Shown piece after piece: positions 1 to 64,000 of a stretch of 64,000 nucleotides of DNA (its first letter is position 1; each line of letters begins with the position of its first letter). Made by a program: the position numbers and the translations under genes. This DNA is from a virus: IMG/VR virus record IMGVR_UViG_3300032516_000014, positions 1 to 64,000 of that record; one strand, 5' to 3'. Below the pieces are notes generated by a model, which saw only the letters and a list, made by a program, of their open reading frames with translations, made no database searches and was not told the origin of the DNA.

Positions 1-2
1 GC

Positions 3-161
3 GGCTCCAGGGTGTCCGTGAGGACGCCCGGTGGAGTGAAATCCAAGTCAACAACCCCCGCAAAAGCGGCAGCGCAAGAGCGGCTGCTGAACGCGGTCGA
101 ACATTCGGATTGGCGGCCTGCTGGAAAGACCGCGACCGAGAAATACAAGTCGAAACTATGA
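3..161 (+). CDS. C-terminal end of an unidentified protein (cut by window edge)
   Basis: The third frame is open from the first bases to a TGA at 159-161, giving about 52 residues rich in Lys, Ala and Thr and ending KYKSKL. It is chosen over the other open frame because its stop overlaps the next ATG in an ATGA junction, the coupling style used throughout this genome. The basic tail is compatible with nucleic-acid binding, but nothing more can be said. The frame is supported only by junction style and the start lies outside the window. Confidence 0.5.
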   Translation, partial: GSRVSVRTPGGVKSKSTTPAKAAAQERLLNAVEHSDWRPAGKTATEKYKSKL

Positions 162-337
162 GCACACAAATCGAACCCCCGGAGCCTGAGACGGATTTCG
201 GGAACAACGCGGCCCACGAAACTCCGCAGAAACAAGCGGAACGCGCGGGCATTCACGAAGGCAAAGAGCCGACTGGAGACTCTCCGGTTAGCGAGAATTC
301 GATGGGCGCGGTGATTCACAAGGACCGCCCGGCATGA
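158..337 (+). CDS. Small acidic hypothetical protein, 59 aa
   Basis: It starts with ATG inside an ATGA overlap with the preceding stop, and its own TGA overlaps the ATG at 334. Composition is highly polar (Glu, Pro, Asn, Lys), without hydrophobic core segments or motifs, so it is probably disordered. It is the first complete gene of a coupled set leading to the helicase. The same frame is open upstream to position 2, but the in-frame ATG at 158 fits the coupling better. No family recognised. Confidence 0.5.
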   Translation: MSTQIEPPEPETDFGNNAAHETPQKQAERAGIHEGKEPTGDSPVSENSMGAVIHKDRPA

Positions 338-495
338 TGATTTGCACCTGGTATCGCAAGCGGGGGCTAGTTACCAGTCTTGTTTGGAGGACTGACGGTC
401 CGTGGGTGCTTGGCCGCGTTCGTTTCGCGACCTGCACGCATTACTGTTTTGGTCCTTTCTTATTGACGGTGGATGTGCCGCGCAAACCTCGATGA
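334..495 (+). CDS. Small hypothetical protein, 53 aa
   Basis: The ATG overlaps the previous TGA (ATGA at 334-337), and the TGA at 493-495 overlaps the ATG at 492 of the helicase, so the frame is bracketed by two coupling junctions. The protein begins MMICTWYRKRG, is rich in aromatic and basic residues, and ends in VPRKPR. No domain recognised. Its main value is that it fixes the helicase start at 492 rather than a GTG at 402. Confidence 0.5.
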   Translation: MMICTWYRKRGLVTSLVWRTDGPWVLGRVRFATCTHYCFGPFLLTVDVPRKPR

Positions 496-1856
496 ACGTC
501 GCCGATCTCCTGTCGTATCAAGCCGAGGCATACCCCCGTTTGTTACAAGCATTGCGCACACATGGCGCTGCCCTCGACGGGTCCGACATGGGGATCGGCA
601 AAACCTACATGGCGTCGGCGGTCATCAGAGAACTGGGACTGCCGGCGCTTGTAGTTGCCCCGAAGGTTACGCTTCCAGCGTGGGAGCGGGTGATGACGCA
701 AATGGGCACTGAAGCTTCCCTGGTGAACTGGGAAATGGTGGGCCGCCGGCTGCAATACGGCCACTGGCTGCCCCTGGCGCGCCGGCAAAAATATCCCCGG
801 TTTGCGTGGAACCCGGAGATCAAGTTCCTTGTGTTCGACGAAGCCCACCGAGCAAAGGGGCAGAACACTGACAACAGCTTTTTCGTGCGGGCGGCGCGAG
901 CGTGCGGAATTCCGGCGCTGGCACTGTCTGCAACGGCTGCGCAGAGCCCGGTCGATATGCAGGCGTTGGCTTACCTGCTGCGGCTTTACACCACCGACTT
1001 CTGGAGCTGGGCACGCAAGTTCGGCTGCTACCCGGGGACGTTTGGCGGGCTGAAGTTCGTGGACACATTCGAGTATCGGGTTGCTGTTCTGAAACGACTG
1101 CACCACATGATTTTTGAGCAGCACGAGTTGCCGGTGTTTGGAGGCAAAAAGATTATCGAGCCCCGCGGCATCCGGCTTCGCGCTGCCGACGTGGGGGATT
1201 TCCCAGAGTCGCAAATTCGTGCCGAGCTTTACGATGTCTCCGATCCCGTCCGAGTGGATCAGCTTTACGCGGAAATGCAGCCGCAGCTCGACGAGTTGCG
1301 GGCCAAGAAATCCAATGACGCCGACCTGGAACACCCGTTGACGCGAATACTGAGAGCCCGCCAGGAGCTTGAGCTTCTCAAGGTGCCGACCTTCGTGGAG
1401 CTCGCCCAAGACGCGATGGCTTCGGGGTATTCGGTCGTGATCTTCATGAATTTCACGGAGTCGCTGCAAGCGCTGGCTGCAAAATTGCGCACGCGCAATA
1501 TCGTGGACGGATCTCAAAGCGGAGCGCGCGGAGAGTCGGAGCGTCAAGACATCGTGGATTGCTTTCAGGCCAATCACAGCAATCTCATTTTGCTCAACGT
1601 GCGCGCAGGAGGCGTTGGGGTCCGGCTGCATGACGAGCACGGCGGGCACCCTCGGGTGGCGTTCCACTCGCCCACTTACGGGGCCTACGACTTTCGCCAA
1701 GCCAGCGGTCGGGTGCAATCCGCCTCCGCGAAGAGTAAATCGGTGCAAAGAATTGTGCTTGCTGCCCGGACGGTAGAGGTTAAGATCCAGCACGTGTTGG
1801 AACGCAAGTTAGAAAATTTGGATTTGTTGAATGACGGCGACTGCGTAATACCATGA
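492..1856 (+). CDS. SNF2-type superfamily 2 helicase
   Basis: A 454-residue ATP-dependent DNA translocase/helicase. The Walker A box is MGIGKTYMA near residue 34. Motif II is FDEAHRAKG near 114, and motif III-like LSATA follows near 144. The second RecA-like lobe has FMNFTESLQAL, a GGVGVRL segment and QASGRVQSA, the SNF2 form of motif VI (QxxGR). The length suits the minimal helicase core of phage SNF2 proteins. In other phages such helicases travel with a DUF2800-type nuclease and family A polymerase, as here, so a replication or recombination role is likely. The start at 492 is set by ATGA overlap with the upstream gene, and the stop overlaps the next ATG. Confidence 0.88.
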   Translation: MNVADLLSYQAEAYPRLLQALRTHGAALDGSDMGIGKTYMASAVIRELGLPALVVAPKVTLPAWERVMTQMGTEASLVNWEMVGRRLQYGHWLPLARRQKYPRFAWNPEIKFLVFDEAHRAKGQNTDNSFFVRAARACGIPALALSATAAQSPVDMQALAYLLRLYTTDFWSWARKFGCYPGTFGGLKFVDTFEYRVAVLKRLHHMIFEQHELPVFGGKKIIEPRGIRLRAADVGDFPESQIRAELYDVSDPVRVDQLYAEMQPQLDELRAKKSNDADLEHPLTRILRARQELELLKVPTFVELAQDAMASGYSVVIFMNFTESLQALAAKLRTRNIVDGSQSGARGESERQDIVDCFQANHSNLILLNVRAGGVGVRLHDEHGGHPRVAFHSPTYGAYDFRQASGRVQSASAKSKSVQRIVLAARTVEVKIQHVLERKLENLDLLNDGDCVIP

Positions 1857-2035
1857 ATCTCACGAATACCACTGGAAACGAAGACCGAGCCATTTCTTGC
1901 ATCACGAAAAACCCCGCGGAGGAGTGCGAGGACTGTATCAACACTTTGGTTGCGATCATCGCCCGGATGGACCGGGAGCTAACGGAGAAGACCGACCTGG
2001 CCGAGAGTCTGCAACAGCAAATTGACAACCCCTGA
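1853..2035 (+). CDS. Small helical protein, tandem paralogue A, 60 aa
   Basis: It is coupled to the helicase by ATGA. The protein starts MNLTNTTGNEDRAIS, then contains AEECEDCINTLVAIIARMD, a likely amphipathic helix with two Cys, and a heptad-like tail. It resembles the next gene in position and pattern (LxNTTxxEDRAI, then a helix ending VxIIxRxx), so the two look like a tandem duplication. Function unknown. Placement between helicase and nuclease suggests an accessory factor of the replication machinery (inference). Confidence 0.6.
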   Translation: MNLTNTTGNEDRAISCITKNPAEECEDCINTLVAIIARMDRELTEKTDLAESLQQQIDNP

Positions 2036-2044
2036 GCCCTGTTC

Positions 2045-2209
2045 ATGACACACCTTGCAAATACAACCACAGCCGAAGACCGGGCTATCGACAGGGCGGA
2101 ACAGAACGCGGAAGCGGCCCAAGAAAGCATCCGCGAGCTTGTCTGCATTATCAAACGGTTGAATCTCGTAATCGTTAAAATCTACTATCCCGACGACGAA
2201 ACACCATGA
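2045..2209 (+). CDS. Small helical protein, tandem paralogue B, 54 aa
   Basis: ATG at 2045, TGA at 2207-2209 overlapping the ATG of the nuclease gene (2206). The sequence begins MTHLANTTTAEDRAID and continues with a helix containing ESIRELVCIIKRLN. Similarity to the preceding 60-residue protein (LxNTTxxEDRAI and the xxLVxIIxRx helix) shows a duplicated gene pair. No ribosome site is evident in the 9-base gap, so it may depend on read-on from the previous gene. Function unknown. Confidence 0.6.
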   Translation: MTHLANTTTAEDRAIDRAEQNAEAAQESIRELVCIIKRLNLVIVKIYYPDDETP

Positions 2210-3360
2210 GCACTGAAACGCACCAAGCCGAGAGGCAGCATCATCCGTATTCACCGAGCACCTTGCAATCGAGGGAGGCGTGCTGTCACTACGCCCCGCA
2301 CAGCACCACGACCGAGGCAGCTCTTGCTGGGACGGCGCAGCATGATTCCGTTGAAGCCGGCGCGCCGCATGAGAAATTGAGCGACTCGCAGGCGGACGCG
2401 GTCAACCAGTGCCTCATGTTTTTCGACGGGTTGGTTGCTCAGCATCCCGGGTGCACTACTTACACGGAGGCGTATTTACCAGTGGACGACGAAGTAATCG
2501 TGACGGGGAGCAAGCCGCCGAAAGCCTGGAAGGGCACCACGGCGGGCTACGTGGACAAGGCGCTGATCTCCGCCGATCGCAAGACCGGCGCAATCGTGGA
2601 TTGGAAGTTTGGCATGTGGGAGGTTGAAGACGCCGACAACAACTTGCAGGGGATCTCTTACGCCCTGGGATTGTTCCATCTGTGCCCGACACTTGAATCT
2701 GTGACGACGTATTTCATCCAGCCGCACCTGGACTCGATCGACTCGCACACGTTCACCCGCGCACAAGTGCCAAAGCTGTTGCTGCGGGTGAAAATAGTCG
2801 TGGCACGGGCGATGCAGCCCGTCACGCCGCCGAATCCGAACGAGCTGGCGTGCCTGTTCTGCGGAAACCTGCACAAGTGCCCTGCCGTTGCAGAATTGGT
2901 GTTGAACGTCTCCAAGAAATATCGGCCCCTGGAGGTCCCCGCAAACGTGACGCCAGAGCTTATCAAAGACCAGGCTCAGGCCGGTGCGATTTTGAAGTTG
3001 GCGGCGGTCATGGCGGCCTGGGCGGACCGTGCGAAAAAGTGGCTCAACGAGAAAACTTTGGAAGACGAGCATTTCTGTCCGACCGGATACATCCGCGTGA
3101 CCAGCACGCGCCGGATTGTGGAAGACGTGCAAAAGCTGATTGCGATCGCGAAGCGGTTCATCGCGCCGGAGAAAGTGGATGCGTTGGTAGAGATCTCCCT
3201 TACTCCTCTGGAGAAAGAAATTGCCCTGGCGACTGAGCGGGGCAAGAAAGAGTCCACTGTCGCAGAGTTCGGTAAGCTTCTGCTAGAAACAGGAGCCGTG
3301 AAGATGGGTAATCCGTTCGCCTTCCTTCGCGTGTCCAAGAACGGGTCAAACAAAACCTAA
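2206..3360 (+). CDS. PD-(D/E)XK nuclease, Cas4/RecB-like (DUF2800-type)
   Basis: A 384-residue protein. GYVDKALIS followed by AIVDWKFG gives the D...DxK core of PD-(D/E)XK nucleases (near residues 117 and 131). A Cys cluster CLFCGNLHKCP near 220-230 recalls the C-terminal Fe-S or zinc cysteines of Cas4/AddB-like nucleases. The N-terminal SPSTLQSREACCHY resembles the helical start of DUF2800 phage proteins, which place a conserved Cys there. Known relatives lie in phage replication modules with SNF2 helicase and PolA, as here. It probably trims DNA ends in recombination-dependent replication. Start fixed by the ATGA overlap. Confidence 0.78.
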   Translation: MSTETHQAERQHHPYSPSTLQSREACCHYAPHSTTTEAALAGTAQHDSVEAGAPHEKLSDSQADAVNQCLMFFDGLVAQHPGCTTYTEAYLPVDDEVIVTGSKPPKAWKGTTAGYVDKALISADRKTGAIVDWKFGMWEVEDADNNLQGISYALGLFHLCPTLESVTTYFIQPHLDSIDSHTFTRAQVPKLLLRVKIVVARAMQPVTPPNPNELACLFCGNLHKCPAVAELVLNVSKKYRPLEVPANVTPELIKDQAQAGAILKLAAVMAAWADRAKKWLNEKTLEDEHFCPTGYIRVTSTRRIVEDVQKLIAIAKRFIAPEKVDALVEISLTPLEKEIALATERGKKESTVAEFGKLLLETGAVKMGNPFAFLRVSKNGSNKT

Positions 3361-3362
3361 CC

Positions 3363-4724
3363 ATGAAAATAAAATTCAGTGATCAACTCGCGGGAGCGGC
3401 GCCGATGCCCGAACGTCCTGCACCGGCGCAAACGCCGGAAGTCCGGTTCTCGCCAGCCGTGCAGGAAAACACCCGGACTGCCGAGGTGGAACTGGTCAAA
3501 GATGCTGAACCCGCTGGGGTAGCTCCTGTCGTCCAGGCGGGCTCGAAGTGCTACTCCTGCGGACAGCAATTTCGCATCGACATTTACGAAGGTGATTTTT
3601 GTCCGGTGTGCGGCGTGAATCTCAACGGTCCCGGGGCGAAGACAAACACGGAGCGAGCTCGCATGGACGAGGAAAGGGAAAAAGCCTTGGCCGCGCGCGC
3701 GCAAGGCCCCGGGCCGGCGGATCTCGCACAGCAGGAGATGGCCCCGCCTCCCCGCGCCCGCAAACCTCGTGCGACCGCTGTTGTTGCGCCGGCTCCCGAG
3801 CCGGTGGCGCCGCCGGCACCGGTATGCCTGGCGGGTCCTGGGCGGCCGGTGACATTGCCTCCTTCGACCGTCCGGGTGATGCCGCCGGGGCCTTCCATCG
3901 TTGTCTTGCCGCACGCGCGGCCAGCGAATCCCAGCCAGGCCGTAGCGGTAATTCCCGCTACTCGGCAAGCCGTGGTCCTCCACGATCCATCGACGTGGCT
4001 CGATGAAAACGCAGTCCCGATCAGTTTGGAGGACGTTTACATGCCGAGAATCAACATCGTGCAGAAGGTGGGCGATCTCTCGAACGTTCACATCCACGGC
4101 TCCGTCGTGCTCAGTCAAACGCTGGCGCTTTACGTGCCGGAACAAACCTGCCCGGACGGTAAGGGCGGGTTGCAAAAAATCGAGGCCACAGCGCCGTTAC
4201 AAACCGTCATCGTGTGCTTTCGGCCCATGCAATACGTCGAGAAGGTGCCCGGCGGCGAGCATCGCGGGGAGTTGTTCAATTCTCCTGACGAAGTGCTGGC
4301 CTACGGCGGCACGCTGGACTACAATGAAGCGGCCGCAGACCCAAACAAGCCCTACTTCCAGAAGCTCGCCACAGCGTTGGTGATCTTGCGCAAGCCGGAG
4401 TTTGTCGCCGACCTGGAGAGCTTTCCTTACGAGCTCGACGGTATTCGGTATGCCCCGGCGCTCTGGAGCATGAAGGGCACCGCGTTCACGCACGCCTACA
4501 AGGCAATCGCGACCACGAAAGTGCATGGTCCGCTCCGTGGAAGAAAGTATTTCGAGCGGAGCTGGGATCTCTCGACCCAGCTCAAGAAGTTCCAAGCAAA
4601 CTTCGCTTACGTTCCGGTGATCAAGCTGGGCAACGACACGCCGGCAGGATTCCCGCAACTCATTCAGGAGATTCTGTGCCGACCGCGCACGGTCTCCGAA
4701 CCACCGGCCGGGGAGAGTGATTAA
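3363..4724 (+). CDS. Zinc-ribbon protein, possible ssDNA-binding replication factor
   Basis: A 453-residue protein. A zinc ribbon (CYSCGQQF ... CPVCG) lies near residues 60-82. A charged and Pro/Ala-rich linker follows to about 210, then a compact domain from PRINIVQKVGDLSN to the end. Between the DUF2800-like nuclease and the polymerase, related phage modules usually carry a ssDNA-binding protein (DUF2815 type), and position is the main argument for that role here. The C-terminal domain was not recognised by sequence. It starts two bases after the preceding stop. It is the last gene before the structured leader of the polymerase. Confidence 0.5.
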   Translation: MKIKFSDQLAGAAPMPERPAPAQTPEVRFSPAVQENTRTAEVELVKDAEPAGVAPVVQAGSKCYSCGQQFRIDIYEGDFCPVCGVNLNGPGAKTNTERARMDEEREKALAARAQGPGPADLAQQEMAPPPRARKPRATAVVAPAPEPVAPPAPVCLAGPGRPVTLPPSTVRVMPPGPSIVVLPHARPANPSQAVAVIPATRQAVVLHDPSTWLDENAVPISLEDVYMPRINIVQKVGDLSNVHIHGSVVLSQTLALYVPEQTCPDGKGGLQKIEATAPLQTVIVCFRPMQYVEKVPGGEHRGELFNSPDEVLAYGGTLDYNEAAADPNKPYFQKLATALVILRKPEFVADLESFPYELDGIRYAPALWSMKGTAFTHAYKAIATTKVHGPLRGRKYFERSWDLSTQLKKFQANFAYVPVIKLGNDTPAGFPQLIQEILCRPRTVSEPPAGESD

Positions 4725-4761
4725 CTCACCGGTCCTAGTGCCTCTGAACCGACTCCACCCT

Positions 4762-4907
4762 TTGTTTGGGGGTTCGTGACAACGACGGAGGCGCATACCA
4801 AACAAGCGCGGACTGAAGCATGATCTTACCCCGTTCGATGGGCTGAGGGGAACACCGGGACGCCCGGGAAACCAAGTGTAAGCCCCGCAGGCTCCGCGTT
4901 TTTTTTT
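4762..4907 (+). ncRNA. Structured RNA ending in a poly-U tract, leader of the polymerase operon
   Basis: The 186-base gap before the polymerase contains nested complementarity: 4762-4769 with 4798-4805 (8 bp), 4807-4812 with 4893-4898 (6-bp closing stem), and within it 4829-4832/4847-4850 and 4855-4859/4863-4867. The closing stem is followed at once by nine T (4899-4907). This could be a terminator-attenuator, a regulatory leader or a small RNA. The polymerase ATG follows three bases after the T run with no Shine-Dalgarno sequence. I could not match it to a known riboswitch or ribozyme. Pairing is seen; function is inference. Confidence 0.45.
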
Positions 4908-4910
4908 CTT

Positions 4911-6797
4911 ATGAATGCCGTTACCATAGACTTCGAGACGTTCTACCACAAGAAGGACTACTCTGTTGCGAAGATGGGCAACTGGGCGTATGTTCATGAT
5001 TCGCGTTTCGATCCGTATCTTGTCTCCGTGTGCGACGGGGAACAAACCTGGGTCGGACAGCCGAAAGATTTGAACTGGACAGCCCTCCAGGGGCGAACCC
5101 TCGTGGCTCACAACGCGGCCTTCGAGCAGCATATTGTTGCCCGGCTGGAGGAATTGAAGTGGATTCCCGAGCTGAACCTGGCGGGGTTTCATTGCTCTGC
5201 GAACATGACCAGCTACCTGTGCGACCGGCGCGCTCTCGATCATGCGTGCGACTTTTTGCTGCATGAGAAGGTGTCAAAGGGCATGCGCGAGTGGATGAAC
5301 GGACGCACTTGGGCCGACGCAGTGAAAGAAGGCAAGGACAAAGAGCTGACCGAGTATGCCCGCAAGGACGCCGAGCTGGCGTGGAGATTGTGGGACCAGT
5401 TCTCTCCGCAGTGGCCTGAGCAAGAATGTTTGTTGTCAGATCTGACGGTCGAGGGGGAGATCTACGGTATCAAGATCGACCAGAACTTGCTGACAGAATA
5501 CCTCGACATAGCCCAAAGGGCATTGATCGTGAATGAATCCCGGCTGCCTTGGATGGCCGCCGGCAAGAAGCCGACAAGTCCGATTGCGATTGCGGAGGAG
5601 TGCCGCAAGCATGGGATTCCTTGTCCGCCGGTGAAGGTCGATGATGAAGAAGGCTTCCAGATCTGGGAAGACAAGTGGTCCCCGCAATTCTCCTGGGTGC
5701 AATCCGTCGCCTCGTGGCGCCAGGTGAACAAGTTGATCGCGACGCTGCGTATGTTCGAGCAACGTTGCCGGCCAGATGGCACGGTGCCTGTGCCTCTCAA
5801 GTATTACGGGGCGCACACTGGACGCTGGGCCGGCACCTCGGGGCTGAACTTTCTCAACTTCCGCAAGGAGCCGATCTACTTGGACAAGGAGTCCATGATT
5901 ATCGAGAGGCACGAAGAGCTGAAGGAGATCCGGCGGAGTGTCGAAGAGTCGGGGCAGCTTCCCGAAGGTGTGTCAAGCGCACTCGACATCAGGAAAATCC
6001 TGGTGCCGCGCGACGGTTACAAGTTCATCCTGGCGGACCTGTCTCAGATTGAGCCTCGTGTGCTGGCCTGGTTCTGCCAGGACTGGGAGTTCTTGGACAA
6101 GCTGGCGCATGGCATGAGCCCGTATGAAGCGCATGCCCGCTCGACGATGGGCTGGAAGGGCGGCAAGCTGAAGGACGAGGACCCGAAGCTCTACAATCTG
6201 GCGAAGATCCGCGTGCTGCAACTCGGGTATCAGAGCGGCTGGCGCAAGCTGCAAGCGACCGCTTGGACCAAGTTGAACATTGAACTCGCTGACTCGGAAG
6301 CGCAGCAAATCGTGATCGACTTCCGGGCGCAGAGTCCTCGGATTACCAAGTGCTGGGAGTTGTTGGGCCGGGCCTTCAAGATGGCCACGCTGCAACACGA
6401 GGAGTTCTTTGACCTGGAACTGCCGTCGGGGCGGGAGCTGCACTACGGCAAGCCGGTCCGCAGCGCCCGAGTGCGCATGAACGAGGACACCGGGCAACTG
6501 GAAAAGGTGTCCGTGATTACTGCGGACGTGGGAGGCCGGCGCTTTTCGTTCTACGGCGGCATGCTTACGGAGAACATCGTGCAAGCTACGGCTCGGGACG
6601 TGTTTTGCGAGCAGTTGCTATCGCTCCGCCGGGCGGGGCACCGCGCGTTGTTCCACGTTTACGACGATGTCACGCTGGAAGTGAAGTCCGAAGTGACGAC
6701 GGCTGAGGTAGAGAAGTTGATGAGCGTTACTCCTTCCTGGATGCCCCGGCTGCCGGTGGCAGCGGAGGCGCAAGAAGCCACGCATTACAAGAAATGA
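4911..6797 (+). CDS. Family A DNA polymerase with 3'-5' exonuclease domain
   Basis: A 628-residue replicative polymerase. Proofreading motifs are IDFETFY (Asp7/Glu9), HNAAFEQ and YARKDAE. Polymerase motif A is ADLSQIEPR with catalytic Asp376. Motif B is AKIRVLQLGYQSG with Lys432, the spaced form seen in phage PolA proteins of DUF2800-containing modules. Motif C is HVYDDV with Asp585, where the usual His-Asp-Glu is Tyr-Asp-Asp. There is no 5' nuclease domain. The start is an ATG directly after a T9 tract without ribosome site. The stop overlaps the primase-helicase ATG, so the two replication proteins are translated together. Confidence 0.93.
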   Translation: MNAVTIDFETFYHKKDYSVAKMGNWAYVHDSRFDPYLVSVCDGEQTWVGQPKDLNWTALQGRTLVAHNAAFEQHIVARLEELKWIPELNLAGFHCSANMTSYLCDRRALDHACDFLLHEKVSKGMREWMNGRTWADAVKEGKDKELTEYARKDAELAWRLWDQFSPQWPEQECLLSDLTVEGEIYGIKIDQNLLTEYLDIAQRALIVNESRLPWMAAGKKPTSPIAIAEECRKHGIPCPPVKVDDEEGFQIWEDKWSPQFSWVQSVASWRQVNKLIATLRMFEQRCRPDGTVPVPLKYYGAHTGRWAGTSGLNFLNFRKEPIYLDKESMIIERHEELKEIRRSVEESGQLPEGVSSALDIRKILVPRDGYKFILADLSQIEPRVLAWFCQDWEFLDKLAHGMSPYEAHARSTMGWKGGKLKDEDPKLYNLAKIRVLQLGYQSGWRKLQATAWTKLNIELADSEAQQIVIDFRAQSPRITKCWELLGRAFKMATLQHEEFFDLELPSGRELHYGKPVRSARVRMNEDTGQLEKVSVITADVGGRRFSFYGGMLTENIVQATARDVFCEQLLSLRRAGHRALFHVYDDVTLEVKSEVTTAEVEKLMSVTPSWMPRLPVAAEAQEATHYKK

Positions 6798-8989
6798 AAG
6801 CTCTTGCTAACCTGTCAAGCCTGTCCACTTTCGATTGTATCCCGTGGGACTTTCGTTGGATGGCGGACCCGAAGACTCGAATAGCCCGGCAAAACAACAA
6901 GAAGGCCCGACAGGAATGGATTCGCCGGTCCGACACAGTGCACCAATGCTGGTGTCCCTGGGAGGGAGTCAACGGCACCACGCGAATCGCCAAGCCGAAC
7001 AAGGCCGACGAGGGCAACCCGGCCTGGCTGCTGCATGCGCTGGCGGCGGACTTCGACTCTGTGATTGACCTGGAGGAGCTGACCAAGGCACTGGAAAATC
7101 GTTGTCCTTTTGGGCCGCCCAACGAGGTCGAGTGGACCATGACGCCTGGCCACTGCCGCTTGGTGTGGGTGTTAGACCAACCGCTCATGTTCGCGAGTCA
7201 TGAGTTTGCGGTGCATTGCCTGAAGCACATCGCTACGCAAATGAAATTTGCGGGCGTCTTGTCCGGCTTTGACGCCGGGGCGTTTGAAGATCCCAGCCGC
7301 TACTATACCAACAGCGGAGAGTGGCGGCACGTAACCGATGCGCCTCTGCTATCCGCCGCCTTGATCCGCGGATGGATGCAGGAGTCTTCAGAAAAATTCA
7401 ACTGGGCGCCGCTCGGGCTCGCGATTCCTTTGGAGCACGTGGCCCCCGAGCTGGCCAAACTCTTCCCCCGCTTCTCAGAGTGGCCCGGGGATTTCAAACT
7501 CGGGTCGCAGGGACCGTCTTTCTGGGTGAATGGGTCAGTGAGTCCAACATCCGCAATCGTGCGAGAGACGGGCATACAGACGTTTGCGGCGCACGCACAC
7601 AAGGCTTTCTTTTCCTGGTCCGAGCTACTGGGCGCAGCGTTCACAGAGACGTTTCGGGTGAAGCAACTCGGCGCGGCGACGGAGAATGTTTACTGGGACA
7701 CGGAGAAATACTGGCGATTGGACGGCGAACAAAAGTGGATGGGGGTAAGTCAGTTTGACATCTCGATGTTTCTCCGCACGAATCGCGGGCTCTTGGCGGT
7801 CCGAGATAAGACTGGGCATTCACAACTCGACAGCGCGTTGCTTTTCATCCAGGATTATCAGAACCTCGCTCAAGTCACAGAGCGCGTGTTTCAACCTTAC
7901 GGGTTGCTCGTTGAGGAAGGCCGGAGAATTCTTAACGTATCCCAGAAGCGCGTGGTGCAGCCCGTGAATCATCCAGTGACCTGGGGACCGCAAGGCGAGT
8001 TCACGTTCATCAGCATGGTCCTGGATGCGCTGTTTGTTGACGCGGAACAAGAGGAGTATTTCAAAGCGTGGTTGGCGCGGTTCTATCAGGGCGCCTATCG
8101 GTTAAATTTGGAGAGCGGGCAGGCTTTGATCTTCGCCGGAGGTGGGGGCATTGGTAAAACGATGCTAAACGTCGGCATCGTAGGCGGGGTCATGGGCGGG
8201 AGTGAAGATGCAGGCCGATACCTTGCTGGCAAGGACCAATATGGGGGCGAACTTTGGCAGGTTGGGCACTGGGCCGTGGATGATTTTTCGGCCTTCGACG
8301 ATCACGCGGCCAAACAAGCTTTTGCTGAGGGCTTGAAAGCGGTAGTTGCGAACACTATGTTTTCCTCTCGGCAGAAATACCAAGTGACTCGCCGGGTGCC
8401 GTGGTGCGGGCGCGTGCTCATTACGTGCAACCTGGATTCGTTGTCCTCCGATATGATCCCTAGCTTGGATCGAAGTAACGCGGACAAGATAGTGTTGTTG
8501 CGGGGGGTGGAAGATCCGCCCGTTCAGTATGCTTCTCAGTCAGAAACCACGGCCCGGATAAAACGAGAACTGCCTTTCTTTGCTCGGTATTTGCTCGATT
8601 ACAAAACACCGGAGAGACTCATCGGAGCCTCGCGCTTCGGCATTCAAGCTTTCAAAGACAAGTTGCTGGCAGAAGTAGCCCAAGACGGTAGTTTTGGGAG
8701 CACGTTTGCCGACATCTTCATGTCTGCGCTTCGATCTTATTTTGAGACGTGCCCGAAAGAAGAAGCCTGGCAAGGTTCTTCTGTTAGCGCATTCAGACTC
8801 ATCGACGCGGACGGCGGCACGAAGGCGATGCGTTTGTCGGCGATCTCAACCGGGCGGTATCTGTCATCTCTTATGCAGAGGCCAGAGAATCCGTTTCACA
8901 TTTCGCGGCAACATCGAGTGCACGTAAGCTCCTGGTGGACCGTGCCCCGCGAGGCGGTCTTAGAGTATTTTGAGAAAGTAAAAGCATGA
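6794..8989 (+). CDS. Primase-polymerase / SF3 helicase fusion
   Basis: A 731-residue protein. The N-terminal 270 residues have the layout of an archaeo-eukaryotic-type primase (AADFDS acid pair, later RLVWVL and FEDPSRYY), which is less certain than the helicase half. The helicase domain has Walker A GGGGIGKTM (Lys455) and Walker B WAVDDFSAFD (Asp496/497). A polar sensor strand RVLITCNLDS follows, as in D5/virulence-associated-E type SF3 helicases. The C-terminal part looks like a winged-helix tail (FADIFMSALRSYFE). It probably primes and unwinds DNA for the polymerase encoded just upstream, with which it overlaps by ATGA. It likewise overlaps the next gene. Confidence 0.85.
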   Translation: MKALANLSSLSTFDCIPWDFRWMADPKTRIARQNNKKARQEWIRRSDTVHQCWCPWEGVNGTTRIAKPNKADEGNPAWLLHALAADFDSVIDLEELTKALENRCPFGPPNEVEWTMTPGHCRLVWVLDQPLMFASHEFAVHCLKHIATQMKFAGVLSGFDAGAFEDPSRYYTNSGEWRHVTDAPLLSAALIRGWMQESSEKFNWAPLGLAIPLEHVAPELAKLFPRFSEWPGDFKLGSQGPSFWVNGSVSPTSAIVRETGIQTFAAHAHKAFFSWSELLGAAFTETFRVKQLGAATENVYWDTEKYWRLDGEQKWMGVSQFDISMFLRTNRGLLAVRDKTGHSQLDSALLFIQDYQNLAQVTERVFQPYGLLVEEGRRILNVSQKRVVQPVNHPVTWGPQGEFTFISMVLDALFVDAEQEEYFKAWLARFYQGAYRLNLESGQALIFAGGGGIGKTMLNVGIVGGVMGGSEDAGRYLAGKDQYGGELWQVGHWAVDDFSAFDDHAAKQAFAEGLKAVVANTMFSSRQKYQVTRRVPWCGRVLITCNLDSLSSDMIPSLDRSNADKIVLLRGVEDPPVQYASQSETTARIKRELPFFARYLLDYKTPERLIGASRFGIQAFKDKLLAEVAQDGSFGSTFADIFMSALRSYFETCPKEEAWQGSSVSAFRLIDADGGTKAMRLSAISTGRYLSSLMQRPENPFHISRQHRVHVSSWWTVPREAVLEYFEKVKA

Positions 8990-9624
8990 GCCAGCCTTTA
9001 TCCGCCGAACGCGAGCGCTTGTTGTTCCAGCGTTTGCCGGGCCTTCAGGGGCGCCGCGCGCTCGCGGAGTTGGCGGAGCATTTCATAGGCATGGCTCAGT
9101 CAGAAGCCTTGCGAATCGCAGGCGATCGAATGGATGAGTCGGAAGTGAAGAGCTTGGCCAGCTCGGTGTTGCTGCAAACACTGAAGGCCTTCAAACTAAG
9201 CCGGAACACTCGGTTTTCGGTCTATTTGCGCAAGGCGCTTTTCCAAGAGATCTCAAACCTGCGCGCCGACGCGTTCTTTCGGTCAGCCGATCGGGTTTGG
9301 TATGGCCGGACGCAAAGCGGAGGAGAACAAGGCAGCCGGCGCAATCCGTCCACGGGGACGATGATGCCGGTGTTTCACGGCGGGGACTCGGAGGGAGTTA
9401 ATCTGGTCACGATCTCTCGCGAATACTTGTATCCGATGATGCGGCTGCTACCTCGTGACGATCAACGTTTGTTGCGGGCGTATTTCTTCCGGGGCCTTAA
9501 CATCGTCCAGATTGCGGAACGTCGTCACGTCACCAAGCAAGCAATCTCTCTTCAGCTTCACAAAGCCTTAGACCGGCTGCGTAAGAAAATGGCTCATGCT
9601 CCCATATCCCTTAAAGACCTATGA
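8986..9624 (+). CDS. Sigma-70-like RNA polymerase sigma factor
   Basis: A 212-residue protein. A region-2-like helical segment spans about 45-100 (KSLASSVLLQTLKAFKLSRNTRFSVYLRKAL), where sigma factors bind core polymerase and the -10 element. A clear region-4 helix-turn-helix, LNIVQIAERRHVTKQAISLQ, lies near 170-195 and is followed by a basic helix. Size and layout match ECF-like or phage late sigma factors. No phage RNA polymerase is seen in this window, so it may redirect host polymerase to phage promoters. Coupled by ATGA at both ends within the replication operon. Confidence 0.82.
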   Translation: MSQPLSAERERLLFQRLPGLQGRRALAELAEHFIGMAQSEALRIAGDRMDESEVKSLASSVLLQTLKAFKLSRNTRFSVYLRKALFQEISNLRADAFFRSADRVWYGRTQSGGEQGSRRNPSTGTMMPVFHGGDSEGVNLVTISREYLYPMMRLLPRDDQRLLRAYFFRGLNIVQIAERRHVTKQAISLQLHKALDRLRKKMAHAPISLKDL

Positions 9625-10157
9625 ACATCGTCGCTCTTGATTTGGGCATTCACACCGGCTTCGCTCACAACGACGGCTTCCAATTTGACTCGGGCACCTG
9701 GGTATTCAAGGGCAAAGCTGACCGGGATCTTGATTATCGCGTCTCCGATTTTTACGGCAAGCTTTACCGGCTGCTTGAGCATCGCCTGGGATCGCCTATA
9801 TACGACTGGGTGGTGTTCGAGGACGTGCAGTTCTCGACCTACACGTATCAAACGCAACTCTGGGCGAGCTTCCGGGCGGCTATGTGGCTCGCGTGTTACC
9901 ACCGGGGGCTTCGCTGCAAAGGAGTCCCGGTCGGCACGTTGAAGAAGTTTGCCACTGGGCACGGCGGCGCGACGAAGGAAATGATGGCCGCCTGGGCAGT
10001 GAAACGGTTTGCGCCTCGGCTTTACCGGGGCAGCGATGGAACAGTGCGTAGTCAGGGAACCAATTTCAAGGTTGACGACAACGAGATTGATGCGATACAC
10101 TTGCACGATCTTGCGACGCATAACGAATTGTATTTGCTGAACCACAAACTCCCATGA
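9621..10157 (+). CDS. RuvC-like Holliday junction resolvase
   Basis: A 178-residue RNase H-fold protein. The first strand, NIVALDLGIHTGFA, carries Asp7. The second acidic position is in VVFEDVQ near 70. The C-terminal acidic cluster DDNEIDAIHL near 154-160 supplies the last carboxylates. This four-acid arrangement and length are typical of RuvC resolvases, which cut four-way junctions. In phages they resolve concatemers before packaging. Overlaps on both sides tie it to the sigma factor and the following gene. RuvC-like fold is clear; exact substrate is inferred. Confidence 0.82.
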   Translation: MNIVALDLGIHTGFAHNDGFQFDSGTWVFKGKADRDLDYRVSDFYGKLYRLLEHRLGSPIYDWVVFEDVQFSTYTYQTQLWASFRAAMWLACYHRGLRCKGVPVGTLKKFATGHGGATKEMMAAWAVKRFAPRLYRGSDGTVRSQGTNFKVDDNEIDAIHLHDLATHNELYLLNHKLP

Positions 10158-10729
10158 GCGATCAACCCGATGTCCGACCGACGCAGATTGTAACTGTGGA
10201 CGAGCAGGGGCAAACCTTGCATCAGATTGGCGCGCTGCTGGCAATTTGCGGGAGTCTCACGCCTTATGTAATCGAGCAGCACAACGAGAACCCGCACCGC
10301 AAAAAGGAATTGGACGGCGGGGTGCAGTGTTCGGTGGAATCCCTGTTGATCAACACGTGCGACCGGCTGGCTAAGATCGTGGGCGAGGATGCGCGGTGGG
10401 CCTTCGACGAGGTTGCAAACACCGCGAAGAAGCAAAAGTTTCTGGAGAACCTGGAGGCCAACCGGCAGCTTATGCAGTTGCAAGCTGTCTCCGTGGCGGA
10501 GAGTTTGCGGCCCAGTCACCGGGAAGAGCCCGGCATGTTCAAATTGAACGAAACCCTTTACGCGGCCTGCTCTGGTCCTCTGGAGGAGTGGCGATGGCGA
10601 ATGGTCGGCATTGGCCAGTCTCCTTCGGCGGCGCTGCGAGACTATGACCTTCGGCACATGGGGCAGCCGGCTTCCTCCCTCGAAGTGCTGGAAGTCTTGT
10701 TCCCTGAAAACCGCAAACGCAGGAAGTAG
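10154..10729 (+). CDS. Hypothetical replication-operon protein, 191 aa
   Basis: A mostly helical, soluble protein with no signal peptide or membrane segment. The middle holds charged helices (ANTAKKQKFLENLEANRQLMQLQ) and the tail is basic (ENRKRRK). No conserved catalytic motif seen. It is coupled by ATGA to the resolvase and followed two bases later by the phosphoesterase gene, so it may assist DNA processing. Family not recognised. Confidence 0.65.
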   Translation: MSDQPDVRPTQIVTVDEQGQTLHQIGALLAICGSLTPYVIEQHNENPHRKKELDGGVQCSVESLLINTCDRLAKIVGEDARWAFDEVANTAKKQKFLENLEANRQLMQLQAVSVAESLRPSHREEPGMFKLNETLYAACSGPLEEWRWRMVGIGQSPSAALRDYDLRHMGQPASSLEVLEVLFPENRKRRK

Positions 10730-10731
10730 CT

Positions 10732-11763
10732 ATGAAAAACAAATACCTCGACAAGCAGATTGCAGAAGTAGCGCGCAAAAATCCAAGTTGGGGCCGCGAC
10801 CGGATTGCCAAGGCATTAAATGCGCCGTATAGCACCGTGCGCAACGCACTGCGACGGCTTCAGGCAACGGCGGAAGCCAAGCCCGACAAGCCCTCTGAGT
10901 CTCTTGCGGTGCAAGTCGCGAAGAAAGCTCCCATCGAATTTGGGCGCCTGGGCCTGGAACACGTCGATGCGGGTGACTGGTTTCGCGTTGGCTTGGTGGC
11001 TGATACCCACTTGTGTTGCCAGGAAGAACGCCTTGAAGCGTTGCATTGTCAATACGATCTCTTCAAGTCGGAGGGGATCTCCAGCGTTTTACACGCCGGC
11101 AATTTGGTGGATGGTTGCGTGCCGAAGATCAACGGTGCCTCCGTGATTGTCAGCACCCCCGACGACCAGGCGCAATACGTGATCGACAACTACCCGACGC
11201 GAGCTGGTATTACAACGTATTACATTACCGGAGACGATCACGAGGGTTGGTGGATTAAGCAAGGGCTGAACTGGGGCATCATGCTGCAATACATGGCCAA
11301 GGCCCAAGCACGGGAAGATTTGCATTACATCGGGCACGTCGAAGCTGACGTGGAGATCATGGTCCCGGACACGGTGAAAAAGCCGGTGATCAAGATTCAG
11401 CACCCCGGCGGCGGGAGTTGCTACGCGCGCAGCTACGCGCCCCAACGCACCATCGAGAGTCTTGAAGGCGGGGAGAAGCCGGACGTGCTGGTCCAGGGGC
11501 ACTACCACGTCAACGGGTTTTGGAACGAGCGCAACGTGCACGTGATCACCCTGCCAGGATTCCAGGACCAGACGATCTTTGGTCGAAAGAAGCGTCTGCG
11601 TTTTGAAGTGGGCGGCGCGATCCTTGAATTCAAAGTCAACTCAGCCGGCGCGATCACCCGCTGCCGGTGCGAGTTCAACATGTTCTTCAACCGGGGGTAC
11701 TACAAAGCGTTTTTGCGCTCGGACAGAAAGCTGTTGAAAGGGCATCTGCGACTGACCGTGTGA
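10732..11763 (+). CDS. Calcineurin-like metallophosphoesterase with N-terminal HTH
   Basis: A 343-residue protein. Residues 5-45 form a helix-turn-helix (WGRDRIAKALNAPYSTVRNALRRL). The catalytic domain follows: ADTH (Asp91, His93), HAGNLVDG in place of the usual GDxxD, TGDDHEGW near 168 in place of GNHE, and GHYH near 257. This order of metal ligands defines calcineurin-like phosphoesterases such as SbcD/Mre11-type nucleases. The HTH suggests nucleic-acid targeting, so a DNA nuclease or phosphatase in replication or host takeover is likely. The Asn in the second motif is a normal bridging ligand position but the neighbouring Asp is shifted. It lies at the end of the replication operon. Confidence 0.8.
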   Translation: MKNKYLDKQIAEVARKNPSWGRDRIAKALNAPYSTVRNALRRLQATAEAKPDKPSESLAVQVAKKAPIEFGRLGLEHVDAGDWFRVGLVADTHLCCQEERLEALHCQYDLFKSEGISSVLHAGNLVDGCVPKINGASVIVSTPDDQAQYVIDNYPTRAGITTYYITGDDHEGWWIKQGLNWGIMLQYMAKAQAREDLHYIGHVEADVEIMVPDTVKKPVIKIQHPGGGSCYARSYAPQRTIESLEGGEKPDVLVQGHYHVNGFWNERNVHVITLPGFQDQTIFGRKKRLRFEVGGAILEFKVNSAGAITRCRCEFNMFFNRGYYKAFLRSDRKLLKGHLRLTV

Positions 11764-12332
11764 AGACGATCCTGCTAACGTATTACGACGACCGGCGGCG
11801 AGACATCGCCCAGGTTGCGGTCCCGGCGATGAAACGCTTTGCCGATGAGAATCAAATCGAGCTGGTCGCACTGGAGGAACCGACGTTGGCGAGCCCGATG
11901 GGGCACAAAATCCTCCTGGTCCTAAAGTTTCTGGAGCAGTGCGACCGCTTGATCTACGCGGACTCCGATGTTTTGTTTCAGAGACACGCAACCCTCCGGG
12001 ATCTGTTTCAGAAACCGGTGGGAGTCTCTCAAGACTACGCCGGCTTATGCACCGGCTTCATGACGTTTGTGCGAGCCGTGAAAGTAGTCGAGCTGGTGAC
12101 TCAGTGGAAGATCCAAGGAGCCCTGCCAATCCCCGGTCGGCCATTTCCGAGCGATCAACGCAGCTTCCAGAAGCTAGTTGCACGTTTGTCCGATGGTAAA
12201 GAATTGGTGGAAGAGCTTTCGCAGGACGTGGTGTCCAATCCATTAAGTTCCAAAATCGGCAGCCTGGCCCATCATTACTGGGCGCAGCATGCGTCCCAAG
12301 TTCTTGACCGAATGAGGCGTAGTTTGCGGTAA
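11760..12332 (+). CDS. Glycosyltransferase-like protein (GT-A fold, DxD)
   Basis: A 190-residue protein starting with GTG at 11760, which overlaps the stop of the phosphoesterase (GTGTGA). An ATG-type start further upstream would overlap by nearly 100 bases and adds no plausible domain. The protein begins KTILLTYYDDRRRD. The nucleotide-sugar/metal motif RLIYADSDVLFQ lies near residue 65, preceded by GHKILLVLKFLEQC, as in small GT8- or capsule-type transferases. Last gene of the plus operon, with a terminator 19 bases downstream. It probably transfers a sugar to phage DNA, virion protein or host surface. Target unknown. Confidence 0.62.
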   Translation: MKTILLTYYDDRRRDIAQVAVPAMKRFADENQIELVALEEPTLASPMGHKILLVLKFLEQCDRLIYADSDVLFQRHATLRDLFQKPVGVSQDYAGLCTGFMTFVRAVKVVELVTQWKIQGALPIPGRPFPSDQRSFQKLVARLSDGKELVEELSQDVVSNPLSSKIGSLAHHYWAQHASQVLDRMRRSLR

Positions 12333-12350
12333 CGCGACTGCCAAAAACGC

Positions 12351-12390
12351 AAGCCCGCGCGGGTAGAGGAACCGGCGCGGGCTTTTCCTT
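12351..12390 (+). terminator. Intrinsic terminator of the replication operon
   Basis: A 10-bp GC-rich stem, 12351-12360 (AAGCCCGCGC) with 12375-12384 (GCGCGGGCTT), and a 14-base loop, followed by TTCCTT. It lies 18 bases after the glycosyltransferase stop and faces the convergent late operon. Confidence 0.75.
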
Positions 12391-12404
12391 GTAGCATCAG
12401 AAAG

Positions 12405-12519
12405 TGGTGCCGCGAGCGGGAGTCGAACCCGCAGGACTGTTTGACTTGTCAGCTCGTTCACTGAGTCTATCCCGGAAGTGAACCTTCCAGAAAATCAAAG
12501 AGCCCGCGCCGGCCGCAGC
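12405..12519 (-). other. tRNA-like 3' half with intact T arm and CCA
   Basis: Read on the minus strand, the segment ends with a perfect T arm (GCGGG-TTCGACT-CCCGC), a 7-base acceptor strand TCGCGGC, discriminator A and encoded CCA at 12405. A matching 5' acceptor strand GCTGCGG exists at 12519-12513 (five Watson-Crick and two GU pairs), giving a 115-base element with a separate 7-bp hairpin at 12456-12483. A shorter cloverleaf of about 73 bases is possible but has two acceptor mismatches and poor D and anticodon stems. It may be a degenerate tRNA, an unusual long tRNA-like RNA, or an attachment-site remnant. No integrase is seen. Confidence 0.4.
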
Positions 12520-12562
12520 ATTCAAAGAACTGCGGACAAGCTACACCTGCACGCGGAAATTG

Positions 12563-13507
12563 TCAAACAACTATTTTTCGGATCAAGCTCTCGTAAAACG
12601 GAAGAGCGTTGTCTTCCCAGCGCCGGGGGTAGTTGAATTTGAAGAAGTCCCATTCGTAGTGCGTCTCGGGCCAGGTAACCCCAAACTGAAAAGACCGCCA
12701 GGGAAGAGCGAAAAGATCTTCATCAGAGATTGCGGGACGCTGAAAGATTTGCGTGAAGAGGTCCGCGCCGATCCGGGATATGAGCAACATCGTCGGGTGA
12801 GAAATCAACCAAAAGAGTTTCTCCCGTCGCAGGTGTGCCCGGACAAAAGGTTCAATGGGGGTGTCGCACTGGGCGTCTTTCTGCGCCATGCGGTTCATCG
12901 CTTCGGCGTGCCGGGTGGTAAACTGCGGGTCGAATTGCCCCTCGCGGAGGGCGCGCGCGATCTGATCGTGCGTTTGCCCGGCGCGTAGCAGCCGGCGGAC
13001 GTTCTCCAGGTCTTTTGGGATGTCGGTAACGGGAAAGATGCTGCTGAGAGAAGGCGCGTGCATGCGCAAGCGGCGCCCTGGGATCTCTGCGGCTACTTGA
13101 CTGCCGAACTGCTCTAGGAAAGGTTGGTGCGCCGGCCACGCATTCGAGACATAAAAGTCGGTGTGTTGAAAGAACGCATGCACGAGCGGCTGCGCGAGCA
13201 GGGTGGGGATGCGTTCGGGAAACTTCCAGCTCACGATGCCCCAGCAATTCATCTCCGGCGGGTTAGGGTAGAGTTCCTTCCAGTAGCGGAGCAACTGCCG
13301 CCCGTGGCAGGCGGTGTAAAGTCCGAGCGTGGGCCAGTTCGGGCGCCAGGGCTCTGACCACACGATTGAACGTGGATACCATTCGTCCGCCTGTGCGGGG
13401 GCGGTGAAGAATCGTATTTCTTCGGGGGTAGGCGCGCGAGCCAGCAGGGCAACGAAGACCTGGGTCACGCTCTCCGGGGTGGGGTGCTCGAAGTTCCAGA
13501 TGCTCAC
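12563..13507 (-). CDS. WcbI-like polysaccharide-modifying protein
   Basis: A 314-residue protein starting with GTG at 13507 in a GTGA overlap with the ParB-like gene. A longer in-frame start at 13561 would run into that gene. LYTACHGRQLLRYW near residue 65 resembles the nucleophile block of WcbI-type capsule biosynthesis proteins (GNCQxxxL). HAPSLSSIFPV near 155 and KLFWLISHPTMLLI near 250 resemble their other conserved blocks (FHP and hRLFYTxxHPT). WcbI proteins are thought to act as acetyl or acyl transferases on surface polysaccharide. Here it could alter host or virion glycans. Assignment rests on remembered motifs and is moderate. Confidence 0.5.
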   Translation of the reverse strand: MSIWNFEHPTPESVTQVFVALLARAPTPEEIRFFTAPAQADEWYPRSIVWSEPWRPNWPTLGLYTACHGRQLLRYWKELYPNPPEMNCWGIVSWKFPERIPTLLAQPLVHAFFQHTDFYVSNAWPAHQPFLEQFGSQVAAEIPGRRLRMHAPSLSSIFPVTDIPKDLENVRRLLRAGQTHDQIARALREGQFDPQFTTRHAEAMNRMAQKDAQCDTPIEPFVRAHLRREKLFWLISHPTMLLISRIGADLFTQIFQRPAISDEDLFALPWRSFQFGVTWPETHYEWDFFKFNYPRRWEDNALPFYESLIRKIVV

Positions 13508-13809
13508 GGGATCTCTTCCCTCACCGGGACGGTAGCCAGGTTGTATTTGTGCGCTGCCCAAAGCCGGTGGTGCCCGTCGCTCACAATTCGCCTGCCGTGG
13601 CGCCAGGTGATCAGGACTGGCGTGCGCACCCCGTATTGGCGCACCGAGGAGAGAAAGTGCCGCCAGGCTTCCGGGCAGGCTTGAAAGTGGCGCTGCTCGA
13701 TGTAGGCAAAAACTTCCCCCCAGTTACCCTCGTGGCATCCGCGGTAATCCACGGGGGAAGTGGACGCCAGGATCTCTGCAAGTGGGCGGGTTTCAAAAAG
13801 CGTTTGCAC
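13504..13809 (-). CDS. ParB-like nuclease-domain protein, 101 aa
   Basis: A short protein ending VLITWRHGRRIVSDGHHRLWAA and VPVREEIP, the characteristic ParB/Srx-fold strand with DGHHR. It lacks the HTH and dimer domains of chromosomal ParB, so partitioning is unlikely. Small ParB-fold proteins in phages are DNA-modifying, CTP- or nucleic-acid-binding accessory factors. The GTG start at 13809 has no visible ribosome site and lies just after the T tract of the upstream terminator, so expression may rely on read-through or an unseen promoter. The stop overlaps the GTG of the WcbI-like gene. Confidence 0.65.
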   Translation of the reverse strand: MQTLFETRPLAEILASTSPVDYRGCHEGNWGEVFAYIEQRHFQACPEAWRHFLSSVRQYGVRTPVLITWRHGRRIVSDGHHRLWAAHKYNLATVPVREEIP

Positions 13810-13810
13810 A

Positions 13811-13855
13811 ACAAAAACGCGCCAGGCAGGGCACCACCCCTGTTGGCCTGGCGCG
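13811..13855 (-). terminator. Intrinsic terminator at the end of the late operon
   Basis: On the minus strand, a 9-bp stem formed by 13855-13847 and 13826-13818 (CGCGCCAGG with CCTGGCGCG) is followed by TTTTTGTTGT. It lies downstream of the 228-residue gene and just before the ParB-like start. Confidence 0.7.
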
Positions 13856-13879
13856 GCTCAATACGAACCGGCGGACCTG

Positions 13880-14566
13880 TCAAACAGCCGGCTTGAGCAA
13901 AGAATTTACCAGATTCCCATACCCCGGCTTTGGTCGGGAGGTCGGGGAGGTCGGGGCCAGGTTCTTCAGCCGGCTTGCCAACAGCGCGTTTTGCGCCCCG
14001 GCGGGCACTGGGCGGCCCGGCATCGGGGAGGGGGACAACGAGGCACCCCCCGGGGTTGCGGCTTGTTCTTGGCCTGGTTGCGCTCCAATGGCGGGGGTTT
14101 CTTCGTCTCCTGCCGCGGCGCTATCGCCGAGCAGCGTGGAGATCGGAACAGCCACCTCGGTCAGTTTCCCGGCCTTGTCGGCGTCCTTGATTTGCTGGCC
14201 CGGGATTTTCTCCGGGTTGAAAAGCGCGTAAGTCGTTCCATCTAAGGCGCGATAGAGGTTCAAACCGATCGACATCACGTCGTGCATGCGGGCACCGATC
14301 TCCTGCACCACTGGGTTTTTCTCGTCCTCCGGTGTCGAGTAGGCTGCCGGCGGGGTGCCCGCAAAGATTGCCCGGACCGGCGGAAGATCCAGCACGTTCT
14401 CGGGATTCGCGGTCGGGTTCACCTGGGCAACCGTGTCCTCTCCGTAAATCGGGGCGCGCTGGGCCTGGCTATTGGTAGGCACGAGTGCCTGCACCGCGGC
14501 ATCGTTGATCTTCGAGCTCGGGGCGGGGGCGGTTGGGTCGAACAGATTAGGGCTTCCGGTGGGCAT
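13880..14566 (-). CDS. Pro/Ala-rich hypothetical protein, 228 aa
   Basis: Start taken at the ATG encoding MPTGSPNLF, which overlaps the preceding small gene by 20 bases. The first 100 residues are low-complexity (Pro, Ala, Asn). A short ordered segment around MHDVMSIGLNLYRALDGTTYAL could be helical, and the tail is again disordered. No family recognised. It is the last gene before the late terminator, downstream of the giant ejection-type protein, so it may be a minor virion or assembly component. Confidence 0.6.
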   Translation of the reverse strand: MPTGSPNLFDPTAPAPSSKINDAAVQALVPTNSQAQRAPIYGEDTVAQVNPTANPENVLDLPPVRAIFAGTPPAAYSTPEDEKNPVVQEIGARMHDVMSIGLNLYRALDGTTYALFNPEKIPGQQIKDADKAGKLTEVAVPISTLLGDSAAAGDEETPAIGAQPGQEQAATPGGASLSPSPMPGRPVPAGAQNALLASRLKNLAPTSPTSRPKPGYGNLVNSLLKPAV

Positions 14567-14747
14567 GGGGGCTTTCTTTCTTGGGACGCTTGTGATCATG
14601 CGCAAGCACATCTTCGAGTTGTTCGCCAGTGCCGAAGGTGGCGACGGCGTGCTCCCGGAACAGCGCGAGCTGTTGGGGGGTCATGGATTTCTGGATGTCT
14701 TCCCAGGTGATCCGCTTCCAGGTGCCGCGTTTCATAGGTTCGGGCAT
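14547..14747 (-). CDS. Small basic protein, 66 aa
   Basis: It begins one base after the stop of the giant gene (TGATATG). The protein has an amphipathic helix (ITWEDIQKSMTPQQLALFREHA) and a basic, His-rich tail (HDHKRPKKESPHAHRKP). Possible assembly or DNA-contact role, but no homology recognised. Alternative start at Met5. Confidence 0.55.
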   Translation of the reverse strand: MPEPMKRGTWKRITWEDIQKSMTPQQLALFREHAVATFGTGEQLEDVLAHDHKRPKKESPHAHRKP

Positions 14748-14748
14748 A

Positions 14749-17700
14749 TCATTTCGGGCGAATCTCTGCCTTCTCGGCGGATTGCGTAGCGGGTTTCACG
14801 GCGCCGGCTAAACGCTGACGCCGTTCCCACTCGTCCACCAGCACGCGATGCCAGTTTTTATCAACCCGGCGAAACCGATCATCGGTCACTAGACGCTGTA
14901 ACTCGGCGTCGGGCATCCCCTGCGACATCATCTTCTCATTCTGGCTCGCGCGCTTTGGCATAAAATTCGCCGAGTTAATATCGCCCAGGTCGAGGCCCAA
15001 GTCAAGGGGCTGTTCTGTCGGCGCGGCCCGGATCTCCAGCCGGCCAGTTTCCTCGTTTCGTTGCAGCTTTTTCAACGGCTCCTCGAAAGACGCCAGCTCT
15101 TCGCCGGCCCCCCGAGTCCACCCGCGCTCGCCCCACAGCTTCTTTTCCTGAAACCACATCAGGGCTTGCAGGTCGTCCGGCTGCATGTGCAACTCTTTTG
15201 CCGCCTTTGCAAATGCTTCCTGCGCGAACAAGAAGGCGGGATCGGTAATGCCGCCCTCGCTGCGGGGCAGCAATCGCCACGGAGATTTCGTCAGCCCGTC
15301 CCAGCCCAGGCGTTTCATCGTCCGGGAAGCCCACACGTCGATGGTCGCGCCGTGATCGGTGCCCGCCAGGTTTTTCGCAAACTGCTGCGTCTTGAGCCCC
15401 TGCACTTCCTCGGCCCAGGTGCCGGACAGCACCCGCAAAACCTGATCCGAGTTCTGGCCAAATTGTTTTTCGTTCTCGCGAACTAAGGAGAGCTCGCGGC
15501 TTTCGATCCACCACTCCTTCAGCGCAGCGTCGGAGGGCACGATGGTTGAGTTGTTCTCGCGCTGCCATTGCCGCAACAACCCGCCCGTTTCCAGCTTGGC
15601 ATAAGCCTTCTTGTATGAAGCGATCGCGTCGTCGAACTTGCCTTCCTTCCAGAGGTTATACGCTTCGAGAGCATACTTGAAGTTTTGGGCCACGTCAGTT
15701 CTCGCGCTGGTGGCCGCGAGCAACTGGGCGAAAGAAGTAACCTCGGCGTCAGTCTTGAAGTGCTCTTTGATCAGCCGGACGGTTTCTTGATACCAGGACT
15801 TGCCGGCGAGCACGTCTGGGTCAGCAATTGCGCGCGCTTCTTCGGCAATCTTCTTGGCGAATGCAGTCGTCTGGGCATCTTGACGCGCTGACTCTCCGCG
15901 GATTCCTTTGGCAGCTTGCCGGGACAAAGGCGAATCGTCGAACGTGTATTTCACCATGTTCACGAGGGGCTTGCCTTTGGCGTTGATAATGTATTCGCCT
16001 TCGGGGGTTCGCTTGAACAGGACGGGCACTGACTCCGGGTGGAATTCAACACGTTCCTGCGTTACGCGCCGAGCGTAATCCCGAGCAAAGGCTTGCGGGT
16101 CCGTCTCCGTTACCTCGGCCCCGAACTCTGCTTGCTCCGCGTCGCCTTTCTTCGGCTTGGGCATGAACGCGGCTCGTTGCGCGCCAGTGTCAGAAATGAG
16201 GGGGAGGTGATCCAACTTGTCGATGCCCTCATACTCCACCAGGTTTGCGGCGCCTCCATCGACAATCTTCATTTTGCCGTTGAGGATGTTGACCCGCATG
16301 TGGTCGATGTCGTCGAGGTTCTCGCGCACCAACTGGAAAATCTTGTCCTTCGCATCCGTGGTCCAGGCGTTCTCGGAAGCCTCGATCGCTAGCGTTCCGG
16401 TGCGAGGTTCGTAGCGAACGCGAATGAAGCCTTCTCGAATGGCCTTCTCTCGTTCAGCAATGTCGGGCACGTTTGCAAAGTCCGTGCCGTATTCCGCGTT
16501 GAGCTTAGCGCTATTACGGGCCAGCCAGTCCTCGTGCATGCTGCCCTGGATGGAGCGGAACTTTCCGTCGGGGTCGATCCACCCGGAGGTTTCCAGCTTC
16601 TCAGGTTCCTCCCGCCGGCCGCGCTTAGCCATCATTGCTGCTTCGGGCGGTTTGGGCAGCTCGGCTGGGATCGCGTTCTCTCCCTTCAACAACGCTTGCA
16701 CCGCCTTCGCAATCTGCGCGGGAGAGGTCAGAACGGTTTTCCCAGTGCCGCCCACCGGGATTGAGTGTCCGTAAGGGTCCTTCTCCGTGGGCACCGTGTC
16801 ATAAATCGCCTGCTGCTGGTTGAACTTCCCAAAAGCGATCGTGTTGTCCCGATGCTTCTGATCAGGCAGCGCATTCACGTCGATGCTTGTCTGCGTCGGG
16901 TCGTCCATCTTGAACACCCCCATAGCCGTCCCCGGAATTGCAAGCACGTCCTCGTATCGGTCGGCTACTTTTTGCACCGCCGCCGGAGTGAGTGCCTTCG
17001 TCAGCACGTTCTCGCTGGCCACGGTGACGATGTCCACTTTCTGATCTTTTCGATCCCACACCTTGCCGGCGCCGGTGAACGTCTGCCCAGAGCTGGTGCC
17101 CTCGCGAACCTTTGCAAGTTCGTCGGCGACTTCCTTCGATTTCTCAAACGCTTGCGGCATGAAGGCGCCGTGAAACTGCGCAACCCTTGACGAAGTGCGA
17201 CTGGGCAAGTGGCCGGCGCGATAAAACTCTTTGATGTCGTTGATAATTACCGTTGGATTCGTGACGGCCGGATAAACCCGGCTATCACGTGCGTAACCGT
17301 TTTGATCAACTAAATCAACAGCCACCTCCCCCCACTCATTTTTCAAACTCGGATCAGCGAAGAAACTTTCCAGCTTGCGATATTGTGCCTCAGAAGGTTC
17401 TTTGTTTGAGGAGATCTCCGCACCGGGTAACTCCGGCATGATTCGGATCGCGCCGGAATTGACAAACGCTGTCAGCCCGGATGTTTCACCGGAGTAACCC
17501 AATTTCCCAGCACCGGCTTTCTTCGATGCCGCCGCTATGAACGGGGTAAGCATGTTTTCTCCCACCGCTTCAGCAATCGAAGAGTGGTCGATCGTGCGTT
17601 TGTAATCTCCAGGCGGGGCATCGGGACCTTTGCCGGTGAAATCAAGCTGCGTGCCGTCGGGTAGTAGATAGCCGGTCTCCTTCCACTTCTCCGTGTCTCC

Positions 17701-20700
17701 GTATTCCCGCCAGGCGGCGCGATGCAAGCGTCGAGCGTATGTAGTCAGTAACTTGTCTTCGGACTCCTTGCGCTTGGCCATGAACGCACCTTCGGCCTTG
17801 CCGGTGGGTTCATCAACAATTTTCCATCCGAGACGATTAAGAGCGCTCTCGAAAACATCAGTCCCGACAGGAAGTGTTCCGCGGGGAACGCCGGGTAGAG
17901 GCTCCCACACAGTCACAACTCTTGTCAGAGCTCCAGTAGCAGGAGAATACCGGGGCTTGCCAACCGATGCCCGCACAAGTTGGTTGTCGGGACCCTGCAA
18001 CAAAACGCTCACGTCTCCGGGTGTCGATTTCGGTATGTTCTTAAAAGACCAGCCGGATTTGTTTCTCCAAGCAGAGCGTTCCATTACTTCTGCTCCCGTT
18101 TCTTTTTGCCCGGGGATGTCCTCGGGTAAAATAGGCAGATCAGCCATTCCAGCGACTCGACTTTTCGTCATGAACGCACCTTCGGCCTTGCCGGGCGTCT
18201 TGTCAAGTTGCTGCGAGGCCCAGTCGTAGATCTCGCGCGCGAAATTCTCGTGGATCGCCGGGTCGGTGTGGAACGACTTCGCGAGCACGTTCTCATCCAC
18301 GTCGGCGGCAGAGGTCGTCTTCAACTCCTTCGACAACTCGCTGCCCTCATACACGGCCAGGTTGTAGATGTTCGCGTGGCTGATCACGTCTGAATTCTTC
18401 CGGAGGAAGTCCATCGTGTGCGCATAGGTCGCCGCGGTCTCCCCCGGCAACCCGATCACGATGTTCGGAATGAACGCGATGCCCAGCCGGCGCATCTGCT
18501 CGGTGGCGGCGTCGATCAACTTCTCGTTCGCCGGTTTGCGCTGACCTTTCAGCACGCTGTCGTTGTAGGACTCGACGCCCAGCTCGATGAACTTGATGCC
18601 GCTCTTGCGCAGGAATTCGTCGCTGAAGGACTTCATTTGCGCCGCCGTCGTCTGAATCACGAAGCCCCCGAAGTCGGGATTCGCAGCCTTCATCTTGGCA
18701 TAGAGCTCGGGCAGTCGCAAGTAACTGTCGTGATGGCCGAAGGTTTTGTCGTTGAGATAAGCCAGCGGCGCATTCAGATCGCCGAAGGCGTCCACTTGCT
18801 GAGTCACTACCTCGGGCGGCGTCCCAACGACCTTTTTCGTGGTCGTGCAGAACTTGCACGCGTGCCGGCACCCCTGCGAGAGATCCAGCCGAGGAACAAC
18901 GGAAGAACCCCGATACAAGCGGTAGTCAAAGCCGCGTTTGTATTCCAGCCCAAGAGATCGAACGTATTCATCGATGGATTCATACCGGGTTGCGCGAGGG
19001 TTGCGCGAGGTGATCTCGCTGGTGTCCGTGTAGCCGCCCAGGACCGTGTGGCCTGGATTTGCGTCCGCGAGCTCCGCGACCTTCGACTTGTTCACGTCGA
19101 GCACCGAGAAGGCCACGTCCTGGTAGCCCGCTGTGGCGAGAAAGCTCTTGGCTTCCGCCATGTCGCGCACCACGTAGAGATCCGCCGCCTCGCCAAGCGC
19201 GTGTGTCAACACTGCGTGCCACTGCGGGACTTCCCAGAAGTCGGGCAGTCGAGCATACCCCTTGCGCTGCGCATACAGCTTGTCGTAATATGCGGATGCA
19301 GCAACATCCAAGGGATTTGGAGGTTTGTTCACGTCGGTTGGGGCATACATCATGTCCTTCGTGAACTGCATCAGCAACACCCGGTTGGAGTTGTCCGACG
19401 CTCCCGACTGGCGAACCCATAGGTTGCCCTTGCCCCGCTCGACCGCGTGCCCATACGTATCCGCAGGCTCCGTAATCTCGCTGCCGCGCGCCTTGGGCAT
19501 GAACGCCGCCGGGGTGAGGCCGGCGGATTCCCCCGGAAGAGCGGGCCGGTCGGGGTTTGTCTCAGAGCTTCCGACCATGCCATCAGGAATGTCGATCGGT
19601 CGCTGCGGAGTCGGCCCGAGTGGTTCAGTTGTCGCAGGGGCATCTTCTACCGTCCAACCCTTCTTGTTTAGCGAGGGCTCGTATGTGGTGCTACGCGCGG
19701 TGAAAGCACCGGGGAAAGATTCCTTGGGTGTGATCTGTCGCACCATACCCAGGCCCAGCACGGAGGCATCCTGGTCCCCGTCGTGCGTGGCTGCGACTCG
19801 TTCCCCGTTCGGCCCCACCAGGGTTACGTCACGCTTCGGCATGAAGCCGGCGCGAGCCAGGTCCGTCGAAGGCATGCGCAGCAAAGACTCAGGCCGCGGC
19901 GTGAGACCGCGGATCTGCTCCAGACTGAGCTCTTGCGTGACTTCGTGCAACTGCCCTTTCGCGTCGAAGCCGGCGTCCACCAGCTCCGCCCGCAGGGGGT
20001 TGGTCTCCATGACCGGCACGTCTTCCGGGACGATGATGCCCTTCTTGGCAAGAGCTTCCTTCTTGAAGACCGGCGCGCCTTTCGCGGGGGTAAGCGGGCG
20101 CCCATGCGCCTCTGCAAGTATCTGTGCCGCCATTCCCGCGGGCATCGGCATACCCGAAGGTCCGGTTCGCTGGGCAACTCGGCCAGTTTTCGGCGGAGCG
20201 AGGCCCATCGAGGCGTTGATGAATTGCGCTTTCCGCGGATCAAGAAGGGTCGGCTTCCAGTTTGGATCTGGCGCCGGGATTACCCCTTGCCAGCCTGCGG
20301 GTGGGTGCATCGCCGTGCCGTCGCCGCCGTAGCCGTGAGCGTGATTGCGCAGGTAAGAGGTTACATCAGCCGCAAAGTCCCTAAATCCAGGCTCCGTGAA
20401 ATGCCCGTCCGACCCTGTTTCATACGGCACAAGACCTGGTGCCTTCTTGCGAGCGGAAAACTCTCCAATCCGTAGCGCATTCGCGAGCAGGATGTCGAGG
20501 TTCATCGACAGCAGGTTTACGTTGTCTCCGCGAACCTTAACGCCATAGAATATCGCTTGATGTCGGAGCGTCCGCAAGAGTTCAACCGGATAGGTCCCGT
20601 CCGCCTTGCGCTGCAATTCGACTTCAAGACGCTCCGCCCTGCGGATGTATCTTGCCACGTTTTCACCAACCGTTTCGGGCCGGGCATAGTCGAGCTCCAC

Positions 20701-23175
20701 TGGAGTAACATCGCCATGTTCCCGTTGCAGCAATTCCCAAACCTGGTCCATCACTGCCTTGGCGTTGTCGTCGTATTTCGGGGAAGCTTGCGTGCGGCGG
20801 CGCGCTTCGGAAAGCCCTTCGATGTCTTTCGCCTGGGCGACGAATTCTTTGGTGCCTACGCCTGGCGGGCGCATGAGCGAAGCCTGCGCGCCTGTCGTTG
20901 CCGCTCGAATCGGCACCGCTCCAGGCACCCCGGGGGCTGGACGAAGAACGGGCTGGATCTCCAAAGCTTTCAACCTCTCCGCCAGCACGGGAGTTTCCAG
21001 AGAACGAAAAACAGGTTCGGCAAGCTGTCGCCCTGTAAAAGAGGGCGTCAAACCGCCGTGGCGGCCGGTGATAAAAGTTTTCGGATCGAGAGTTGGGCGA
21101 ACTATGCCTGCCTTTTCAAATAGCGAGCCCAGAGCTGTAAACGCGGAGTTTAGCACTCCGGGTGGCGCGCCGTTCAAAGACCGCCCACGTAGAATGGCGC
21201 CCAGGGTCTCCGCAGAAGCTTCGTCCAGAATGTTGCCGGTCGCACCTTTGCCCCCGTAAAGCTCTTCAAGCGCGGGGCGGATCGGGTTGACGTGCGTAGC
21301 CAGATCTGCCCGATACTTTTCCCAGGCAGGCCGATCTGTCTCCCGAAGCAGCCAGTCGAGCACGTGCCCGGGCTCATGATAAACTGCGGCGTCCCCACCA
21401 TTCAACAACATGACTTTCCGTGGTCCCCGGCCTTCCGTCGGATCAAGCCGGACGGTGAAGCCACGCTGCCCCCGGGCTTCAGCAATCAGTTGCTCCGGCG
21501 TGAAGTCCGGGTGTTCGCGTTGAACTTCAGCCAACACCCGCGGATCTTGGGCAAACTGGTCCACAGGCAGCAAGTAAAGCTCAGCCTTGCCGCGGAAGTA
21601 TTCCCGCACCCGATTGATCAAACCTGCTGTGGGGGAATCGTTCCTGCGCAACGCTTCAATCGCCTGCGTGTGGGCCTGATCGAGGTTGGGTTCGATGTTG
21701 AAAGCCGGTGAACGCACCGGGTCACGCGCGACTTCCTGATACCGCGCCTGGTAAGCCCTTGCGACGCCTTCGTGCGCAGCAGAAACGGCTTGACGTGTTG
21801 CTCCCCCGAAGCCACCAAAGAAAGCCATCGTGCCGATGAGCTGCCCCGCCTCCATGTCAGTATGCGCCCCCAGGGCAAACGGCGCGCTCGCAAGACCGCC
21901 TTCGATTGCGCCAGCCACCGCCGGGGTTGCAAGTTTTGCGATCGGCAACGCGTTCTCAGCCAGGGCTGCTCCGCCGCGCTTCAAACCCCACTCCGTCCCC
22001 TTTGTCACAGCATGCGCAACTTTGCCGGCGACCCAGCCCCCCGGACCCGCCGTGACTGCCCCGCCGAGCGGAGCTTCTTTTCCGACCCAACCCACCACAG
22101 GAGCCGCCGCTTTTTCTGCGGCCCATCCCGCACCTTTGAAAAGCTTCGCCAGGGAAAATTCTGTTGCGATGCCGATGGTCTTTCCTCCAAGACCGATCAC
22201 CTCGAACAGCTTGCCTCCGCCCATCGGAATGAACGTCATCGGCCCGTTGAAGAGCGACTTGTCTGCGATCGCTTCTGGATCGAGGGTAACACCGGCGGCC
22301 TGCAATCGCTCCGGGGTAACGCCTGCCAAGGAAGATACGACCCCACCTCCCTGCGCAACGTTTGTGTGCCGACGAAAACTTTCTGCGTCGGCGTCGAGGT
22401 CCTCACGCAACCGCAGACGGCGAGCCTCGGGATTCTCCTCCACCTTCGCCCGTTGGCCAGTCACCTCACCGGGAACACCGGGCACCCCCGGCACCGGGGC
22501 CGCTCGATACACCCGGCCCGCCGTCCGGGAAACAAGAGTAGCCAGATCCCGAGCTTGCAGAATTCCTTCGTCGATTGACGCTACGCTTTCGCCCGCAATC
22601 TTCGCCGCTGCCGCCAGCGTTGAATCCCGCACTTCCATGTTGTTTTCCAACATGTCTTTCGCGAAGGCCCAGGCTAGTTTCGCTTCACCCGCGGCGGCCC
22701 CCGCGACCGCGCGCACCCCACTCTTGCCCGTTTCCCACAAGCCTCGGCCGATCGCTTTTGCGGTGCGCCCCACTTCCCACGGCCGCGCGTCTTGTGCATC
22801 GTAAATCTCGTAAAGCTTCTCGCGCAAATCAGGCGGCAAGTCTTTTCCGTATTGGCCCAGCATCGCCACTGGTGAAAACGCGTCATCCGCCGCTAGTTCT
22901 TGCGGCGTGCGCTCCATCAGTTTCCCGATGTCTGGATTTTGAGGAGCCTGGGAAAACTCCGCAGTGCTTGGTCCTATTGAAGGGATATGCACCGCCCTTG
23001 GGGCAGCCTGAAACTCGTCAAGGGTAGGCGCAGCCGGTGTCACCGGAGCGGCGGCTTGAAACTCGGCGAGATCCGGCACTGGCGCAGCGGCGTTGAATTC
23101 TTCCACCGAAGGCGGGAGAAAAATTCCCGAAGCCGTAGCCTTTTGAATCGGCGACTCTTTGAGTTCGACAGGCAT
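14749..23175 (-). CDS. Giant polyvalent/ejection protein (2808 aa) with protease-like and radical-SAM domains
   Basis: It follows two internal-virion-type genes, the place where podoviruses encode proteins ejected into the host. Residues 20-75 carry four short repeats of type (L/V)xEFxxAP. Residues 320-480 are Gly/Ala-rich and hydrophobic, suited to membrane passage. An HExxH zincin motif (His600-Glu601-Pro-Gly-His604), with a later Asp651-Glu652, resembles the metallopeptidase domains of polyvalent phage proteins. From about 1110 the chain is divided by eight (A/G)xFMxK/Q motifs with Met at 1112, 1226, 1669, 1799, 2006, 2182, 2338 and 2739. The 1226-1669 segment contains a radical-SAM domain with Cys1436-x3-Cys1440-x2-Cys1443, followed by ELGVES and IGLPGET strands and preceded by a possible B12-type Rossmann region. 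Segments 1112-1226 and 1669-1799 are related to each other. The others are unassigned. Function in the infected cell is inference; domains are visible. Confidence 0.85.
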   Translation of the reverse strand: MPVELKESPIQKATASGIFLPPSVEEFNAAAPVPDLAEFQAAAPVTPAAPTLDEFQAAPRAVHIPSIGPSTAEFSQAPQNPDIGKLMERTPQELAADDAFSPVAMLGQYGKDLPPDLREKLYEIYDAQDARPWEVGRTAKAIGRGLWETGKSGVRAVAGAAAGEAKLAWAFAKDMLENNMEVRDSTLAAAAKIAGESVASIDEGILQARDLATLVSRTAGRVYRAAPVPGVPGVPGEVTGQRAKVEENPEARRLRLREDLDADAESFRRHTNVAQGGGVVSSLAGVTPERLQAAGVTLDPEAIADKSLFNGPMTFIPMGGGKLFEVIGLGGKTIGIATEFSLAKLFKGAGWAAEKAAAPVVGWVGKEAPLGGAVTAGPGGWVAGKVAHAVTKGTEWGLKRGGAALAENALPIAKLATPAVAGAIEGGLASAPFALGAHTDMEAGQLIGTMAFFGGFGGATRQAVSAAHEGVARAYQARYQEVARDPVRSPAFNIEPNLDQAHTQAIEALRRNDSPTAGLINRVREYFRGKAELYLLPVDQFAQDPRVLAEVQREHPDFTPEQLIAEARGQRGFTVRLDPTEGRGPRKVMLLNGGDAAVYHEPGHVLDWLLRETDRPAWEKYRADLATHVNPIRPALEELYGGKGATGNILDEASAETLGAILRGRSLNGAPPGVLNSAFTALGSLFEKAGIVRPTLDPKTFITGRHGGLTPSFTGRQLAEPVFRSLETPVLAERLKALEIQPVLRPAPGVPGAVPIRAATTGAQASLMRPPGVGTKEFVAQAKDIEGLSEARRRTQASPKYDDNAKAVMDQVWELLQREHGDVTPVELDYARPETVGENVARYIRRAERLEVELQRKADGTYPVELLRTLRHQAIFYGVKVRGDNVNLLSMNLDILLANALRIGEFSARKKAPGLVPYETGSDGHFTEPGFRDFAADVTSYLRNHAHGYGGDGTAMHPPAGWQGVIPAPDPNWKPTLLDPRKAQFINASMGLAPPKTGRVAQRTGPSGMPMPAGMAAQILAEAHGRPLTPAKGAPVFKKEALAKKGIIVPEDVPVMETNPLRAELVDAGFDAKGQLHEVTQELSLEQIRGLTPRPESLLRMPSTDLARAGFMPKRDVTLVGPNGERVAATHDGDQDASVLGLGMVRQITPKESFPGAFTARSTTYEPSLNKKGWTVEDAPATTEPLGPTPQRPIDIPDGMVGSSETNPDRPALPGESAGLTPAAFMPKARGSEITEPADTYGHAVERGKGNLWVRQSGASDNSNRVLLMQFTKDMMYAPTDVNKPPNPLDVAASAYYDKLYAQRKGYARLPDFWEVPQWHAVLTHALGEAADLYVVRDMAEAKSFLATAGYQDVAFSVLDVNKSKVAELADANPGHTVLGGYTDTSEITSRNPRATRYESIDEYVRSLGLEYKRGFDYRLYRGSSVVPRLDLSQGCRHACKFCTTTKKVVGTPPEVVTQQVDAFGDLNAPLAYLNDKTFGHHDSYLRLPELYAKMKAANPDFGGFVIQTTAAQMKSFSDEFLRKSGIKFIELGVESYNDSVLKGQRKPANEKLIDAATEQMRRLGIAFIPNIVIGLPGETAATYAHTMDFLRKNSDVISHANIYNLAVYEGSELSKELKTTSAADVDENVLAKSFHTDPAIHENFAREIYDWASQQLDKTPGKAEGAFMTKSRVAGMADLPILPEDIPGQKETGAEVMERSAWRNKSGWSFKNIPKSTPGDVSVLLQGPDNQLVRASVGKPRYSPATGALTRVVTVWEPLPGVPRGTLPVGTDVFESALNRLGWKIVDEPTGKAEGAFMAKRKESEDKLLTTYARRLHRAAWREYGDTEKWKETGYLLPDGTQLDFTGKGPDAPPGDYKRTIDHSSIAEAVGENMLTPFIAAASKKAGAGKLGYSGETSGLTAFVNSGAIRIMPELPGAEISSNKEPSEAQYRKLESFFADPSLKNEWGEVAVDLVDQNGYARDSRVYPAVTNPTVIINDIKEFYRAGHLPSRTSSRVAQFHGAFMPQAFEKSKEVADELAKVREGTSSGQTFTGAGKVWDRKDQKVDIVTVASENVLTKALTPAAVQKVADRYEDVLAIPGTAMGVFKMDDPTQTSIDVNALPDQKHRDNTIAFGKFNQQQAIYDTVPTEKDPYGHSIPVGGTGKTVLTSPAQIAKAVQALLKGENAIPAELPKPPEAAMMAKRGRREEPEKLETSGWIDPDGKFRSIQGSMHEDWLARNSAKLNAEYGTDFANVPDIAEREKAIREGFIRVRYEPRTGTLAIEASENAWTTDAKDKIFQLVRENLDDIDHMRVNILNGKMKIVDGGAANLVEYEGIDKLDHLPLISDTGAQRAAFMPKPKKGDAEQAEFGAEVTETDPQAFARDYARRVTQERVEFHPESVPVLFKRTPEGEYIINAKGKPLVNMVKYTFDDSPLSRQAAKGIRGESARQDAQTTAFAKKIAEEARAIADPDVLAGKSWYQETVRLIKEHFKTDAEVTSFAQLLAATSARTDVAQNFKYALEAYNLWKEGKFDDAIASYKKAYAKLETGGLLRQWQRENNSTIVPSDAALKEWWIESRELSLVRENEKQFGQNSDQVLRVLSGTWAEEVQGLKTQQFAKNLAGTDHGATIDVWASRTMKRLGWDGLTKSPWRLLPRSEGGITDPAFLFAQEAFAKAAKELHMQPDDLQALMWFQEKKLWGERGWTRGAGEELASFEEPLKKLQRNEETGRLEIRAAPTEQPLDLGLDLGDINSANFMPKRASQNEKMMSQGMPDAELQRLVTDDRFRRVDKNWHRVLVDEWERRQRLAGAVKPATQSAEKAEIRPK

Positions 23176-23176
23176 C

Positions 23177-24559
23177 TTAAAAAGTGGGTCGAATAATCAT
23201 CGGCGCTGGGGGCGCATTCTGAATAGGCGCCGGCCCGGCATAAGGAATCACTTTGGTCGGGTCAGCAGGATCAAGCATCCACCACCCTGCGCGGCCTGGG
23301 ATCTGCCGGACATCCGCGCCCGTCGGCGGAGCTCCAGCCGGCGCAGCGGGCGTCTCCGATAGAGAAGTCGCAACGCTGCCTTTTTTGAGGTATTCCTTCA
23401 ACCAACCCTGATACTTGTCGTTGGTGTAGTGCGCAACCTCTGCGTTCATTGCCCCGTATTGCAATCCGGGATTGCTCTCCAGCCGGGATTGCGCGGTCTT
23501 CAAAGCAGGCCCCGCACTTGCGAGTCCAATGTCACGAATGCGCCGGGCAACTCCAAGCACGTCGGTTCGTTGTGCAGGGGACAACTTCTTTTCCAAGCCG
23601 AATGCCTGATTGTAATACTGCTTCAACTTACCAGAAATGCTATTGATCTCTTCGGGATCGACCCCCTGCATCCGGCCCGCCATCTTCGCGGCCCACATCG
23701 CACTGAGATCTTTCGAGAGGCCCTGGTCCCCGACCACGGAAGCGTCACCTTCTTTGTCCGGCACAGCCGCGTCGTGCACGTTGGCTTTCTGCACGTATTG
23801 AAAGATGCTCTTGAACTTGTCGTCGAGCACTTTGAATTCTTTGACTTCGTCTGCACTCTCAACGCTTGCGGCCACTTTGTCAGCTTGTTCCAGCGCAAAC
23901 TTTCCCGCCTCCGGGTGCATGCGATAATAAAGGGCCATCGACGCATTGGCATTCTGAGACGGGTCCGACAATCCCATCGCCGCCAAGCCTCGAATAAACT
24001 CCCGCTTACCCAGCGTAGTCATGCCCGACTTGTTCAGGAAGTCGTCCCACTGTTCAACTGTCTTTGGCAGCGGGGCCTGATACCCCTTCACGCCGTAAAA
24101 CGATTGCTTCGTCTCCAGCTCGGCTTTCTTTTGCACCAGTTCTTCAGGCGTCAAATTCGCCAGGGGCAGCGCTTGATTCAACGCCGTTGCCGTGTTGACT
24201 TGGCTTTGAGCGATGCCTGTGTTCAACGCCTGGCGCTGGGCTTCCGTTGCCAAGGGCTGCAACTGGATTTGTGACGTAAGCTGGGCATTCTCCGCTTGCA
24301 ATTTCTTGAACGCAGTGGCGCGTTCCGGGGCGGAAAGCTCGTTGATGTCTGCGACACGCTTATTCGCTTCAGCCGCCGCTTGCTTGCGCTGCGCCGGCTT
24401 CACCTGGATCTCGTCCAGCAAGTTGCTCATGTCGGCCACGCCTTTGGCGTGTGCCTGCATGGACGCCTGCATGACCTGGTTCAGCGCCGACATCGGATCG
24501 CGCGGCACAGCCAACTCTTCGAGGTTGGGCTGCAATGGAACATACACGTTGGCTGCCAT
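23177..24559 (-). CDS. Internal virion protein candidate, 460 aa
   Basis: A long, helix-rich, Ala/Gln/Lys-rich protein with coiled-coil potential (QAAAEANKRVADINELSAPERATAFKK and similar stretches). It has no signal peptide, and its C-terminus is rich in Pro and Gly. Its place between another helical protein and the giant protein is that of the T7 gp14-gp15-gp16-like internal core genes. No sequence family recognised. The stop lies one base from the giant protein start. Probably a core or ejectosome component (inference from position). Confidence 0.62.
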   Translation of the reverse strand: MAANVYVPLQPNLEELAVPRDPMSALNQVMQASMQAHAKGVADMSNLLDEIQVKPAQRKQAAAEANKRVADINELSAPERATAFKKLQAENAQLTSQIQLQPLATEAQRQALNTGIAQSQVNTATALNQALPLANLTPEELVQKKAELETKQSFYGVKGYQAPLPKTVEQWDDFLNKSGMTTLGKREFIRGLAAMGLSDPSQNANASMALYYRMHPEAGKFALEQADKVAASVESADEVKEFKVLDDKFKSIFQYVQKANVHDAAVPDKEGDASVVGDQGLSKDLSAMWAAKMAGRMQGVDPEEINSISGKLKQYYNQAFGLEKKLSPAQRTDVLGVARRIRDIGLASAGPALKTAQSRLESNPGLQYGAMNAEVAHYTNDKYQGWLKEYLKKGSVATSLSETPAAPAGAPPTGADVRQIPGRAGWWMLDPADPTKVIPYAGPAPIQNAPPAPMIIRPTF

Positions 24560-24562
24560 AAA

Positions 24563-25528
24563 TTACTGTCCTGGATTGCTGAATTGCGACTTGTAATAAG
24601 TCAGGTCCGAATTGCTTAGGTTTGGCGTCCCTCCCGAGCCACCGCCGCCCATCCCGCCTATCGCGTTCCCCAGGAAATTCGTCGCTGCTCCGATTTCCTT
24701 GCCCGTGGTTTCGGCGTTCATGAGTTTGTTGCCCGCCGCGGCGTTTGCAAGATCCATCATCTGCTGATTCTTCATCTGAATCTGCTTCAGATGCAAGTTG
24801 ACCACGTCGCCGCCGGCCAACCCGATGCCCGGCATCGCGGTTTCTCCGAGCCTAGAGGCCAGCCCTGCCCGGTCAGCCCGCGCATTCTGAACCTGCACGA
24901 GGGATGAAGTCAGATTGCCGAGAATCTGCGCTCGGGCGGAGTCCATGTTCGTCACCAGGCCCAGCTCGCTCTGCGCTGTCGCCTGGCGCTGCTGCTTCAA
25001 AGCTTCGCCCTGCACGCCGATCAATTCCCGCATGCGCACTCCGACCGGTCCCTCTGCCGTCGGCCGAACACCACTGCCCGTCGAAAGTCCCGCGCGCACA
25101 AGCTCCGCCTCGTATTCCGGGGACAACGTCGCGCCCAGGTCCAGGTTCTCCTTGGCCTTGTCCAGCAACAAGTCCCGAACTGCATTGCGCTTTGTATCCG
25201 CCGGCACGTTCTCCTTGACCATCTGCGCCAGCACCGAGTCTTCTTGATTCTTGTGCAGGTCGTCCTGCAAGATGTCTGCCAAAGCACTGGCGCCCGTCTC
25301 CCGGAGCTGGGCCAGCAACGGATCGTATTTCTTCTGCGCCGCAATGCTCCCTTTGAAGCGATCGAGGTCCGCCTGTTTCGCTTCTGCTTTTGCCGTGCCG
25401 GTGTCAAGAGAGGTCTGTTTCTCGACCGATTGCTTGATGATCTTGTAGGCCTTGTTTTGGGCATGCCTGTTCATCTCGGACGACACTATCGTCCCCACCA
25501 TGCCGATCATACTTCCTGCCATGCTCAT
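24563..25528 (-). CDS. Internal virion protein candidate, 321 aa
   Basis: The N-terminal 20 residues (MSMAGSMIGMVGTIVSS) are small and hydrophobic. A long charged helical body and a C-terminal Gly-rich hydrophobic segment (FLGNAIGGMGGGGSGG) follow. T7 gp14-like ejection proteins, which form the outer-membrane pore, share this size and amphipathic layout. Overlaps the upstream GNAT gene by ATGA. First of three consecutive ejection-type genes. No sequence family recognised. Confidence 0.62.
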   Translation of the reverse strand: MSMAGSMIGMVGTIVSSEMNRHAQNKAYKIIKQSVEKQTSLDTGTAKAEAKQADLDRFKGSIAAQKKYDPLLAQLRETGASALADILQDDLHKNQEDSVLAQMVKENVPADTKRNAVRDLLLDKAKENLDLGATLSPEYEAELVRAGLSTGSGVRPTAEGPVGVRMRELIGVQGEALKQQRQATAQSELGLVTNMDSARAQILGNLTSSLVQVQNARADRAGLASRLGETAMPGIGLAGGDVVNLHLKQIQMKNQQMMDLANAAAGNKLMNAETTGKEIGAATNFLGNAIGGMGGGGSGGTPNLSNSDLTYYKSQFSNPGQ

Positions 25529-25968
25529 AAGGCTCCTGTCTGTTTTAGAAAGGTCAGTTCCGTCATCCGAAACCCCTTCTTCAAGTAAATCTGGGCGACG
25601 CTGCGGCCCGGCTGATTCATCATGCAGCCGGCGCTAATCAACTTCACGTCCCGACGCGCAGCTTCCGTAAACAACGCGTTCAACAACTCGGCGCCGTGCC
25701 CCCGGTATTTGGGCCGGACATACCAGTGCACCACCGTCAGGATTTGCTGGCCCGTCATGATCTCCCGAGTCGCGGTCGCGCACAGCATGCCCTCGACAAA
25801 ATCAATTTCCAGCAAGAACACTGCGGCGGCCAAGGAATCAAATGCCGCAGCCCACCACGAGCAGTAGTGCGCTGCGCTAAACTCCCCGGGGAAGCCTCCT
25901 TCGGGAAAAGCCTCCCCCGCCAGCACCGCCATCTGCGGTATGTCCGCCGTTGTCGCGCGTCTGATCAC
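25525..25968 (-). CDS. GNAT-family N-acetyltransferase
   Basis: A 147-residue protein. LTVVHWYVRPKYRGHGAELLNAL contains the acetyl-CoA pyrophosphate loop (R-x-x-G-x-G/A type, here YRGHGAE) after beta-4. GRSVAQIYLKKGFRMTE is the usual C-terminal strand-helix (Y..GF). It starts with GTG at 25968. GNAT genes beside internal virion genes are common in podoviruses. The target may be a virion or host protein. Overlaps the next gene by ATGA. Confidence 0.8.
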   Translation of the reverse strand: MIRRATTADIPQMAVLAGEAFPEGGFPGEFSAAHYCSWWAAAFDSLAAAVFLLEIDFVEGMLCATATREIMTGQQILTVVHWYVRPKYRGHGAELLNALFTEAARRDVKLISAGCMMNQPGRSVAQIYLKKGFRMTELTFLKQTGAL

Positions 25969-26003
25969 ACCTTTATATTGCCTCTTTCCACGATTTAGTC
26001 CAG

Positions 26004-27209
26004 TTACAACAACGTAATCTGAACCGCCATTAGGAGTGCCTCACCAGCCGGCCCGAGGTTATCAAGCGCCGACAGATTCGCAAGATGATAGTATTGAGTA
26101 ATCGCCTGCACTTCGTAAGTGGTATCATCTACGGCGTGCAGCACTCCCGACGCCGATACCAATCCGATTCCGGCGTTATCCGGGACGGCACTCCCACAAG
26201 GAAACCCAGCCGATCCAACTACATCCCCCGAATCCGATCCGTTTTCTACCGCACGGCTGTTCGACACGTCGTAAAGCCGCAACCGCGGCTGCGCAAACGA
26301 GGACCCCGCAAAAATCTGTATCCGGTACTCTCCCGCCGGCAACGTAAACTGATCTCCAGAAAAATCAAGACTCAACGCATCCGGGTCAATGATCGAAGTA
26401 AGCGGCACTCGCGTCCAAATATCGGAAACAGCCCAGCTAGTTAGTTGCCAAGGAGGCCCGGCTTGAGTGAACGCAATGGTCGCCACTTTACGAGTCTGCG
26501 CCGGCACGACGATCGCAGGCATGAAGTTTATCACCTGCCAGCCTGTGCCGTCGAAAGCCAATTGATAAATGCGATTCGGTTGCAGTTCGTTCGCCCCTAC
26601 CGCCACCGTCGCGTCGCGGCGAATCGGGTAGGCCGGCCCGCCGTTCAGCGCCAGGGTGGCGCCGGCTGCGTTCACGTATTGAAACTTCGCCAGCAGCCCG
26701 CAACTGGTATTCACGCCGTCCCCCAGCGCCGGTGTCGCAATCGAGCCGTCGGAATTCCGCAAGGCCGCGGTGTAAGTCGTGGCCCCCGCCGCGAACACGT
26801 AAAAACACGAATTCCAGTGCAGCTTCGGCTGAGTCACGATTCGGTCGGCAAGACATTCGGTGCGCCAAACGACTCCATCCCGCAGCTTCCCGTTGCTGTC
26901 AAAGACCAAAGCGACCAGCGCATTAAGGGCGTCCACCTTGCGGCCCGTGGGGGTGTCGGAAACGTCAAGCGGAACGTAACGCCGCGTCACGGAGTCCCAC
27001 ACCCGCCACGACAGTCCGCCTTTAAGCCAGGGGCCGACGTTCTGCCGAGGCTCCACGTCTCCTACCACAAACGTCAGGAACCCGAAGGGGGACACAATCC
27101 GAATCTGTTGCAGCCACTTGTCCGCAAACTTCTGCGGCGTCCCCGCGAAGGTCGGATCGAGGGGGGCCATCTCGATTAACAACTGCGAAGGAATCGGGAT
27201 TGAACTCAT
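26004..27209 (-). CDS. Tail/fibre-type protein, tandem paralogue 1, 401 aa
   Basis: Start set by ATGA overlap with the upstream paralogue (MSSIPIPS). Shares with the next gene the blocks ELAPLDP/EMAPLDP, FVVGD, GPWLK, YVPLD and the long identical stretch WRTECLADRIVTQPKLHWNS. Beta-strand-rich with no membrane segment. A C-terminal region of LPAGEYRIQIFAGS type suggests a jelly-roll or carbohydrate-binding end. Likely a tail-tip or fibre component given its place next to the nozzle-like gene. Function inferred. Confidence 0.65.
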   Translation of the reverse strand: MSSIPIPSQLLIEMAPLDPTFAGTPQKFADKWLQQIRIVSPFGFLTFVVGDVEPRQNVGPWLKGGLSWRVWDSVTRRYVPLDVSDTPTGRKVDALNALVALVFDSNGKLRDGVVWRTECLADRIVTQPKLHWNSCFYVFAAGATTYTAALRNSDGSIATPALGDGVNTSCGLLAKFQYVNAAGATLALNGGPAYPIRRDATVAVGANELQPNRIYQLAFDGTGWQVINFMPAIVVPAQTRKVATIAFTQAGPPWQLTSWAVSDIWTRVPLTSIIDPDALSLDFSGDQFTLPAGEYRIQIFAGSSFAQPRLRLYDVSNSRAVENGSDSGDVVGSAGFPCGSAVPDNAGIGLVSASGVLHAVDDTTYEVQAITQYYHLANLSALDNLGPAGEALLMAVQITLL

Positions 27210-28381
27210 AGCTTGGTTATCTGAAGCCGGGCAAGAGAACCGACCCCGGTGTCTGAACACGTGTCGGTCAAGTATCTCGCACCGAGCGCGATCATCTGCA
27301 ACGAAATCGTGGTAGTGCCCGCCAATCGCGCCTGGCCAATCAAGAAAATCTCATCCCAGGTAGCACCCCAAACAAAAGACGTGTTACTCAAACAAGTCGG
27401 GTTTCCTCCACCATCGACAACTTCGGTGCCCGCCGTTACGTTATAGAGTCGCAGCCGGGCCGCGCCGTTTGCCGCGCCTGCACACTTCGCATGCGCAAAG
27501 ATTTCGTATGAACCTGCTGGCAGGGTAATCTGATACCCGGCAAAACCAGTCGTCATCGAGTTAGGATCGCACAGATCCGTCAGAGGAACGTCAGACCAGG
27601 CCGCGGGAATCAATTGCTGAAACAAGTTCCAAGGAACGCTCGTAACCTTGAAATACGCCAGGGCGCTCGGGTGCACCACGGATGCGCCTCCCGTCGCTGG
27701 GTCGAATCCCATGATCTGCCAGGAGGTGCCGTCAAACACGATCTGGTAAATCCGGCCCACCTCGATGTTGCCCCCCACAAGCGGAGTGCCGGTGCCCACC
27801 ACGATCGGATATGCGGTGCCCCCGTTCAGAGAGAAGGTCGAGGCGCCGGTGTTAGCGTTCTGAAACTTCACGAAGATGGCCAAGCTATCCGTGATGCCGT
27901 CTCCAAAAGTCGGTGTTGCAACACTTCCATCCGAGTTCAACAAGTTGGCGGAGTAGCCATTCACTCCAGTTGCCAGCACGTAGAAACACGAGTTCCAATG
28001 CAGCTTCGGCTGGGTCACGATTCGGTCAGCAAGGCACTCGGTTCGCCAGACGGTCCCGTCGCGCAACCGCCCGTTGTTGTCAAACACCGCATTGAAAAGC
28101 GCGGTGAGCCGGTCCACCTCTGCCGCTAGAGTGCTGTCAGAAATGTCGAGGGGAACGTAAGTCTTCAGCACCTCGTCCCAAACCCACCACGCGGTGCCGT
28201 TCTTGAGCCAGGGACCGGCGTTGAAAAGCGGCTGCGTGTCGCCTACGACGAAGGTAACAATTCCCGACGGGGAAGAGATCCGCACCCGCTGAATCAAATG
28301 CGTCGCGAAATCTTGCAGGTTGCCCTTGAACGCTGGATCGAGAGGGGCCAGCTCGACCACCAATTGAGTTGGATTCACCAT
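27206..28381 (-). CDS. Tail/fibre-type protein, tandem paralogue 2, 391 aa
   Basis: A homologue of the downstream 401-residue protein. The N-terminal half is the more conserved (TQLVVELAPLDP, GPWLKNG, WDEVLKTYVPLDISDS), while the C-terminal half diverges but keeps LPAGSYEIFAHAKC. This pattern, a constant head and variable tip, fits virion proteins that attach by the N-terminus and bind a receptor or glycan with the C-terminus. Located four bases after a 47-residue gene following the nozzle-like gene. Confidence 0.65.
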   Translation of the reverse strand: MVNPTQLVVELAPLDPAFKGNLQDFATHLIQRVRISSPSGIVTFVVGDTQPLFNAGPWLKNGTAWWVWDEVLKTYVPLDISDSTLAAEVDRLTALFNAVFDNNGRLRDGTVWRTECLADRIVTQPKLHWNSCFYVLATGVNGYSANLLNSDGSVATPTFGDGITDSLAIFVKFQNANTGASTFSLNGGTAYPIVVGTGTPLVGGNIEVGRIYQIVFDGTSWQIMGFDPATGGASVVHPSALAYFKVTSVPWNLFQQLIPAAWSDVPLTDLCDPNSMTTGFAGYQITLPAGSYEIFAHAKCAGAANGAARLRLYNVTAGTEVVDGGGNPTCLSNTSFVWGATWDEIFLIGQARLAGTTTISLQMIALGARYLTDTCSDTGVGSLARLQITKL

Positions 28382-28385
28382 AATC

Positions 28386-28529
28386 TTACAGGGTCATGAA
28401 CACCGTTGCGCCCGAGCCGGACACCGGGGCCGACGAGGGCAGCCCGGTCGGTTCGCCGAAGAACGCAGGGCTCTCGTAATCGTCCGGGATTTCCCGGCGG
28501 GTGATCGGTCTGGAAACTTCGTCGTTCAT
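28386..28529 (-). CDS. Small hypothetical protein, 47 aa
   Basis: ATGA overlap with the nozzle-phosphatase gene sets the start (MNDEVSRPITRRE). A polar, Pro/Ser/Gly-containing peptide without a hydrophobic helix. No family recognised. Its coupling makes translation likely. Confidence 0.5.
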   Translation of the reverse strand: MNDEVSRPITRREIPDDYESPAFFGEPTGLPSSAPVSGSGATVFMTL

Positions 28530-31306
28530 TTTGTCATTGTGTGCACGTCCACGAGCACCCCGCCCTTGGTGATGCACGTCAGCGTAAACGTCACCGGGGT
28601 TGCCCAGATTCGCATCGCAAAGTTGTCCGTGCTGGTTTCCGAATACCGGACCACACTACCCGGATACACCAGCGCCGGGTTGAACAGTCGCATCGTATTC
28701 TGGCCGCCGCCCCCGCCCGCAATGAAGTCGCAGCCACCAATCACCAAGCGTTCATAAACGTGCGAATGCCCCGACAACACCAAATCCGCGCCCCACGCAT
28801 GGAACGGCCAGCGCAGCCGAAGCTGGCCTGGATAATAGTTGTTGGTCGTGGTGCCCGAGACATACGGCGCCTGGTGCATGACGACAATCTTCCACGGCGC
28901 CGTCGAACTGGCCATAGCCGCCTGAAGCCAGAGCGCCTGCACCGAGGTCTCATCGTTACCGTCGGGCTCGCACACCGGCAACCCCGTGCCCGAGCTGGCG
29001 GTGTTGATGCCCGTGCTGAGGACGAACACCTCGATGTTGCCCACGCGCCGGGAGAAATACCTCGCCTGGCCCAGGAACCCAAACAGGAACGCGCCACACC
29101 CAAGATCGAAGTCGTGATTTCCCGCCGCGGCGATCAGCGTGCCATTCGTCACAAAAGACGAGTAAGCCGCCAGCGCCGGGGTGTAATTCGCCGGATTTGC
29201 CGAGTCGTTGATGTCCCCGCCCATGACCACGAGGTCGGGATTCCAGCTCAACACTTCGGCAGCGACCGAGTTATGATTCGCGCTCGGAAGCCCGGTGTCC
29301 GAGACGAAAGCAATCACCGTTTGGCCAGCCACAGGGACCAACGGCGCCGCCGGCTGCCCCACGAACAACCCAATAGAATAATCCGGCGGACAAATCGCCT
29401 GCAAGTGCTGCACAGCGCGCTGCGTCGCAATTTGTAGCGCCACTTTGTCCGCCGTCTCCTGGCTAATGTGGGACCGGGCCACGGCCGTTTGCGTGGTAGT
29501 CCGACCTTTGAGGGCCAAGGTAATCGACTGCATCGAATCGTAAACGTCCGCGCTTGCGTTAAGCGGCGTGAGATCCCCCGCCGCCGCCGCACCGTCAAAT
29601 CGCACCGCTCGAACAGTAGATTCATCAGCCTCGCAAACACCCTCAGCCTGCTCCGCCTTCATGTCCGCGAAAGCCCGGCACTCCAGGATCGCCGCCTGGC
29701 CACACCACGTGACCAACAACTGAAACGCATAGTCCCGCTGCTCCTGATCTGCGCTTTCCACTCCGGCGGAGGAATCGAGCAGCTCATACGTCGCCCGAAT
29801 GTCCGCGGTCCGGGTCCACCGGGACTGCTTCTTGTAGGCGAACACTTGCGAGGCCATCGTCAATTGCGCCTGCGCATCTAAATCTCCTGTCGGCGCCTCC
29901 ACCCGCTTCAGCAACGCGGTCTTGTATTTCCCCCGCTCCGCCCCGGCCCACTGGACCTTCATGTCCACCACGCCGCTTAGCTCCCCCCAGTGAATGTCCG
30001 CGTAGCGGAGGTGCTTCTTGCCCCTGGTGCCGAATTGCAGCGCGCGCATCTCCACCCAAGCGGTAATGTCAACGCCATGATCCTGCCGCTCAGACTGGAA
30101 GGCCTCCCACAACCGGTTGGTGCCGTCGTAGTCCACCGAAATGTGGAAACAACGCTCCTGCCCGTTCACGTCTCCGCTGGCCCACTCCACCGGCCGGGTG
30201 CCAGTCCAGAACGCATTCCACACCGCCGGAGACTTCTCCGTCAGCGTGGTGAGCACGTTGTGATCGAGAACCCACGTATGGTGGTTGTAGGCATCGTGCA
30301 CCGGAACACTCACCAAGAGGTAATTCTCGAACCGAGAGCACGCAATAAACTCCTGGCGATTCCACATCCTCGACTTGCTGTCTGCCATTTCGTTGTCAAG
30401 AATGAAAAACTCGCTCGTCTGCTGCACGGACCGCGCGGCGTCGTAGGAGGTCAGCCCGTATTGCGAGAACCAATAAAGGCGGCCGTGCAAAGAAATCACT
30501 GACCGCTGCGATTTGCAACCGATGGTCGGAAAAAGAGTGGTCTGGAAATCCTGGATGCTGGTCCACAAGTTCCGCTGCAACACCTGCGACTGAAACATCG
30601 TGGTGTCCTTCTCCGAAAACACCAACAGGTTTTGAGGAGCGCCCGATCCCCCCACGTTCGCCATCGCCGTAACCTCGTGCTCCAACATGAACGCATCCGT
30701 GCCGCCCAGGTAAAGGTTCTCGGTATAGTGAAACGGGTCCCAGATGTCAGAGGCGTAGATTAAATTCCGCTGCGCCACCCACAACCGATTGCCGCTCCAG
30801 CACATCGCAGTGCCCTGGGGCACGCCGTCGGGGTCTGTGGTATGCCCGCACGCGCTGCCGTCATACCAAGCCGGCGGCGCGTAGCCGTCCTGCATGAACA
30901 GAATCAACCGGGGCCGAACGAAAGACAGCGATCCGTCCGGGTTCAGCGTAACCGCCTGCTGTGCGTCAGCCCAAAATATCTGGTCCGCATAAGGGCAGAA
31001 GGTAATCTCCGACAACCAGGTAAAGGTCGTGAAGGGCGGCTCCGAAACATACACCTTGCCTTCTACCACTACCACAAGCTGGGGCGTGGCTTTCAGCGGG
31101 CGGAACAGATGCAACCCTTGCAACTTACCTTCGGGCAGGTTACACATCCACCGATACCCAGGCCGGGTCTGCACGACGCCACCGCGGTTCACCACGTTCA
31201 TGCCGCGGCAATACGTGCCTTGCGCAAGCTTCAGCGAGTCAGACTGCGAGTCTTGACCGAGCAAGAAGTTGAGCTCGCCGTCGGATTGGAAGGTAGGAAG
31301 CGGCAT
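28526..31306 (-). CDS. Tail nozzle-like protein fused to purple-acid-phosphatase-like domain
   Basis: A 926-residue protein. Residues 1-620 have the beta-rich character of podovirus tail tubular protein B (nozzle), for example LAQGTYCRGMNVVNRGGVVQ, LQGLHLFRP and WDPFHYTENLYLGG. From about 660 a metallophosphoesterase domain follows: SDTG (Asp670), GGD (Asp698), GNHD (Asn730, His731), VMHQAP (His811) and GHSH (His847, His849), the ligand order of purple acid phosphatases. It may hydrolyse a surface phosphoester or serve as a receptor-processing tip. The gene lies downstream of the beta-helix fibre and upstream of the ejection proteins, as expected for a nozzle. The fusion is unusual. Phosphatase motifs are clear; the nozzle call is from position and weak similarity. 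Confidence 0.75.
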   Translation of the reverse strand: MPLPTFQSDGELNFLLGQDSQSDSLKLAQGTYCRGMNVVNRGGVVQTRPGYRWMCNLPEGKLQGLHLFRPLKATPQLVVVVEGKVYVSEPPFTTFTWLSEITFCPYADQIFWADAQQAVTLNPDGSLSFVRPRLILFMQDGYAPPAWYDGSACGHTTDPDGVPQGTAMCWSGNRLWVAQRNLIYASDIWDPFHYTENLYLGGTDAFMLEHEVTAMANVGGSGAPQNLLVFSEKDTTMFQSQVLQRNLWTSIQDFQTTLFPTIGCKSQRSVISLHGRLYWFSQYGLTSYDAARSVQQTSEFFILDNEMADSKSRMWNRQEFIACSRFENYLLVSVPVHDAYNHHTWVLDHNVLTTLTEKSPAVWNAFWTGTRPVEWASGDVNGQERCFHISVDYDGTNRLWEAFQSERQDHGVDITAWVEMRALQFGTRGKKHLRYADIHWGELSGVVDMKVQWAGAERGKYKTALLKRVEAPTGDLDAQAQLTMASQVFAYKKQSRWTRTADIRATYELLDSSAGVESADQEQRDYAFQLLVTWCGQAAILECRAFADMKAEQAEGVCEADESTVRAVRFDGAAAAGDLTPLNASADVYDSMQSITLALKGRTTTQTAVARSHISQETADKVALQIATQRAVQHLQAICPPDYSIGLFVGQPAAPLVPVAGQTVIAFVSDTGLPSANHNSVAAEVLSWNPDLVVMGGDINDSANPANYTPALAAYSSFVTNGTLIAAAGNHDFDLGCGAFLFGFLGQARYFSRRVGNIEVFVLSTGINTASSGTGLPVCEPDGNDETSVQALWLQAAMASSTAPWKIVVMHQAPYVSGTTTNNYYPGQLRLRWPFHAWGADLVLSGHSHVYERLVIGGCDFIAGGGGGQNTMRLFNPALVYPGSVVRYSETSTDNFAMRIWATPVTFTLTCITKGGVLVDVHTMTK

Positions 31307-31318
31307 GGTTCGTTTAGG

Positions 31319-31483
31319 TTATGGTGCCGGCGGCGGAGATTGAGCCGGATGCAACGCTTGCACAATCGTCTGCACCGCTTGCGCGATTTGTTGATGCTCG
31401 TCCGCCGTCGCACGAACTTGACGAAGCACGGTGATAACAAGCTGGACAGCTTGCTCCAATTGAGAGTTGACAGGGTTAGTCAT
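31319..31483 (-). CDS. Small coiled-coil protein, 54 aa
   Basis: ATGA overlap with the beta-helix gene gives MTNPVNSQLEQAV at the start. The body is a continuous helix with heptad spacing (VQLVITVLRQV ... IAQAVQTIVQAL) and a Pro-rich end. Probably oligomeric. Possible tail assembly factor or structural spacer; no family recognised. Confidence 0.55.
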   Translation of the reverse strand: MTNPVNSQLEQAVQLVITVLRQVRATADEHQQIAQAVQTIVQALHPAQSPPPAP

Positions 31484-32270
31484 AAATAATATCCACCGTT
31501 CGCAGCAACACCCGCCACATTTCCCGGAAAATAGTTTGCTCCGCCGCCCGAGTAAAGCACCGAGTTGTATTCCGTAAGATACCGCCGCGCCGTCACGTTC
31601 AATGGATTCACAAACGTAAGACCCCAAGCCGTCGCCCAAGAAATATACTGCGCCACCGCAAACTCGGTAAACGTGACGGCTGCGGAAATCGTCAACGTCT
31701 GGCCAGTCGCAGATAACCAGCCCAACTGGGCCGAGCGGAAATGTGCATACCCGCCCCCAGAAATCGTGTAGCCCCCCGTGCACACACTCTTGCCGTCCCC
31801 CACTGCATAGACGTGCGTGCCGTTATTCGCGGTGGCAGACCCGAAATTCAAATTTTGATGAGACAAAATGCCCTGGTTGACAAACAGCAAATTCGACCCC
31901 GCGCCAGTCGTCGAAAGCTGGAAGTCTTTTACCACAAAAGAACCAGGAACCGAAAGCGTAACCACCGAGTCGCTGTTACTCACTACCGACACATTCGCCG
32001 GGGTGCCCGCGTTGCCTTGAATCGTCAACGTTCCTGCACCCGTCATTTGCTTCAACACCAGCCCGGCCGCTGTGTAAGTTCCGTCAGCGATCTGAATCGT
32101 CACACCGTAGATCGCCGTGTCCACGGAGGCAACCGTGTCGATCGCCTTCTGGATAGTCAAAAACGGCGTCCCAACTGCGAGACCATCATTAGCGTCGTTT
32201 CCAGTGGTCGCGACGTAATACGTGCGCGCCGCCGTCAACAGCTCGCGCGCCGGCAATCGTTTCAGATAGC

Positions 32271-32274
<4 letters not shown>
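31480..32274 (-). CDS. Right-handed beta-helix (pectate-lyase-like) fibre protein
   Basis: A 264-residue protein. YYVATTGNDANDGLAVGTPFLTIQKAIDTV is the classical entry of parallel beta-helix proteins (split here: YYVATTGNDANDG, then TPFLTIQKAID). It is followed by regular short strands (VTIQIADGTY, TLTIQGNAG, VVTLSVPGS). Such folds form tailspikes or polysaccharide-binding shafts. The length is short for an enzyme-type tailspike, and no catalytic residues could be assigned. ATGA overlap with the upstream fibre gene. Confidence 0.72.
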
Positions 32275-35008
<2,734 letters not shown>

Positions 35009-35012
<4 letters not shown>

Positions 35013-35980
35013 CGAATGTCTTCATCCCAGCGAGTCGATGCAACCGCTCCACGGTCCATGATCTGCGGCGGCATGAAGGTCTGCGGCGTGCGGGCTTGCT
35101 GCTCTTCCATCAGCCAGCGCAACGCGTGCACCTCGAAGGTGGCCCCGTTGGTCACGTCAGAGTCCACGTCGTAAAACTTCATCGCCTTGAGCATCATGAG
35201 AATGGCCCACGGCGAATTGAGGGGAATGAGGTCGGTCAGCGTCGCAAACTGAATCGACCGGCGCCGGAAGCACAGCCGGACCCAAGTGCTCTCGCGAGAG
35301 ATCTCAATCCGCCGATACATCGGCTCGGTCTCGTTCCACTGGAACACCCCAAGCAAAGTGCCAGTATCACAAGCAGTATTCGGCCGGTGCGAGAAATCGA
35401 AACTGGACAGCCGCACCCGATCCGTGGTAACGGCTTTGCGCACGCGAGCGACCCGACCCACAACAGGATCATCCACCGAAGGCAACGCATACCGATAAAG
35501 CGTCGGCACCCGGTAGCCATCCACCCACCCGATGGTGTCCTGGGAACGAATCCACTTGCCCGTGCTGTCGTAGCCGTAAACCCACAGCTCGCAATTCTCG
35601 TCCGCCTGGTTCTCCACAAACGCAACCAGCCGGCTCGGCGCCTTGAGGTCTTTGTGCGTCGGCCACTCGCCGTTGTCCTTCCAGGACCAATCACAGGGGA
35701 TCTTGCAGTCGCCCACTCCATTCAAGTGGAAAGAAAACAACTGATCATGCGCCAAGGTAGGCTTGCCCCCGATATTCACCGCAAGCACCGTCTCCACTTC
35801 CCGGGGCAGGGTAATGCACTTCTCAGTTGCGCAAATGTCAACGAACCCGATCAGGGGGTCCCAATCCCCCTTGTTGGCCAGCAACTCAACCGCCAACGTC
35901 ATCCGACGCAACAGAGTTGCCTGATCACAAATACCGGTGATCCGCTTCGCATCGTCCCAAATCTCGCCGACCGTGATCAT
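35009..35980 (-). CDS. Head-tail adaptor / tail tubular protein A-like
   Basis: A 323-residue protein. MITVGEIWDDAKRITGICDQATLLRRMTLAVELLANKGDW is a helical N-terminus of the type seen in T7 gp11-like adaptors. A mixed region and a helical C-terminus (WAILMMLKAMKFYDVDSD) follow. Phages of this type encode it shortly before the nozzle. ATGA overlap with the downstream fibre. Based on position and architecture, not on a diagnostic motif. Confidence 0.58.
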
Positions 35981-35983
35981 AGG

Positions 35984-36334
35984 TTACTCGCCTTCGTCGT
36001 CGTCGTCGTCGTCTTCGTCGCCCCGAACCTCCGCCGCAACTTCCTCGAACCGCTCTTCGGCAGTCGGCGTGTGCTTGTCCTCCGGCGTCACGTCGAGAAT
36101 TTCCTTCACGTCGATCTCAAGATTCCGCGTGCCCCGCTTGACGTTCCGGTTGTCCTGCTTCACTTCGTATTTCACCGTGAGCGTGCCCTCCGACGGGAAG
36201 TCTTTCAACGCCTGCCCCTCGTCGAGAATGAGGTAAAGCGTCGGATACTCCACGCGCTTTTCACCAGTCGAAGACGGCGCCTCGCACGGACAACAAGGCC
36301 CTCCACCTTCACGACCAAGATCGATTGATTTCAT
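35984..36334 (-). CDS. Hypothetical structural protein with acidic tail, 116 aa
   Basis: Start at ATG 36334, one base after the stop of the collagen-like gene (TGATATG); longer forms overlap that gene. The middle is a predicted beta-sandwich (TLYLILDEGQALKDF, TLTVKYEVKQDNR). A Cys pair CCPC occurs near residue 14. The last 20 residues are mostly Asp/Glu. Small beta-sandwich proteins at this place can be head decoration or fibre-base proteins, but no family was recognised. Confidence 0.6.
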   Translation of the reverse strand: MKSIDLGREGGGPCCPCEAPSSTGEKRVEYPTLYLILDEGQALKDFPSEGTLTVKYEVKQDNRNVKRGTRNLEIDVKEILDVTPEDKHTPTAEERFEEVAAEVRGDEDDDDDDEGE

Positions 36335-36335
36335 A

Positions 36336-37478
36336 TCAGTAATAGTAAACCACCAGGAAAGCTTTCCGGTTGCCCGTTGTGTCCGTAGTCGCACCAGTGC
36401 CCTGCCGCGCATAAAGATTCACCAGCAACGGATCATCCGAAGAAAACGAAGCCAGAGATCCCTCGAACGAAACCGCGACTGCGAGCTGGTTGTCCGCCAC
36501 GGCGGGAGAGACAAAGTTCGCGAGGTCCGTGCCGCCCCAGAGCGTTCCCGTCGGATAAACCTCTGTGTCAAATGTCGGTAAACCGCCGGCTTTCACTTTG
36601 AAAGTGCCAATGCCTTGCGCGGCCCCGGCACCGTTCGATACTAAAACGTCCTGGAACAAGATCCGGCAAAGGCCCCAAGACTTACTTGGGAGAGCCACGA
36701 TACTCCACGACCAAAGCGCGGTATCCGTAGCCCCGAGGGCAGTGCCGGAAGCAGTGCCCCGATCCACGATCATGTTCGTCGCACCACCAAGCCCCGTCCC
36801 GGCTGGACCTGTGGCACCGGTTGTGCCAGGAGGCCCCGCCACTCCCGTCGATCCCCCCGGCCCCGCCACTCCAGTCGCACCAGTCAAACCCGTAGGCCCG
36901 GTTGCGCCAGGAGGCCCAGCACCAACCACCAAAGATGAAATCGGAACCGTGACCAGATGCCCAGATAACTCCTGCACCAACTGCAACACAATCATGTTGG
37001 CGCCGACCACAGAAACCTGGTAATACCCCGAGCCCGCAATCACCAGCCAAGCCCCAGGAACAATCCAGGCCGTCGAAGTCACCGGAATCGTCACTGTTGC
37101 CCCCACAACAGGGTGCAAAAACGCAGCCGACGTGAAAGACCACGGCGGAGCCCCATCCACTCCCGCCGGACCCTGTGGACCTTGCGGGCCAACCAAGCCC
37201 ACAATACCGTTGAGGAACAGCCGCAAGAAATAGCACGCAAGACCTTCGCCCGCCGTGCGCGGATTCGAGGGCAGCCCGATGTCCAGGTTGCACGGGAGCA
37301 CCCACACGACTTCGCCGTTCACCACCGTCTTAGTAACGGTGCCGAAAAACGACTCGATGAAATTGTCCAGAGCAGACTCCAACGGCTCATTGTCCGCCGT
37401 GACTACCGTCGGGCACGAGCACGGGTTGATGCACCCGCAATTGGTAACGCAATCACCGCCACAACTTTCGCAAGACAT
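36336..37478 (-). CDS. Collagen-like fibre protein with Cys-rich N-terminus, 380 aa
   Basis: It begins MSCESCGGDCVTNCGCINPC, dense in Cys, which could bind metal or cross-link subunits. A short GPQGPQGPAG block lies near 97. A longer collagen-like block (GPPGATGPTGLTGATG, later GPPGTTGATGPAG) lies near 190-240. The C-terminal domain is beta-rich and ends AFLVVYYY. Thr in the Y position of GXY resembles glycosylated bacterial collagen-like proteins. A good ribosome site (AAAGGA) precedes the ATG. Probably a trimeric virion fibre. Confidence 0.72.
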   Translation of the reverse strand: MSCESCGGDCVTNCGCINPCSCPTVVTADNEPLESALDNFIESFFGTVTKTVVNGEVVWVLPCNLDIGLPSNPRTAGEGLACYFLRLFLNGIVGLVGPQGPQGPAGVDGAPPWSFTSAAFLHPVVGATVTIPVTSTAWIVPGAWLVIAGSGYYQVSVVGANMIVLQLVQELSGHLVTVPISSLVVGAGPPGATGPTGLTGATGVAGPGGSTGVAGPPGTTGATGPAGTGLGGATNMIVDRGTASGTALGATDTALWSWSIVALPSKSWGLCRILFQDVLVSNGAGAAQGIGTFKVKAGGLPTFDTEVYPTGTLWGGTDLANFVSPAVADNQLAVAVSFEGSLASFSSDDPLLVNLYARQGTGATTDTTGNRKAFLVVYYY

Positions 37479-37493
37479 AGTCGTTTCCTTTCC

Positions 37494-37724
37494 TCAGAGC
37501 GAGAGGTTTGCTACTTCCAACCAAATTCGGAGAATCTTCAGTTCCACAAGCGCCGGCCCGTCCCCCGCGTGATACGTGTTCTCCGCCTGCGCCACCGCGG
37601 GGATCTGCGAGAACGCAAACGTTGCAGCCGCGTGCTGCAACACCTGGATGTTCCTCGCCACCCGCACCGGATCAACCGGGATAGGAGGCTGCACCTGTCG
37701 AACTACATCGCTTGAAAAAGACAT
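37494..37724 (-). CDS. Small virion-module protein, paralogue of 39450-39695, 76 aa
   Basis: Pattern MSFSSDVVRQVQPPIPVDPVRV ... VLQHAAA ... AENTYHAGDGPALVELKILRIWLE. The same pattern occurs in the 81-residue protein and at the N-terminus of the 498-residue protein in this cluster. Helical and soluble. A plausible role is an adaptor that docks fibres on the particle (inference). It has an AAGGA ribosome site. Confidence 0.62.
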   Translation of the reverse strand: MSFSSDVVRQVQPPIPVDPVRVARNIQVLQHAAATFAFSQIPAVAQAENTYHAGDGPALVELKILRIWLEVANLSL

Positions 37725-37733
37725 ATCGTGTCC

Positions 37734-39230
37734 TTAGATGGGATACCTACTGATCGTCAACGAAGCCGAAGCCACGCCTTCATCCGCCGTTGTGGCGGGA
37801 TACATTTTCCCCACCGAGTTAATGGCGGCGTCGATGGCGCTTGTCAACGGCGTCAGAGTTCCCGAGGGACCGAGCACGCCTGTCACCGAGCCCTTAAACG
37901 TTCCGCCTTGGGTCATCGACAAACTCAACTGCGCATCCAGCGCTGGGTCAACTCCTGTCAGCAGAGGCATGCCCACCAATCCAGAGTAGCCAAAGATCAC
38001 CATCGTAACCCCCCACGTATGCGATTCCCCGCCCCAATCGTCATAGCCGGGACACGGAGGCCCGCTCTTAGGATTCGGCGGCGAGTCCCAATATGAAGCG
38101 GACGACCAAAACGTGCGACTGCCTCCCATGAGCACGTAAATCGGGTTAGCCAGGGCCGAAGCGAGCGAAGCCGCCCAGGTCATCGAGTAACAATTTCCGA
38201 GGCTACCGCACAAAACTATGCAACTGTCCCCATGCTCAGATGCCGTGGTCATGCAATTGACGGGAGCCGGCACTGGGAACTGGTGGTAAAACGTGCTAGA
38301 ACATCCGCTCGCAACGAACCCGCCATGCCCGAAAACCCTCAGATGACCGCCGCCTCCGCCCGGCTCGATAAGCACCGCCTTATCTACCACGATCGCTGTC
38401 ACCGGAGAAGCCACTCCCCCGCCGTCAATGTGCACCACCTTATACACGCCCCCGAAACTCGCCAACTTAGCGTTGCTCGCGGTCGTCGGCGACGCAATCG
38501 TCGGCGTCGAACCGTCCGAGGTAATGTGCGTCGAGGTTCCAGGAACCGGGTCAAACGTGGGCACCACCGGGAGACCTGAATCGATGTCGTAAAGCACCCG
38601 GGTATTCGGATAAACAACCCCGCCGTCGATCACCGGAGGCGACGAAGGTGCAGGCGTCGTGCCGAAGACCTGCGTGATCTGGGGCACCTCTACGAACGGA
38701 GCACAGAACACCGTGTTGAGCGTGCGCCAACCCGATACAAAACCTCCCGCGTGCACCGCTCGAATCCGCAGCACCCGCCCTCCGCACATATTCTGGATCA
38801 ACAACTGCCCGCCGACCAAGTCCGCAGGAGTGCACGAGAACCAATCAGCAAAGTCGGAGCCACCCGGCGTGGCAGACAACTGCACTTCGTAGGACTCGAT
38901 CGTTCCGGGCGCACCGAAGGTCAGATCGAGAGTGGCCCCGTCCGGCCCACACGCGATAGTCACGTCCGGTACCGAGGCCGCGGAGCCGCTGCCCCACTGA
39001 TTCAGCAGCTCCAACCGGGTGCGTTCCGTCTTCAGATCGATAGCCGCAGGAGAATCTCCAATACGATAGAGATTCTCGAATTGAGCATCCGGGGGCAACA
39101 GCGAGTAGCGCAGCGAGCTGTTGAACTTCTGCAACAACTGGCACGCGCGCGACAAGCAGCAAGAAGCGTCTTGCTGATACGCCGCCCACTCGGGCTTAGG
39201 CAACCCGATAATGTCGCCGGCAAAGCTCAT
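37734..39230 (-). CDS. Fibre protein with repeated N-terminal module and Fn3-like domain, 498 aa
   Basis: Residues 1-75 repeat the module of the two small neighbours (MSFAGDIIGLPKPEW ... ENLYRIGDSPAAIDLKTERTRLE). Residues 85-185 have the strand pattern of a fibronectin type III domain (VTIACGPDGATLDLTFG, IESYEVQLSATPGG). The remainder is Gly/Ser/Cys-rich and beta-prone. Such Fn3 domains are common in phage tail and fibre proteins. The N-terminal module suggests a shared attachment site with the small paralogues. Confidence 0.65.
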   Translation of the reverse strand: MSFAGDIIGLPKPEWAAYQQDASCCLSRACQLLQKFNSSLRYSLLPPDAQFENLYRIGDSPAAIDLKTERTRLELLNQWGSGSAASVPDVTIACGPDGATLDLTFGAPGTIESYEVQLSATPGGSDFADWFSCTPADLVGGQLLIQNMCGGRVLRIRAVHAGGFVSGWRTLNTVFCAPFVEVPQITQVFGTTPAPSSPPVIDGGVVYPNTRVLYDIDSGLPVVPTFDPVPGTSTHITSDGSTPTIASPTTASNAKLASFGGVYKVVHIDGGGVASPVTAIVVDKAVLIEPGGGGGHLRVFGHGGFVASGCSSTFYHQFPVPAPVNCMTTASEHGDSCIVLCGSLGNCYSMTWAASLASALANPIYVLMGGSRTFWSSASYWDSPPNPKSGPPCPGYDDWGGESHTWGVTMVIFGYSGLVGMPLLTGVDPALDAQLSLSMTQGGTFKGSVTGVLGPSGTLTPLTSAIDAAINSVGKMYPATTADEGVASASLTISRYPI

Positions 39231-39234
39231 GCGA

Positions 39235-39423
39235 TCAGTTAGCCGGACCAGAACGCAGATACGTAGAGGCCCAGCTCAAAAAGGCCTCGCGATTACCGGG
39301 CGGAACTTGATGCAACGCAGCCCGAGCCGCGGCAAGATCCGCAGCAACACCGACGGGAAGCGGCTGCCCGGCATTCGCCAAGGCAATCAACTGTGAGAGA
39401 GATGGTCGAGGAGGTGAAGGCAT
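39235..39423 (-). CDS. Small hypothetical protein, 62 aa
   Basis: A good ribosome site (AAAGGA, 7 bases before the ATG) supports translation. The protein begins MPSPPRPSLSQLIALANAG, then an Ala-rich helix and FLSWASTYLRSG. No membrane segment or known domain. It lies between two genes of the repeated-module family. Confidence 0.55.
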   Translation of the reverse strand: MPSPPRPSLSQLIALANAGQPLPVGVAADLAAARAALHQVPPGNREAFLSWASTYLRSGPAN

Positions 39424-39449
39424 ATTAGAATCCTTTCAAGGTTTCGGAA

Positions 39450-39695
39450 TTATGGCCACATGATGTAGAGCCACGCGAAGGTCATCTCCACGAGAAACCG
39501 CTGAATCTTCAGCGCCACCGTGGCCGGAGAGTCGCCCTCGACGTAGTGGTTCTCGGCGTAAATGTCCGGCATGAAGAACCAGAAAATCGGATTCGCCTCC
39601 AGGTGTTTCAGCACGTTGATGTCTTGCCGAACCTTCGTCGGGTCCAGGGGGAGCGGCGGGTTTGCCAGCTCCGTGATGTCGCTTGTGTATGCCAT
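39450..39695 (-). CDS. Small virion-module protein, paralogue of 37494-37724, 81 aa
   Basis: MAYTSDITELANPPLPLDPTK at the start and ENHYVEGDSPATVALKIQRF in the second half match the 76-residue protein and the N-terminus of the 498-residue protein. The C-terminal helix is unusually hydrophobic and aromatic (FAWLYIMWP). No enzymatic motif. Probably a small structural or adaptor protein. Confidence 0.62.
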   Translation of the reverse strand: MAYTSDITELANPPLPLDPTKVRQDINVLKHLEANPIFWFFMPDIYAENHYVEGDSPATVALKIQRFLVEMTFAWLYIMWP

Positions 39696-39720
39696 AATCT
39701 TACTGATTGAGTTACCGAGT

Positions 39721-40467
39721 TTACGTCAACGGCTTGATCAACACTTTCACATTCGCGTCCTGCGCGCCGTCCTGCGCAGATTCAAACATCGTCTTCACCC
39801 TCGCCACGACCGAGGCTTCCAGGCCCGATTGATCAAGCGCCTTCGTAAACGCTTTGCCGCCCGCAACCACTTGACCCACCGCTTTAGAAAGCACTGCGCC
39901 GCTCGCCCGGCCCGCACTCGCAACCAAACAGGCCCCGGCACCCACTGGTGGATAAGCGACCCCGAGAATCTTGATTCCCGTCCACACCACCAGCCCCAGC
40001 ACGAACATCCCGCCGACCCAAACCAGATACGGCACCTGCAACCAGCCCGTGCCCTCGATCGTCTTGCCGACCATCGGCTCGATCTTGCGCCGATACTCCT
40101 CCACCCGGCGGTCCAGGCGGCCCGAGATCGCGTCCAGCCGGGCCGATAACGCATCTGCGGTAGCTTTCCACTGCGCCTCCGGCGGTCCGACACTCAGCGC
40201 TACCGATCGCGTCAACCCTGCGGTTTCCTTCGCCGGCACCAACACTGTCGAAGACGACCCTTCCAGCGTCGCAGCCAAGACTGTTTGCTCCGCTTTCCTG
40301 GAGGCGAGATCGGCGGCCTGTTTGAACACTTCCTGGTCTGCCACCGAGGCTTCAGGCACCGGCTTCACCTTTTTCGCCCCAAGCTCTACGGGCTTAGGGA
40401 GTAAACTGCACCCCGCGCACAGCAGTATTGTCAGAAAAACATACCACTTTTTGTGACAATACTTCAC
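39721..40467 (-). CDS. Lipoprotein with a transmembrane segment, spanin candidate
   Basis: A 248-residue protein with GTG start overlapping the upstream stop (GTGA). Residues 1-20 are a lipoprotein signal peptide with lipobox LCAGC. A helical charged region follows, with coiled-coil (ADALSARLDAISGRLDRRVEEYRRK). A hydrophobic segment VPYLVWVGGMFVLGLVVW lies near 145-162, then a soluble tail. Lipid anchor plus a membrane helix, next to a membrane protein, is the plan of unimolecular spanins that fuse the two membranes at lysis. The extra C-terminal part is unusual for that class. Confidence 0.5.
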   Translation of the reverse strand: MKYCHKKWYVFLTILLCAGCSLLPKPVELGAKKVKPVPEASVADQEVFKQAADLASRKAEQTVLAATLEGSSSTVLVPAKETAGLTRSVALSVGPPEAQWKATADALSARLDAISGRLDRRVEEYRRKIEPMVGKTIEGTGWLQVPYLVWVGGMFVLGLVVWTGIKILGVAYPPVGAGACLVASAGRASGAVLSKAVGQVVAGGKAFTKALDQSGLEASVVARVKTMFESAQDGAQDANVKVLIKPLT

Positions 40468-40856
40468 GCCTCGATTTCCTTGGAAAACTTCACGATTCGC
40501 GCCAGCTCAGCCTCGGACATCTTGCTAATCGGGCACTCTTCAAGCAAAGCGCGCTTACCGTTATCTTCTTTCGACAACTTCTCCAAGATCTCCGCCGGCT
40601 CCAGCCGGTTTAGCGGGCACAACTGGATCAGCCGCTCCTTGCGGTATCGCTCGCGCGCCTGGCCAAGTTTCACCGCCACGTAAAGCGCGGTCACAATCGC
40701 CGCAATGATCTGGAACAGCACCAGCGTATCGTGCAACAAGAAGTTCGTTCCTGGCACTGCGGTAATCGCAGCCCGGCTAGTCACTTCGCCGCCGACATTC
40801 ACCGCCACCAGCCCGAAAACCTTAATCATTTCTGGAGTCAAAATATCAACCTTCAC
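40464..40856 (-). CDS. Membrane protein, holin-like candidate, 130 aa
   Basis: A hydrophobic helix (TLVLFQIIAAIVTALYVAVKL) lies near 45-65, and a weaker one precedes it at 12-25. A long charged cytoplasmic-type helical tail (ARERYRKERL) follows. One to two membrane segments with a charged end next to a spanin-like gene suggests a lysis role, but the tail is longer than in most holins. No endolysin was found beside it. Confidence 0.45.
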   Translation of the reverse strand: MKVDILTPEMIKVFGLVAVNVGGEVTSRAAITAVPGTNFLLHDTLVLFQIIAAIVTALYVAVKLGQARERYRKERLIQLCPLNRLEPAEILEKLSKEDNGKRALLEECPISKMSEAELARIVKFSKEIEA

Positions 40857-40890
40857 GCCTTCGCACCCTCACGTCGTTATTGATCCTAAG

Positions 40891-41967
40891 TTATCCACCA
40901 TTACCCCCCGGCAAAGCCGAGTAACGGGGCCGCAAATACTGATAGAAAATCTGCCGATACGCTTCCGCCGAAAAATCCGTGGTCCACACGATCAACTCGG
41001 CCAGATCCATGTCCGTCGTCGAAGGTCCGCCCGCCCCCGTGTAGCCGATCCGTTGAAACGTCTCCACCTTGCCCACATTCGCGACATAGCCCCGGTTAAG
41101 GCCGGGACCTTCAAACTGAACCAGAGAACCCGCCGAAGTCTCCTCCGCGGTCTGGGACAATATACACGCCGCCCAAACATTCTGGCGGCCTTCAAAAGCT
41201 CCCCCCGGAGCACGCGCGTTGTTGTTGATCTTGCCGTCAAAGCAATAGTTGTCGTAGGTGCCAGCATTCAAAAACTTCAACGTCATGTAGAAATTCGTCG
41301 CGCCCGTTTCCCCCAGCACCACGCTAACCGCGGCACACCGCACCACAGCAAGAGCAGTCCAGTAAATCGGTGTGGTGCCTGCCGTGCCGTTCCTCAGAAT
41401 TATCGGATTCGGTCCATCGAGATACTTCTGGTTGCCACCGGCATTCCGGAAACGCACCGCGGAAGCCGTGCCCAGCGCATTAGCAACATAAACCGGCTGG
41501 TTAGCCGCCGTCGCTTGCACCCAATTGCCCCCCAGAGATCCTTCATTTGTCCACGAGGCAACAGGATCGGTATCGGCTAACACAAGCGAACTAGCCCGAA
41601 GCCAAACCACTGGCAGCGGCAACATGCTCGCAACATCAGTAATCAAACCAGGAACCGTCAACCCCGCCGCACCGTTGGCACCAGCAGCGCCGTTAGTACC
41701 GTTAGCACCAGGCGCACCGTTCGTGCCGTTGGTGCCGTTAGTGCCGGCTGCCCCAGGCAGACCGTTAGTGCCGTTGGTGCCGTTTGCACCGGGCGCCCCG
41801 TTCGCGCCGTTGGCGCCGTCAGCGCCGTCAGGACCAGCCGCACCATCAGGACCGGGAGCCCCGTCGGGCGCGCCAAGCTTCGAGAACGAACCCCCCGAGA
41901 TCTCTCGCAAAATCTTCGCCAAAAGAGCGTTCTTACCGTCCCCGGTCTGGTAAACCTCGCGACTCAT
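40891..41967 (-). CDS. Collagen-like / LamG-like protein, paralogue 3, 358 aa
   Basis: N-terminal anchor VYQTGDGKNALLAKILREI is followed by GSF. A collagen-like stretch at about 35-105 has GANGTNGTNG-type triplets, rich in Thr and Asn. The C-terminal domain (LPLPVVWLRASSLVLADTDP, SWTNEGSLGGNWVQAT, LAELIVWTTDFS) resembles LamG/concanavalin-type beta sandwiches. It is the last of three tandem copies and overlaps the second by ATGA. Thr-rich GXY triplets recall O-glycosylated spore collagen-like proteins. Probably a surface fibre. Confidence 0.75.
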   Translation of the reverse strand: MSREVYQTGDGKNALLAKILREISGGSFSKLGAPDGAPGPDGAAGPDGADGANGANGAPGANGTNGTNGLPGAAGTNGTNGTNGAPGANGTNGAAGANGAAGLTVPGLITDVASMLPLPVVWLRASSLVLADTDPVASWTNEGSLGGNWVQATAANQPVYVANALGTASAVRFRNAGGNQKYLDGPNPIILRNGTAGTTPIYWTALAVVRCAAVSVVLGETGATNFYMTLKFLNAGTYDNYCFDGKINNNARAPGGAFEGRQNVWAACILSQTAEETSAGSLVQFEGPGLNRGYVANVGKVETFQRIGYTGAGGPSTTDMDLAELIVWTTDFSAEAYRQIFYQYLRPRYSALPGGNGG

Positions 41968-43040
41968 AAACCATTACCTCCAGGCAACGCCGGGTAACGC
42001 GTCCGAAAATACCCGAAGAAAAGCTGGCGCAGAATATCGGTAGGCACGTCCGTCGTCCAGGCTATCAACTCCGCCAGGTGCATGTTCTCCAAAATCGCTT
42101 CCGTGCCGCCCCAACCCAGCCGGCCTACGTTCGCAAAACCACCGCCCCCCGAACCAAAACATCGCAGCAAGCCTGGTCCTTCGTAACTCGTCTCGTCTTT
42201 GGAAGAAGACGAAATGAATCCCGCGCGCTGATAAGTCAACATCGTCCACTCCCCGGCAGCGGCGTCATGATACTGATTTGCAAAACTAGGACCACTCGTC
42301 AAATAAGTCGATAACGCGACTCTGTTTGACGCCGTGACATTCGTCACAAACCCGATTCGATTCGTGCTAGTCGTCCCCGTCTGTTGTCCAAGCAAAATGG
42401 TCGCATTCGACGCTTTCATTATCGCGATCACCGTGCAATACAAAGGCGATTGCCCCGACCCGGACCCCAGTAACGTCAAAGTCGCCGGAGCGTCCAGATA
42501 CCGATGCACCGTATTGCCCGCATCATACAAAAACTTCACCGCCGGCTTCGTGCCAATGGCATTCGTTACGTATTCGGGTTGCTTGCCAGCGGTAGCCTGC
42601 ACCCAATTTCCTCCAGCAGAACCTTCATTTGTCCACGAAGCAACCAGGTCCCCGTTATTCAAAACCAAAGAATCGGCTTTGAACCAAATCAAAGGAAGAG
42701 GCAAAAAGTCAGCGATGGCGATAACCGATCCCGTCGCCTGATTACCGTTGCTGCCGTTAGCGCCGGGCAAACCGTTCGAGCCGGCTGCGCCATTCGTGCC
42801 GTTGGTGCCGTTAGTGCCGTTTGCCCCAGGCGCACCGTTCGAGCCGTTAGTGCCATTGGTGCCGTTTGCACCGGGCGCCCCGTTCGCGCCGTTGGCGCCG
42901 TCAGCGCCGTCAGGACCAGCCGCACCATCAGGACCGGGAGCCCCAGAGATTCCAGAAAAAGACCCCGCGAGAACGGAATTCAAAATCTTCCGCAACAGCG
43001 GATTGTTCGCGTCTCCGGTCTTGTAGGTCTGATCGCTCAC
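41964..43040 (-). CDS. Collagen-like / LamG-like protein, paralogue 2, 358 aa
   Basis: The same three-part plan as its neighbours: anchor TYKTGDANNPLLRKILNSV, collagen-like region of GTNG and GANG triplets (about 30-100), and a LamG-like end with SWTNEGSAGGNWVQATAG and HLAELIAWTTDVP. The collagen DNA is nearly identical to that of the flanking copies, so recombination between copies is possible. ATGA overlaps on both sides. Confidence 0.75.
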   Translation of the reverse strand: MSDQTYKTGDANNPLLRKILNSVLAGSFSGISGAPGPDGAAGPDGADGANGANGAPGANGTNGTNGSNGAPGANGTNGTNGTNGAAGSNGLPGANGSNGNQATGSVIAIADFLPLPLIWFKADSLVLNNGDLVASWTNEGSAGGNWVQATAGKQPEYVTNAIGTKPAVKFLYDAGNTVHRYLDAPATLTLLGSGSGQSPLYCTVIAIMKASNATILLGQQTGTTSTNRIGFVTNVTASNRVALSTYLTSGPSFANQYHDAAAGEWTMLTYQRAGFISSSSKDETSYEGPGLLRCFGSGGGGFANVGRLGWGGTEAILENMHLAELIAWTTDVPTDILRQLFFGYFRTRYPALPGGNGL

Positions 43041-44083
43041 ACGCCGTTTCCTCCCTTGACTGACGGAAACTTCCCCCGGATATATCCATAGAAAATCTGG
43101 CGCATCGCACTTTCATCAAGATCAAGCGACCACGCCATCAACTCGCACAAATCAAAATTCTCATTGATGCTCACCGCGCCGGAATACCCCATCCGCTGAG
43201 GCAAGAATCCAAACGCATCTCCTACGCGCCCTCGCACAAGCCCCGGCCCTTCATACACCACGTCTTGAAACGCTTTGCGCGTTATTCCGATCATCGCAAA
43301 GTCGCCAAACCGAGTTTCACACCACGACGGGGCCGAATAAGCACTCGTCTGGAGGTAATAGTTCAACGAGTAATTGTTTAAGGCACCCACGCCGTTAATC
43401 GTCAACCGATCCGCAACACCACTTGCCCCCGCCAATCCTAACACCTGGCTTTGCGCCAAGGCGCAGATAACCAAAATTATGGTTGCATTCTTCGGCAAGG
43501 TCCCGGTCGTATTGTGAAGCAACGTCACGGCTGCTCCCGCGTCCAGATATTTGTGGTTCGGATTCGCGTATCGAAATCGAACCGCGGATTGAATGCCTAG
43601 TGCATTCGTGATATACGTCGGCTTGTTATTCGCCGTAGCCTGCACCCAGTTTCCCCCGACCGAGCCCTCGTTGGTCCACGAAGCAACGGGGTCATTATTG
43701 TTCAACACAAGCGAACTCGCCTTGAACCAAATCAACGGAGTGGGCAACACGTCCGTCAACGTCTCAATTCTTCCAGGAGCCGGAGCTCCCGCCGCACCGT
43801 CAGAACCAGGAGCCCCGTTCGAGCCGGCTGCCCCGTCAGTGCCATTGGTGCCATTGGTGCCGTTTGCCCCAGGCGCACCGTTCGTGCCATTGGTACCGTT
43901 GGTGCCGTTTGCACCGGGCGCCCCGTTCGTGCCATTCGAGCCGTCAGAACCAGCGCTGCCGTCAGGACCCGGCGCACCGTCAGGACCCGCCACACCCGCA
44001 AAAGAACCTTCGTTCAACGCTGTTGCCACTTTTCGCAGCAACCTGTTGTCGGAATCACCAGTCTTTGGGACGTTATCGCTCAT
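43037..44083 (-). CDS. Collagen-like / LamG-like protein, paralogue 1, 348 aa
   Basis: First of the three copies: anchor VPKTGDSDNRLLRKVATAL, GSF, collagen-like triplets (30-105), and LamG-like domain (SWTNEGSVGGNWVQATAN, LCELMAWSLDLD). The start overlaps the stop of a 56-residue gene that carries only the anchor motif, twice. It follows the capsid gene, so capsid-surface attachment is possible. Confidence 0.75.
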   Translation of the reverse strand: MSDNVPKTGDSDNRLLRKVATALNEGSFAGVAGPDGAPGPDGSAGSDGSNGTNGAPGANGTNGTNGTNGAPGANGTNGTNGTDGAAGSNGAPGSDGAAGAPAPGRIETLTDVLPTPLIWFKASSLVLNNNDPVASWTNEGSVGGNWVQATANNKPTYITNALGIQSAVRFRYANPNHKYLDAGAAVTLLHNTTGTLPKNATIILVICALAQSQVLGLAGASGVADRLTINGVGALNNYSLNYYLQTSAYSAPSWCETRFGDFAMIGITRKAFQDVVYEGPGLVRGRVGDAFGFLPQRMGYSGAVSINENFDLCELMAWSLDLDESAMRQIFYGYIRGKFPSVKGGNGV

Positions 44084-44250
44084 TCTGCGTCACCTAAAAG
44101 CTGCAACCACTTCCGCAAAAGCACGTTTTCGCCATCGCTATCAAACGCCTGCCGGCTCACCGGAGCGCTGGGAATCACGGCCCTCAATCGCTCGACAATC
44201 TTCCGGAGCAACTGCTGGTCTGAATCGCCTGTTTTTACCTGCGTGTCCAT
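44080..44250 (-). CDS. Small duplicated anchor-motif protein, 56 aa
   Basis: Not a long frame, but well supported: ATG at 44250 and stop overlapping the next ATG. It contains VKTGDSDQQLLRKIVERL and later AFDSDGENVLLRKWLQLL, two copies of the GDxxNxLLRK motif that starts each of the three collagen-like proteins downstream, and no collagen. It may be a capping, competitor or adaptor protein for the same docking site (inference). Confidence 0.65.
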   Translation of the reverse strand: MDTQVKTGDSDQQLLRKIVERLRAVIPSAPVSRQAFDSDGENVLLRKWLQLLGDAE

Positions 44251-44254
44251 TCGA

Positions 44255-44339
44255 GAAAGGCCGCCAGAGTTGACTCTAAAGTCTTCTCCGGCGGCCAGTG
44301 AAGCGGCGCGCAGGAATCAACACCAGGGGAGCGCGCCGC
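44255..44339 (-). terminator. Double-hairpin terminator after the capsid gene
   Basis: On the minus strand, a first hairpin (arms 44339-44331 and 44311-44303, 9 bp) is followed by a second (arms 44296-44286 and 44269-44259, 11 bp including one GU) and TTTCTC. It lies directly after the capsid stop and probably limits read-through into the fibre genes. Confidence 0.7.
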
Positions 44340-44345
44340 GTTAGC

Positions 44346-45611
44346 TTAGAGCTGGCTAACGTGCCCGCCTTGGCCCGTCAGCGGGAGCGAGGAAGTCACG
44401 GTGCAGGGTTCGAGGCCGAGATCCGCCGTGCAGCGCTGATACAGGATCGGGATCTCGTGCTGCGGCCGAATGGGCCGATACGCACGGGTGATCTGATACT
44501 TGTGCCAGCCGAAGTCACCGAACGGATTGCAATCGTTATCGATCACATAGTGCCAATCGAGCTCGCCCATGTGCAACTGGGGCGCGAACTTGAACGTGCC
44601 TTCGCCCACATACTTCTCGGGCACCTGGCGCTCGTAACTGCCATCGGCGAAGAGGAAGCCCACTTCCCACGCACCGCGCAACCACGAAGGATTGTGCTTG
44701 CTGTAGGCAGTGTTCTTCGCCGCGTTGATGATGGTGATCACGGGGTCGATCAAGTTCAGTGTGCCGTCTGGCAGGAAGCCAGAAGCGCGCAAAGAACGCT
44801 GGTCAATGCCGAACGCGATGCCGCGGTAAGCCGGGGCAGTCTCGAACGAGTAACCCTGGAGGCCCTCGCCCCCAACCTCGTAACGACCCGCTTCGGCCCA
44901 CAGGAGGACTTCCTTGACACCGAGCTCCTGGCGGAACAGTTCAATTGCGGCATCGCTGCCGATGAACTTGAAGTGCGGCTGGCCTTTGTCGCTGGCAGGG
45001 AACATCTCCGCGAACAGCGCTTCTTTCAAGAAGCGAGCCACGGTATGCAGAGCCTTGAACGACAACGGACCCGTCGGCGCGACCGGCGCGAACAGAATAC
45101 CGACATCGGGCTCATACCCACCAGTGAAAAGATCCTCGAACGCGTAACCCGCAGCCGCCACGAACTTGCTGGCGCTGTTCAGGTAGAGCTGGGCGCGCAC
45201 ATCGGAGTTGATGTATTGCGTGATCAGCTTCGCCAGAGCATCTTCAGCAGTCAGGTAAGACTGTTTGAACGCGGCGTAGCCTTGCTTGACGCACACCCGA
45301 GGACCGAAACCACGCTTGGATTTCAGTCGGTAGGTGAATTCCACGGTGCCTGTCTTGTCCTGCAAGCCAGTCGTGCCGCAAATCTGCGTGTCGTTGACAA
45401 ACGTCGGAATGGCGAGGGAATCGCCAGGAGCCGCCGGCATCTGGACCGCAGACCGAACTTCATCAGACACCCCGCTCGGGAACGTGCCGCCCCGGAGAAT
45501 GTTGATGTAAGGAGAGTTGACCGCAAGTGCCTTTGCCACGGTGCCGACAAGACGTTGAGTGTCCTTCAGCGCGATGTCACTGGCCTGTGCTGGAGAGATG
45601 CAATCGCCCAT
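44346..45611 (-). CDS. Major capsid protein
   Basis: A 421-residue protein beginning MGDCISPAQASDIALKDTQR. It lies after portal and scaffold-like genes and has the mixed alpha/beta composition and length expected of HK97-fold capsid proteins, with a long helix region (DALAKLITQYINSDVRAQLYLNSASKF). The ATG at 45611 is preferred. The frame stays open upstream to a TTG at 45704, but an AAAGG site lies about 11 bases before the ATG. A 150-base gap upstream, the largest in this part, contains a GC hairpin near 45690 and probably a promoter, and a double hairpin terminates the gene. Together these suggest separate high expression. Identification is mainly by position and size. Confidence 0.72.
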   Translation of the reverse strand: MGDCISPAQASDIALKDTQRLVGTVAKALAVNSPYINILRGGTFPSGVSDEVRSAVQMPAAPGDSLAIPTFVNDTQICGTTGLQDKTGTVEFTYRLKSKRGFGPRVCVKQGYAAFKQSYLTAEDALAKLITQYINSDVRAQLYLNSASKFVAAAGYAFEDLFTGGYEPDVGILFAPVAPTGPLSFKALHTVARFLKEALFAEMFPASDKGQPHFKFIGSDAAIELFRQELGVKEVLLWAEAGRYEVGGEGLQGYSFETAPAYRGIAFGIDQRSLRASGFLPDGTLNLIDPVITIINAAKNTAYSKHNPSWLRGAWEVGFLFADGSYERQVPEKYVGEGTFKFAPQLHMGELDWHYVIDNDCNPFGDFGWHKYQITRAYRPIRPQHEIPILYQRCTADLGLEPCTVTSSLPLTGQGGHVSQL

Positions 45612-45761
45612 AATGGAACTGCCTTTCTTCGGGACTAACCCGAATACCGAGGGTTGCTTCAACTCCAGGCCAGCGGAGCTTAGGCCGATAGCCGCGAGGA
45701 ACAAACGCGGCCGAAAATTGAGTTCCGTTCTACCCCTACATTGCCGTTTTTCAGAAAATGG

Positions 45762-46505
45762 TCAAGCAACGTTGTCGAGTTGCCGTATCGGCACTTTGAA
45801 ATACCGCTCTTGAATCGTGCGCACCCCGGCGCCCGTTTTGCTCCCGTGATAGAACACCGCGCCTCCTTGCAACAACACGTCGAGCAACCCGTGAGTGAAC
45901 ACTGGACCGCGCCAAAAGCTACGTATGCGCACCGAGTCGGCCTGACCCCACTTCTGGAACGTCTTCGCCATCGCCACGTCCCAGCCGCACCGCGCATCGC
46001 AACCCCCAATCTTCACGATCTCGCGCATGAACGGCTCCGAACACGAGAACATCGCGTTGCCGTTGATGTGATGCACCACATACTGCGTGGTCAAATGGCC
46101 CAGCACGCAAACTCCCTTCCGGTCCCACTCCTCCAACAGCTTATCCGTCCAACCGGGACAGAGCGGTATCGAGTCTCCCTCCGTCGTCAGCACCGCATCG
46201 TATTTCGGCCACAATCCGGCCACCAAACGCTCGTAAATGAAGCTCATGGTGTCAAACCAGAGCTCGTTGGGTCCGAAAGGCCAGCCCTGCGCCCGGCGCC
46301 GGCCAATAAACTCATGCACGCCGAACTTGCGCGACACGTAAGCCACCACCTTCGGGTCCGGCTTGCAGTCAAACCGAGCCGCAAACAAGACATCGACGTT
46401 TTTGTTCAACTTCGGCTCCAGGTCCGCCCACAGCTTCGCAACCTGCATCGACAAAGGTTTGTCACCCTCGAAGAATTGCAACGCCAACAACAGCCGCGGG
46501 GTCAT
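45762..46505 (-). CDS. Glycosyltransferase-like protein, tandem paralogue A, 247 aa
   Basis: Start by ATGA overlap with the upstream paralogue. Conserved blocks shared with it: LLLALQF/LLVAVQF, VLFAxRFDC, VAYVSRKF, DSIPLxxGWTDxLLEEWxRK, GHLxxxxxHINGxAMxSCxEPF and AVxYHGxKxxAG. The TEGDSIPL segment near 123 is the likely acidic metal/nucleotide-sugar site of a GT-A fold. It lies between scaffold-like and capsid genes, so virion protein is a plausible acceptor. Family number not assigned. Confidence 0.62.
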   Translation of the reverse strand: MTPRLLLALQFFEGDKPLSMQVAKLWADLEPKLNKNVDVLFAARFDCKPDPKVVAYVSRKFGVHEFIGRRRAQGWPFGPNELWFDTMSFIYERLVAGLWPKYDAVLTTEGDSIPLCPGWTDKLLEEWDRKGVCVLGHLTTQYVVHHINGNAMFSCSEPFMREIVKIGGCDARCGWDVAMAKTFQKWGQADSVRIRSFWRGPVFTHGLLDVLLQGGAVFYHGSKTGAGVRTIQERYFKVPIRQLDNVA

Positions 46506-47239
46506 GCCGCCCCCAGTCCGTAAAACGCGCGCACCGTCTGAAACCCAGCGTCCGACTTGATCCCGTGATACCACACCGCACCCCGGCCAACCAAAGACAC
46601 CAACAAATCCCGATCAAAAGTCGGGTGCCTCCAGTAGCTTCGGATCAGCTCCGTGTTCGCCCAGCCCCACGCCTCGAAGAACGGGGCCAGGGTAATGTCG
46701 AACCCCGCAAACTGCCACTTCGACCGATCCGCCAACCGCTCCAAGACTGCGCGCAAAAAGGGCTCCTCGCAACTCAGCATCGCGCTTCCGTTTATGTGCC
46801 GAGGATTCTCAATCAAGTGCCCCAACACGAAAACCCTCTTGCGCTCCCACTCTTCCAGCAGACGATCCGTCCACCCGCGCACCAAAGGAATGCTATCGGC
46901 CTCCGCCGGAAACACCGCCGCGTAGTCGCGCCTCTTGGGGCCTGACACCTGATAAATATGCGCGTAGGTCCACTGCAATACCGCCAACCAAACCCCCGTG
47001 CATCCACCAGGCCACCCTACCGCGCGCTGCCAGCCCCGCACGCTCGCCGTCCGAAACTTCCGCGACACGTAAGCTACCGTCGCTGGATCTGCCTCACAAT
47101 CGAACCGGGAGGCAAACAAAACCTCCGTGTTCTCGTTGAACAGCGGCTCCAGATCCGCCATGCACCGGGCCAGCTTCATCGCATGCTCCCGGTCGTCCGG
47201 GCAAAACTGCACTGCGACAAGCAGACGAGGAGCGCTCAT
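46502..47239 (-). CDS. Glycosyltransferase-like protein, tandem paralogue B, 245 aa
   Basis: A close paralogue of the following gene, with PAEADSIPLVRGWTD at the presumed DxD-type site and CEEPFLRAVLERL in the acceptor region. ATGA overlaps bind it to the HTH-glycosyltransferase upstream and to paralogue A downstream. Different spacer regions suggest different acceptors or sugars. No signal peptide, so it acts in the cytoplasm. Confidence 0.62.
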   Translation of the reverse strand: MSAPRLLVAVQFCPDDREHAMKLARCMADLEPLFNENTEVLFASRFDCEADPATVAYVSRKFRTASVRGWQRAVGWPGGCTGVWLAVLQWTYAHIYQVSGPKRRDYAAVFPAEADSIPLVRGWTDRLLEEWERKRVFVLGHLIENPRHINGSAMLSCEEPFLRAVLERLADRSKWQFAGFDITLAPFFEAWGWANTELIRSYWRHPTFDRDLLVSLVGRGAVWYHGIKSDAGFQTVRAFYGLGAA

Positions 47240-48258
47240 AACGACTTCGGCCCAAAACAATACGTGCCCAGGTGCCCGAGCACCAAGCCCATGTCGATAA
47301 ACGGCTGGTGCCCCGCCTGGGCGGCGCGAATACAGAAAGTCACATCCTCGCCTTGCCCCAGGTAATTCGAGGCCCGCGACTGCTTCTTCCCTCTCTCCAA
47401 CAATGCCAGCGCCTCAGCCACTCGCACTAGCGGGTCTTTCCTGTCGTCCTCCAGCACCCCCTTCGCCGCTGCGGCCGCTTGAACGAGGTCATGCTCTGAC
47501 GGTGTAAAGAAGTTCCACGCCTCGTCGCCCCCTCGCGGCGCAAGCTCTGGAAACTTCGCCTGGATGTCCTCATAAACCGACCGGTGCACCAACAGGCAGC
47601 CGGTCGCGATCCAGCGAGTCGGTTTCACCGTGTCATGCGGTCCCGACCGCGCAAAGGCCTCCTCCGACTGGTTCGCGATCCCCTCGCAATACATCGGCTT
47701 GCCTCCAACGTGCCGCCCAAAATACAATCCGCCCACCACGGTTTTGTTGTGTTTCTTCAAACGGTTGATCGCGTGCAACCCGGCAAACTGCTCCGGGAAA
47801 TTGAAACCCGTCACACTGTTGAACCAGGTAGCATTCCCCCACGGCAACACCATGTCGTCGTCGATCCAAAGGCTCCAATCAAAGCCGGATTCAAGAAACT
47901 GCGTGGCCAGCGTGTTCCGAGAATGGATGATGAACGCATCGCCGAAATTCAGCATGACCGACATCTTGGCCCGGTCCAACAGCGCTGCGATCGAAAAAGA
48001 AGTCAACGGATTCGTGGCCTTGTAAAAAGGCAACAGCAGGGCGACATCCTTGCTGTCCCAGTTAGCCCGCTCGTTCTGCACGAGCTCAGCCATCAGCGGC
48101 GCTTTCACCACCCGCTCAATCGCAGACAACGAAATCGGCTTGGAGCCATTCTTCCACTGCCGCAAGAGCAGCTCTGAAACGCCGAAGAACGCCGCCGCTT
48201 CAGCAGCGTCCGCCATCCCGTCAATCTTGCGAATGACGCAATCCGTGAGGTAAGACAT
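47236..48258 (-). CDS. GT2-like glycosyltransferase with N-terminal HTH-like segment
   Basis: A 340-residue protein. Residues 15-50 look like a helix-turn-helix (AAAFFGVSELLLRQWKNG, then SLSAIERV). The transferase part has FDWSLWIDDDMVLPWG near 130 (DxD-type Asp cluster), VVGGLYFGR, ATGCLLVHRSVYEDI and GQGEDVTFCIRAAQAGH near 305, the ED motif typical of GT2 enzymes. The start at 48258 lies five bases after the scaffold stop. A DNA-binding-like segment on a glycosyltransferase is odd; it may instead be a protein-docking helix bundle. Confidence 0.72.
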   Translation of the reverse strand: MSYLTDCVIRKIDGMADAAEAAAFFGVSELLLRQWKNGSKPISLSAIERVVKAPLMAELVQNERANWDSKDVALLLPFYKATNPLTSFSIAALLDRAKMSVMLNFGDAFIIHSRNTLATQFLESGFDWSLWIDDDMVLPWGNATWFNSVTGFNFPEQFAGLHAINRLKKHNKTVVGGLYFGRHVGGKPMYCEGIANQSEEAFARSGPHDTVKPTRWIATGCLLVHRSVYEDIQAKFPELAPRGGDEAWNFFTPSEHDLVQAAAAAKGVLEDDRKDPLVRVAEALALLERGKKQSRASNYLGQGEDVTFCIRAAQAGHQPFIDMGLVLGHLGTYCFGPKSL

Positions 48259-48262
48259 AGAC

Positions 48263-49543
48263 TTAGCTCCCGGTTTGCGACGCTCGCAGTGCGTCCAGGG
48301 CCGCATCCCCCCGCATCAGGATGCTCTGCCGAGGCGCGGGCGACTGCCCCGCTGGAGGAGCGTGCCCGGTTCGAGCCACCGAGGAAGACTTTTTGATCTT
48401 CTCCAGCTCCGTCTCCGCCTTGGTCGCACGCGCTTCCACTTCCTTGTAAGCCGCCGAAACGGCCTCCAGCTCCATCTTTCTGCGAAAGGCCTGCACAGTG
48501 CCCAGGATCAACAGCGCCTTCGTCTGCGGCGTGTTGTCGGTCAAGAAATCCTTGACCGCTCCCTGCATTTCGACGACGAACTTATTATGCTGCTCCGCAG
48601 AAACGCGCTCCTCCGGCTTTGCCGCTGCCGCTACCGCACGTGGCTTGAGCCATTCGAGCTGGGACAAATGCGCCTCCGTCGCCTTCTGCACGTCCGTCGC
48701 CCAGTGCGTGCGCTCCTGCTCCTGCACGTCCCTGCGCTGCTTCAGAAACACGTCGGCGTTCTGCTTCGCTTCTTCGAGCGCGCGCGCCTTCGCAATCCCC
48801 ACGCTCTCGATCTCGACCAACTTCGAGTCGATAAACCGTCGAGCTGCCGTTGGCAAGTGCTCCTGTAACGGGTCCCAATCCACCTTCGCCGGGCCGCCAA
48901 GATTCTTGATCTTGTCGATGTTCTCTTTCGACATCCCCACTTGCTCCAACTTCGTGTAAACCGCCTGCTCGGCGTCCACAACCTTCGTGTCAAAGTTAGT
49001 CTTGAAATAGTCGTCGGTTTGAACCAAGATAGTTTTCTCCAGCTTCGCCAGCCGGTCAAACTCCGCCTTCTGCTCCGGCGTCATGGCCTGGGAAGCCTTC
49101 GACTTCGCGTCCTCCAACGACTTCTGCGCCTCCGCGAGAGCTGCCTCCCGCTCTTGCAGCTTGGTCCGCGCAGCACTCTTCAGAGCCGCGAAACTTTCAG
49201 CAGTCTTGGGCTTGGTGTGCTGGGGCAATTGATACTCGTCCATCCAGTCAGGCGGTGATGCAGGAGGCGAACCCGGTGTAGGTGGGACAGGGGGAACGAC
49301 AGGAACGGGCGCCGTCGGAGGTTCGAGCGGAACGGGGGGCGCCGGAGGCGAGACTGGAACAACGGGCACTGGAGGTTCGGCCGGCTCGGGGAGTTCCACA
49401 GGCTCGACGGAAGGAGCGCCGCCGGCAGGGTCCGGCGTAACTTCGGCAAACAGCTTATCCAGCGCGTCGCCGCCACGACCGCTCTTGATGGAGGCCAGCG
49501 GAGTCGCAGTATTCGGATCAGGGGTTTTGACAGGATCAGGCAT
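48263..49543 (-). CDS. Scaffolding-like protein, 426 aa
   Basis: The N-terminal 100 residues are Pro/Val-rich and disordered. The middle is a long charged coiled coil (KLQEREAALAEAQKSLEDAKSK, later LEEAKQNADVFLKQRRDVQEQE). The C-terminus holds another helix (KEVEARATKAETELEKIKKS). Between portal and capsid genes this composition is that of a scaffolding protein that shapes the procapsid. No protease domain is seen. Only glycosyltransferase genes separate it from the capsid gene, which is unusual. Confidence 0.7.
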   Translation of the reverse strand: MPDPVKTPDPNTATPLASIKSGRGGDALDKLFAEVTPDPAGGAPSVEPVELPEPAEPPVPVVPVSPPAPPVPLEPPTAPVPVVPPVPPTPGSPPASPPDWMDEYQLPQHTKPKTAESFAALKSAARTKLQEREAALAEAQKSLEDAKSKASQAMTPEQKAEFDRLAKLEKTILVQTDDYFKTNFDTKVVDAEQAVYTKLEQVGMSKENIDKIKNLGGPAKVDWDPLQEHLPTAARRFIDSKLVEIESVGIAKARALEEAKQNADVFLKQRRDVQEQERTHWATDVQKATEAHLSQLEWLKPRAVAAAAKPEERVSAEQHNKFVVEMQGAVKDFLTDNTPQTKALLILGTVQAFRRKMELEAVSAAYKEVEARATKAETELEKIKKSSSVARTGHAPPAGQSPAPRQSILMRGDAALDALRASQTGS

Positions 49544-49561
49544 AGGCTTGACAGGTTAGAA

Positions 49562-49927
49562 TTAACTGGTCGGATTATCCGGGTGAGTAACAGCAACATC
49601 GGCTTCATCAGGCGATTGAGGCAACGTCGGCACTGGAGGAGGAGAAGGCCATTTCGAGTCGTCGTCGAGCGAAGCATACTGGATCGAGGTCTCCGGGGCC
49701 TTCGACTCTTCGACGGTGAGCGAAACCAGGTTCTCCAGGAAAAGCTCGTATCCCGCCACCACACCCGCGTTGGTGAGCCGGGAAGCGATCGAGCCCTGGC
49801 GCGTGAGGTCGGGCCGCATCGCGTGCGTATGCAACAGGGCTTCCTGAAGGACGGAGTTCTCAAGCAGCTCGCGTAACGCGATCGCTTTGTCGGAAGTCCA
49901 GAGCCCTAGTTTCTTGAAGACGATCAT
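49562..49927 (-). CDS. Hypothetical protein between portal and scaffold, 121 aa
   Basis: ATGA overlap with the portal gene fixes the start. The first 80 residues are helical (SDKAIALRELLENSVLQEALLH) and the last 40 are Pro/Asp-rich and disordered. Small helical proteins at this position can be head-completion or chaperone factors, but no family is recognised. Confidence 0.6.
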   Translation of the reverse strand: MIVFKKLGLWTSDKAIALRELLENSVLQEALLHTHAMRPDLTRQGSIASRLTNAGVVAGYELFLENLVSLTVEESKAPETSIQYASLDDDSKWPSPPPVPTLPQSPDEADVAVTHPDNPTS

Positions 49928-52065
49928 ACCTGCGCGGGAGCCAGAGGAACAGGTGGAACAGGCTGTCCCGGATTCATAGGTGAAGCAGGCTCCGGCGGCG
50001 CAAACGCTTCCGGTGTGCCAACCCCGGGCTCCTGGCCGGCTTGCTCCTGGGCTGCCATTGCTTTGATCTTCTGCACCGCCGCTTTCGCTTGCTGCACAGC
50101 CTGAATGTCCTCAGCAAACACGTTTTTGTCCGCGCCCTGAGACAAAGCAAACCCTAGATGCTGCTCCGCATGCGACAACAAAATTTCCAGCAGCGCAACC
50201 GCGTCAGGTTGTGTCATCGCTGCCGACACTGTCGCCGTAATCGCCTGCAACTGCACGTCCAGATGAATGCGATGATTATCCCGAGGAGACACCGGCACTT
50301 CCTGCCCGTGCACCATCAGGAAATTCTCAAGCTGCTGCATGCGCGCTTGCTCTGCCAACTCCGTCGGGTCTTCGTCCGGCAGCAAAATCTGGTCCGCAAA
50401 ATCCCCGCTAATCAAGGCCGAAACCTTCTCGCGTTCCAGTATCTTCTGATTGTAGAGCGGATTCGAGCGGCCCTCCTGGGCGATCACCACAATCTTCTGC
50501 CGCTGCAACTCCGTGAAGTCGGACACCGTGTTGATCGTCGGCTGATTCGCCAACATTTGCAACTCCTCCGGCGACATAACCTTCAACAACCGCTGCTGCA
50601 TCTGCTTCGCCGGCTCGTCATCCACTTGCTCCGAGCAAATCCGTTTCTGCATGATGCTCACCAGATCCGACATCTGGGTGAGAAACCGACCGATGATCGC
50701 GTCGGCCTTTTCGTCATCCCGGGCCGCGTAGAAGTCCACAGCAGCCTTCGTCACGCGCTCTCCCTGAAACACTTTAGGCGTGGTGCTGCCAGCAATCTGA
50801 TCGAGCAACCCCGTCAACCACGAGTCCATCGCGATGTAGGGGTCCACCGCGCCGTCAATCCTCTGCTGCGACACCTCGAAATTGTTCGACACAAGAATCG
50901 CATTGCCAAACACGTTCATGCGGAACTTGCGGAAATGCTTCTCGTCGCCGCGCAACACAAGCTTGCCCGCAAGCTGCAACCGATCGACGATCTCGTTGCG
51001 CGCACGGTCAAGGACGTTAGCCATCGCATAGACTTCGCGACCAATCCCCTTGCTGCCATGCAGGGTCCCATTGGCCTGCTGGAAACTGAAAAACGCCGCA
51101 ACGTCCGCCATCGACTCAAACCGGTCCGCCCGCCCAAACACCGGGTAGAACGCATTCGTTGCGTAAACCGAGTGACTCACCTTGCCCGTAACTTCCACCG
51201 CGAGCACATGCCAAAGCTCGATCACCGAAGCCCCCTGCATAAAACTTCCGAACAGCGACAGTTGCCGTTGCAAGTCCTCATATACGCGCGCCCAGTCCGC
51301 ATACTTGCTACGGATAGTCTGCGGAGAGGCCTCGTTGACCGCCTTCACGGCGTTCGGGATGTTCCAGCCTGCGTCATTCGCCGACTCGTGGTCCCTAATC
51401 CGGGCAAACAAATCATGAGGCAAAATCGTCTCTTTCAGCACCACAAGCTGCGCATACTCCGGGTTTTGCTTGGTCCCGATCGGGACGAAAAACTCATCTT
51501 GCCGAAACGCTTTCGGCCACCAGTCATACTCATCGAGACACGCGACTCCAGCAAACCCAAACAACGCGTTCTCCTGCGCAATCTCGGACACGAGGTTCTT
51601 CCACCCCTTGCGCCCCCGGATCAACTTCGTGATCTCCTCGCGAAAACGACGCGTTTTCTCCGTCGAGCCCTGGACATAGTCGGGCAACTGCGAACTGGTG
51701 AGAAACTTCACTTTGTCAAGCGCGTCGGCGAACCGCGGCGCCACCTTGTCGATCAACGTCGGCAGTGGCTTGGTCGAGAAATTCGCCTTCCACGAGAGGC
51801 CCTCCTGTTCCAGCAGTTCATCCTTCCACGGCTTCTCCGCGTCATACTTGCTCATGATCCGAGCCGCGATGATGTTACGCTGCCGGTTATCCTGCACGAG
51901 CTTGACGATGATCTGCGCCGCGACCGCTTGCGAGGGAACAGAGCGCTGCCGCGGCTGCATCGTCGCAGGATCGACCGCGGGACTCCTGATCATGCCCGCC
52001 TGGGCCGCATACTCGGAAATGTAGCTCTGCTCCAGACCTGTCGAATACGTGCTATCAGTTGCCAT
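49924..52065 (-). CDS. Portal protein (head-tail connector)
   Basis: A 713-residue protein, the size of podovirus connectors. The N-terminal region is helical. Central mixed part includes ENALFGFAGVACLDEYDWWPK and ILPHDLFARIRDHES. A long helical crown follows (EEPAKQMQQRLLKVMSPEELQMLA, AVQQAKAAVQKIKAMAAQEQAG), with a Pro-rich tail. Together with terminase upstream and scaffold downstream this fits the dodecameric portal through which DNA is packaged. No diagnostic short motif exists for this family, so the call relies on size, composition and order. Confidence 0.8.
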   Translation of the reverse strand: MATDSTYSTGLEQSYISEYAAQAGMIRSPAVDPATMQPRQRSVPSQAVAAQIIVKLVQDNRQRNIIAARIMSKYDAEKPWKDELLEQEGLSWKANFSTKPLPTLIDKVAPRFADALDKVKFLTSSQLPDYVQGSTEKTRRFREEITKLIRGRKGWKNLVSEIAQENALFGFAGVACLDEYDWWPKAFRQDEFFVPIGTKQNPEYAQLVVLKETILPHDLFARIRDHESANDAGWNIPNAVKAVNEASPQTIRSKYADWARVYEDLQRQLSLFGSFMQGASVIELWHVLAVEVTGKVSHSVYATNAFYPVFGRADRFESMADVAAFFSFQQANGTLHGSKGIGREVYAMANVLDRARNEIVDRLQLAGKLVLRGDEKHFRKFRMNVFGNAILVSNNFEVSQQRIDGAVDPYIAMDSWLTGLLDQIAGSTTPKVFQGERVTKAAVDFYAARDDEKADAIIGRFLTQMSDLVSIMQKRICSEQVDDEPAKQMQQRLLKVMSPEELQMLANQPTINTVSDFTELQRQKIVVIAQEGRSNPLYNQKILEREKVSALISGDFADQILLPDEDPTELAEQARMQQLENFLMVHGQEVPVSPRDNHRIHLDVQLQAITATVSAAMTQPDAVALLEILLSHAEQHLGFALSQGADKNVFAEDIQAVQQAKAAVQKIKAMAAQEQAGQEPGVGTPEAFAPPEPASPMNPGQPVPPVPLAPAQV

Positions 52066-52071
52066 AGAATC

Positions 52072-52350
52072 TCACTTCTTCTTGCGAAAGCGCGCCCAGG
52101 TCCACTTCGCGCGCTCCCAGTAACCGCGAGGACACCGCTCCGCCGAAAACAAAACCTTCACCGGCAACATGCACAAGCATACCTGGCATTGGGTGGTCTC
52201 CCACAAAAACTCGGAACACCGCACGCACCGCGCCGTTCGAGCCGATGAAACGTCATTCGGAACCGTGGTGTGCCCGTTGAAAATCCACCACAGGAAATTC
52301 AACATCCCGGCCTTCGCCGCATACCAAAACATGCGTGGCGCGACTTTCAT
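52072..52350 (-). CDS. Cys-rich small protein, 92 aa
   Basis: The start overlaps the upstream stop (ATGA). CVRCSEFLWETTQCQVCLC gives two paired cysteines around residue 45-60, a probable zinc knuckle. An N-terminal aromatic helix (FWYAAKAGMLNFLWWIF) could contact a membrane. The tail is very basic (WARFRKKK). It lies directly before the portal. Role unknown. Confidence 0.58.
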   Translation of the reverse strand: MKVAPRMFWYAAKAGMLNFLWWIFNGHTTVPNDVSSARTARCVRCSEFLWETTQCQVCLCMLPVKVLFSAERCPRGYWERAKWTWARFRKKK

Positions 52351-52931
52351 CGAGTCCAACAGTTCGCCGGCAAGAACGGGTATCCCATCGGGCGCCGTTC
52401 AAGCAACACCGAAACCCGCGTATCAGTGCCCAGTGCCCGGCAAGCCCGCAACGACTCCTGGCCGAGCTTCTTTCCCCGCTGCAAAATTCCCGAGATATTG
52501 TCGATCACCGAAGAGCACGTCGCACAGCTCTTGCCCAGGTCGGCTTGCTGCGGACACTTGGCGCACACCTCCACTCGCGCCCGAACTTCTTCGTCGCGAA
52601 TATAACTCAATCCGCCTTCGCCACTCTTTCGGAACGTAAACGCGAGCCATCCCGTCACCTTTCCATCCAGCGACGCATTCTCGGAAATCTTCGGCTGTTC
52701 GGCCGGCATCCCCTGTCCACAAAGCCCCGGATTGTTCGCACATAAGAAATCCGTCAACTGGTGTTCCAACGCAGTAAGTGCCTTGGGAGAAGTATCAAGC
52801 CGGCGCTGCACCCGATACTCAACCAGCTTGTTGAGCAGCCCGTCAAAGTCCCCGGCCGTAAACCGCACACCTTCAGCGTCGATGAAGAAATACCCATTGC
52901 AGGGGTAGATGTTCGGATTGATCCTGGCCAT
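52347..52931 (-). CDS. Cys-rich hypothetical protein, 194 aa
   Basis: Two halves: residues 1-70 are alpha/beta (NIYPCNGYFFIDAEGVRFTA, then LVEYRVQRRLDTSP). Residues 110-150 hold CAKCPQQADLGKSCATC, a zinc-binding four-Cys cluster. The region CRALGTDTRVSVLLERRP follows. It lies between terminase and portal, where a small-terminase or packaging factor could be expected, but similarity is not evident. Confidence 0.62.
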   Translation of the reverse strand: MARINPNIYPCNGYFFIDAEGVRFTAGDFDGLLNKLVEYRVQRRLDTSPKALTALEHQLTDFLCANNPGLCGQGMPAEQPKISENASLDGKVTGWLAFTFRKSGEGGLSYIRDEEVRARVEVCAKCPQQADLGKSCATCSSVIDNISGILQRGKKLGQESLRACRALGTDTRVSVLLERRPMGYPFLPANCWTR

Positions 52932-53026
52932 GAAAAAGAAGGAGCGGCGGAGTCGATCAAGTCATGCACGCCGGACTTACCGGCTGCTGATTGAGAACTT
53001 TTGGCTGCGCGCCGCTCATAAGTGAC

Positions 53027-53188
53027 TTAAAAGCGGCCCGAGGTGCACGTGCCCGTGCCCGACTTATGCGCGGACGACACCGGAAGTTGCTTCGGAAGTC
53101 GCAACGGCAAATTATGGACCGTGTTCGGAGGTCGCAACGGCAAAATGTGAATCGTGCCTTGACCAGACTTCGGAGAGGATGTGCTCAT
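53027..53188 (-). CDS. Possible small protein with internal 11-residue repeat, 53 aa
   Basis: ATG at 53188, no clear ribosome site. The frame includes TIHILPLRPPN and TVHNLPLRLPK, two related 11-residue units encoded by a tandem 33-bp repeat, and a tail rich in Ser/Thr/Gly. It is the only reasonable gene in the 329-base gap 52932-53260 between terminase and the next gene. The remaining bases show no strong hairpin. It could also be a non-coding repeat region. Confidence 0.35.
   Translation of the reverse strand: MSTSSPKSGQGTIHILPLRPPNTVHNLPLRLPKQLPVSSAHKSGTGTCTSGRF
53091..53156. repeat. Tandem 33-bp repeat, two diverged copies
   Basis: Units 53091-53123 and 53124-53156 share TTCGG(A/G)GTCGCAACGGC and a similar remainder ending CGTG. 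A shorter partial unit precedes them. Length is a multiple of three. Confidence 0.7.
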
Positions 53189-53260
53189 AATGGATTGGAA
53201 CTGTAAACCAAGTAAACTGTGCTTCGTCACGATACTCAATTGCCTTTTTCTGCGTTTTGG

Positions 53261-55150
53261 TCAAGCAATCCCCCAGTCCTCGCGCTCCAAACGGTTCGTG
53301 CAGTCGCATACCACGACCGGCTCTCCGTCGTCCAAACCCGGACCCGATTCCGTCGCCGGAAGCAGTTCGCCCTTCATGCTCAGACTCACCCCCGCCGCCA
53401 TTCGGATGCCGTGAACCAACAGCGTCACCGCGTCTGCTTCATTGGGGGAGGAGGCCATTTCCCGACTGCGGTAATCGTCCTTTTCCTCCACTTTGGCCAG
53501 CTTCCCCGGAGCGTATCTCCGCTTGCCAAGCTGCCGATACAACTCCGCCGTATCAATAGCCGGCGCCAACTTCACGAAATCAAACTCGATCCACTTTTTC
53601 AACGCAAACCAAAGCTCCGAGACAAGCTTCTGGTAAACCTCCTTCGGAGTCTGCTCGTCCTCCTCGAAAATCTTCTTCTCCGTCGCCGCCTCCGAGTAGT
53701 TGACGGCCATGATCTCTGGGCTCCAAATCTCCCGCAGCAAATCAACGACCCCCGCCCCGTGCCCCGTCTTGTCCAGCATGATGTGCCCCGGCTGCACGCC
53801 AAGCTGCAAAGAAAATTCCCGAACCTTCCGGGTCATGGCAACCGTCTCACCCTTCGGCAACTCGAAAATCGCCTCCACCTGCAACCCGTAGCGGGGCCTG
53901 GATCTACCCAAAGAATCCTGGAACATGGTCGTCGTGCCCTTGGGATGCTGAATTGAGGGAGGCAACTCGACGCCGACCGCGATACCGAACAGCCCGTGCG
54001 CATAGACCGCTGCATCGCCCCCGGTCAGCGCCAGATCCACCCCCGCGTAACCCGAAGGCCGCTCCGAGAAGATCAGCTTCCCCTTGAACCGATCAAGTAT
54101 CCCCTGCGGAATGACCGCGAAGTTCACGCCTTCGGGCGGATAACACCCCCGAGCCATCGTGAAATAGCCCGGCGTTCCGATCCCGCCCGCATTCGAGATC
54201 ACGTTTTGCAGCCCCTCAGCAGTCTGCAAGCCGGGGTAAATCACCTTTTTCTGCACCACGTTCGGGCATCGGTAGGCATCGAGCCGAACCACGTCCCAGC
54301 CGCGTTTACTCCGCCACTGCTCCGACTTCTCGATGTCGAAGCCAAGCTGCCAGCCTTGCTGAGGCTCCGCACGCTGGCCCGTGTTGCCGTTCATGTCGCG
54401 CGGGTTATAGGCACCGATGATCTTGAAGTTTTCCACCCCGTTCACGTTCGACACGGAGTTGTCGATGTCTTTCCACACCGCTAACGGCACCTCTTCGAGT
54501 TCATCCAGGAAGATAAACAGCCGAGACAGCGTCCCAAAAATAGGATGCTTGTGCTTCCGCGGTCGGTTGTGGAATCCCTGCAACCTGCCGGCGGCTTTGG
54601 TCTTACCGATCGGAATCACCACCCCCGAGATCGAGGAAAACCGCTGCCTGGTGTTGAGCCCGATGAAGAGCTGCTGGATCGTGCCGGGCAACGGCAAAGA
54701 CGATTCCCGATGCAAATCCACCAGATGAGAAAACAAGTTGTCTTCAAGATGCTGCTCGGAGGGACCGATCAGCTTCACCGAGGTATTCTCCGGGTCCCGC
54801 ACCCACTCCAACAACAGCCGGCCCCCGATTGAATACGACTTCCCCAGGGAAGCCGCGCCCATGATCAGCATCAGCGCCGACCGGTCGAACGTGCGCCAAA
54901 GCAACTTCGTGCCCGGGGCGTCCGTGGTGAACTTCGCCTCATCCCACAACAAGCGCGCAGCTTGATCAGTCCGCTCGTGGTCCAGGCACCACTGCAAGAG
55001 CGAGTAAAGCAACGGCATCGCCTCTTCGGCAACCCGCGGAAGACGATCCAGCTTAGAAAACGCCGCGATATGCTGGCCAGCTTTGACATAGCTCTTCGTG
55101 CGCAACTCGTGCGCAACTTCCGCAATCAATGTATCCCGGGCGTCACTCAT
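53261..55150 (-). CDS. terL: Terminase large subunit
   Basis: A 629-residue packaging motor. ATPase Walker A is MGAASLGKSYS (Lys104) and Walker B is LFIFLDELEEV (Asp216, Glu217). The C-terminal RNase H-like nuclease has GYAGVDLALTGGDAA (Asp372), then MLDKTGHG near 470, and SSPNEADAV as the last acidic site near 590. It cuts and translocates DNA into the procapsid through the portal encoded downstream. The start at 55150 overlaps the preceding glycosyltransferase by eight bases; an earlier in-frame start would overlap more. No obvious small terminase gene adjoins it. Confidence 0.92.
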   Translation of the reverse strand: MSDARDTLIAEVAHELRTKSYVKAGQHIAAFSKLDRLPRVAEEAMPLLYSLLQWCLDHERTDQAARLLWDEAKFTTDAPGTKLLWRTFDRSALMLIMGAASLGKSYSIGGRLLLEWVRDPENTSVKLIGPSEQHLEDNLFSHLVDLHRESSLPLPGTIQQLFIGLNTRQRFSSISGVVIPIGKTKAAGRLQGFHNRPRKHKHPIFGTLSRLFIFLDELEEVPLAVWKDIDNSVSNVNGVENFKIIGAYNPRDMNGNTGQRAEPQQGWQLGFDIEKSEQWRSKRGWDVVRLDAYRCPNVVQKKVIYPGLQTAEGLQNVISNAGGIGTPGYFTMARGCYPPEGVNFAVIPQGILDRFKGKLIFSERPSGYAGVDLALTGGDAAVYAHGLFGIAVGVELPPSIQHPKGTTTMFQDSLGRSRPRYGLQVEAIFELPKGETVAMTRKVREFSLQLGVQPGHIMLDKTGHGAGVVDLLREIWSPEIMAVNYSEAATEKKIFEEDEQTPKEVYQKLVSELWFALKKWIEFDFVKLAPAIDTAELYRQLGKRRYAPGKLAKVEEKDDYRSREMASSPNEADAVTLLVHGIRMAAGVSLSMKGELLPATESGPGLDDGEPVVVCDCTNRLEREDWGIA

Positions 55151-55985
55151 ACAACGGAGCCGCGTCACGCACATTAACGTCATTCCCGCAAACCCTCAAC
55201 TGCCGGGCGACTTCCGCAAAACCGCTATGCAAATCTGCGACCATCACCCGAGCCCGCCTCAAAATTTCCATGTCGAGAAAACAGTTCAAGTACATCTCCC
55301 GCAACTTCAAATCGCCCCGCTGCAACTGCGGAGCCACTGTCACGTCCGCTTTCTGCCACTCATCGGGAGGCCGATAGTGCGGCGCTTGCGACACCTCAAA
55401 ATCGAGTTTAGACGCCAACTCGACAAACTGCCCAAACGCGTCCGACGTATCCGAACAAATCACTACCTTGTTTAGTCCGAAGTTACCCCGAAGCGTTTTA
55501 CACGCCGCAAGGTAGCAAGACAGGTCGATCGCATTCGATTCTGCAATCGGTCCCGCCACTTTGTCCCCGCGCCGAATGTGCACCCCGATGTAAGACTTTC
55601 GCTCCAACTTCTGTAAAAATGCATCCGCAGCCAGAAAGTCGCACACGTGTTTCGCCGGGCGATAAAGCTGCTGCATCAGGGCAGAATGGTAGCCAAACGC
55701 GGTGTGGTGTCCCTTCGGAAACCACTCACGCTGCTCCGCTCGATCCTGCTGCGCGAGCCCCAGGTTACTTAGCTCGACAATTTCCGCGCCAGTCAGCGCG
55801 TCAAACGAAACAGTGGACATACTTTCAAACCAATCCTGCACCCTCCCCGTATGAAAAATGGGATAATTGTTTTCCTCGTAGAAAAACTCCCACCCCCGCA
55901 CTTCCGCGAAAGTGCGCCCCCACCGCGCGTGCAGCAAGTGCGCCCCAAAAGGCCACCACAAATCTGACATTTTGAGAATCGTCAT
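55143..55985 (-). CDS. Fucosyltransferase-like protein (FUT8/NodZ type)
   Basis: A 280-residue protein. YIGVHIRRGDKVAGPIAES near 133-150, with Arg138, Arg139 and Asp141, matches the GDP-fucose-binding block (HxRRxDK) of alpha-1,6-fucosyltransferases. KVVICSDTSDAF and RARVMVADLHSGFAEVARQL are the later donor-site and Ser-containing blocks. The start is fixed by ATGA overlap; a far longer open frame upstream is an artefact of a neighbouring gene. It is coupled to two GT32-like genes. Fucosyltransferases of this type are rare in phages. Acceptor unknown. Confidence 0.75.
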   Translation of the reverse strand: MTILKMSDLWWPFGAHLLHARWGRTFAEVRGWEFFYEENNYPIFHTGRVQDWFESMSTVSFDALTGAEIVELSNLGLAQQDRAEQREWFPKGHHTAFGYHSALMQQLYRPAKHVCDFLAADAFLQKLERKSYIGVHIRRGDKVAGPIAESNAIDLSCYLAACKTLRGNFGLNKVVICSDTSDAFGQFVELASKLDFEVSQAPHYRPPDEWQKADVTVAPQLQRGDLKLREMYLNCFLDMEILRRARVMVADLHSGFAEVARQLRVCGNDVNVRDAAPLYE

Positions 55986-56650
55986 ACCGCTCGCAAACTC
56001 TGAAGCGTTCCGACCCAGTTTCGTTCGTTTCCCGACACCAGTCCCGCGGTCCCGCGCGGATAGTGTACTACCGGCGAAGTTTGCCAGTCTGTCCGTTGAG
56101 CACGCCCACCCCAAACGTCTGCACCACGCACCGGAAATTCTACAAGCACCCCCGGCACAAGCGTCGCTTCCTTGCAACCATGCCAACAATACTGCGTCAA
56201 ACAGTGCATGTCCTGGGATTCTTCGGCCCGGGGCCACGTTTGCACAAAATCGACGATCACGTTTGCAAGCTTCGCCGACCACAGCCGATCCGCAAAGATC
56301 ATCGGAGAAGTCGTGCCGTTGAAATACTTCAACCCGGTCCAGTCTGCTACGGGCGACTGCAATCCGTAATTCATCACGCTGTAATTCGTCAGCAGTCCGC
56401 CGCCGCACGCGGCCAGAGCCAGCCACCGCGCAAAGCACCGCTTATCGTAATCGATCCCACACAGCGACGGAAATGAACGCCGATCCACGGCCTGCACCAA
56501 CTCCTGGAATCGAGCGTGCGCCCGCGCTTCCGCAAGAGAAAGCACCTGCGTCTGCCAGCCGCGTTTTCGCCAACTATTCGCCCAAAGCTCCGTCAAAGGC
56601 CAAAAATTCGGATGCCCCGGCAACGGGTCGTAAAACGTAAACACTTTCAT
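55982..56650 (-). CDS. GT32-like glycosyltransferase, paralogue 2, 222 aa
   Basis: Start by ATGA overlap (MKVFTFYD). Shares with the upstream gene the plan xVFTxxxxLPGxx, ELWxxSWxKRGWxxxVL, RWLAxxxxGGG and a following NYSL-type segment. Here the usual DxD is replaced by TNYSVMNYG, so the metal-binding acidic pair appears lost, which may mean an altered or inactive enzyme. C-terminal SPVVHYPRGTAG resembles the final strand of capsule-type transferases. Confidence 0.62.
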   Translation of the reverse strand: MKVFTFYDPLPGHPNFWPLTELWANSWRKRGWQTQVLSLAEARAHARFQELVQAVDRRSFPSLCGIDYDKRCFARWLALAACGGGLLTNYSVMNYGLQSPVADWTGLKYFNGTTSPMIFADRLWSAKLANVIVDFVQTWPRAEESQDMHCLTQYCWHGCKEATLVPGVLVEFPVRGADVWGGRAQRTDWQTSPVVHYPRGTAGLVSGNERNWVGTLQSLRAV

Positions 56651-57279
56651 AATTCTCGAAGGCAACGAATGCTCGGGGCTTTGTGCGGCCAGTCTTGCGG
56701 GAAGTCCCGCCACAAAGTTGCATTTGCATAATGCACGCATGGGCACTCAAACCAACGAGGCCAAGAATATACCCGGCAACATTGGCACCCCGAAGGAGGC
56801 ACGTATTTCGCAACCACAAACATATCGCTAATATGGGGTCGCCCTGCCCTCGACACCACGCAGTCCCCCTCCGGAAGCGTCAAAATCCGAGTGACGAGAC
56901 TCCGCGCGCCCTCCGCCGACGCTGACACAAATCCACTTGATCCCGAGGCGTCGTGAGAAGCGCAAACTTCGACCACGAAATCTTCAGGCCGCAAAGAGTA
57001 GTTGATCACGTCGGCGTCCACAATAATCCCGCCGCCGACCTGCTCGAAGGCCAGCCATCGGAGCCAGCACACGTCTTCATAGTCTCGTGTGTTCACCGTG
57101 GGGAAACTTGCGATTCGATCTCGAAAAACAGAGAAGCGCGGATTGTCTTGTGCGTGCTCGCGACCGAGCACTTCAGGACGCCATCCGCGCTTCGACCAAG
57201 ACTCTTTCCAGAGTTCGATCAGTGCTTTTTGCTCGTCTTCATTTCCAGGCAAGTTTTCCGAATACGTGAATACGGTCAC
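56647..57279 (-). CDS. GT32-like glycosyltransferase, paralogue 1, 210 aa
   Basis: GTG start at 57279. WLRWLAFEQVGGGIIVDADVI near 75-95 is the classical LxxYGGxYxDxDV block of GT32/capsular sugar transferases with its DxD. HISDMFVVAKYV and PCVHYANATLW are later conserved-like strands. Paralogous to the following gene, which lacks the DxD. Together with the fucosyltransferase-like gene they form a small glycan cassette upstream of the terminase. Confidence 0.72.
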   Translation of the reverse strand: MTVFTYSENLPGNEDEQKALIELWKESWSKRGWRPEVLGREHAQDNPRFSVFRDRIASFPTVNTRDYEDVCWLRWLAFEQVGGGIIVDADVINYSLRPEDFVVEVCASHDASGSSGFVSASAEGARSLVTRILTLPEGDCVVSRAGRPHISDMFVVAKYVPPSGCQCCRVYSWPRWFECPCVHYANATLWRDFPQDWPHKAPSIRCLREL

Positions 57280-57292
57280 GTATTCATATTGC

Positions 57293-57619
57293 CTAACAGG
57301 CCGGTCCGGTCAAGTCACTCGACTTGATCGGGTGCTCCTCCGGCCGGTCAATAACGTCGTCGCTGATCCGCTGGTGCGCGCCTGGAGGCACCTGGCACCA
57401 AGGCCCGCCAGTGCGCGGCCAGTTCGGAGTCGGAGGATACGTCGAAGGAAAGATCTCCGACGGCGGCGGAAAGACAGGCGGCGACACTATCGGCGACGGC
57501 CGCATCGCATTCGCACGCTCCGTCGCTGTCGCAATCCGCTCCAACGCCGCCGCAATCCGCTCCAAATACTCCCGCTTCCACTCTTTCAATGCGTGTCCAT
57601 TACATCCCGCGTTCGACAT
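57293..57619 (-). CDS. Coiled-coil/proline-rich hypothetical protein, 108 aa
   Basis: The ATG at 57619 has a GAGAGG ribosome site; longer open frames upstream overlap the histone-like gene. The N-terminal helix LKEWKREYLERIAAALERI and IATATERANA is a likely short coiled coil. The rest is Pro-rich (IVSPPVFPPPSEIFPS). No family recognised. Confidence 0.55.
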   Translation of the reverse strand: MSNAGCNGHALKEWKREYLERIAAALERIATATERANAMRPSPIVSPPVFPPPSEIFPSTYPPTPNWPRTGGPWCQVPPGAHQRISDDVIDRPEEHPIKSSDLTGPAC

Positions 57620-57621
57620 AA

Positions 57622-57942
57622 CTATCCTCTCAGTTTGCCGGCAGCGTAGTTCAACACCAGCGCGTCCAGCGTTTTCTTCCCGCCATTGTGCACCGCGCAC
57701 GACTTGACCACGAGGTCGAAGACGTGGCGATCCAAAGCATCGAGAAACTCCCGCCCCGCCCGATGCCCGTGTTCCCTGGCCTTCCGGCGGACTTCGCTGA
57801 CCCGAATGTAATGCCGCGCCAGCAGCGGAGGCCCCGAAAGGACTCCCTCACCAGCAAACACTTCCACCAGCGTCTTACCCAGACACGGCGCCGGCAATTC
57901 GGCCGGCGTCCGACCCCCGCATGCTCCGTCTCCAATGCTCAT
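57622..57942 (-). CDS. Possible histone-fold DNA-binding protein, 106 aa
   Basis: Residues about 45-104 read VSEVRRKAREHGHRAGREFL, then ALDRHVFDLVVKSCAVHNGG and KKTLDALVL. This follows the pattern of single bacterial/archaeal histone folds (V..I/V....G..VS.dF..ALd..V..ll..A.....NG+KTL...DV), including the strongly conserved (G)KKTL/GRKTL turn before the last helix. The first 40 residues are extra and disordered. If correct, it could compact or organise phage DNA or act in packaging. Judgement by eye; a profile search is needed. ATGA overlap sets the start. Confidence 0.5.
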   Translation of the reverse strand: MSIGDGACGGRTPAELPAPCLGKTLVEVFAGEGVLSGPPLLARHYIRVSEVRRKAREHGHRAGREFLDALDRHVFDLVVKSCAVHNGGKKTLDALVLNYAAGKLRG

Positions 57943-58349
57943 AGCAACCCTTTCTCGTGATACCGCTTCCCTTGCTCAATTAACGCAACCGCCTGCGGGT
58001 GCGTCCGCCTGGCCGCCAACAGCGCGACCGGCACCCGGGCCGCCGCTTTGCTGTCGAAACAGCGGTCGCAGAATATCATCGACTGGAGTATCTGGCCCCC
58101 GGAAACACCGAAGATGTCAACCCCCGTGGCACTGCGACAATCGAGAATGCCCCGGCACATCGGGCAAAAGCAAGTCATGCCGACGAAACCTTTGAACGCC
58201 GACGCCCGGATTGCAGCATCGGGGAACTTGTCCGCATCGACCAGCGAGATCCCCGAGACTTGCAGCACCGGCGGCGATGCGCACGAAGGCCGATGCGACT
58301 TGCGGACGTTCCGCCGCACATCATCCAGCAACAGTTCGCTCTGAATCAT
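57939..58349 (-). CDS. Zinc-binding protein, 136 aa
   Basis: ATG at 58349 with a GGAGG ribosome site six bases upstream. It contains TCFCPMCRGILDC and later IFCDRCFDSKAA, two Cys pairs forming a likely zinc finger (about residues 60-100). A helical C-terminus (HPQAVALIEQGKRYHEKG) follows. May bind nucleic acid or protein. Coupled to the histone-like gene. Confidence 0.62.
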   Translation of the reverse strand: MIQSELLLDDVRRNVRKSHRPSCASPPVLQVSGISLVDADKFPDAAIRASAFKGFVGMTCFCPMCRGILDCRSATGVDIFGVSGGQILQSMIFCDRCFDSKAAARVPVALLAARRTHPQAVALIEQGKRYHEKGLL

Positions 58350-58356
58350 ACGCCTC

Positions 58357-58518
58357 CTATCCCGCTCGCTCTTTCCACTTTTCCGCCAAGTCATCCATCC
58401 GTTTCAGGAGGGCCAACAGGTCGAGGTAGTATTGCTGCCTCGAACCTTGCTCCGCGGCCTGGTCTCGCAACCAGCGAACCAGGCGGTCTTCATCGCAATT
58501 TGTGTTTTGTAACTTCAT
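58357..58518 (-). CDS. Small charged helical protein, 53 aa
   Basis: ATGA overlap with the first late gene gives start MKLQNTNCDEDRL. The body is a charged helix (YYLDLLALLKRMDDLAEKWKERAG). No zinc motif. Function unknown. Confidence 0.58.
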   Translation of the reverse strand: MKLQNTNCDEDRLVRWLRDQAAEQGSRQQYYLDLLALLKRMDDLAEKWKERAG

Positions 58519-58838
58519 ACGCATTCCTTGTGAAACCACCAGCCACACTGGCGGCAATTGTAGTGAGTGAGCTTGCCCAGGCTCCCGCCGGCAAAAGCCT
58601 CGCCGCCGCACATCGGGCACTGCTCGTGTTCGGGGGCCTCGAAGTCGCAACCGACCTCCTCCGCCGGCTTCGTGGCCTCTGTGATCGCCCTCAAACACGC
58701 CAGGCAGGTGATCGTCGCATCGACTTGGAAGAAACTACCCCGGCTCCCTGGAGTCTGCCCGCACAACGCGCCTTCCTGCTCCGCCGCATGAACGCGCTTA
58801 CCGCACTCACTCCGACACGCTTCAAAAGTTCTGTTCAT
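58515..58838 (-). CDS. Zinc-finger protein at the start of the late operon, 107 aa
   Basis: Start at MNRTFEACRSEC. Cys pairs at CRSEC, TCLACLRA, CPMCGGEAF and CRQCGWWFHKEC make two or three zinc sites; the last resembles a treble-clef or rubredoxin knuckle. It is the first gene of the long minus-strand operon, next to the 18-bp inverted repeat, so a regulatory role is possible. Confidence 0.65.
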   Translation of the reverse strand: MNRTFEACRSECGKRVHAAEQEGALCGQTPGSRGSFFQVDATITCLACLRAITEATKPAEEVGCDFEAPEHEQCPMCGGEAFAGGSLGKLTHYNCRQCGWWFHKECV

Positions 58839-58884
58839 GCGCTCACTTTCGCACACCCAGCACCGGAGCGCAATCCCGCAAAAC

Positions 58885-58931
58885 ACGATTACAGGTGCGC
58901 TTATAGTTTGAAAAAGCGCACCTGTAATCGT
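58885..58931. promoter_or_regulatory. 18-bp perfect inverted repeat in divergent gap
   Basis: Arms 58885-58902 (ACGATTACAGGTGCGCTT) and 58914-58931, loop of 11 bases. It is centred in the 139-base gap between the late operon (-) and the right-hand genes (+), 46 bases from each start codon. Likely operator or a hairpin near two divergent promoters. Clear -35/-10 boxes were not identified. Confidence 0.6.
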
Positions 58932-58977
58932 CCAAAGGGCTGTTGCAATCGCCAGGAAGCGGGATTACCGTCCCACC

Positions 58978-59283
58978 ATGAAACGAAACAGAATCAGCAA
59001 GAACCAAGCAGCCCGAGCAATCGCCCACGCCGTGCGCAACGGCTGGAATCGCCGGGTTGACGTTTCCCGAACCCTACAGAATCAACCGCGGTGCATTATT
59101 GTGCAACTCGGCAAAGCAAAGGGCTCAGAATGGGCTCAACTCTTCGTCAACTTCGTCAAGCACGTCAGTTCCGAACGCTGGAGCGTGCAGCTCCACTCGC
59201 AGTGCAACTACCATCACAAACTGGTCCAAGGCCGGTCGGAATTCGGTTATCAACTCAGCCGGATGAACTCGGAGGCAGCCTAA
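58978..59283 (+). CDS. Hypothetical basic protein, 101 aa
   Basis: First plus gene after the divergent gap. The sequence is basic and Asn/Gln-rich (KNQAARAIAHAVRNGWNRRVDVSRTL), with an alpha/beta pattern. No motif recognised. No strong ribosome site next to ATG. Confidence 0.55.
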   Translation: MKRNRISKNQAARAIAHAVRNGWNRRVDVSRTLQNQPRCIIVQLGKAKGSEWAQLFVNFVKHVSSERWSVQLHSQCNYHHKLVQGRSEFGYQLSRMNSEAA

Positions 59284-59304
59284 CCTTCAACCCTTCCTAG
59301 TGAT

Positions 59305-59445
59305 ATGAACGGAAAAATCTACTTCGCAAATCTCCACGAGCTCGCAATGTTCTTGCGCGCCTTCACCGGCTCCACTGCCACTTTCGAGGTGCAATACAAT
59401 CCCCGGGCCGCCCGCTGGGTGCTCGAATTCCTGGAGGGATTCTAA
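59305..59445 (+). CDS. Small hypothetical protein, 46 aa
   Basis: ATG 59305, TAA 59443. Reads MNGKIYFANLHELAMFLRAF, then TFEVQYNPRAARWVLEFLEGF. A tidy alpha/beta miniature domain. It begins with MNG, like the next gene. Function unknown. Confidence 0.5.
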   Translation: MNGKIYFANLHELAMFLRAFTGSTATFEVQYNPRAARWVLEFLEGF

Positions 59446-59446
59446 T

Positions 59447-59701
59447 ATGAACGGAACAATTTGCATCCGCAAAGGCTGCCGGGAATACTGCGTCTCGCAG
59501 CAATCCCGGGGCTTCCTCGCCACCTTCCGCAACGTGTCCTCCTGGGACAACAAAGCGCACGGATGCGACTACTATGTCACGCCCAGTAGTGCCGAAGAAG
59601 CGCCGGGCACCTGGCGGCAGTTCGCCGAGCTGTCTGCGGCACTTCGAGCAATCTGCAACCACCCCGACCTCGACCCGCGCCCGTATGCCCCTAAAAACTG
59701 A
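59447..59701 (+). CDS. Hypothetical protein, 84 aa
   Basis: Starts one base after the previous stop (TAATATG). N-terminal strands MNGTICIRKGCREYCVSQQS, later GTWRQFAELSAALRAICNHP helix. Three to four Cys. No known family. Small early-type protein. Confidence 0.55.
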   Translation: MNGTICIRKGCREYCVSQQSRGFLATFRNVSSWDNKAHGCDYYVTPSSAEEAPGTWRQFAELSAALRAICNHPDLDPRPYAPKN

Positions 59702-59885
59702 AACCCTCTGGACCGTGTTCTTCCCCGGCGGCTGCTACTGGCGCCGCACCAAACATTACCTGTTCTACCCCGTCAAGCAACTTTGGGGCCTGCGCGAGCA
59801 CCGCGAACGCCGGCACTGCGACCCCTGCACGGACCTGGCCTATGCCCTCAGCCGAGGAGGCTATCAACTCCCCCCACGCGCATGA
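59685..59885 (+). CDS. Small hypothetical protein, 66 aa
   Basis: Start at MPLKTETLW, overlapping the previous gene by 17 bases; the upstream open frame would overlap far more. Aromatic and basic residues dominate (GGCYWRRTKHYLFYPVK, REHRERRHCDPC). Its TGA overlaps the next ATG. Function unknown. Confidence 0.5.
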   Translation: MPLKTETLWTVFFPGGCYWRRTKHYLFYPVKQLWGLREHRERRHCDPCTDLAYALSRGGYQLPPRA

Positions 59886-60391
59886 AAGGCGCTCCCCGCT
59901 TCTCCCGGAAGGTGCACGGCTTGCGATACGCGCAAATCGACCGCTTCCGCCCCCACCGGGGATACCTGGTCGTGTGGGCCTACGGTCCCGGGGCAGTCCG
60001 GTTCGAGATACGACCCGTGTGCCGCGAACGGCTTCGACTGCCCCGCAAGGCCGCTGAACTTGAACGCCTGTCCGCCCTGCTGCCCAATTGCCGGGAAGCA
60101 CAGCTCGAAGGGCTGGTGCAACGGAAACGACTCGTGATCGACTATGAAGTCACCTGCCCCCTCCCGCTGCCCCCCGTGATCTCGCGGCGCGAATTGAGGG
60201 CGCTGGTCGCAGTGATAGAGCTGGTCCGGGAGATTAGCCACTGGCTGCGAAAGCGGTTTCTGAACTTCGACCTGGAACGCGACGACAACTCCCTGTCCGA
60301 GCGCGTTCTTTACCACTGTTCCTTCTGCGGAGTCGTCTGCGCCTCCGGCCGAAGGTTATGTTCAAACTGCGCAGGCGAATTGTTAGATTAA
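59882..60391 (+). CDS. Zinc-ribbon protein, 169 aa
   Basis: ATGA overlap sets the start (MKGAPRF). The central part is alpha/beta with basic strands. The C-terminus CSFCGVVCASGRRLCSNC is a zinc ribbon (residues 147-164). A nucleic-acid-binding or transcription-related role is plausible for this early-type protein, but the body is not recognised. Confidence 0.58.
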   Translation: MKGAPRFSRKVHGLRYAQIDRFRPHRGYLVVWAYGPGAVRFEIRPVCRERLRLPRKAAELERLSALLPNCREAQLEGLVQRKRLVIDYEVTCPLPLPPVISRRELRALVAVIELVREISHWLRKRFLNFDLERDDNSLSERVLYHCSFCGVVCASGRRLCSNCAGELLD

Positions 60392-60409
60392 CTCAACCAC
60401 GTATCAACT

Positions 60410-60634
60410 ATGCTACTAACTCTCATCGGGCTGCTCAGCGCCTACATCCGCCGCCCCACCCCCGACAACCGATCCGAAGTAATCGAGTTCGCCAAGAAAA
60501 CCGGGCTCTCGCTTTCCTGGGACCCGCAAACCCAAAGCTTCCTCGGAACTGTCGCGGGCACAAAACGCACGGCCTTTCTCTACGACGTGCAAGTCGAGAA
60601 TAAGCATTATGCCACCCTCGTTATCGAATCGTAA
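60410..60634 (+). CDS. Hypothetical protein, 74 aa
   Basis: The first 12 residues are hydrophobic (MLLTLIGLLSAYI), either a short anchor or a core strand. The rest is alpha/beta (EVIEFAKKTGLSLSWDP, TAFLYDVQVENKHYATLVIE). Overlaps the next gene by 26 bases. Confidence 0.5.
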   Translation: MLLTLIGLLSAYIRRPTPDNRSEVIEFAKKTGLSLSWDPQTQSFLGTVAGTKRTAFLYDVQVENKHYATLVIES

Positions 60635-61220
60635 AGGCCTGTGCGCTCGCGCCGACCGGACTCACCTGTGCCCCGGGGGGACCCTCGAACCTTACGCCAT
60701 CCGCACCACGGAGGAAACCGGCGCCCTCCTGGGGATCTCCAAGCAAGCGGTGCAGCAGATCGAAGCACGGGCCTGGAACAAGATCCGCCGGAAGCTCCTG
60801 CCGCTCTACCAGGAATACTTCGGCCGCCCTCTGGCCCGGCTGCCCTCAATGGCGGAACACATCGACAACCTCCACCTGCGCGGACGGCTGCACTACGCCC
60901 CCGCCGCTCGCCACTGGTATGCGCTCCCGGGGACGCGCTGCAACCGCTGCCGGGGACCTCTCGAAGCGCTCTGCCGAGGAGACACAGTGACCGCGCGCTA
61001 CAGCAACGACGATGCAGTCCTCTGCAAACGCTGCGGACAGCCGGGCTGGTTGCTGAGCAACCCTGCGTGGAAGAACTGGCACGTTTGCTGGCACACGCCA
61101 GGATGCTGTTGTTACTGGTGCCTGCTGCATCCGCACCCCTGCACCCCCCGGCAACAAGCCGACCCGCTACTCCAACGAAATACCAAGTTCACTCAAATCG
61201 GGGTTTTCACCACGCGGTGA
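60609..61220 (+). CDS. Sigma-region-4-like HTH protein with zinc fingers, 203 aa
   Basis: Residues about 30-62 (TTEETGALLGISKQAVQQIE, then ARAWNKIRRKL) match sigma-70 region 4, including the VxQIE recognition-helix signature. There is no region 2. The second half has CNRCRGPLEALC, CKRCGQPGW and a Cys/His-rich block CWHTPGCCCYWC. A fused region-4/zinc protein could act as an anti-sigma, co-regulator or promoter-specific DNA binder, complementing the fuller sigma factor at 8986. Confidence 0.68.
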   Translation: MPPSLSNRKGLCARADRTHLCPGGTLEPYAIRTTEETGALLGISKQAVQQIEARAWNKIRRKLLPLYQEYFGRPLARLPSMAEHIDNLHLRGRLHYAPAARHWYALPGTRCNRCRGPLEALCRGDTVTARYSNDDAVLCKRCGQPGWLLSNPAWKNWHVCWHTPGCCCYWCLLHPHPCTPRQQADPLLQRNTKFTQIGVFTTR

Positions 61221-61325
61221 ACTCCGCCGTTTCAGTGAACTCACGCCACGATATGAAACAAAAACGTTATGAAACTCAACGTGCCGCAAACTAATACAGA
61301 GAAGTAGCGCCGCTGTAATCGTATC

Positions 61326-61360
61326 GCCCGCCCTTGCATCTTCGCCTGGGCGGGCTTACT
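61326..61360 (+). terminator. Hairpin, probable terminator
   Basis: Arms 61326-61333 (GCCCGCCC) and 61348-61355 (GGGCGGGC), 14-base loop, then TTACTGTT. It resembles the replication-operon terminator but has a weak T tract. Confidence 0.45.
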
Positions 61361-61368
61361 GTTGCGCC

Positions 61369-61758
61369 ATGATGAATATCAAGTGGAACAGCAACGGAAT
61401 CCCTCACGAGGAGACTGTCTCCTTGCAACAAGCCGCCGCACGGTTCGGCGAGCTCTGGCTGGACTCGATGGGCACGCACTTCCGCTACTTTGCGGAGTTG
61501 CGCGCCTTTAGCGAGGCACTACACGTCGCATACGCGGAGGGTGTCGGCAGCGAGGACATCCGAATCCACTTTGCAAACAGCCACACCATCCGCATGTGCC
61601 GGCACGCTTTCCGTAACGGAAGCTGGATCGACGCAGGCCGGCGGGAAGTGCGAGCTACCGATGTGCGGCTGATAAACGCGATTCACGGCCTGCCGAATAT
61701 GCCATCCGATCACGATGCCGGCGAAGCGCTCAACCCCGCGTATCGCAAGGTTTACTGA
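61369..61758 (+). CDS. Hypothetical protein, 129 aa
   Basis: The sequence is alpha/beta with NIKWNSNGIPHEETVSLQQA at the start. A helical middle and RATDVRLINAIHGLP later, rich in His and Arg. Starts 9 bases after a hairpin, without a strong ribosome site. Family not recognised. Confidence 0.55.
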   Translation: MMNIKWNSNGIPHEETVSLQQAAARFGELWLDSMGTHFRYFAELRAFSEALHVAYAEGVGSEDIRIHFANSHTIRMCRHAFRNGSWIDAGRREVRATDVRLINAIHGLPNMPSDHDAGEALNPAYRKVY

Positions 61759-61770
61759 GAAAATCACCGC

Positions 61771-61833
61771 CCGGCCGCCGGCCGGTGTCGAGCGCTCCCC
61801 AGGGCACAAAGCGCTTGGCGAACCGGCGGCCGG
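61771..61833. repeat. GC-rich inverted repeat, 11-bp arms
   Basis: Arms 61771-61781 and 61823-61833 (CCGGCCGCCGG with its complement) enclose a second 6-bp AGCGCT pair (61791-61796, 61810-61815). It fills the gap before the next gene. Probably folds as a stem in RNA. Confidence 0.6.
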
Positions 61834-61847
61834 CGGGCAGAGCCGAC

Positions 61848-62084
61848 ATGAAACCGACCACTCCAAACTGGCAAAACGAACAGCCCGCGACCGTCCATTT
61901 CGCCGACGCGACCGAAGCGATGGACTACCTGCGCTCCCGCGGCTGGACCTGGGCGCGCGCGATCCCCGCGGGCTCAGTATGGGCTCACCCCCGCGTAAAC
62001 TCGCACAATTACTGGCTCCGCTCCGGGAGTGTTGCGGAAGCTGGCCCAGACACCTGGACAATCACCGCAATTTCCCGTTGCTAA
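61848..62084 (+). CDS. Hypothetical protein, 78 aa
   Basis: Start at MKPTTPNW after the GC-rich hairpin; the longer frame runs into it. ATVHFADATEAMDYLRSRG and WTWARAIPAGSVWAHPRVN show a small alpha/beta fold. No family recognised. Confidence 0.5.
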   Translation: MKPTTPNWQNEQPATVHFADATEAMDYLRSRGWTWARAIPAGSVWAHPRVNSHNYWLRSGSVAEAGPDTWTITAISRC

Positions 62085-62094
62085 CCTACGCGAT

Positions 62095-62367
62095 ATGAAG
62101 ATGATACCTGGCTTCCTGTTGACCCCGGCCGATGTGCGCCGGGCAAAGTCGTTGTTTTGCTACCGCCACACTCGCGACCACAAGCCTCGCTGGTCCGTCG
62201 CGGTGCGGAAGAACGGGCGCCCCTACCCCGTGCAGTTCGCGTCAGACCAAGAGTGGTTGGACAACACCACCTTCGCCGTGAATGCCGACGGGCGGCTCTC
62301 GCTGACCGCGCGCGCCTGCGAGTCGAAACCCACCTGGCCCGACAACCCGGAGCTCCGAAAAATATGA
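62095..62367 (+). CDS. Hypothetical protein, 90 aa
   Basis: Start at MKMIPGFLLTPADVRRAK. A beta-rich small protein (RWSVAVRKNGRPYPVQFAS) with no membrane segment. Its TGA overlaps the next ATG. Unknown function. Confidence 0.52.
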   Translation: MKMIPGFLLTPADVRRAKSLFCYRHTRDHKPRWSVAVRKNGRPYPVQFASDQEWLDNTTFAVNADGRLSLTARACESKPTWPDNPELRKI

Positions 62368-62831
62368 ACTTGGACAAGTGGCTGATATGCCAGCCGAAAC
62401 ACACCGCACAAAGCGAGCGGGCCTGGAAACGCGCGCAATCTCTGCGCTACCCGCCGCCGGTCATCTGGACGCCGGAGGCAATCGAGTGGCGCAAAGCCGC
62501 CTATCGACTGGCCGCGCACGCACACGGAATTCTCACTCCTGAAGAGCGGGCCTTCGCATTCTCTCCACCGGCCCCGCCGCCCCCTCCTCCGCCCCCGGAT
62601 GCGTTCGACCGCGTGGCAAAGCCGGTATGCGAAGCAATCGGCACGGGCATCGGCTACCTGCTGCTGTGGGGCATTGGGACGACAGTAATCGCCGGGATGG
62701 GCTTCGCAGGTTGCGTGCTTGCGGTCGCAGTCTTCCCTCAATTCGCGCTGCCGCTCGTGCTACTGAGCATGTTCTGGACCGTCTGCAAGTGGATGTCGTT
62801 TATATACAGCACGATAGGCTGTCACTTATGA
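62364..62831 (+). CDS. Membrane protein, 155 aa
   Basis: ATGA coupled. A cytoplasmic-type N-terminal half ends in a Pro-rich linker. Two hydrophobic helices (GIGYLLLWGIGTTVIAGMGF and VLAVAVFPQFALPLVLLSMF) lie near 95-145. Could alter the host membrane, for example for superinfection control. No family recognised. Confidence 0.58.
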   Translation: MNLDKWLICQPKHTAQSERAWKRAQSLRYPPPVIWTPEAIEWRKAAYRLAAHAHGILTPEERAFAFSPPAPPPPPPPPDAFDRVAKPVCEAIGTGIGYLLLWGIGTTVIAGMGFAGCVLAVAVFPQFALPLVLLSMFWTVCKWMSFIYSTIGCHL

Positions 62832-63028
62832 AACCACCAGCAACTCCCTCGCGCACCTTCCCACTGCCCACCGTTGCGAGCGCGGTCTTGATGGGATTCA
62901 CGTGCTGCGCTCTGTCGGCGCCAATCGCAATCGCAGATTGCTGCGGGCACGGTGCGATTTGCCTGGCGGCGCTGTTGATCACTTGCACCCTCGCCTGGAT
63001 CTGCGGAGGACTGCAAGCATGCAAATGA
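62828..63028 (+). CDS. Small membrane protein, 66 aa
   Basis: ATGA coupled at both ends. Two hydrophobic stretches (VASAVLMGFTCCALSAPIAI and ICLAALLITCTLAWICGG) with many Cys. It lies between another membrane protein and a glycosyltransferase, which may hint at a membrane glycan function (inference). Confidence 0.55.
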   Translation: MKPPATPSRTFPLPTVASAVLMGFTCCALSAPIAIADCCGHGAICLAALLITCTLAWICGGLQACK

Positions 63029-63777
63029 GGGACCTAACTCTAATCTGCGGGCTCAGCTTCGACAACGGACTTTTCCCGAGGTTCGTCCGGTTTTACACTC
63101 TCCGCGGTGTTACCCGGATCGCGGTCGTGCTGCATACGCCGGAGCTGCACGAACACGTGCGCCAGGTTATCGCCGCCGCGGGCGCAAAACCGGAAATTTG
63201 GTGCGTGCCGCCCGGAGATCCAGACAGCCTGCGAGACGCAGCACTGCAAAATCAGCTCCGGGAGGAGTTGATAACGGAAGGTTGGTATGTGTGTGCAGAC
63301 GTGGACGAGTTCGCCTTGCACCCATATTTCGGCAACCTGCGGGACCTGCGGCAAGCAGCGGAGGGCTTCGAGGCGGACTACGTCGGAGGCACCTTGATCG
63401 ACCGCGTCGCACGAGACGGGCGAATCTCCGCCGGTCTCAACCCCGCGCTCACCCTGGACGAACAATTTCCCGTGCAGGCAGAAATCACCAAAAACGTGTG
63501 CAAAGGCCAGATTGCGAAGGTGATACTCGCCAGGAGCCACGTCCCGATTACCGCGGGGCACCACTTCGCAAACGGTCGTCAAGCACCAATCAACCTGCAA
63601 GTGCACCACTTCAAGTGGATCGGCGACGTATTGCAGCGAATTGCGAACCGCGGCGCCCGGCAGCAACGAAACGGATACTCCTGGTATAAAGAAAGTTACG
63701 ATCTGATTGATGCCTACTCCCAAACGCACTGCTTCGCCCCGGCGTGCGTGCCGGCAAAAATGCACGTCGGCGTCTGA
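63025..63777 (+). CDS. Glycosyltransferase (GT2/GT92-like), 250 aa
   Basis: Start at the ATG overlapping the previous stop (MRDLTLICGL). GLFPRFVRFYTLRGVTRIAVVLHT and EGWYVCADVDEFALHPYF near 95 show the nucleotide-sugar fold with the CADVDEF acidic motif typical of GT2_4/GT92 proteins. VHHFKWIGDVLQRI near the end fits the HxxxW acceptor segment. Downstream of two membrane proteins. Confidence 0.72.
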   Translation: MRDLTLICGLSFDNGLFPRFVRFYTLRGVTRIAVVLHTPELHEHVRQVIAAAGAKPEIWCVPPGDPDSLRDAALQNQLREELITEGWYVCADVDEFALHPYFGNLRDLRQAAEGFEADYVGGTLIDRVARDGRISAGLNPALTLDEQFPVQAEITKNVCKGQIAKVILARSHVPITAGHHFANGRQAPINLQVHHFKWIGDVLQRIANRGARQQRNGYSWYKESYDLIDAYSQTHCFAPACVPAKMHVGV

Positions 63778-63821
63778 TTTGCGATCGGGCATTCTCACTG
63801 CGTAGCGTCGGACGATACTCT

Positions 63822-64000
63822 ATGCAAACGACATCTCCATCACATGCGCACTACAAAAGTGCGCCCTGCGAGATCTGCGAGTGTTTGCGCCGCTGGCGGT
63901 TATACCGATACCCCTTCTCGAACGGGATAGTGAATTACGGCTGGATTTGCGAGACGTGCCGCAACGAGGAAAGCCGAGGCCGCTACATAACCAACGACGC
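63822..64000 (+). CDS. Zinc-binding protein, N-terminal part (cut by window edge)
   Basis: ATG at 63822 and open to the last base. CEICECLRRW and WICETCRNEE provide two Cys pairs, a likely zinc finger. The end lies outside the window. Confidence 0.55.
   Translation, partial: MQTTSPSHAHYKSAPCEICECLRRWRLYRYPFSNGIVNYGWICETCRNEESRGRYITND

Follow-up and report, generated by a model that had tools for sequence, protein, structure and literature searches.

The window analysed here, that is, the whole stretch of 64,000 nucleotides, belongs to a 76,395-base record of an uncultured virus, in which a gene predicted to encode a small histone is present as a single copy. This gene, its leader and the genes around it are as follows:

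57939..58349, minus strand: upstream gene of 136 aa with two CxxC pairs, zinc-ribbon-like
57948..57956, minus strand: GAGAAAGGG, a purine-rich, Shine-Dalgarno-like stretch read from the sequence, five bases upstream of the histone ATG
57622..57942, minus strand: predicted phage histone gene, 106 aa, ATG start, TAG stop
57293..57619, minus strand: next gene, 108 aa, function unknown, starting 2 bases past the histone stop
53261..55183, minus strand: terminase large subunit (phrog_2, E=3e-8), about 2.4 kb downstream of the histone gene
49924-52065: large gene after the terminase, portal-like by position and size only

The start codon of the histone gene and the stop codon of the upstream gene share an ATGA (57942-57939), which, together with the immediate start of the next gene, places the histone gene in a tightly packed gene run; this run extends from near 58838 through to the terminase. 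The codon-position G+C of the ORF (0.70/0.48/0.72) is similar to that of its neighbours, and the 106-aa ORF at 57622-57942 is a real gene. The searches gave no family match for the 136-aa upstream gene or for the portal-like gene, and of the genes that separate the histone gene from the terminase (55143-57279), one is weakly fucosyltransferase-like (Glyco_transf_11, E=0.009). The sequence-only reading had described a late operon with the gene upstream of the terminase, and this is fair for the window, given the terminase on the same strand. Among its relatives, the window copy is atypical in both its position on the terminase strand and its N-terminal extension.

Elsewhere in the record, the left end carries replication-type genes on the plus strand (a helicase, DUF2800 and a family A DNA polymerase). 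A perfect 18-bp inverted repeat (ACGATTACAGGTGCGCTT, with an 11-nt spacer) lies at 58885-58931, where the leftward histone gene run and the rightward plus-strand genes diverge, and a degenerate copy with 3 mismatches is found at 61305-61322; the repeat may act as an operator or form a hairpin. The late region also includes a 2,808-aa ORF (14749-23175, minus strand) with a radical SAM domain and DUF7178, which is unusual in a phage structural region.

Within the histone gene, the following parts of the protein were delimited, the helices being taken from an AlphaFold2 model:

57817..57942, minus strand: N-terminal extension of residues 1-42, with a slightly acidic net charge of -2 and predicted disorder
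57625..57816, minus strand: predicted histone-fold domain, residues 43-106, net charge +7, pI 10.4
57772..57801, minus strand: predicted helix alpha1, residues 48-57
57760..57762, minus strand: Arg61 (Arg21 in family numbering), in loop L1, by alignment the sprocket arginine R19 of HMfB
57691..57753, minus strand: predicted helix alpha2, residues 64-84
57664..57690, minus strand: loop L2 signature HNGGKKTLD, residues 85-93, from the family alignment
57643..57678, minus strand: predicted helix alpha3, residues 89-100

Searches of Pfam, PHROGs, NCBIfam and the PDB with the single protein returned nothing usable. In IMG/VR, a first scan found relatives at 26 loci and a scan by alignment raised this to 50, so that the unnamed family now comprises 50 IMG/VR contigs and one Ignavibacteriaceae metagenome-assembled genome (MAG), with 39 distinct domains. 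The relatives are 61-72 aa long, i.e. they consist of the domain alone and start without the N-terminal extension, the exception being one fused copy (L068). They are basic throughout (pI 9.6-11), occur exactly once in each of the 31 records searched, and share the consensus YIKxSxVKKxxKxHGKRxSKxFLxALDRYVExK...EHNGGKKTLDxxVAxYxLGN. A family profile made without the window sequence matched the C-terminal 64 residues of the window protein with 79.5 bits (E=9e-24 among 1,195 window ORFs), compared with 8.9 bits for the best of 5,000 shuffled versions of this protein. No relatives were found in the cultured phage and plasmid collections at the sensitivity used. The fold search of BFVD, on the other hand, gave two strong matches, A0A6J5MS37 and A0A6J5QYV5, both unnamed and from uncultured Caudovirales phages, indicating that family members are already in UniProt, unannotated. 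Five of the relatives (L002, L011, L014, L017 and L024) have pyrimidine-rich leaders (e.g. TTCTTTCACATCCCGCAT before the ATG) with no Shine-Dalgarno stretch, unlike the window copy, and may thus come from hosts with weak Shine-Dalgarno use.

The relation to histones was reached by profiles only; no single family sequence was significant against a known histone. A diverse family profile of 12 rows, searched against 177,635 PDB sequences, retrieved only four sequences at E<=10, and these represent the three solved alpha3-type histones: HTkC (9.9e-6), HBb in two constructs (0.013 and 0.014) and HLp (0.039). The same four sequences stayed on top when the GKKTL region was removed. A profile-profile comparison (hhalign) with HTkC, HBb, HLp and HMfB gave a probability of 91% and an E of 1e-6. 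Matches to TAL effectors were rejected as summed weak 14-residue repeat matches in which no single stretch passed, and they disappeared with the more diverse profile.

The structure models point the same way. AlphaFold2 predicted the 64-aa relative L011 as alpha1-L1-alpha2-L2-alpha3 with a pLDDT of 94 (helices at 8-17, 24-43 and 54-61), and a fold search with this model against 350,542 PDB chains placed HLp, HBb and HTkC in the top seven positions (probability 0.89-0.99, TM 0.58-0.79). The model of the window protein also has three helices, with its N-terminal 41 residues at low confidence, and its top six matches were HBb and HLp (probability 0.90-0.97). The Foldseek E-values were weak in absolute terms (0.2-1.2 for L011), which is common with helical chains of 64 residues. 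At the monomer level, the AlphaFold2 models thus show the three-helix histone layout, with alpha1 short, alpha2 long, alpha3 short and two loops between them; the predicted alpha3 comprises 8 residues in L011 (54-61) and 12 in the window copy. The alpha2 region is short, the spacing from the L1 Arg to the L2 Thr being 30 residues in the family versus 35 in HMfB, which fits alpha3 histones. Taken together, sequence profile, fold search and residue conservation bear out the earlier proposal of a histone fold in the C-terminal ~60 residues, and we take this identification, with the last 64 residues as the histone fold, to be correct and our principal finding; the GKKTL turn named in that proposal is present at residues 88-92.

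The residues were compared with those of HMfB, whose sequence was verified against the PDB before alignment. In HMfB, R10, R19 and T54 serve to anchor the protein in the minor groove or to keep this anchor in place (PMC6136690, PMC10627809). Their equivalents in the phage family are position 12, which is Lys or Arg in 39/39 domains, Arg21 (the sprocket) and Thr51, the latter two likewise conserved in all 39; by analogy with HMfB, these positions would contact DNA. Thr51 belongs to an L2 loop in which His45, Asn46 and Gly48 (the second Gly) are also invariant (39/39). The RD clamp (R52-D59 of HMfB) is absent, position 49 being Lys in 38/39 domains and position 56 being Val, Leu or Ile in all of them. 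The tetramer residues of the face-to-face type are not kept either: position 43 (R48) is variable and position 47 (N52) is Gly in 37/39 domains or Ala. A C-terminal tetramerisation helix is also missing, as the chains stop at most about 12 residues beyond alpha3.

The gene contexts of the relatives differ from that of the window copy. At 14 of the 35 non-redundant loci, the histone gene lies within about 7.5 kb of recombination/replication genes (exonuclease VIII, endonuclease VII, an O-like initiator, a DnaC-like loader or the ERF annealing protein), in 11 of these cases on the same strand; at one locus (L021), it lies between endonuclease VII and exonuclease VIII. Several of these loci have putative terminase genes 4-8 kb off on the opposite strand (weakly assigned, Terminase_6N, E=0.001). 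In L068 (7461-8210), the histone domain forms the C-terminal end of a 250-aa frame, fused in frame to 183 residues that match an HNH endonuclease (phrog_374, E=1e-54); an internal ATG could allow separate production of the domain as well. A gene for HU or IHF was found in 0/30 records, a count that carries no phage base rate beside it and comes from records that may be fragments. The Ignavibacteriaceae copy (in L071, region 1715-6205) overlaps a zinc-ribbon gene in an ATGA; an AAA_24 ATPase gene lies upstream of it and the gene of a Fic protein downstream, amid host-type genes. This copy is probably a prophage remnant. A comparison of the zinc-ribbon-like genes that precede the window copy and the Ignavibacteriaceae copy gave no support for a link.

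We consider it likely that the family represents a minimal single-domain histone made by the phage, related to the alpha3 type, which would act as a dimeric, non-specific double-stranded DNA binder, i.e. a phage nucleoid protein; that it dimerises, binds DNA and plays this role is inferred here. By homology, the chain would pair into a handshake dimer, and this dimer would bind double-stranded DNA without sequence specificity via its L1-L2 loops. Arg21 would enter the minor groove, held by Thr51, with Lys49 and Lys50 alongside, and binding would also involve the basic face of alpha1 (Lys/Arg12 and Lys16). The most likely task of such a nucleoid protein would be to bend or coat phage DNA that has just been replicated or is undergoing recombination, much like HU on host DNA. 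The placement near recombination/replication genes, the HNH fusion in L068 and the absence of HU/IHF genes from the records counted support the nucleoid-protein reading, whereas the position of the window copy among late genes rather than replication genes counts against it, as do the missing RD-clamp pair, the weak Foldseek E-values and the failure of single sequences to reach significance against known histones.

The same position raises the question of whether the protein is a virion or packaging histone, which would condense phage DNA late for packaging or be carried in the capsid. The window gene does share a same-strand gene run with the terminase, but several genes, one of them weakly glycosyltransferase-like, separate the two, and in relatives with both, the histone gene faces away from the putative terminase genes and is transcribed with the recombination/replication genes. 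Packaging as the main reading on the ground of lying upstream of the terminase was therefore set aside on the contexts of the relatives, and we regard it as unlikely. A host-takeover factor, which would coat host DNA and thereby silence transcription or displace host nucleoid proteins, is likewise a doubtful explanation. The protein is small, basic and apparently a non-specific DNA binder, a common profile of phage host-takeover proteins; however, nothing in the data separates host from phage DNA as the target, and the repeated placement near replication/recombination genes argues for action on phage DNA. Host silencing and packaging, both suggested by the sequence-only reading, are possible roles, less favoured than one in phage DNA metabolism; the contexts of the relatives speak for recombination and replication more than for packaging.

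It is rather improbable that the histone fold serves here as a protein-protein interaction domain without DNA binding, as in TAFs or DUF1931 proteins. The loss of the RD clamp and the unusual invariant His-Asn-x-Gly of L2 would suit such a domain, but every DNA-contact position is either unchanged or basic throughout the 39 domains, in contrast to DUF1931 proteins, which are described as lacking DNA-contact residues (PMC11390915). That the protein is an unrelated three-helix one, its likeness to histones being convergence in a short helical chain, is very hard to credit: the single-sequence searches were empty and the Foldseek E-values exceeded 0.1, but sequence profile and fold both ranked alpha3 histones top, among 177,635 sequences and 350,542 chains, respectively.

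As far as we found, histones in ordinary tailed phages are known only as one minor category of a bioinformatic survey, without experiments (PMC11390915). The present family, found on about 50 contigs, is among the smallest possible histones (~64 aa), keeps the DNA-contact pair that is lost in bacterial histones such as HBb, and often adjoins recombination genes. These features suggest that a histone helps some ordinary tailed phages to handle DNA, and they make this use testable with the purified 64-aa protein.

Among known histones, the closest are the face-to-face alpha3 histones HTkC of Thermococcus kodakarensis (PDB 9F2C) and HLp of Leptospira perolatii (9QT0), which have the same three-helix layout with a short alpha2. 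HTkC is the best profile match of the family (E=1e-5) and also has an Arg in L1, while HLp is its best fold match (TM 0.70-0.79). In contrast to these two, the phage family lacks the RxTxxxxD clamp, varies at the R48 position and, by alignment, has Gly at the N52 position. In alpha3 histones, alpha2 is 4-5 residues shorter than in nucleosomal histones and alpha3 is truncated to 3-4 residues (PMC11390915), whereas the alpha3 predicted for L011 of the phage family may be longer, with 8 residues. HBb (Bd0055) of Bdellovibrio bacteriovorus is likewise a single-domain protein of ~65 aa with a short alpha2 (fold match TM 0.67-0.77); it keeps the RKTxxxD motif, which is absent from the phage family, but is missing the sprocket arginine (PMC10627809) that all 39 phage domains have. 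Compared with the archaeal nucleosomal HMfB, the equivalents of R10, R19, K53 and T54 are present by alignment, while the alpha2 region is five residues shorter and the R52-D59 clamp is absent.

The "phage histones" reported by Schwab et al. 2024 (PMC11390915; e.g. A0A2E7QIQ9) likewise come from uncultured tailed phages. By their published description, RxTxxxD is missing and Lys and Arg residues are conserved, as in the present family. The same description gives them a helical tetramerisation domain at the C-terminus, which our family does not have, and it is on this ground that the two were set apart. A 139-aa protein in BFVD, A0A516LIY4, which matched by fold with a high probability and a weak E, may be of the same kind as these "phage histones". 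Overall, the phage family is a variant near the alpha3 histones by sequence and fold, without the clamp, the tetramer residues or the C-terminal domain. Somewhat short of an even chance, we tentatively propose that it forms a phage-specific minimal-histone lineage, separate from the published "phage histones", which kept the archaeal sprocket Arg-Thr pair, has the near-invariant HNGGKKTLD loop in place of the RD clamp, and serves recombination/replication in many uncultured tailed phages.
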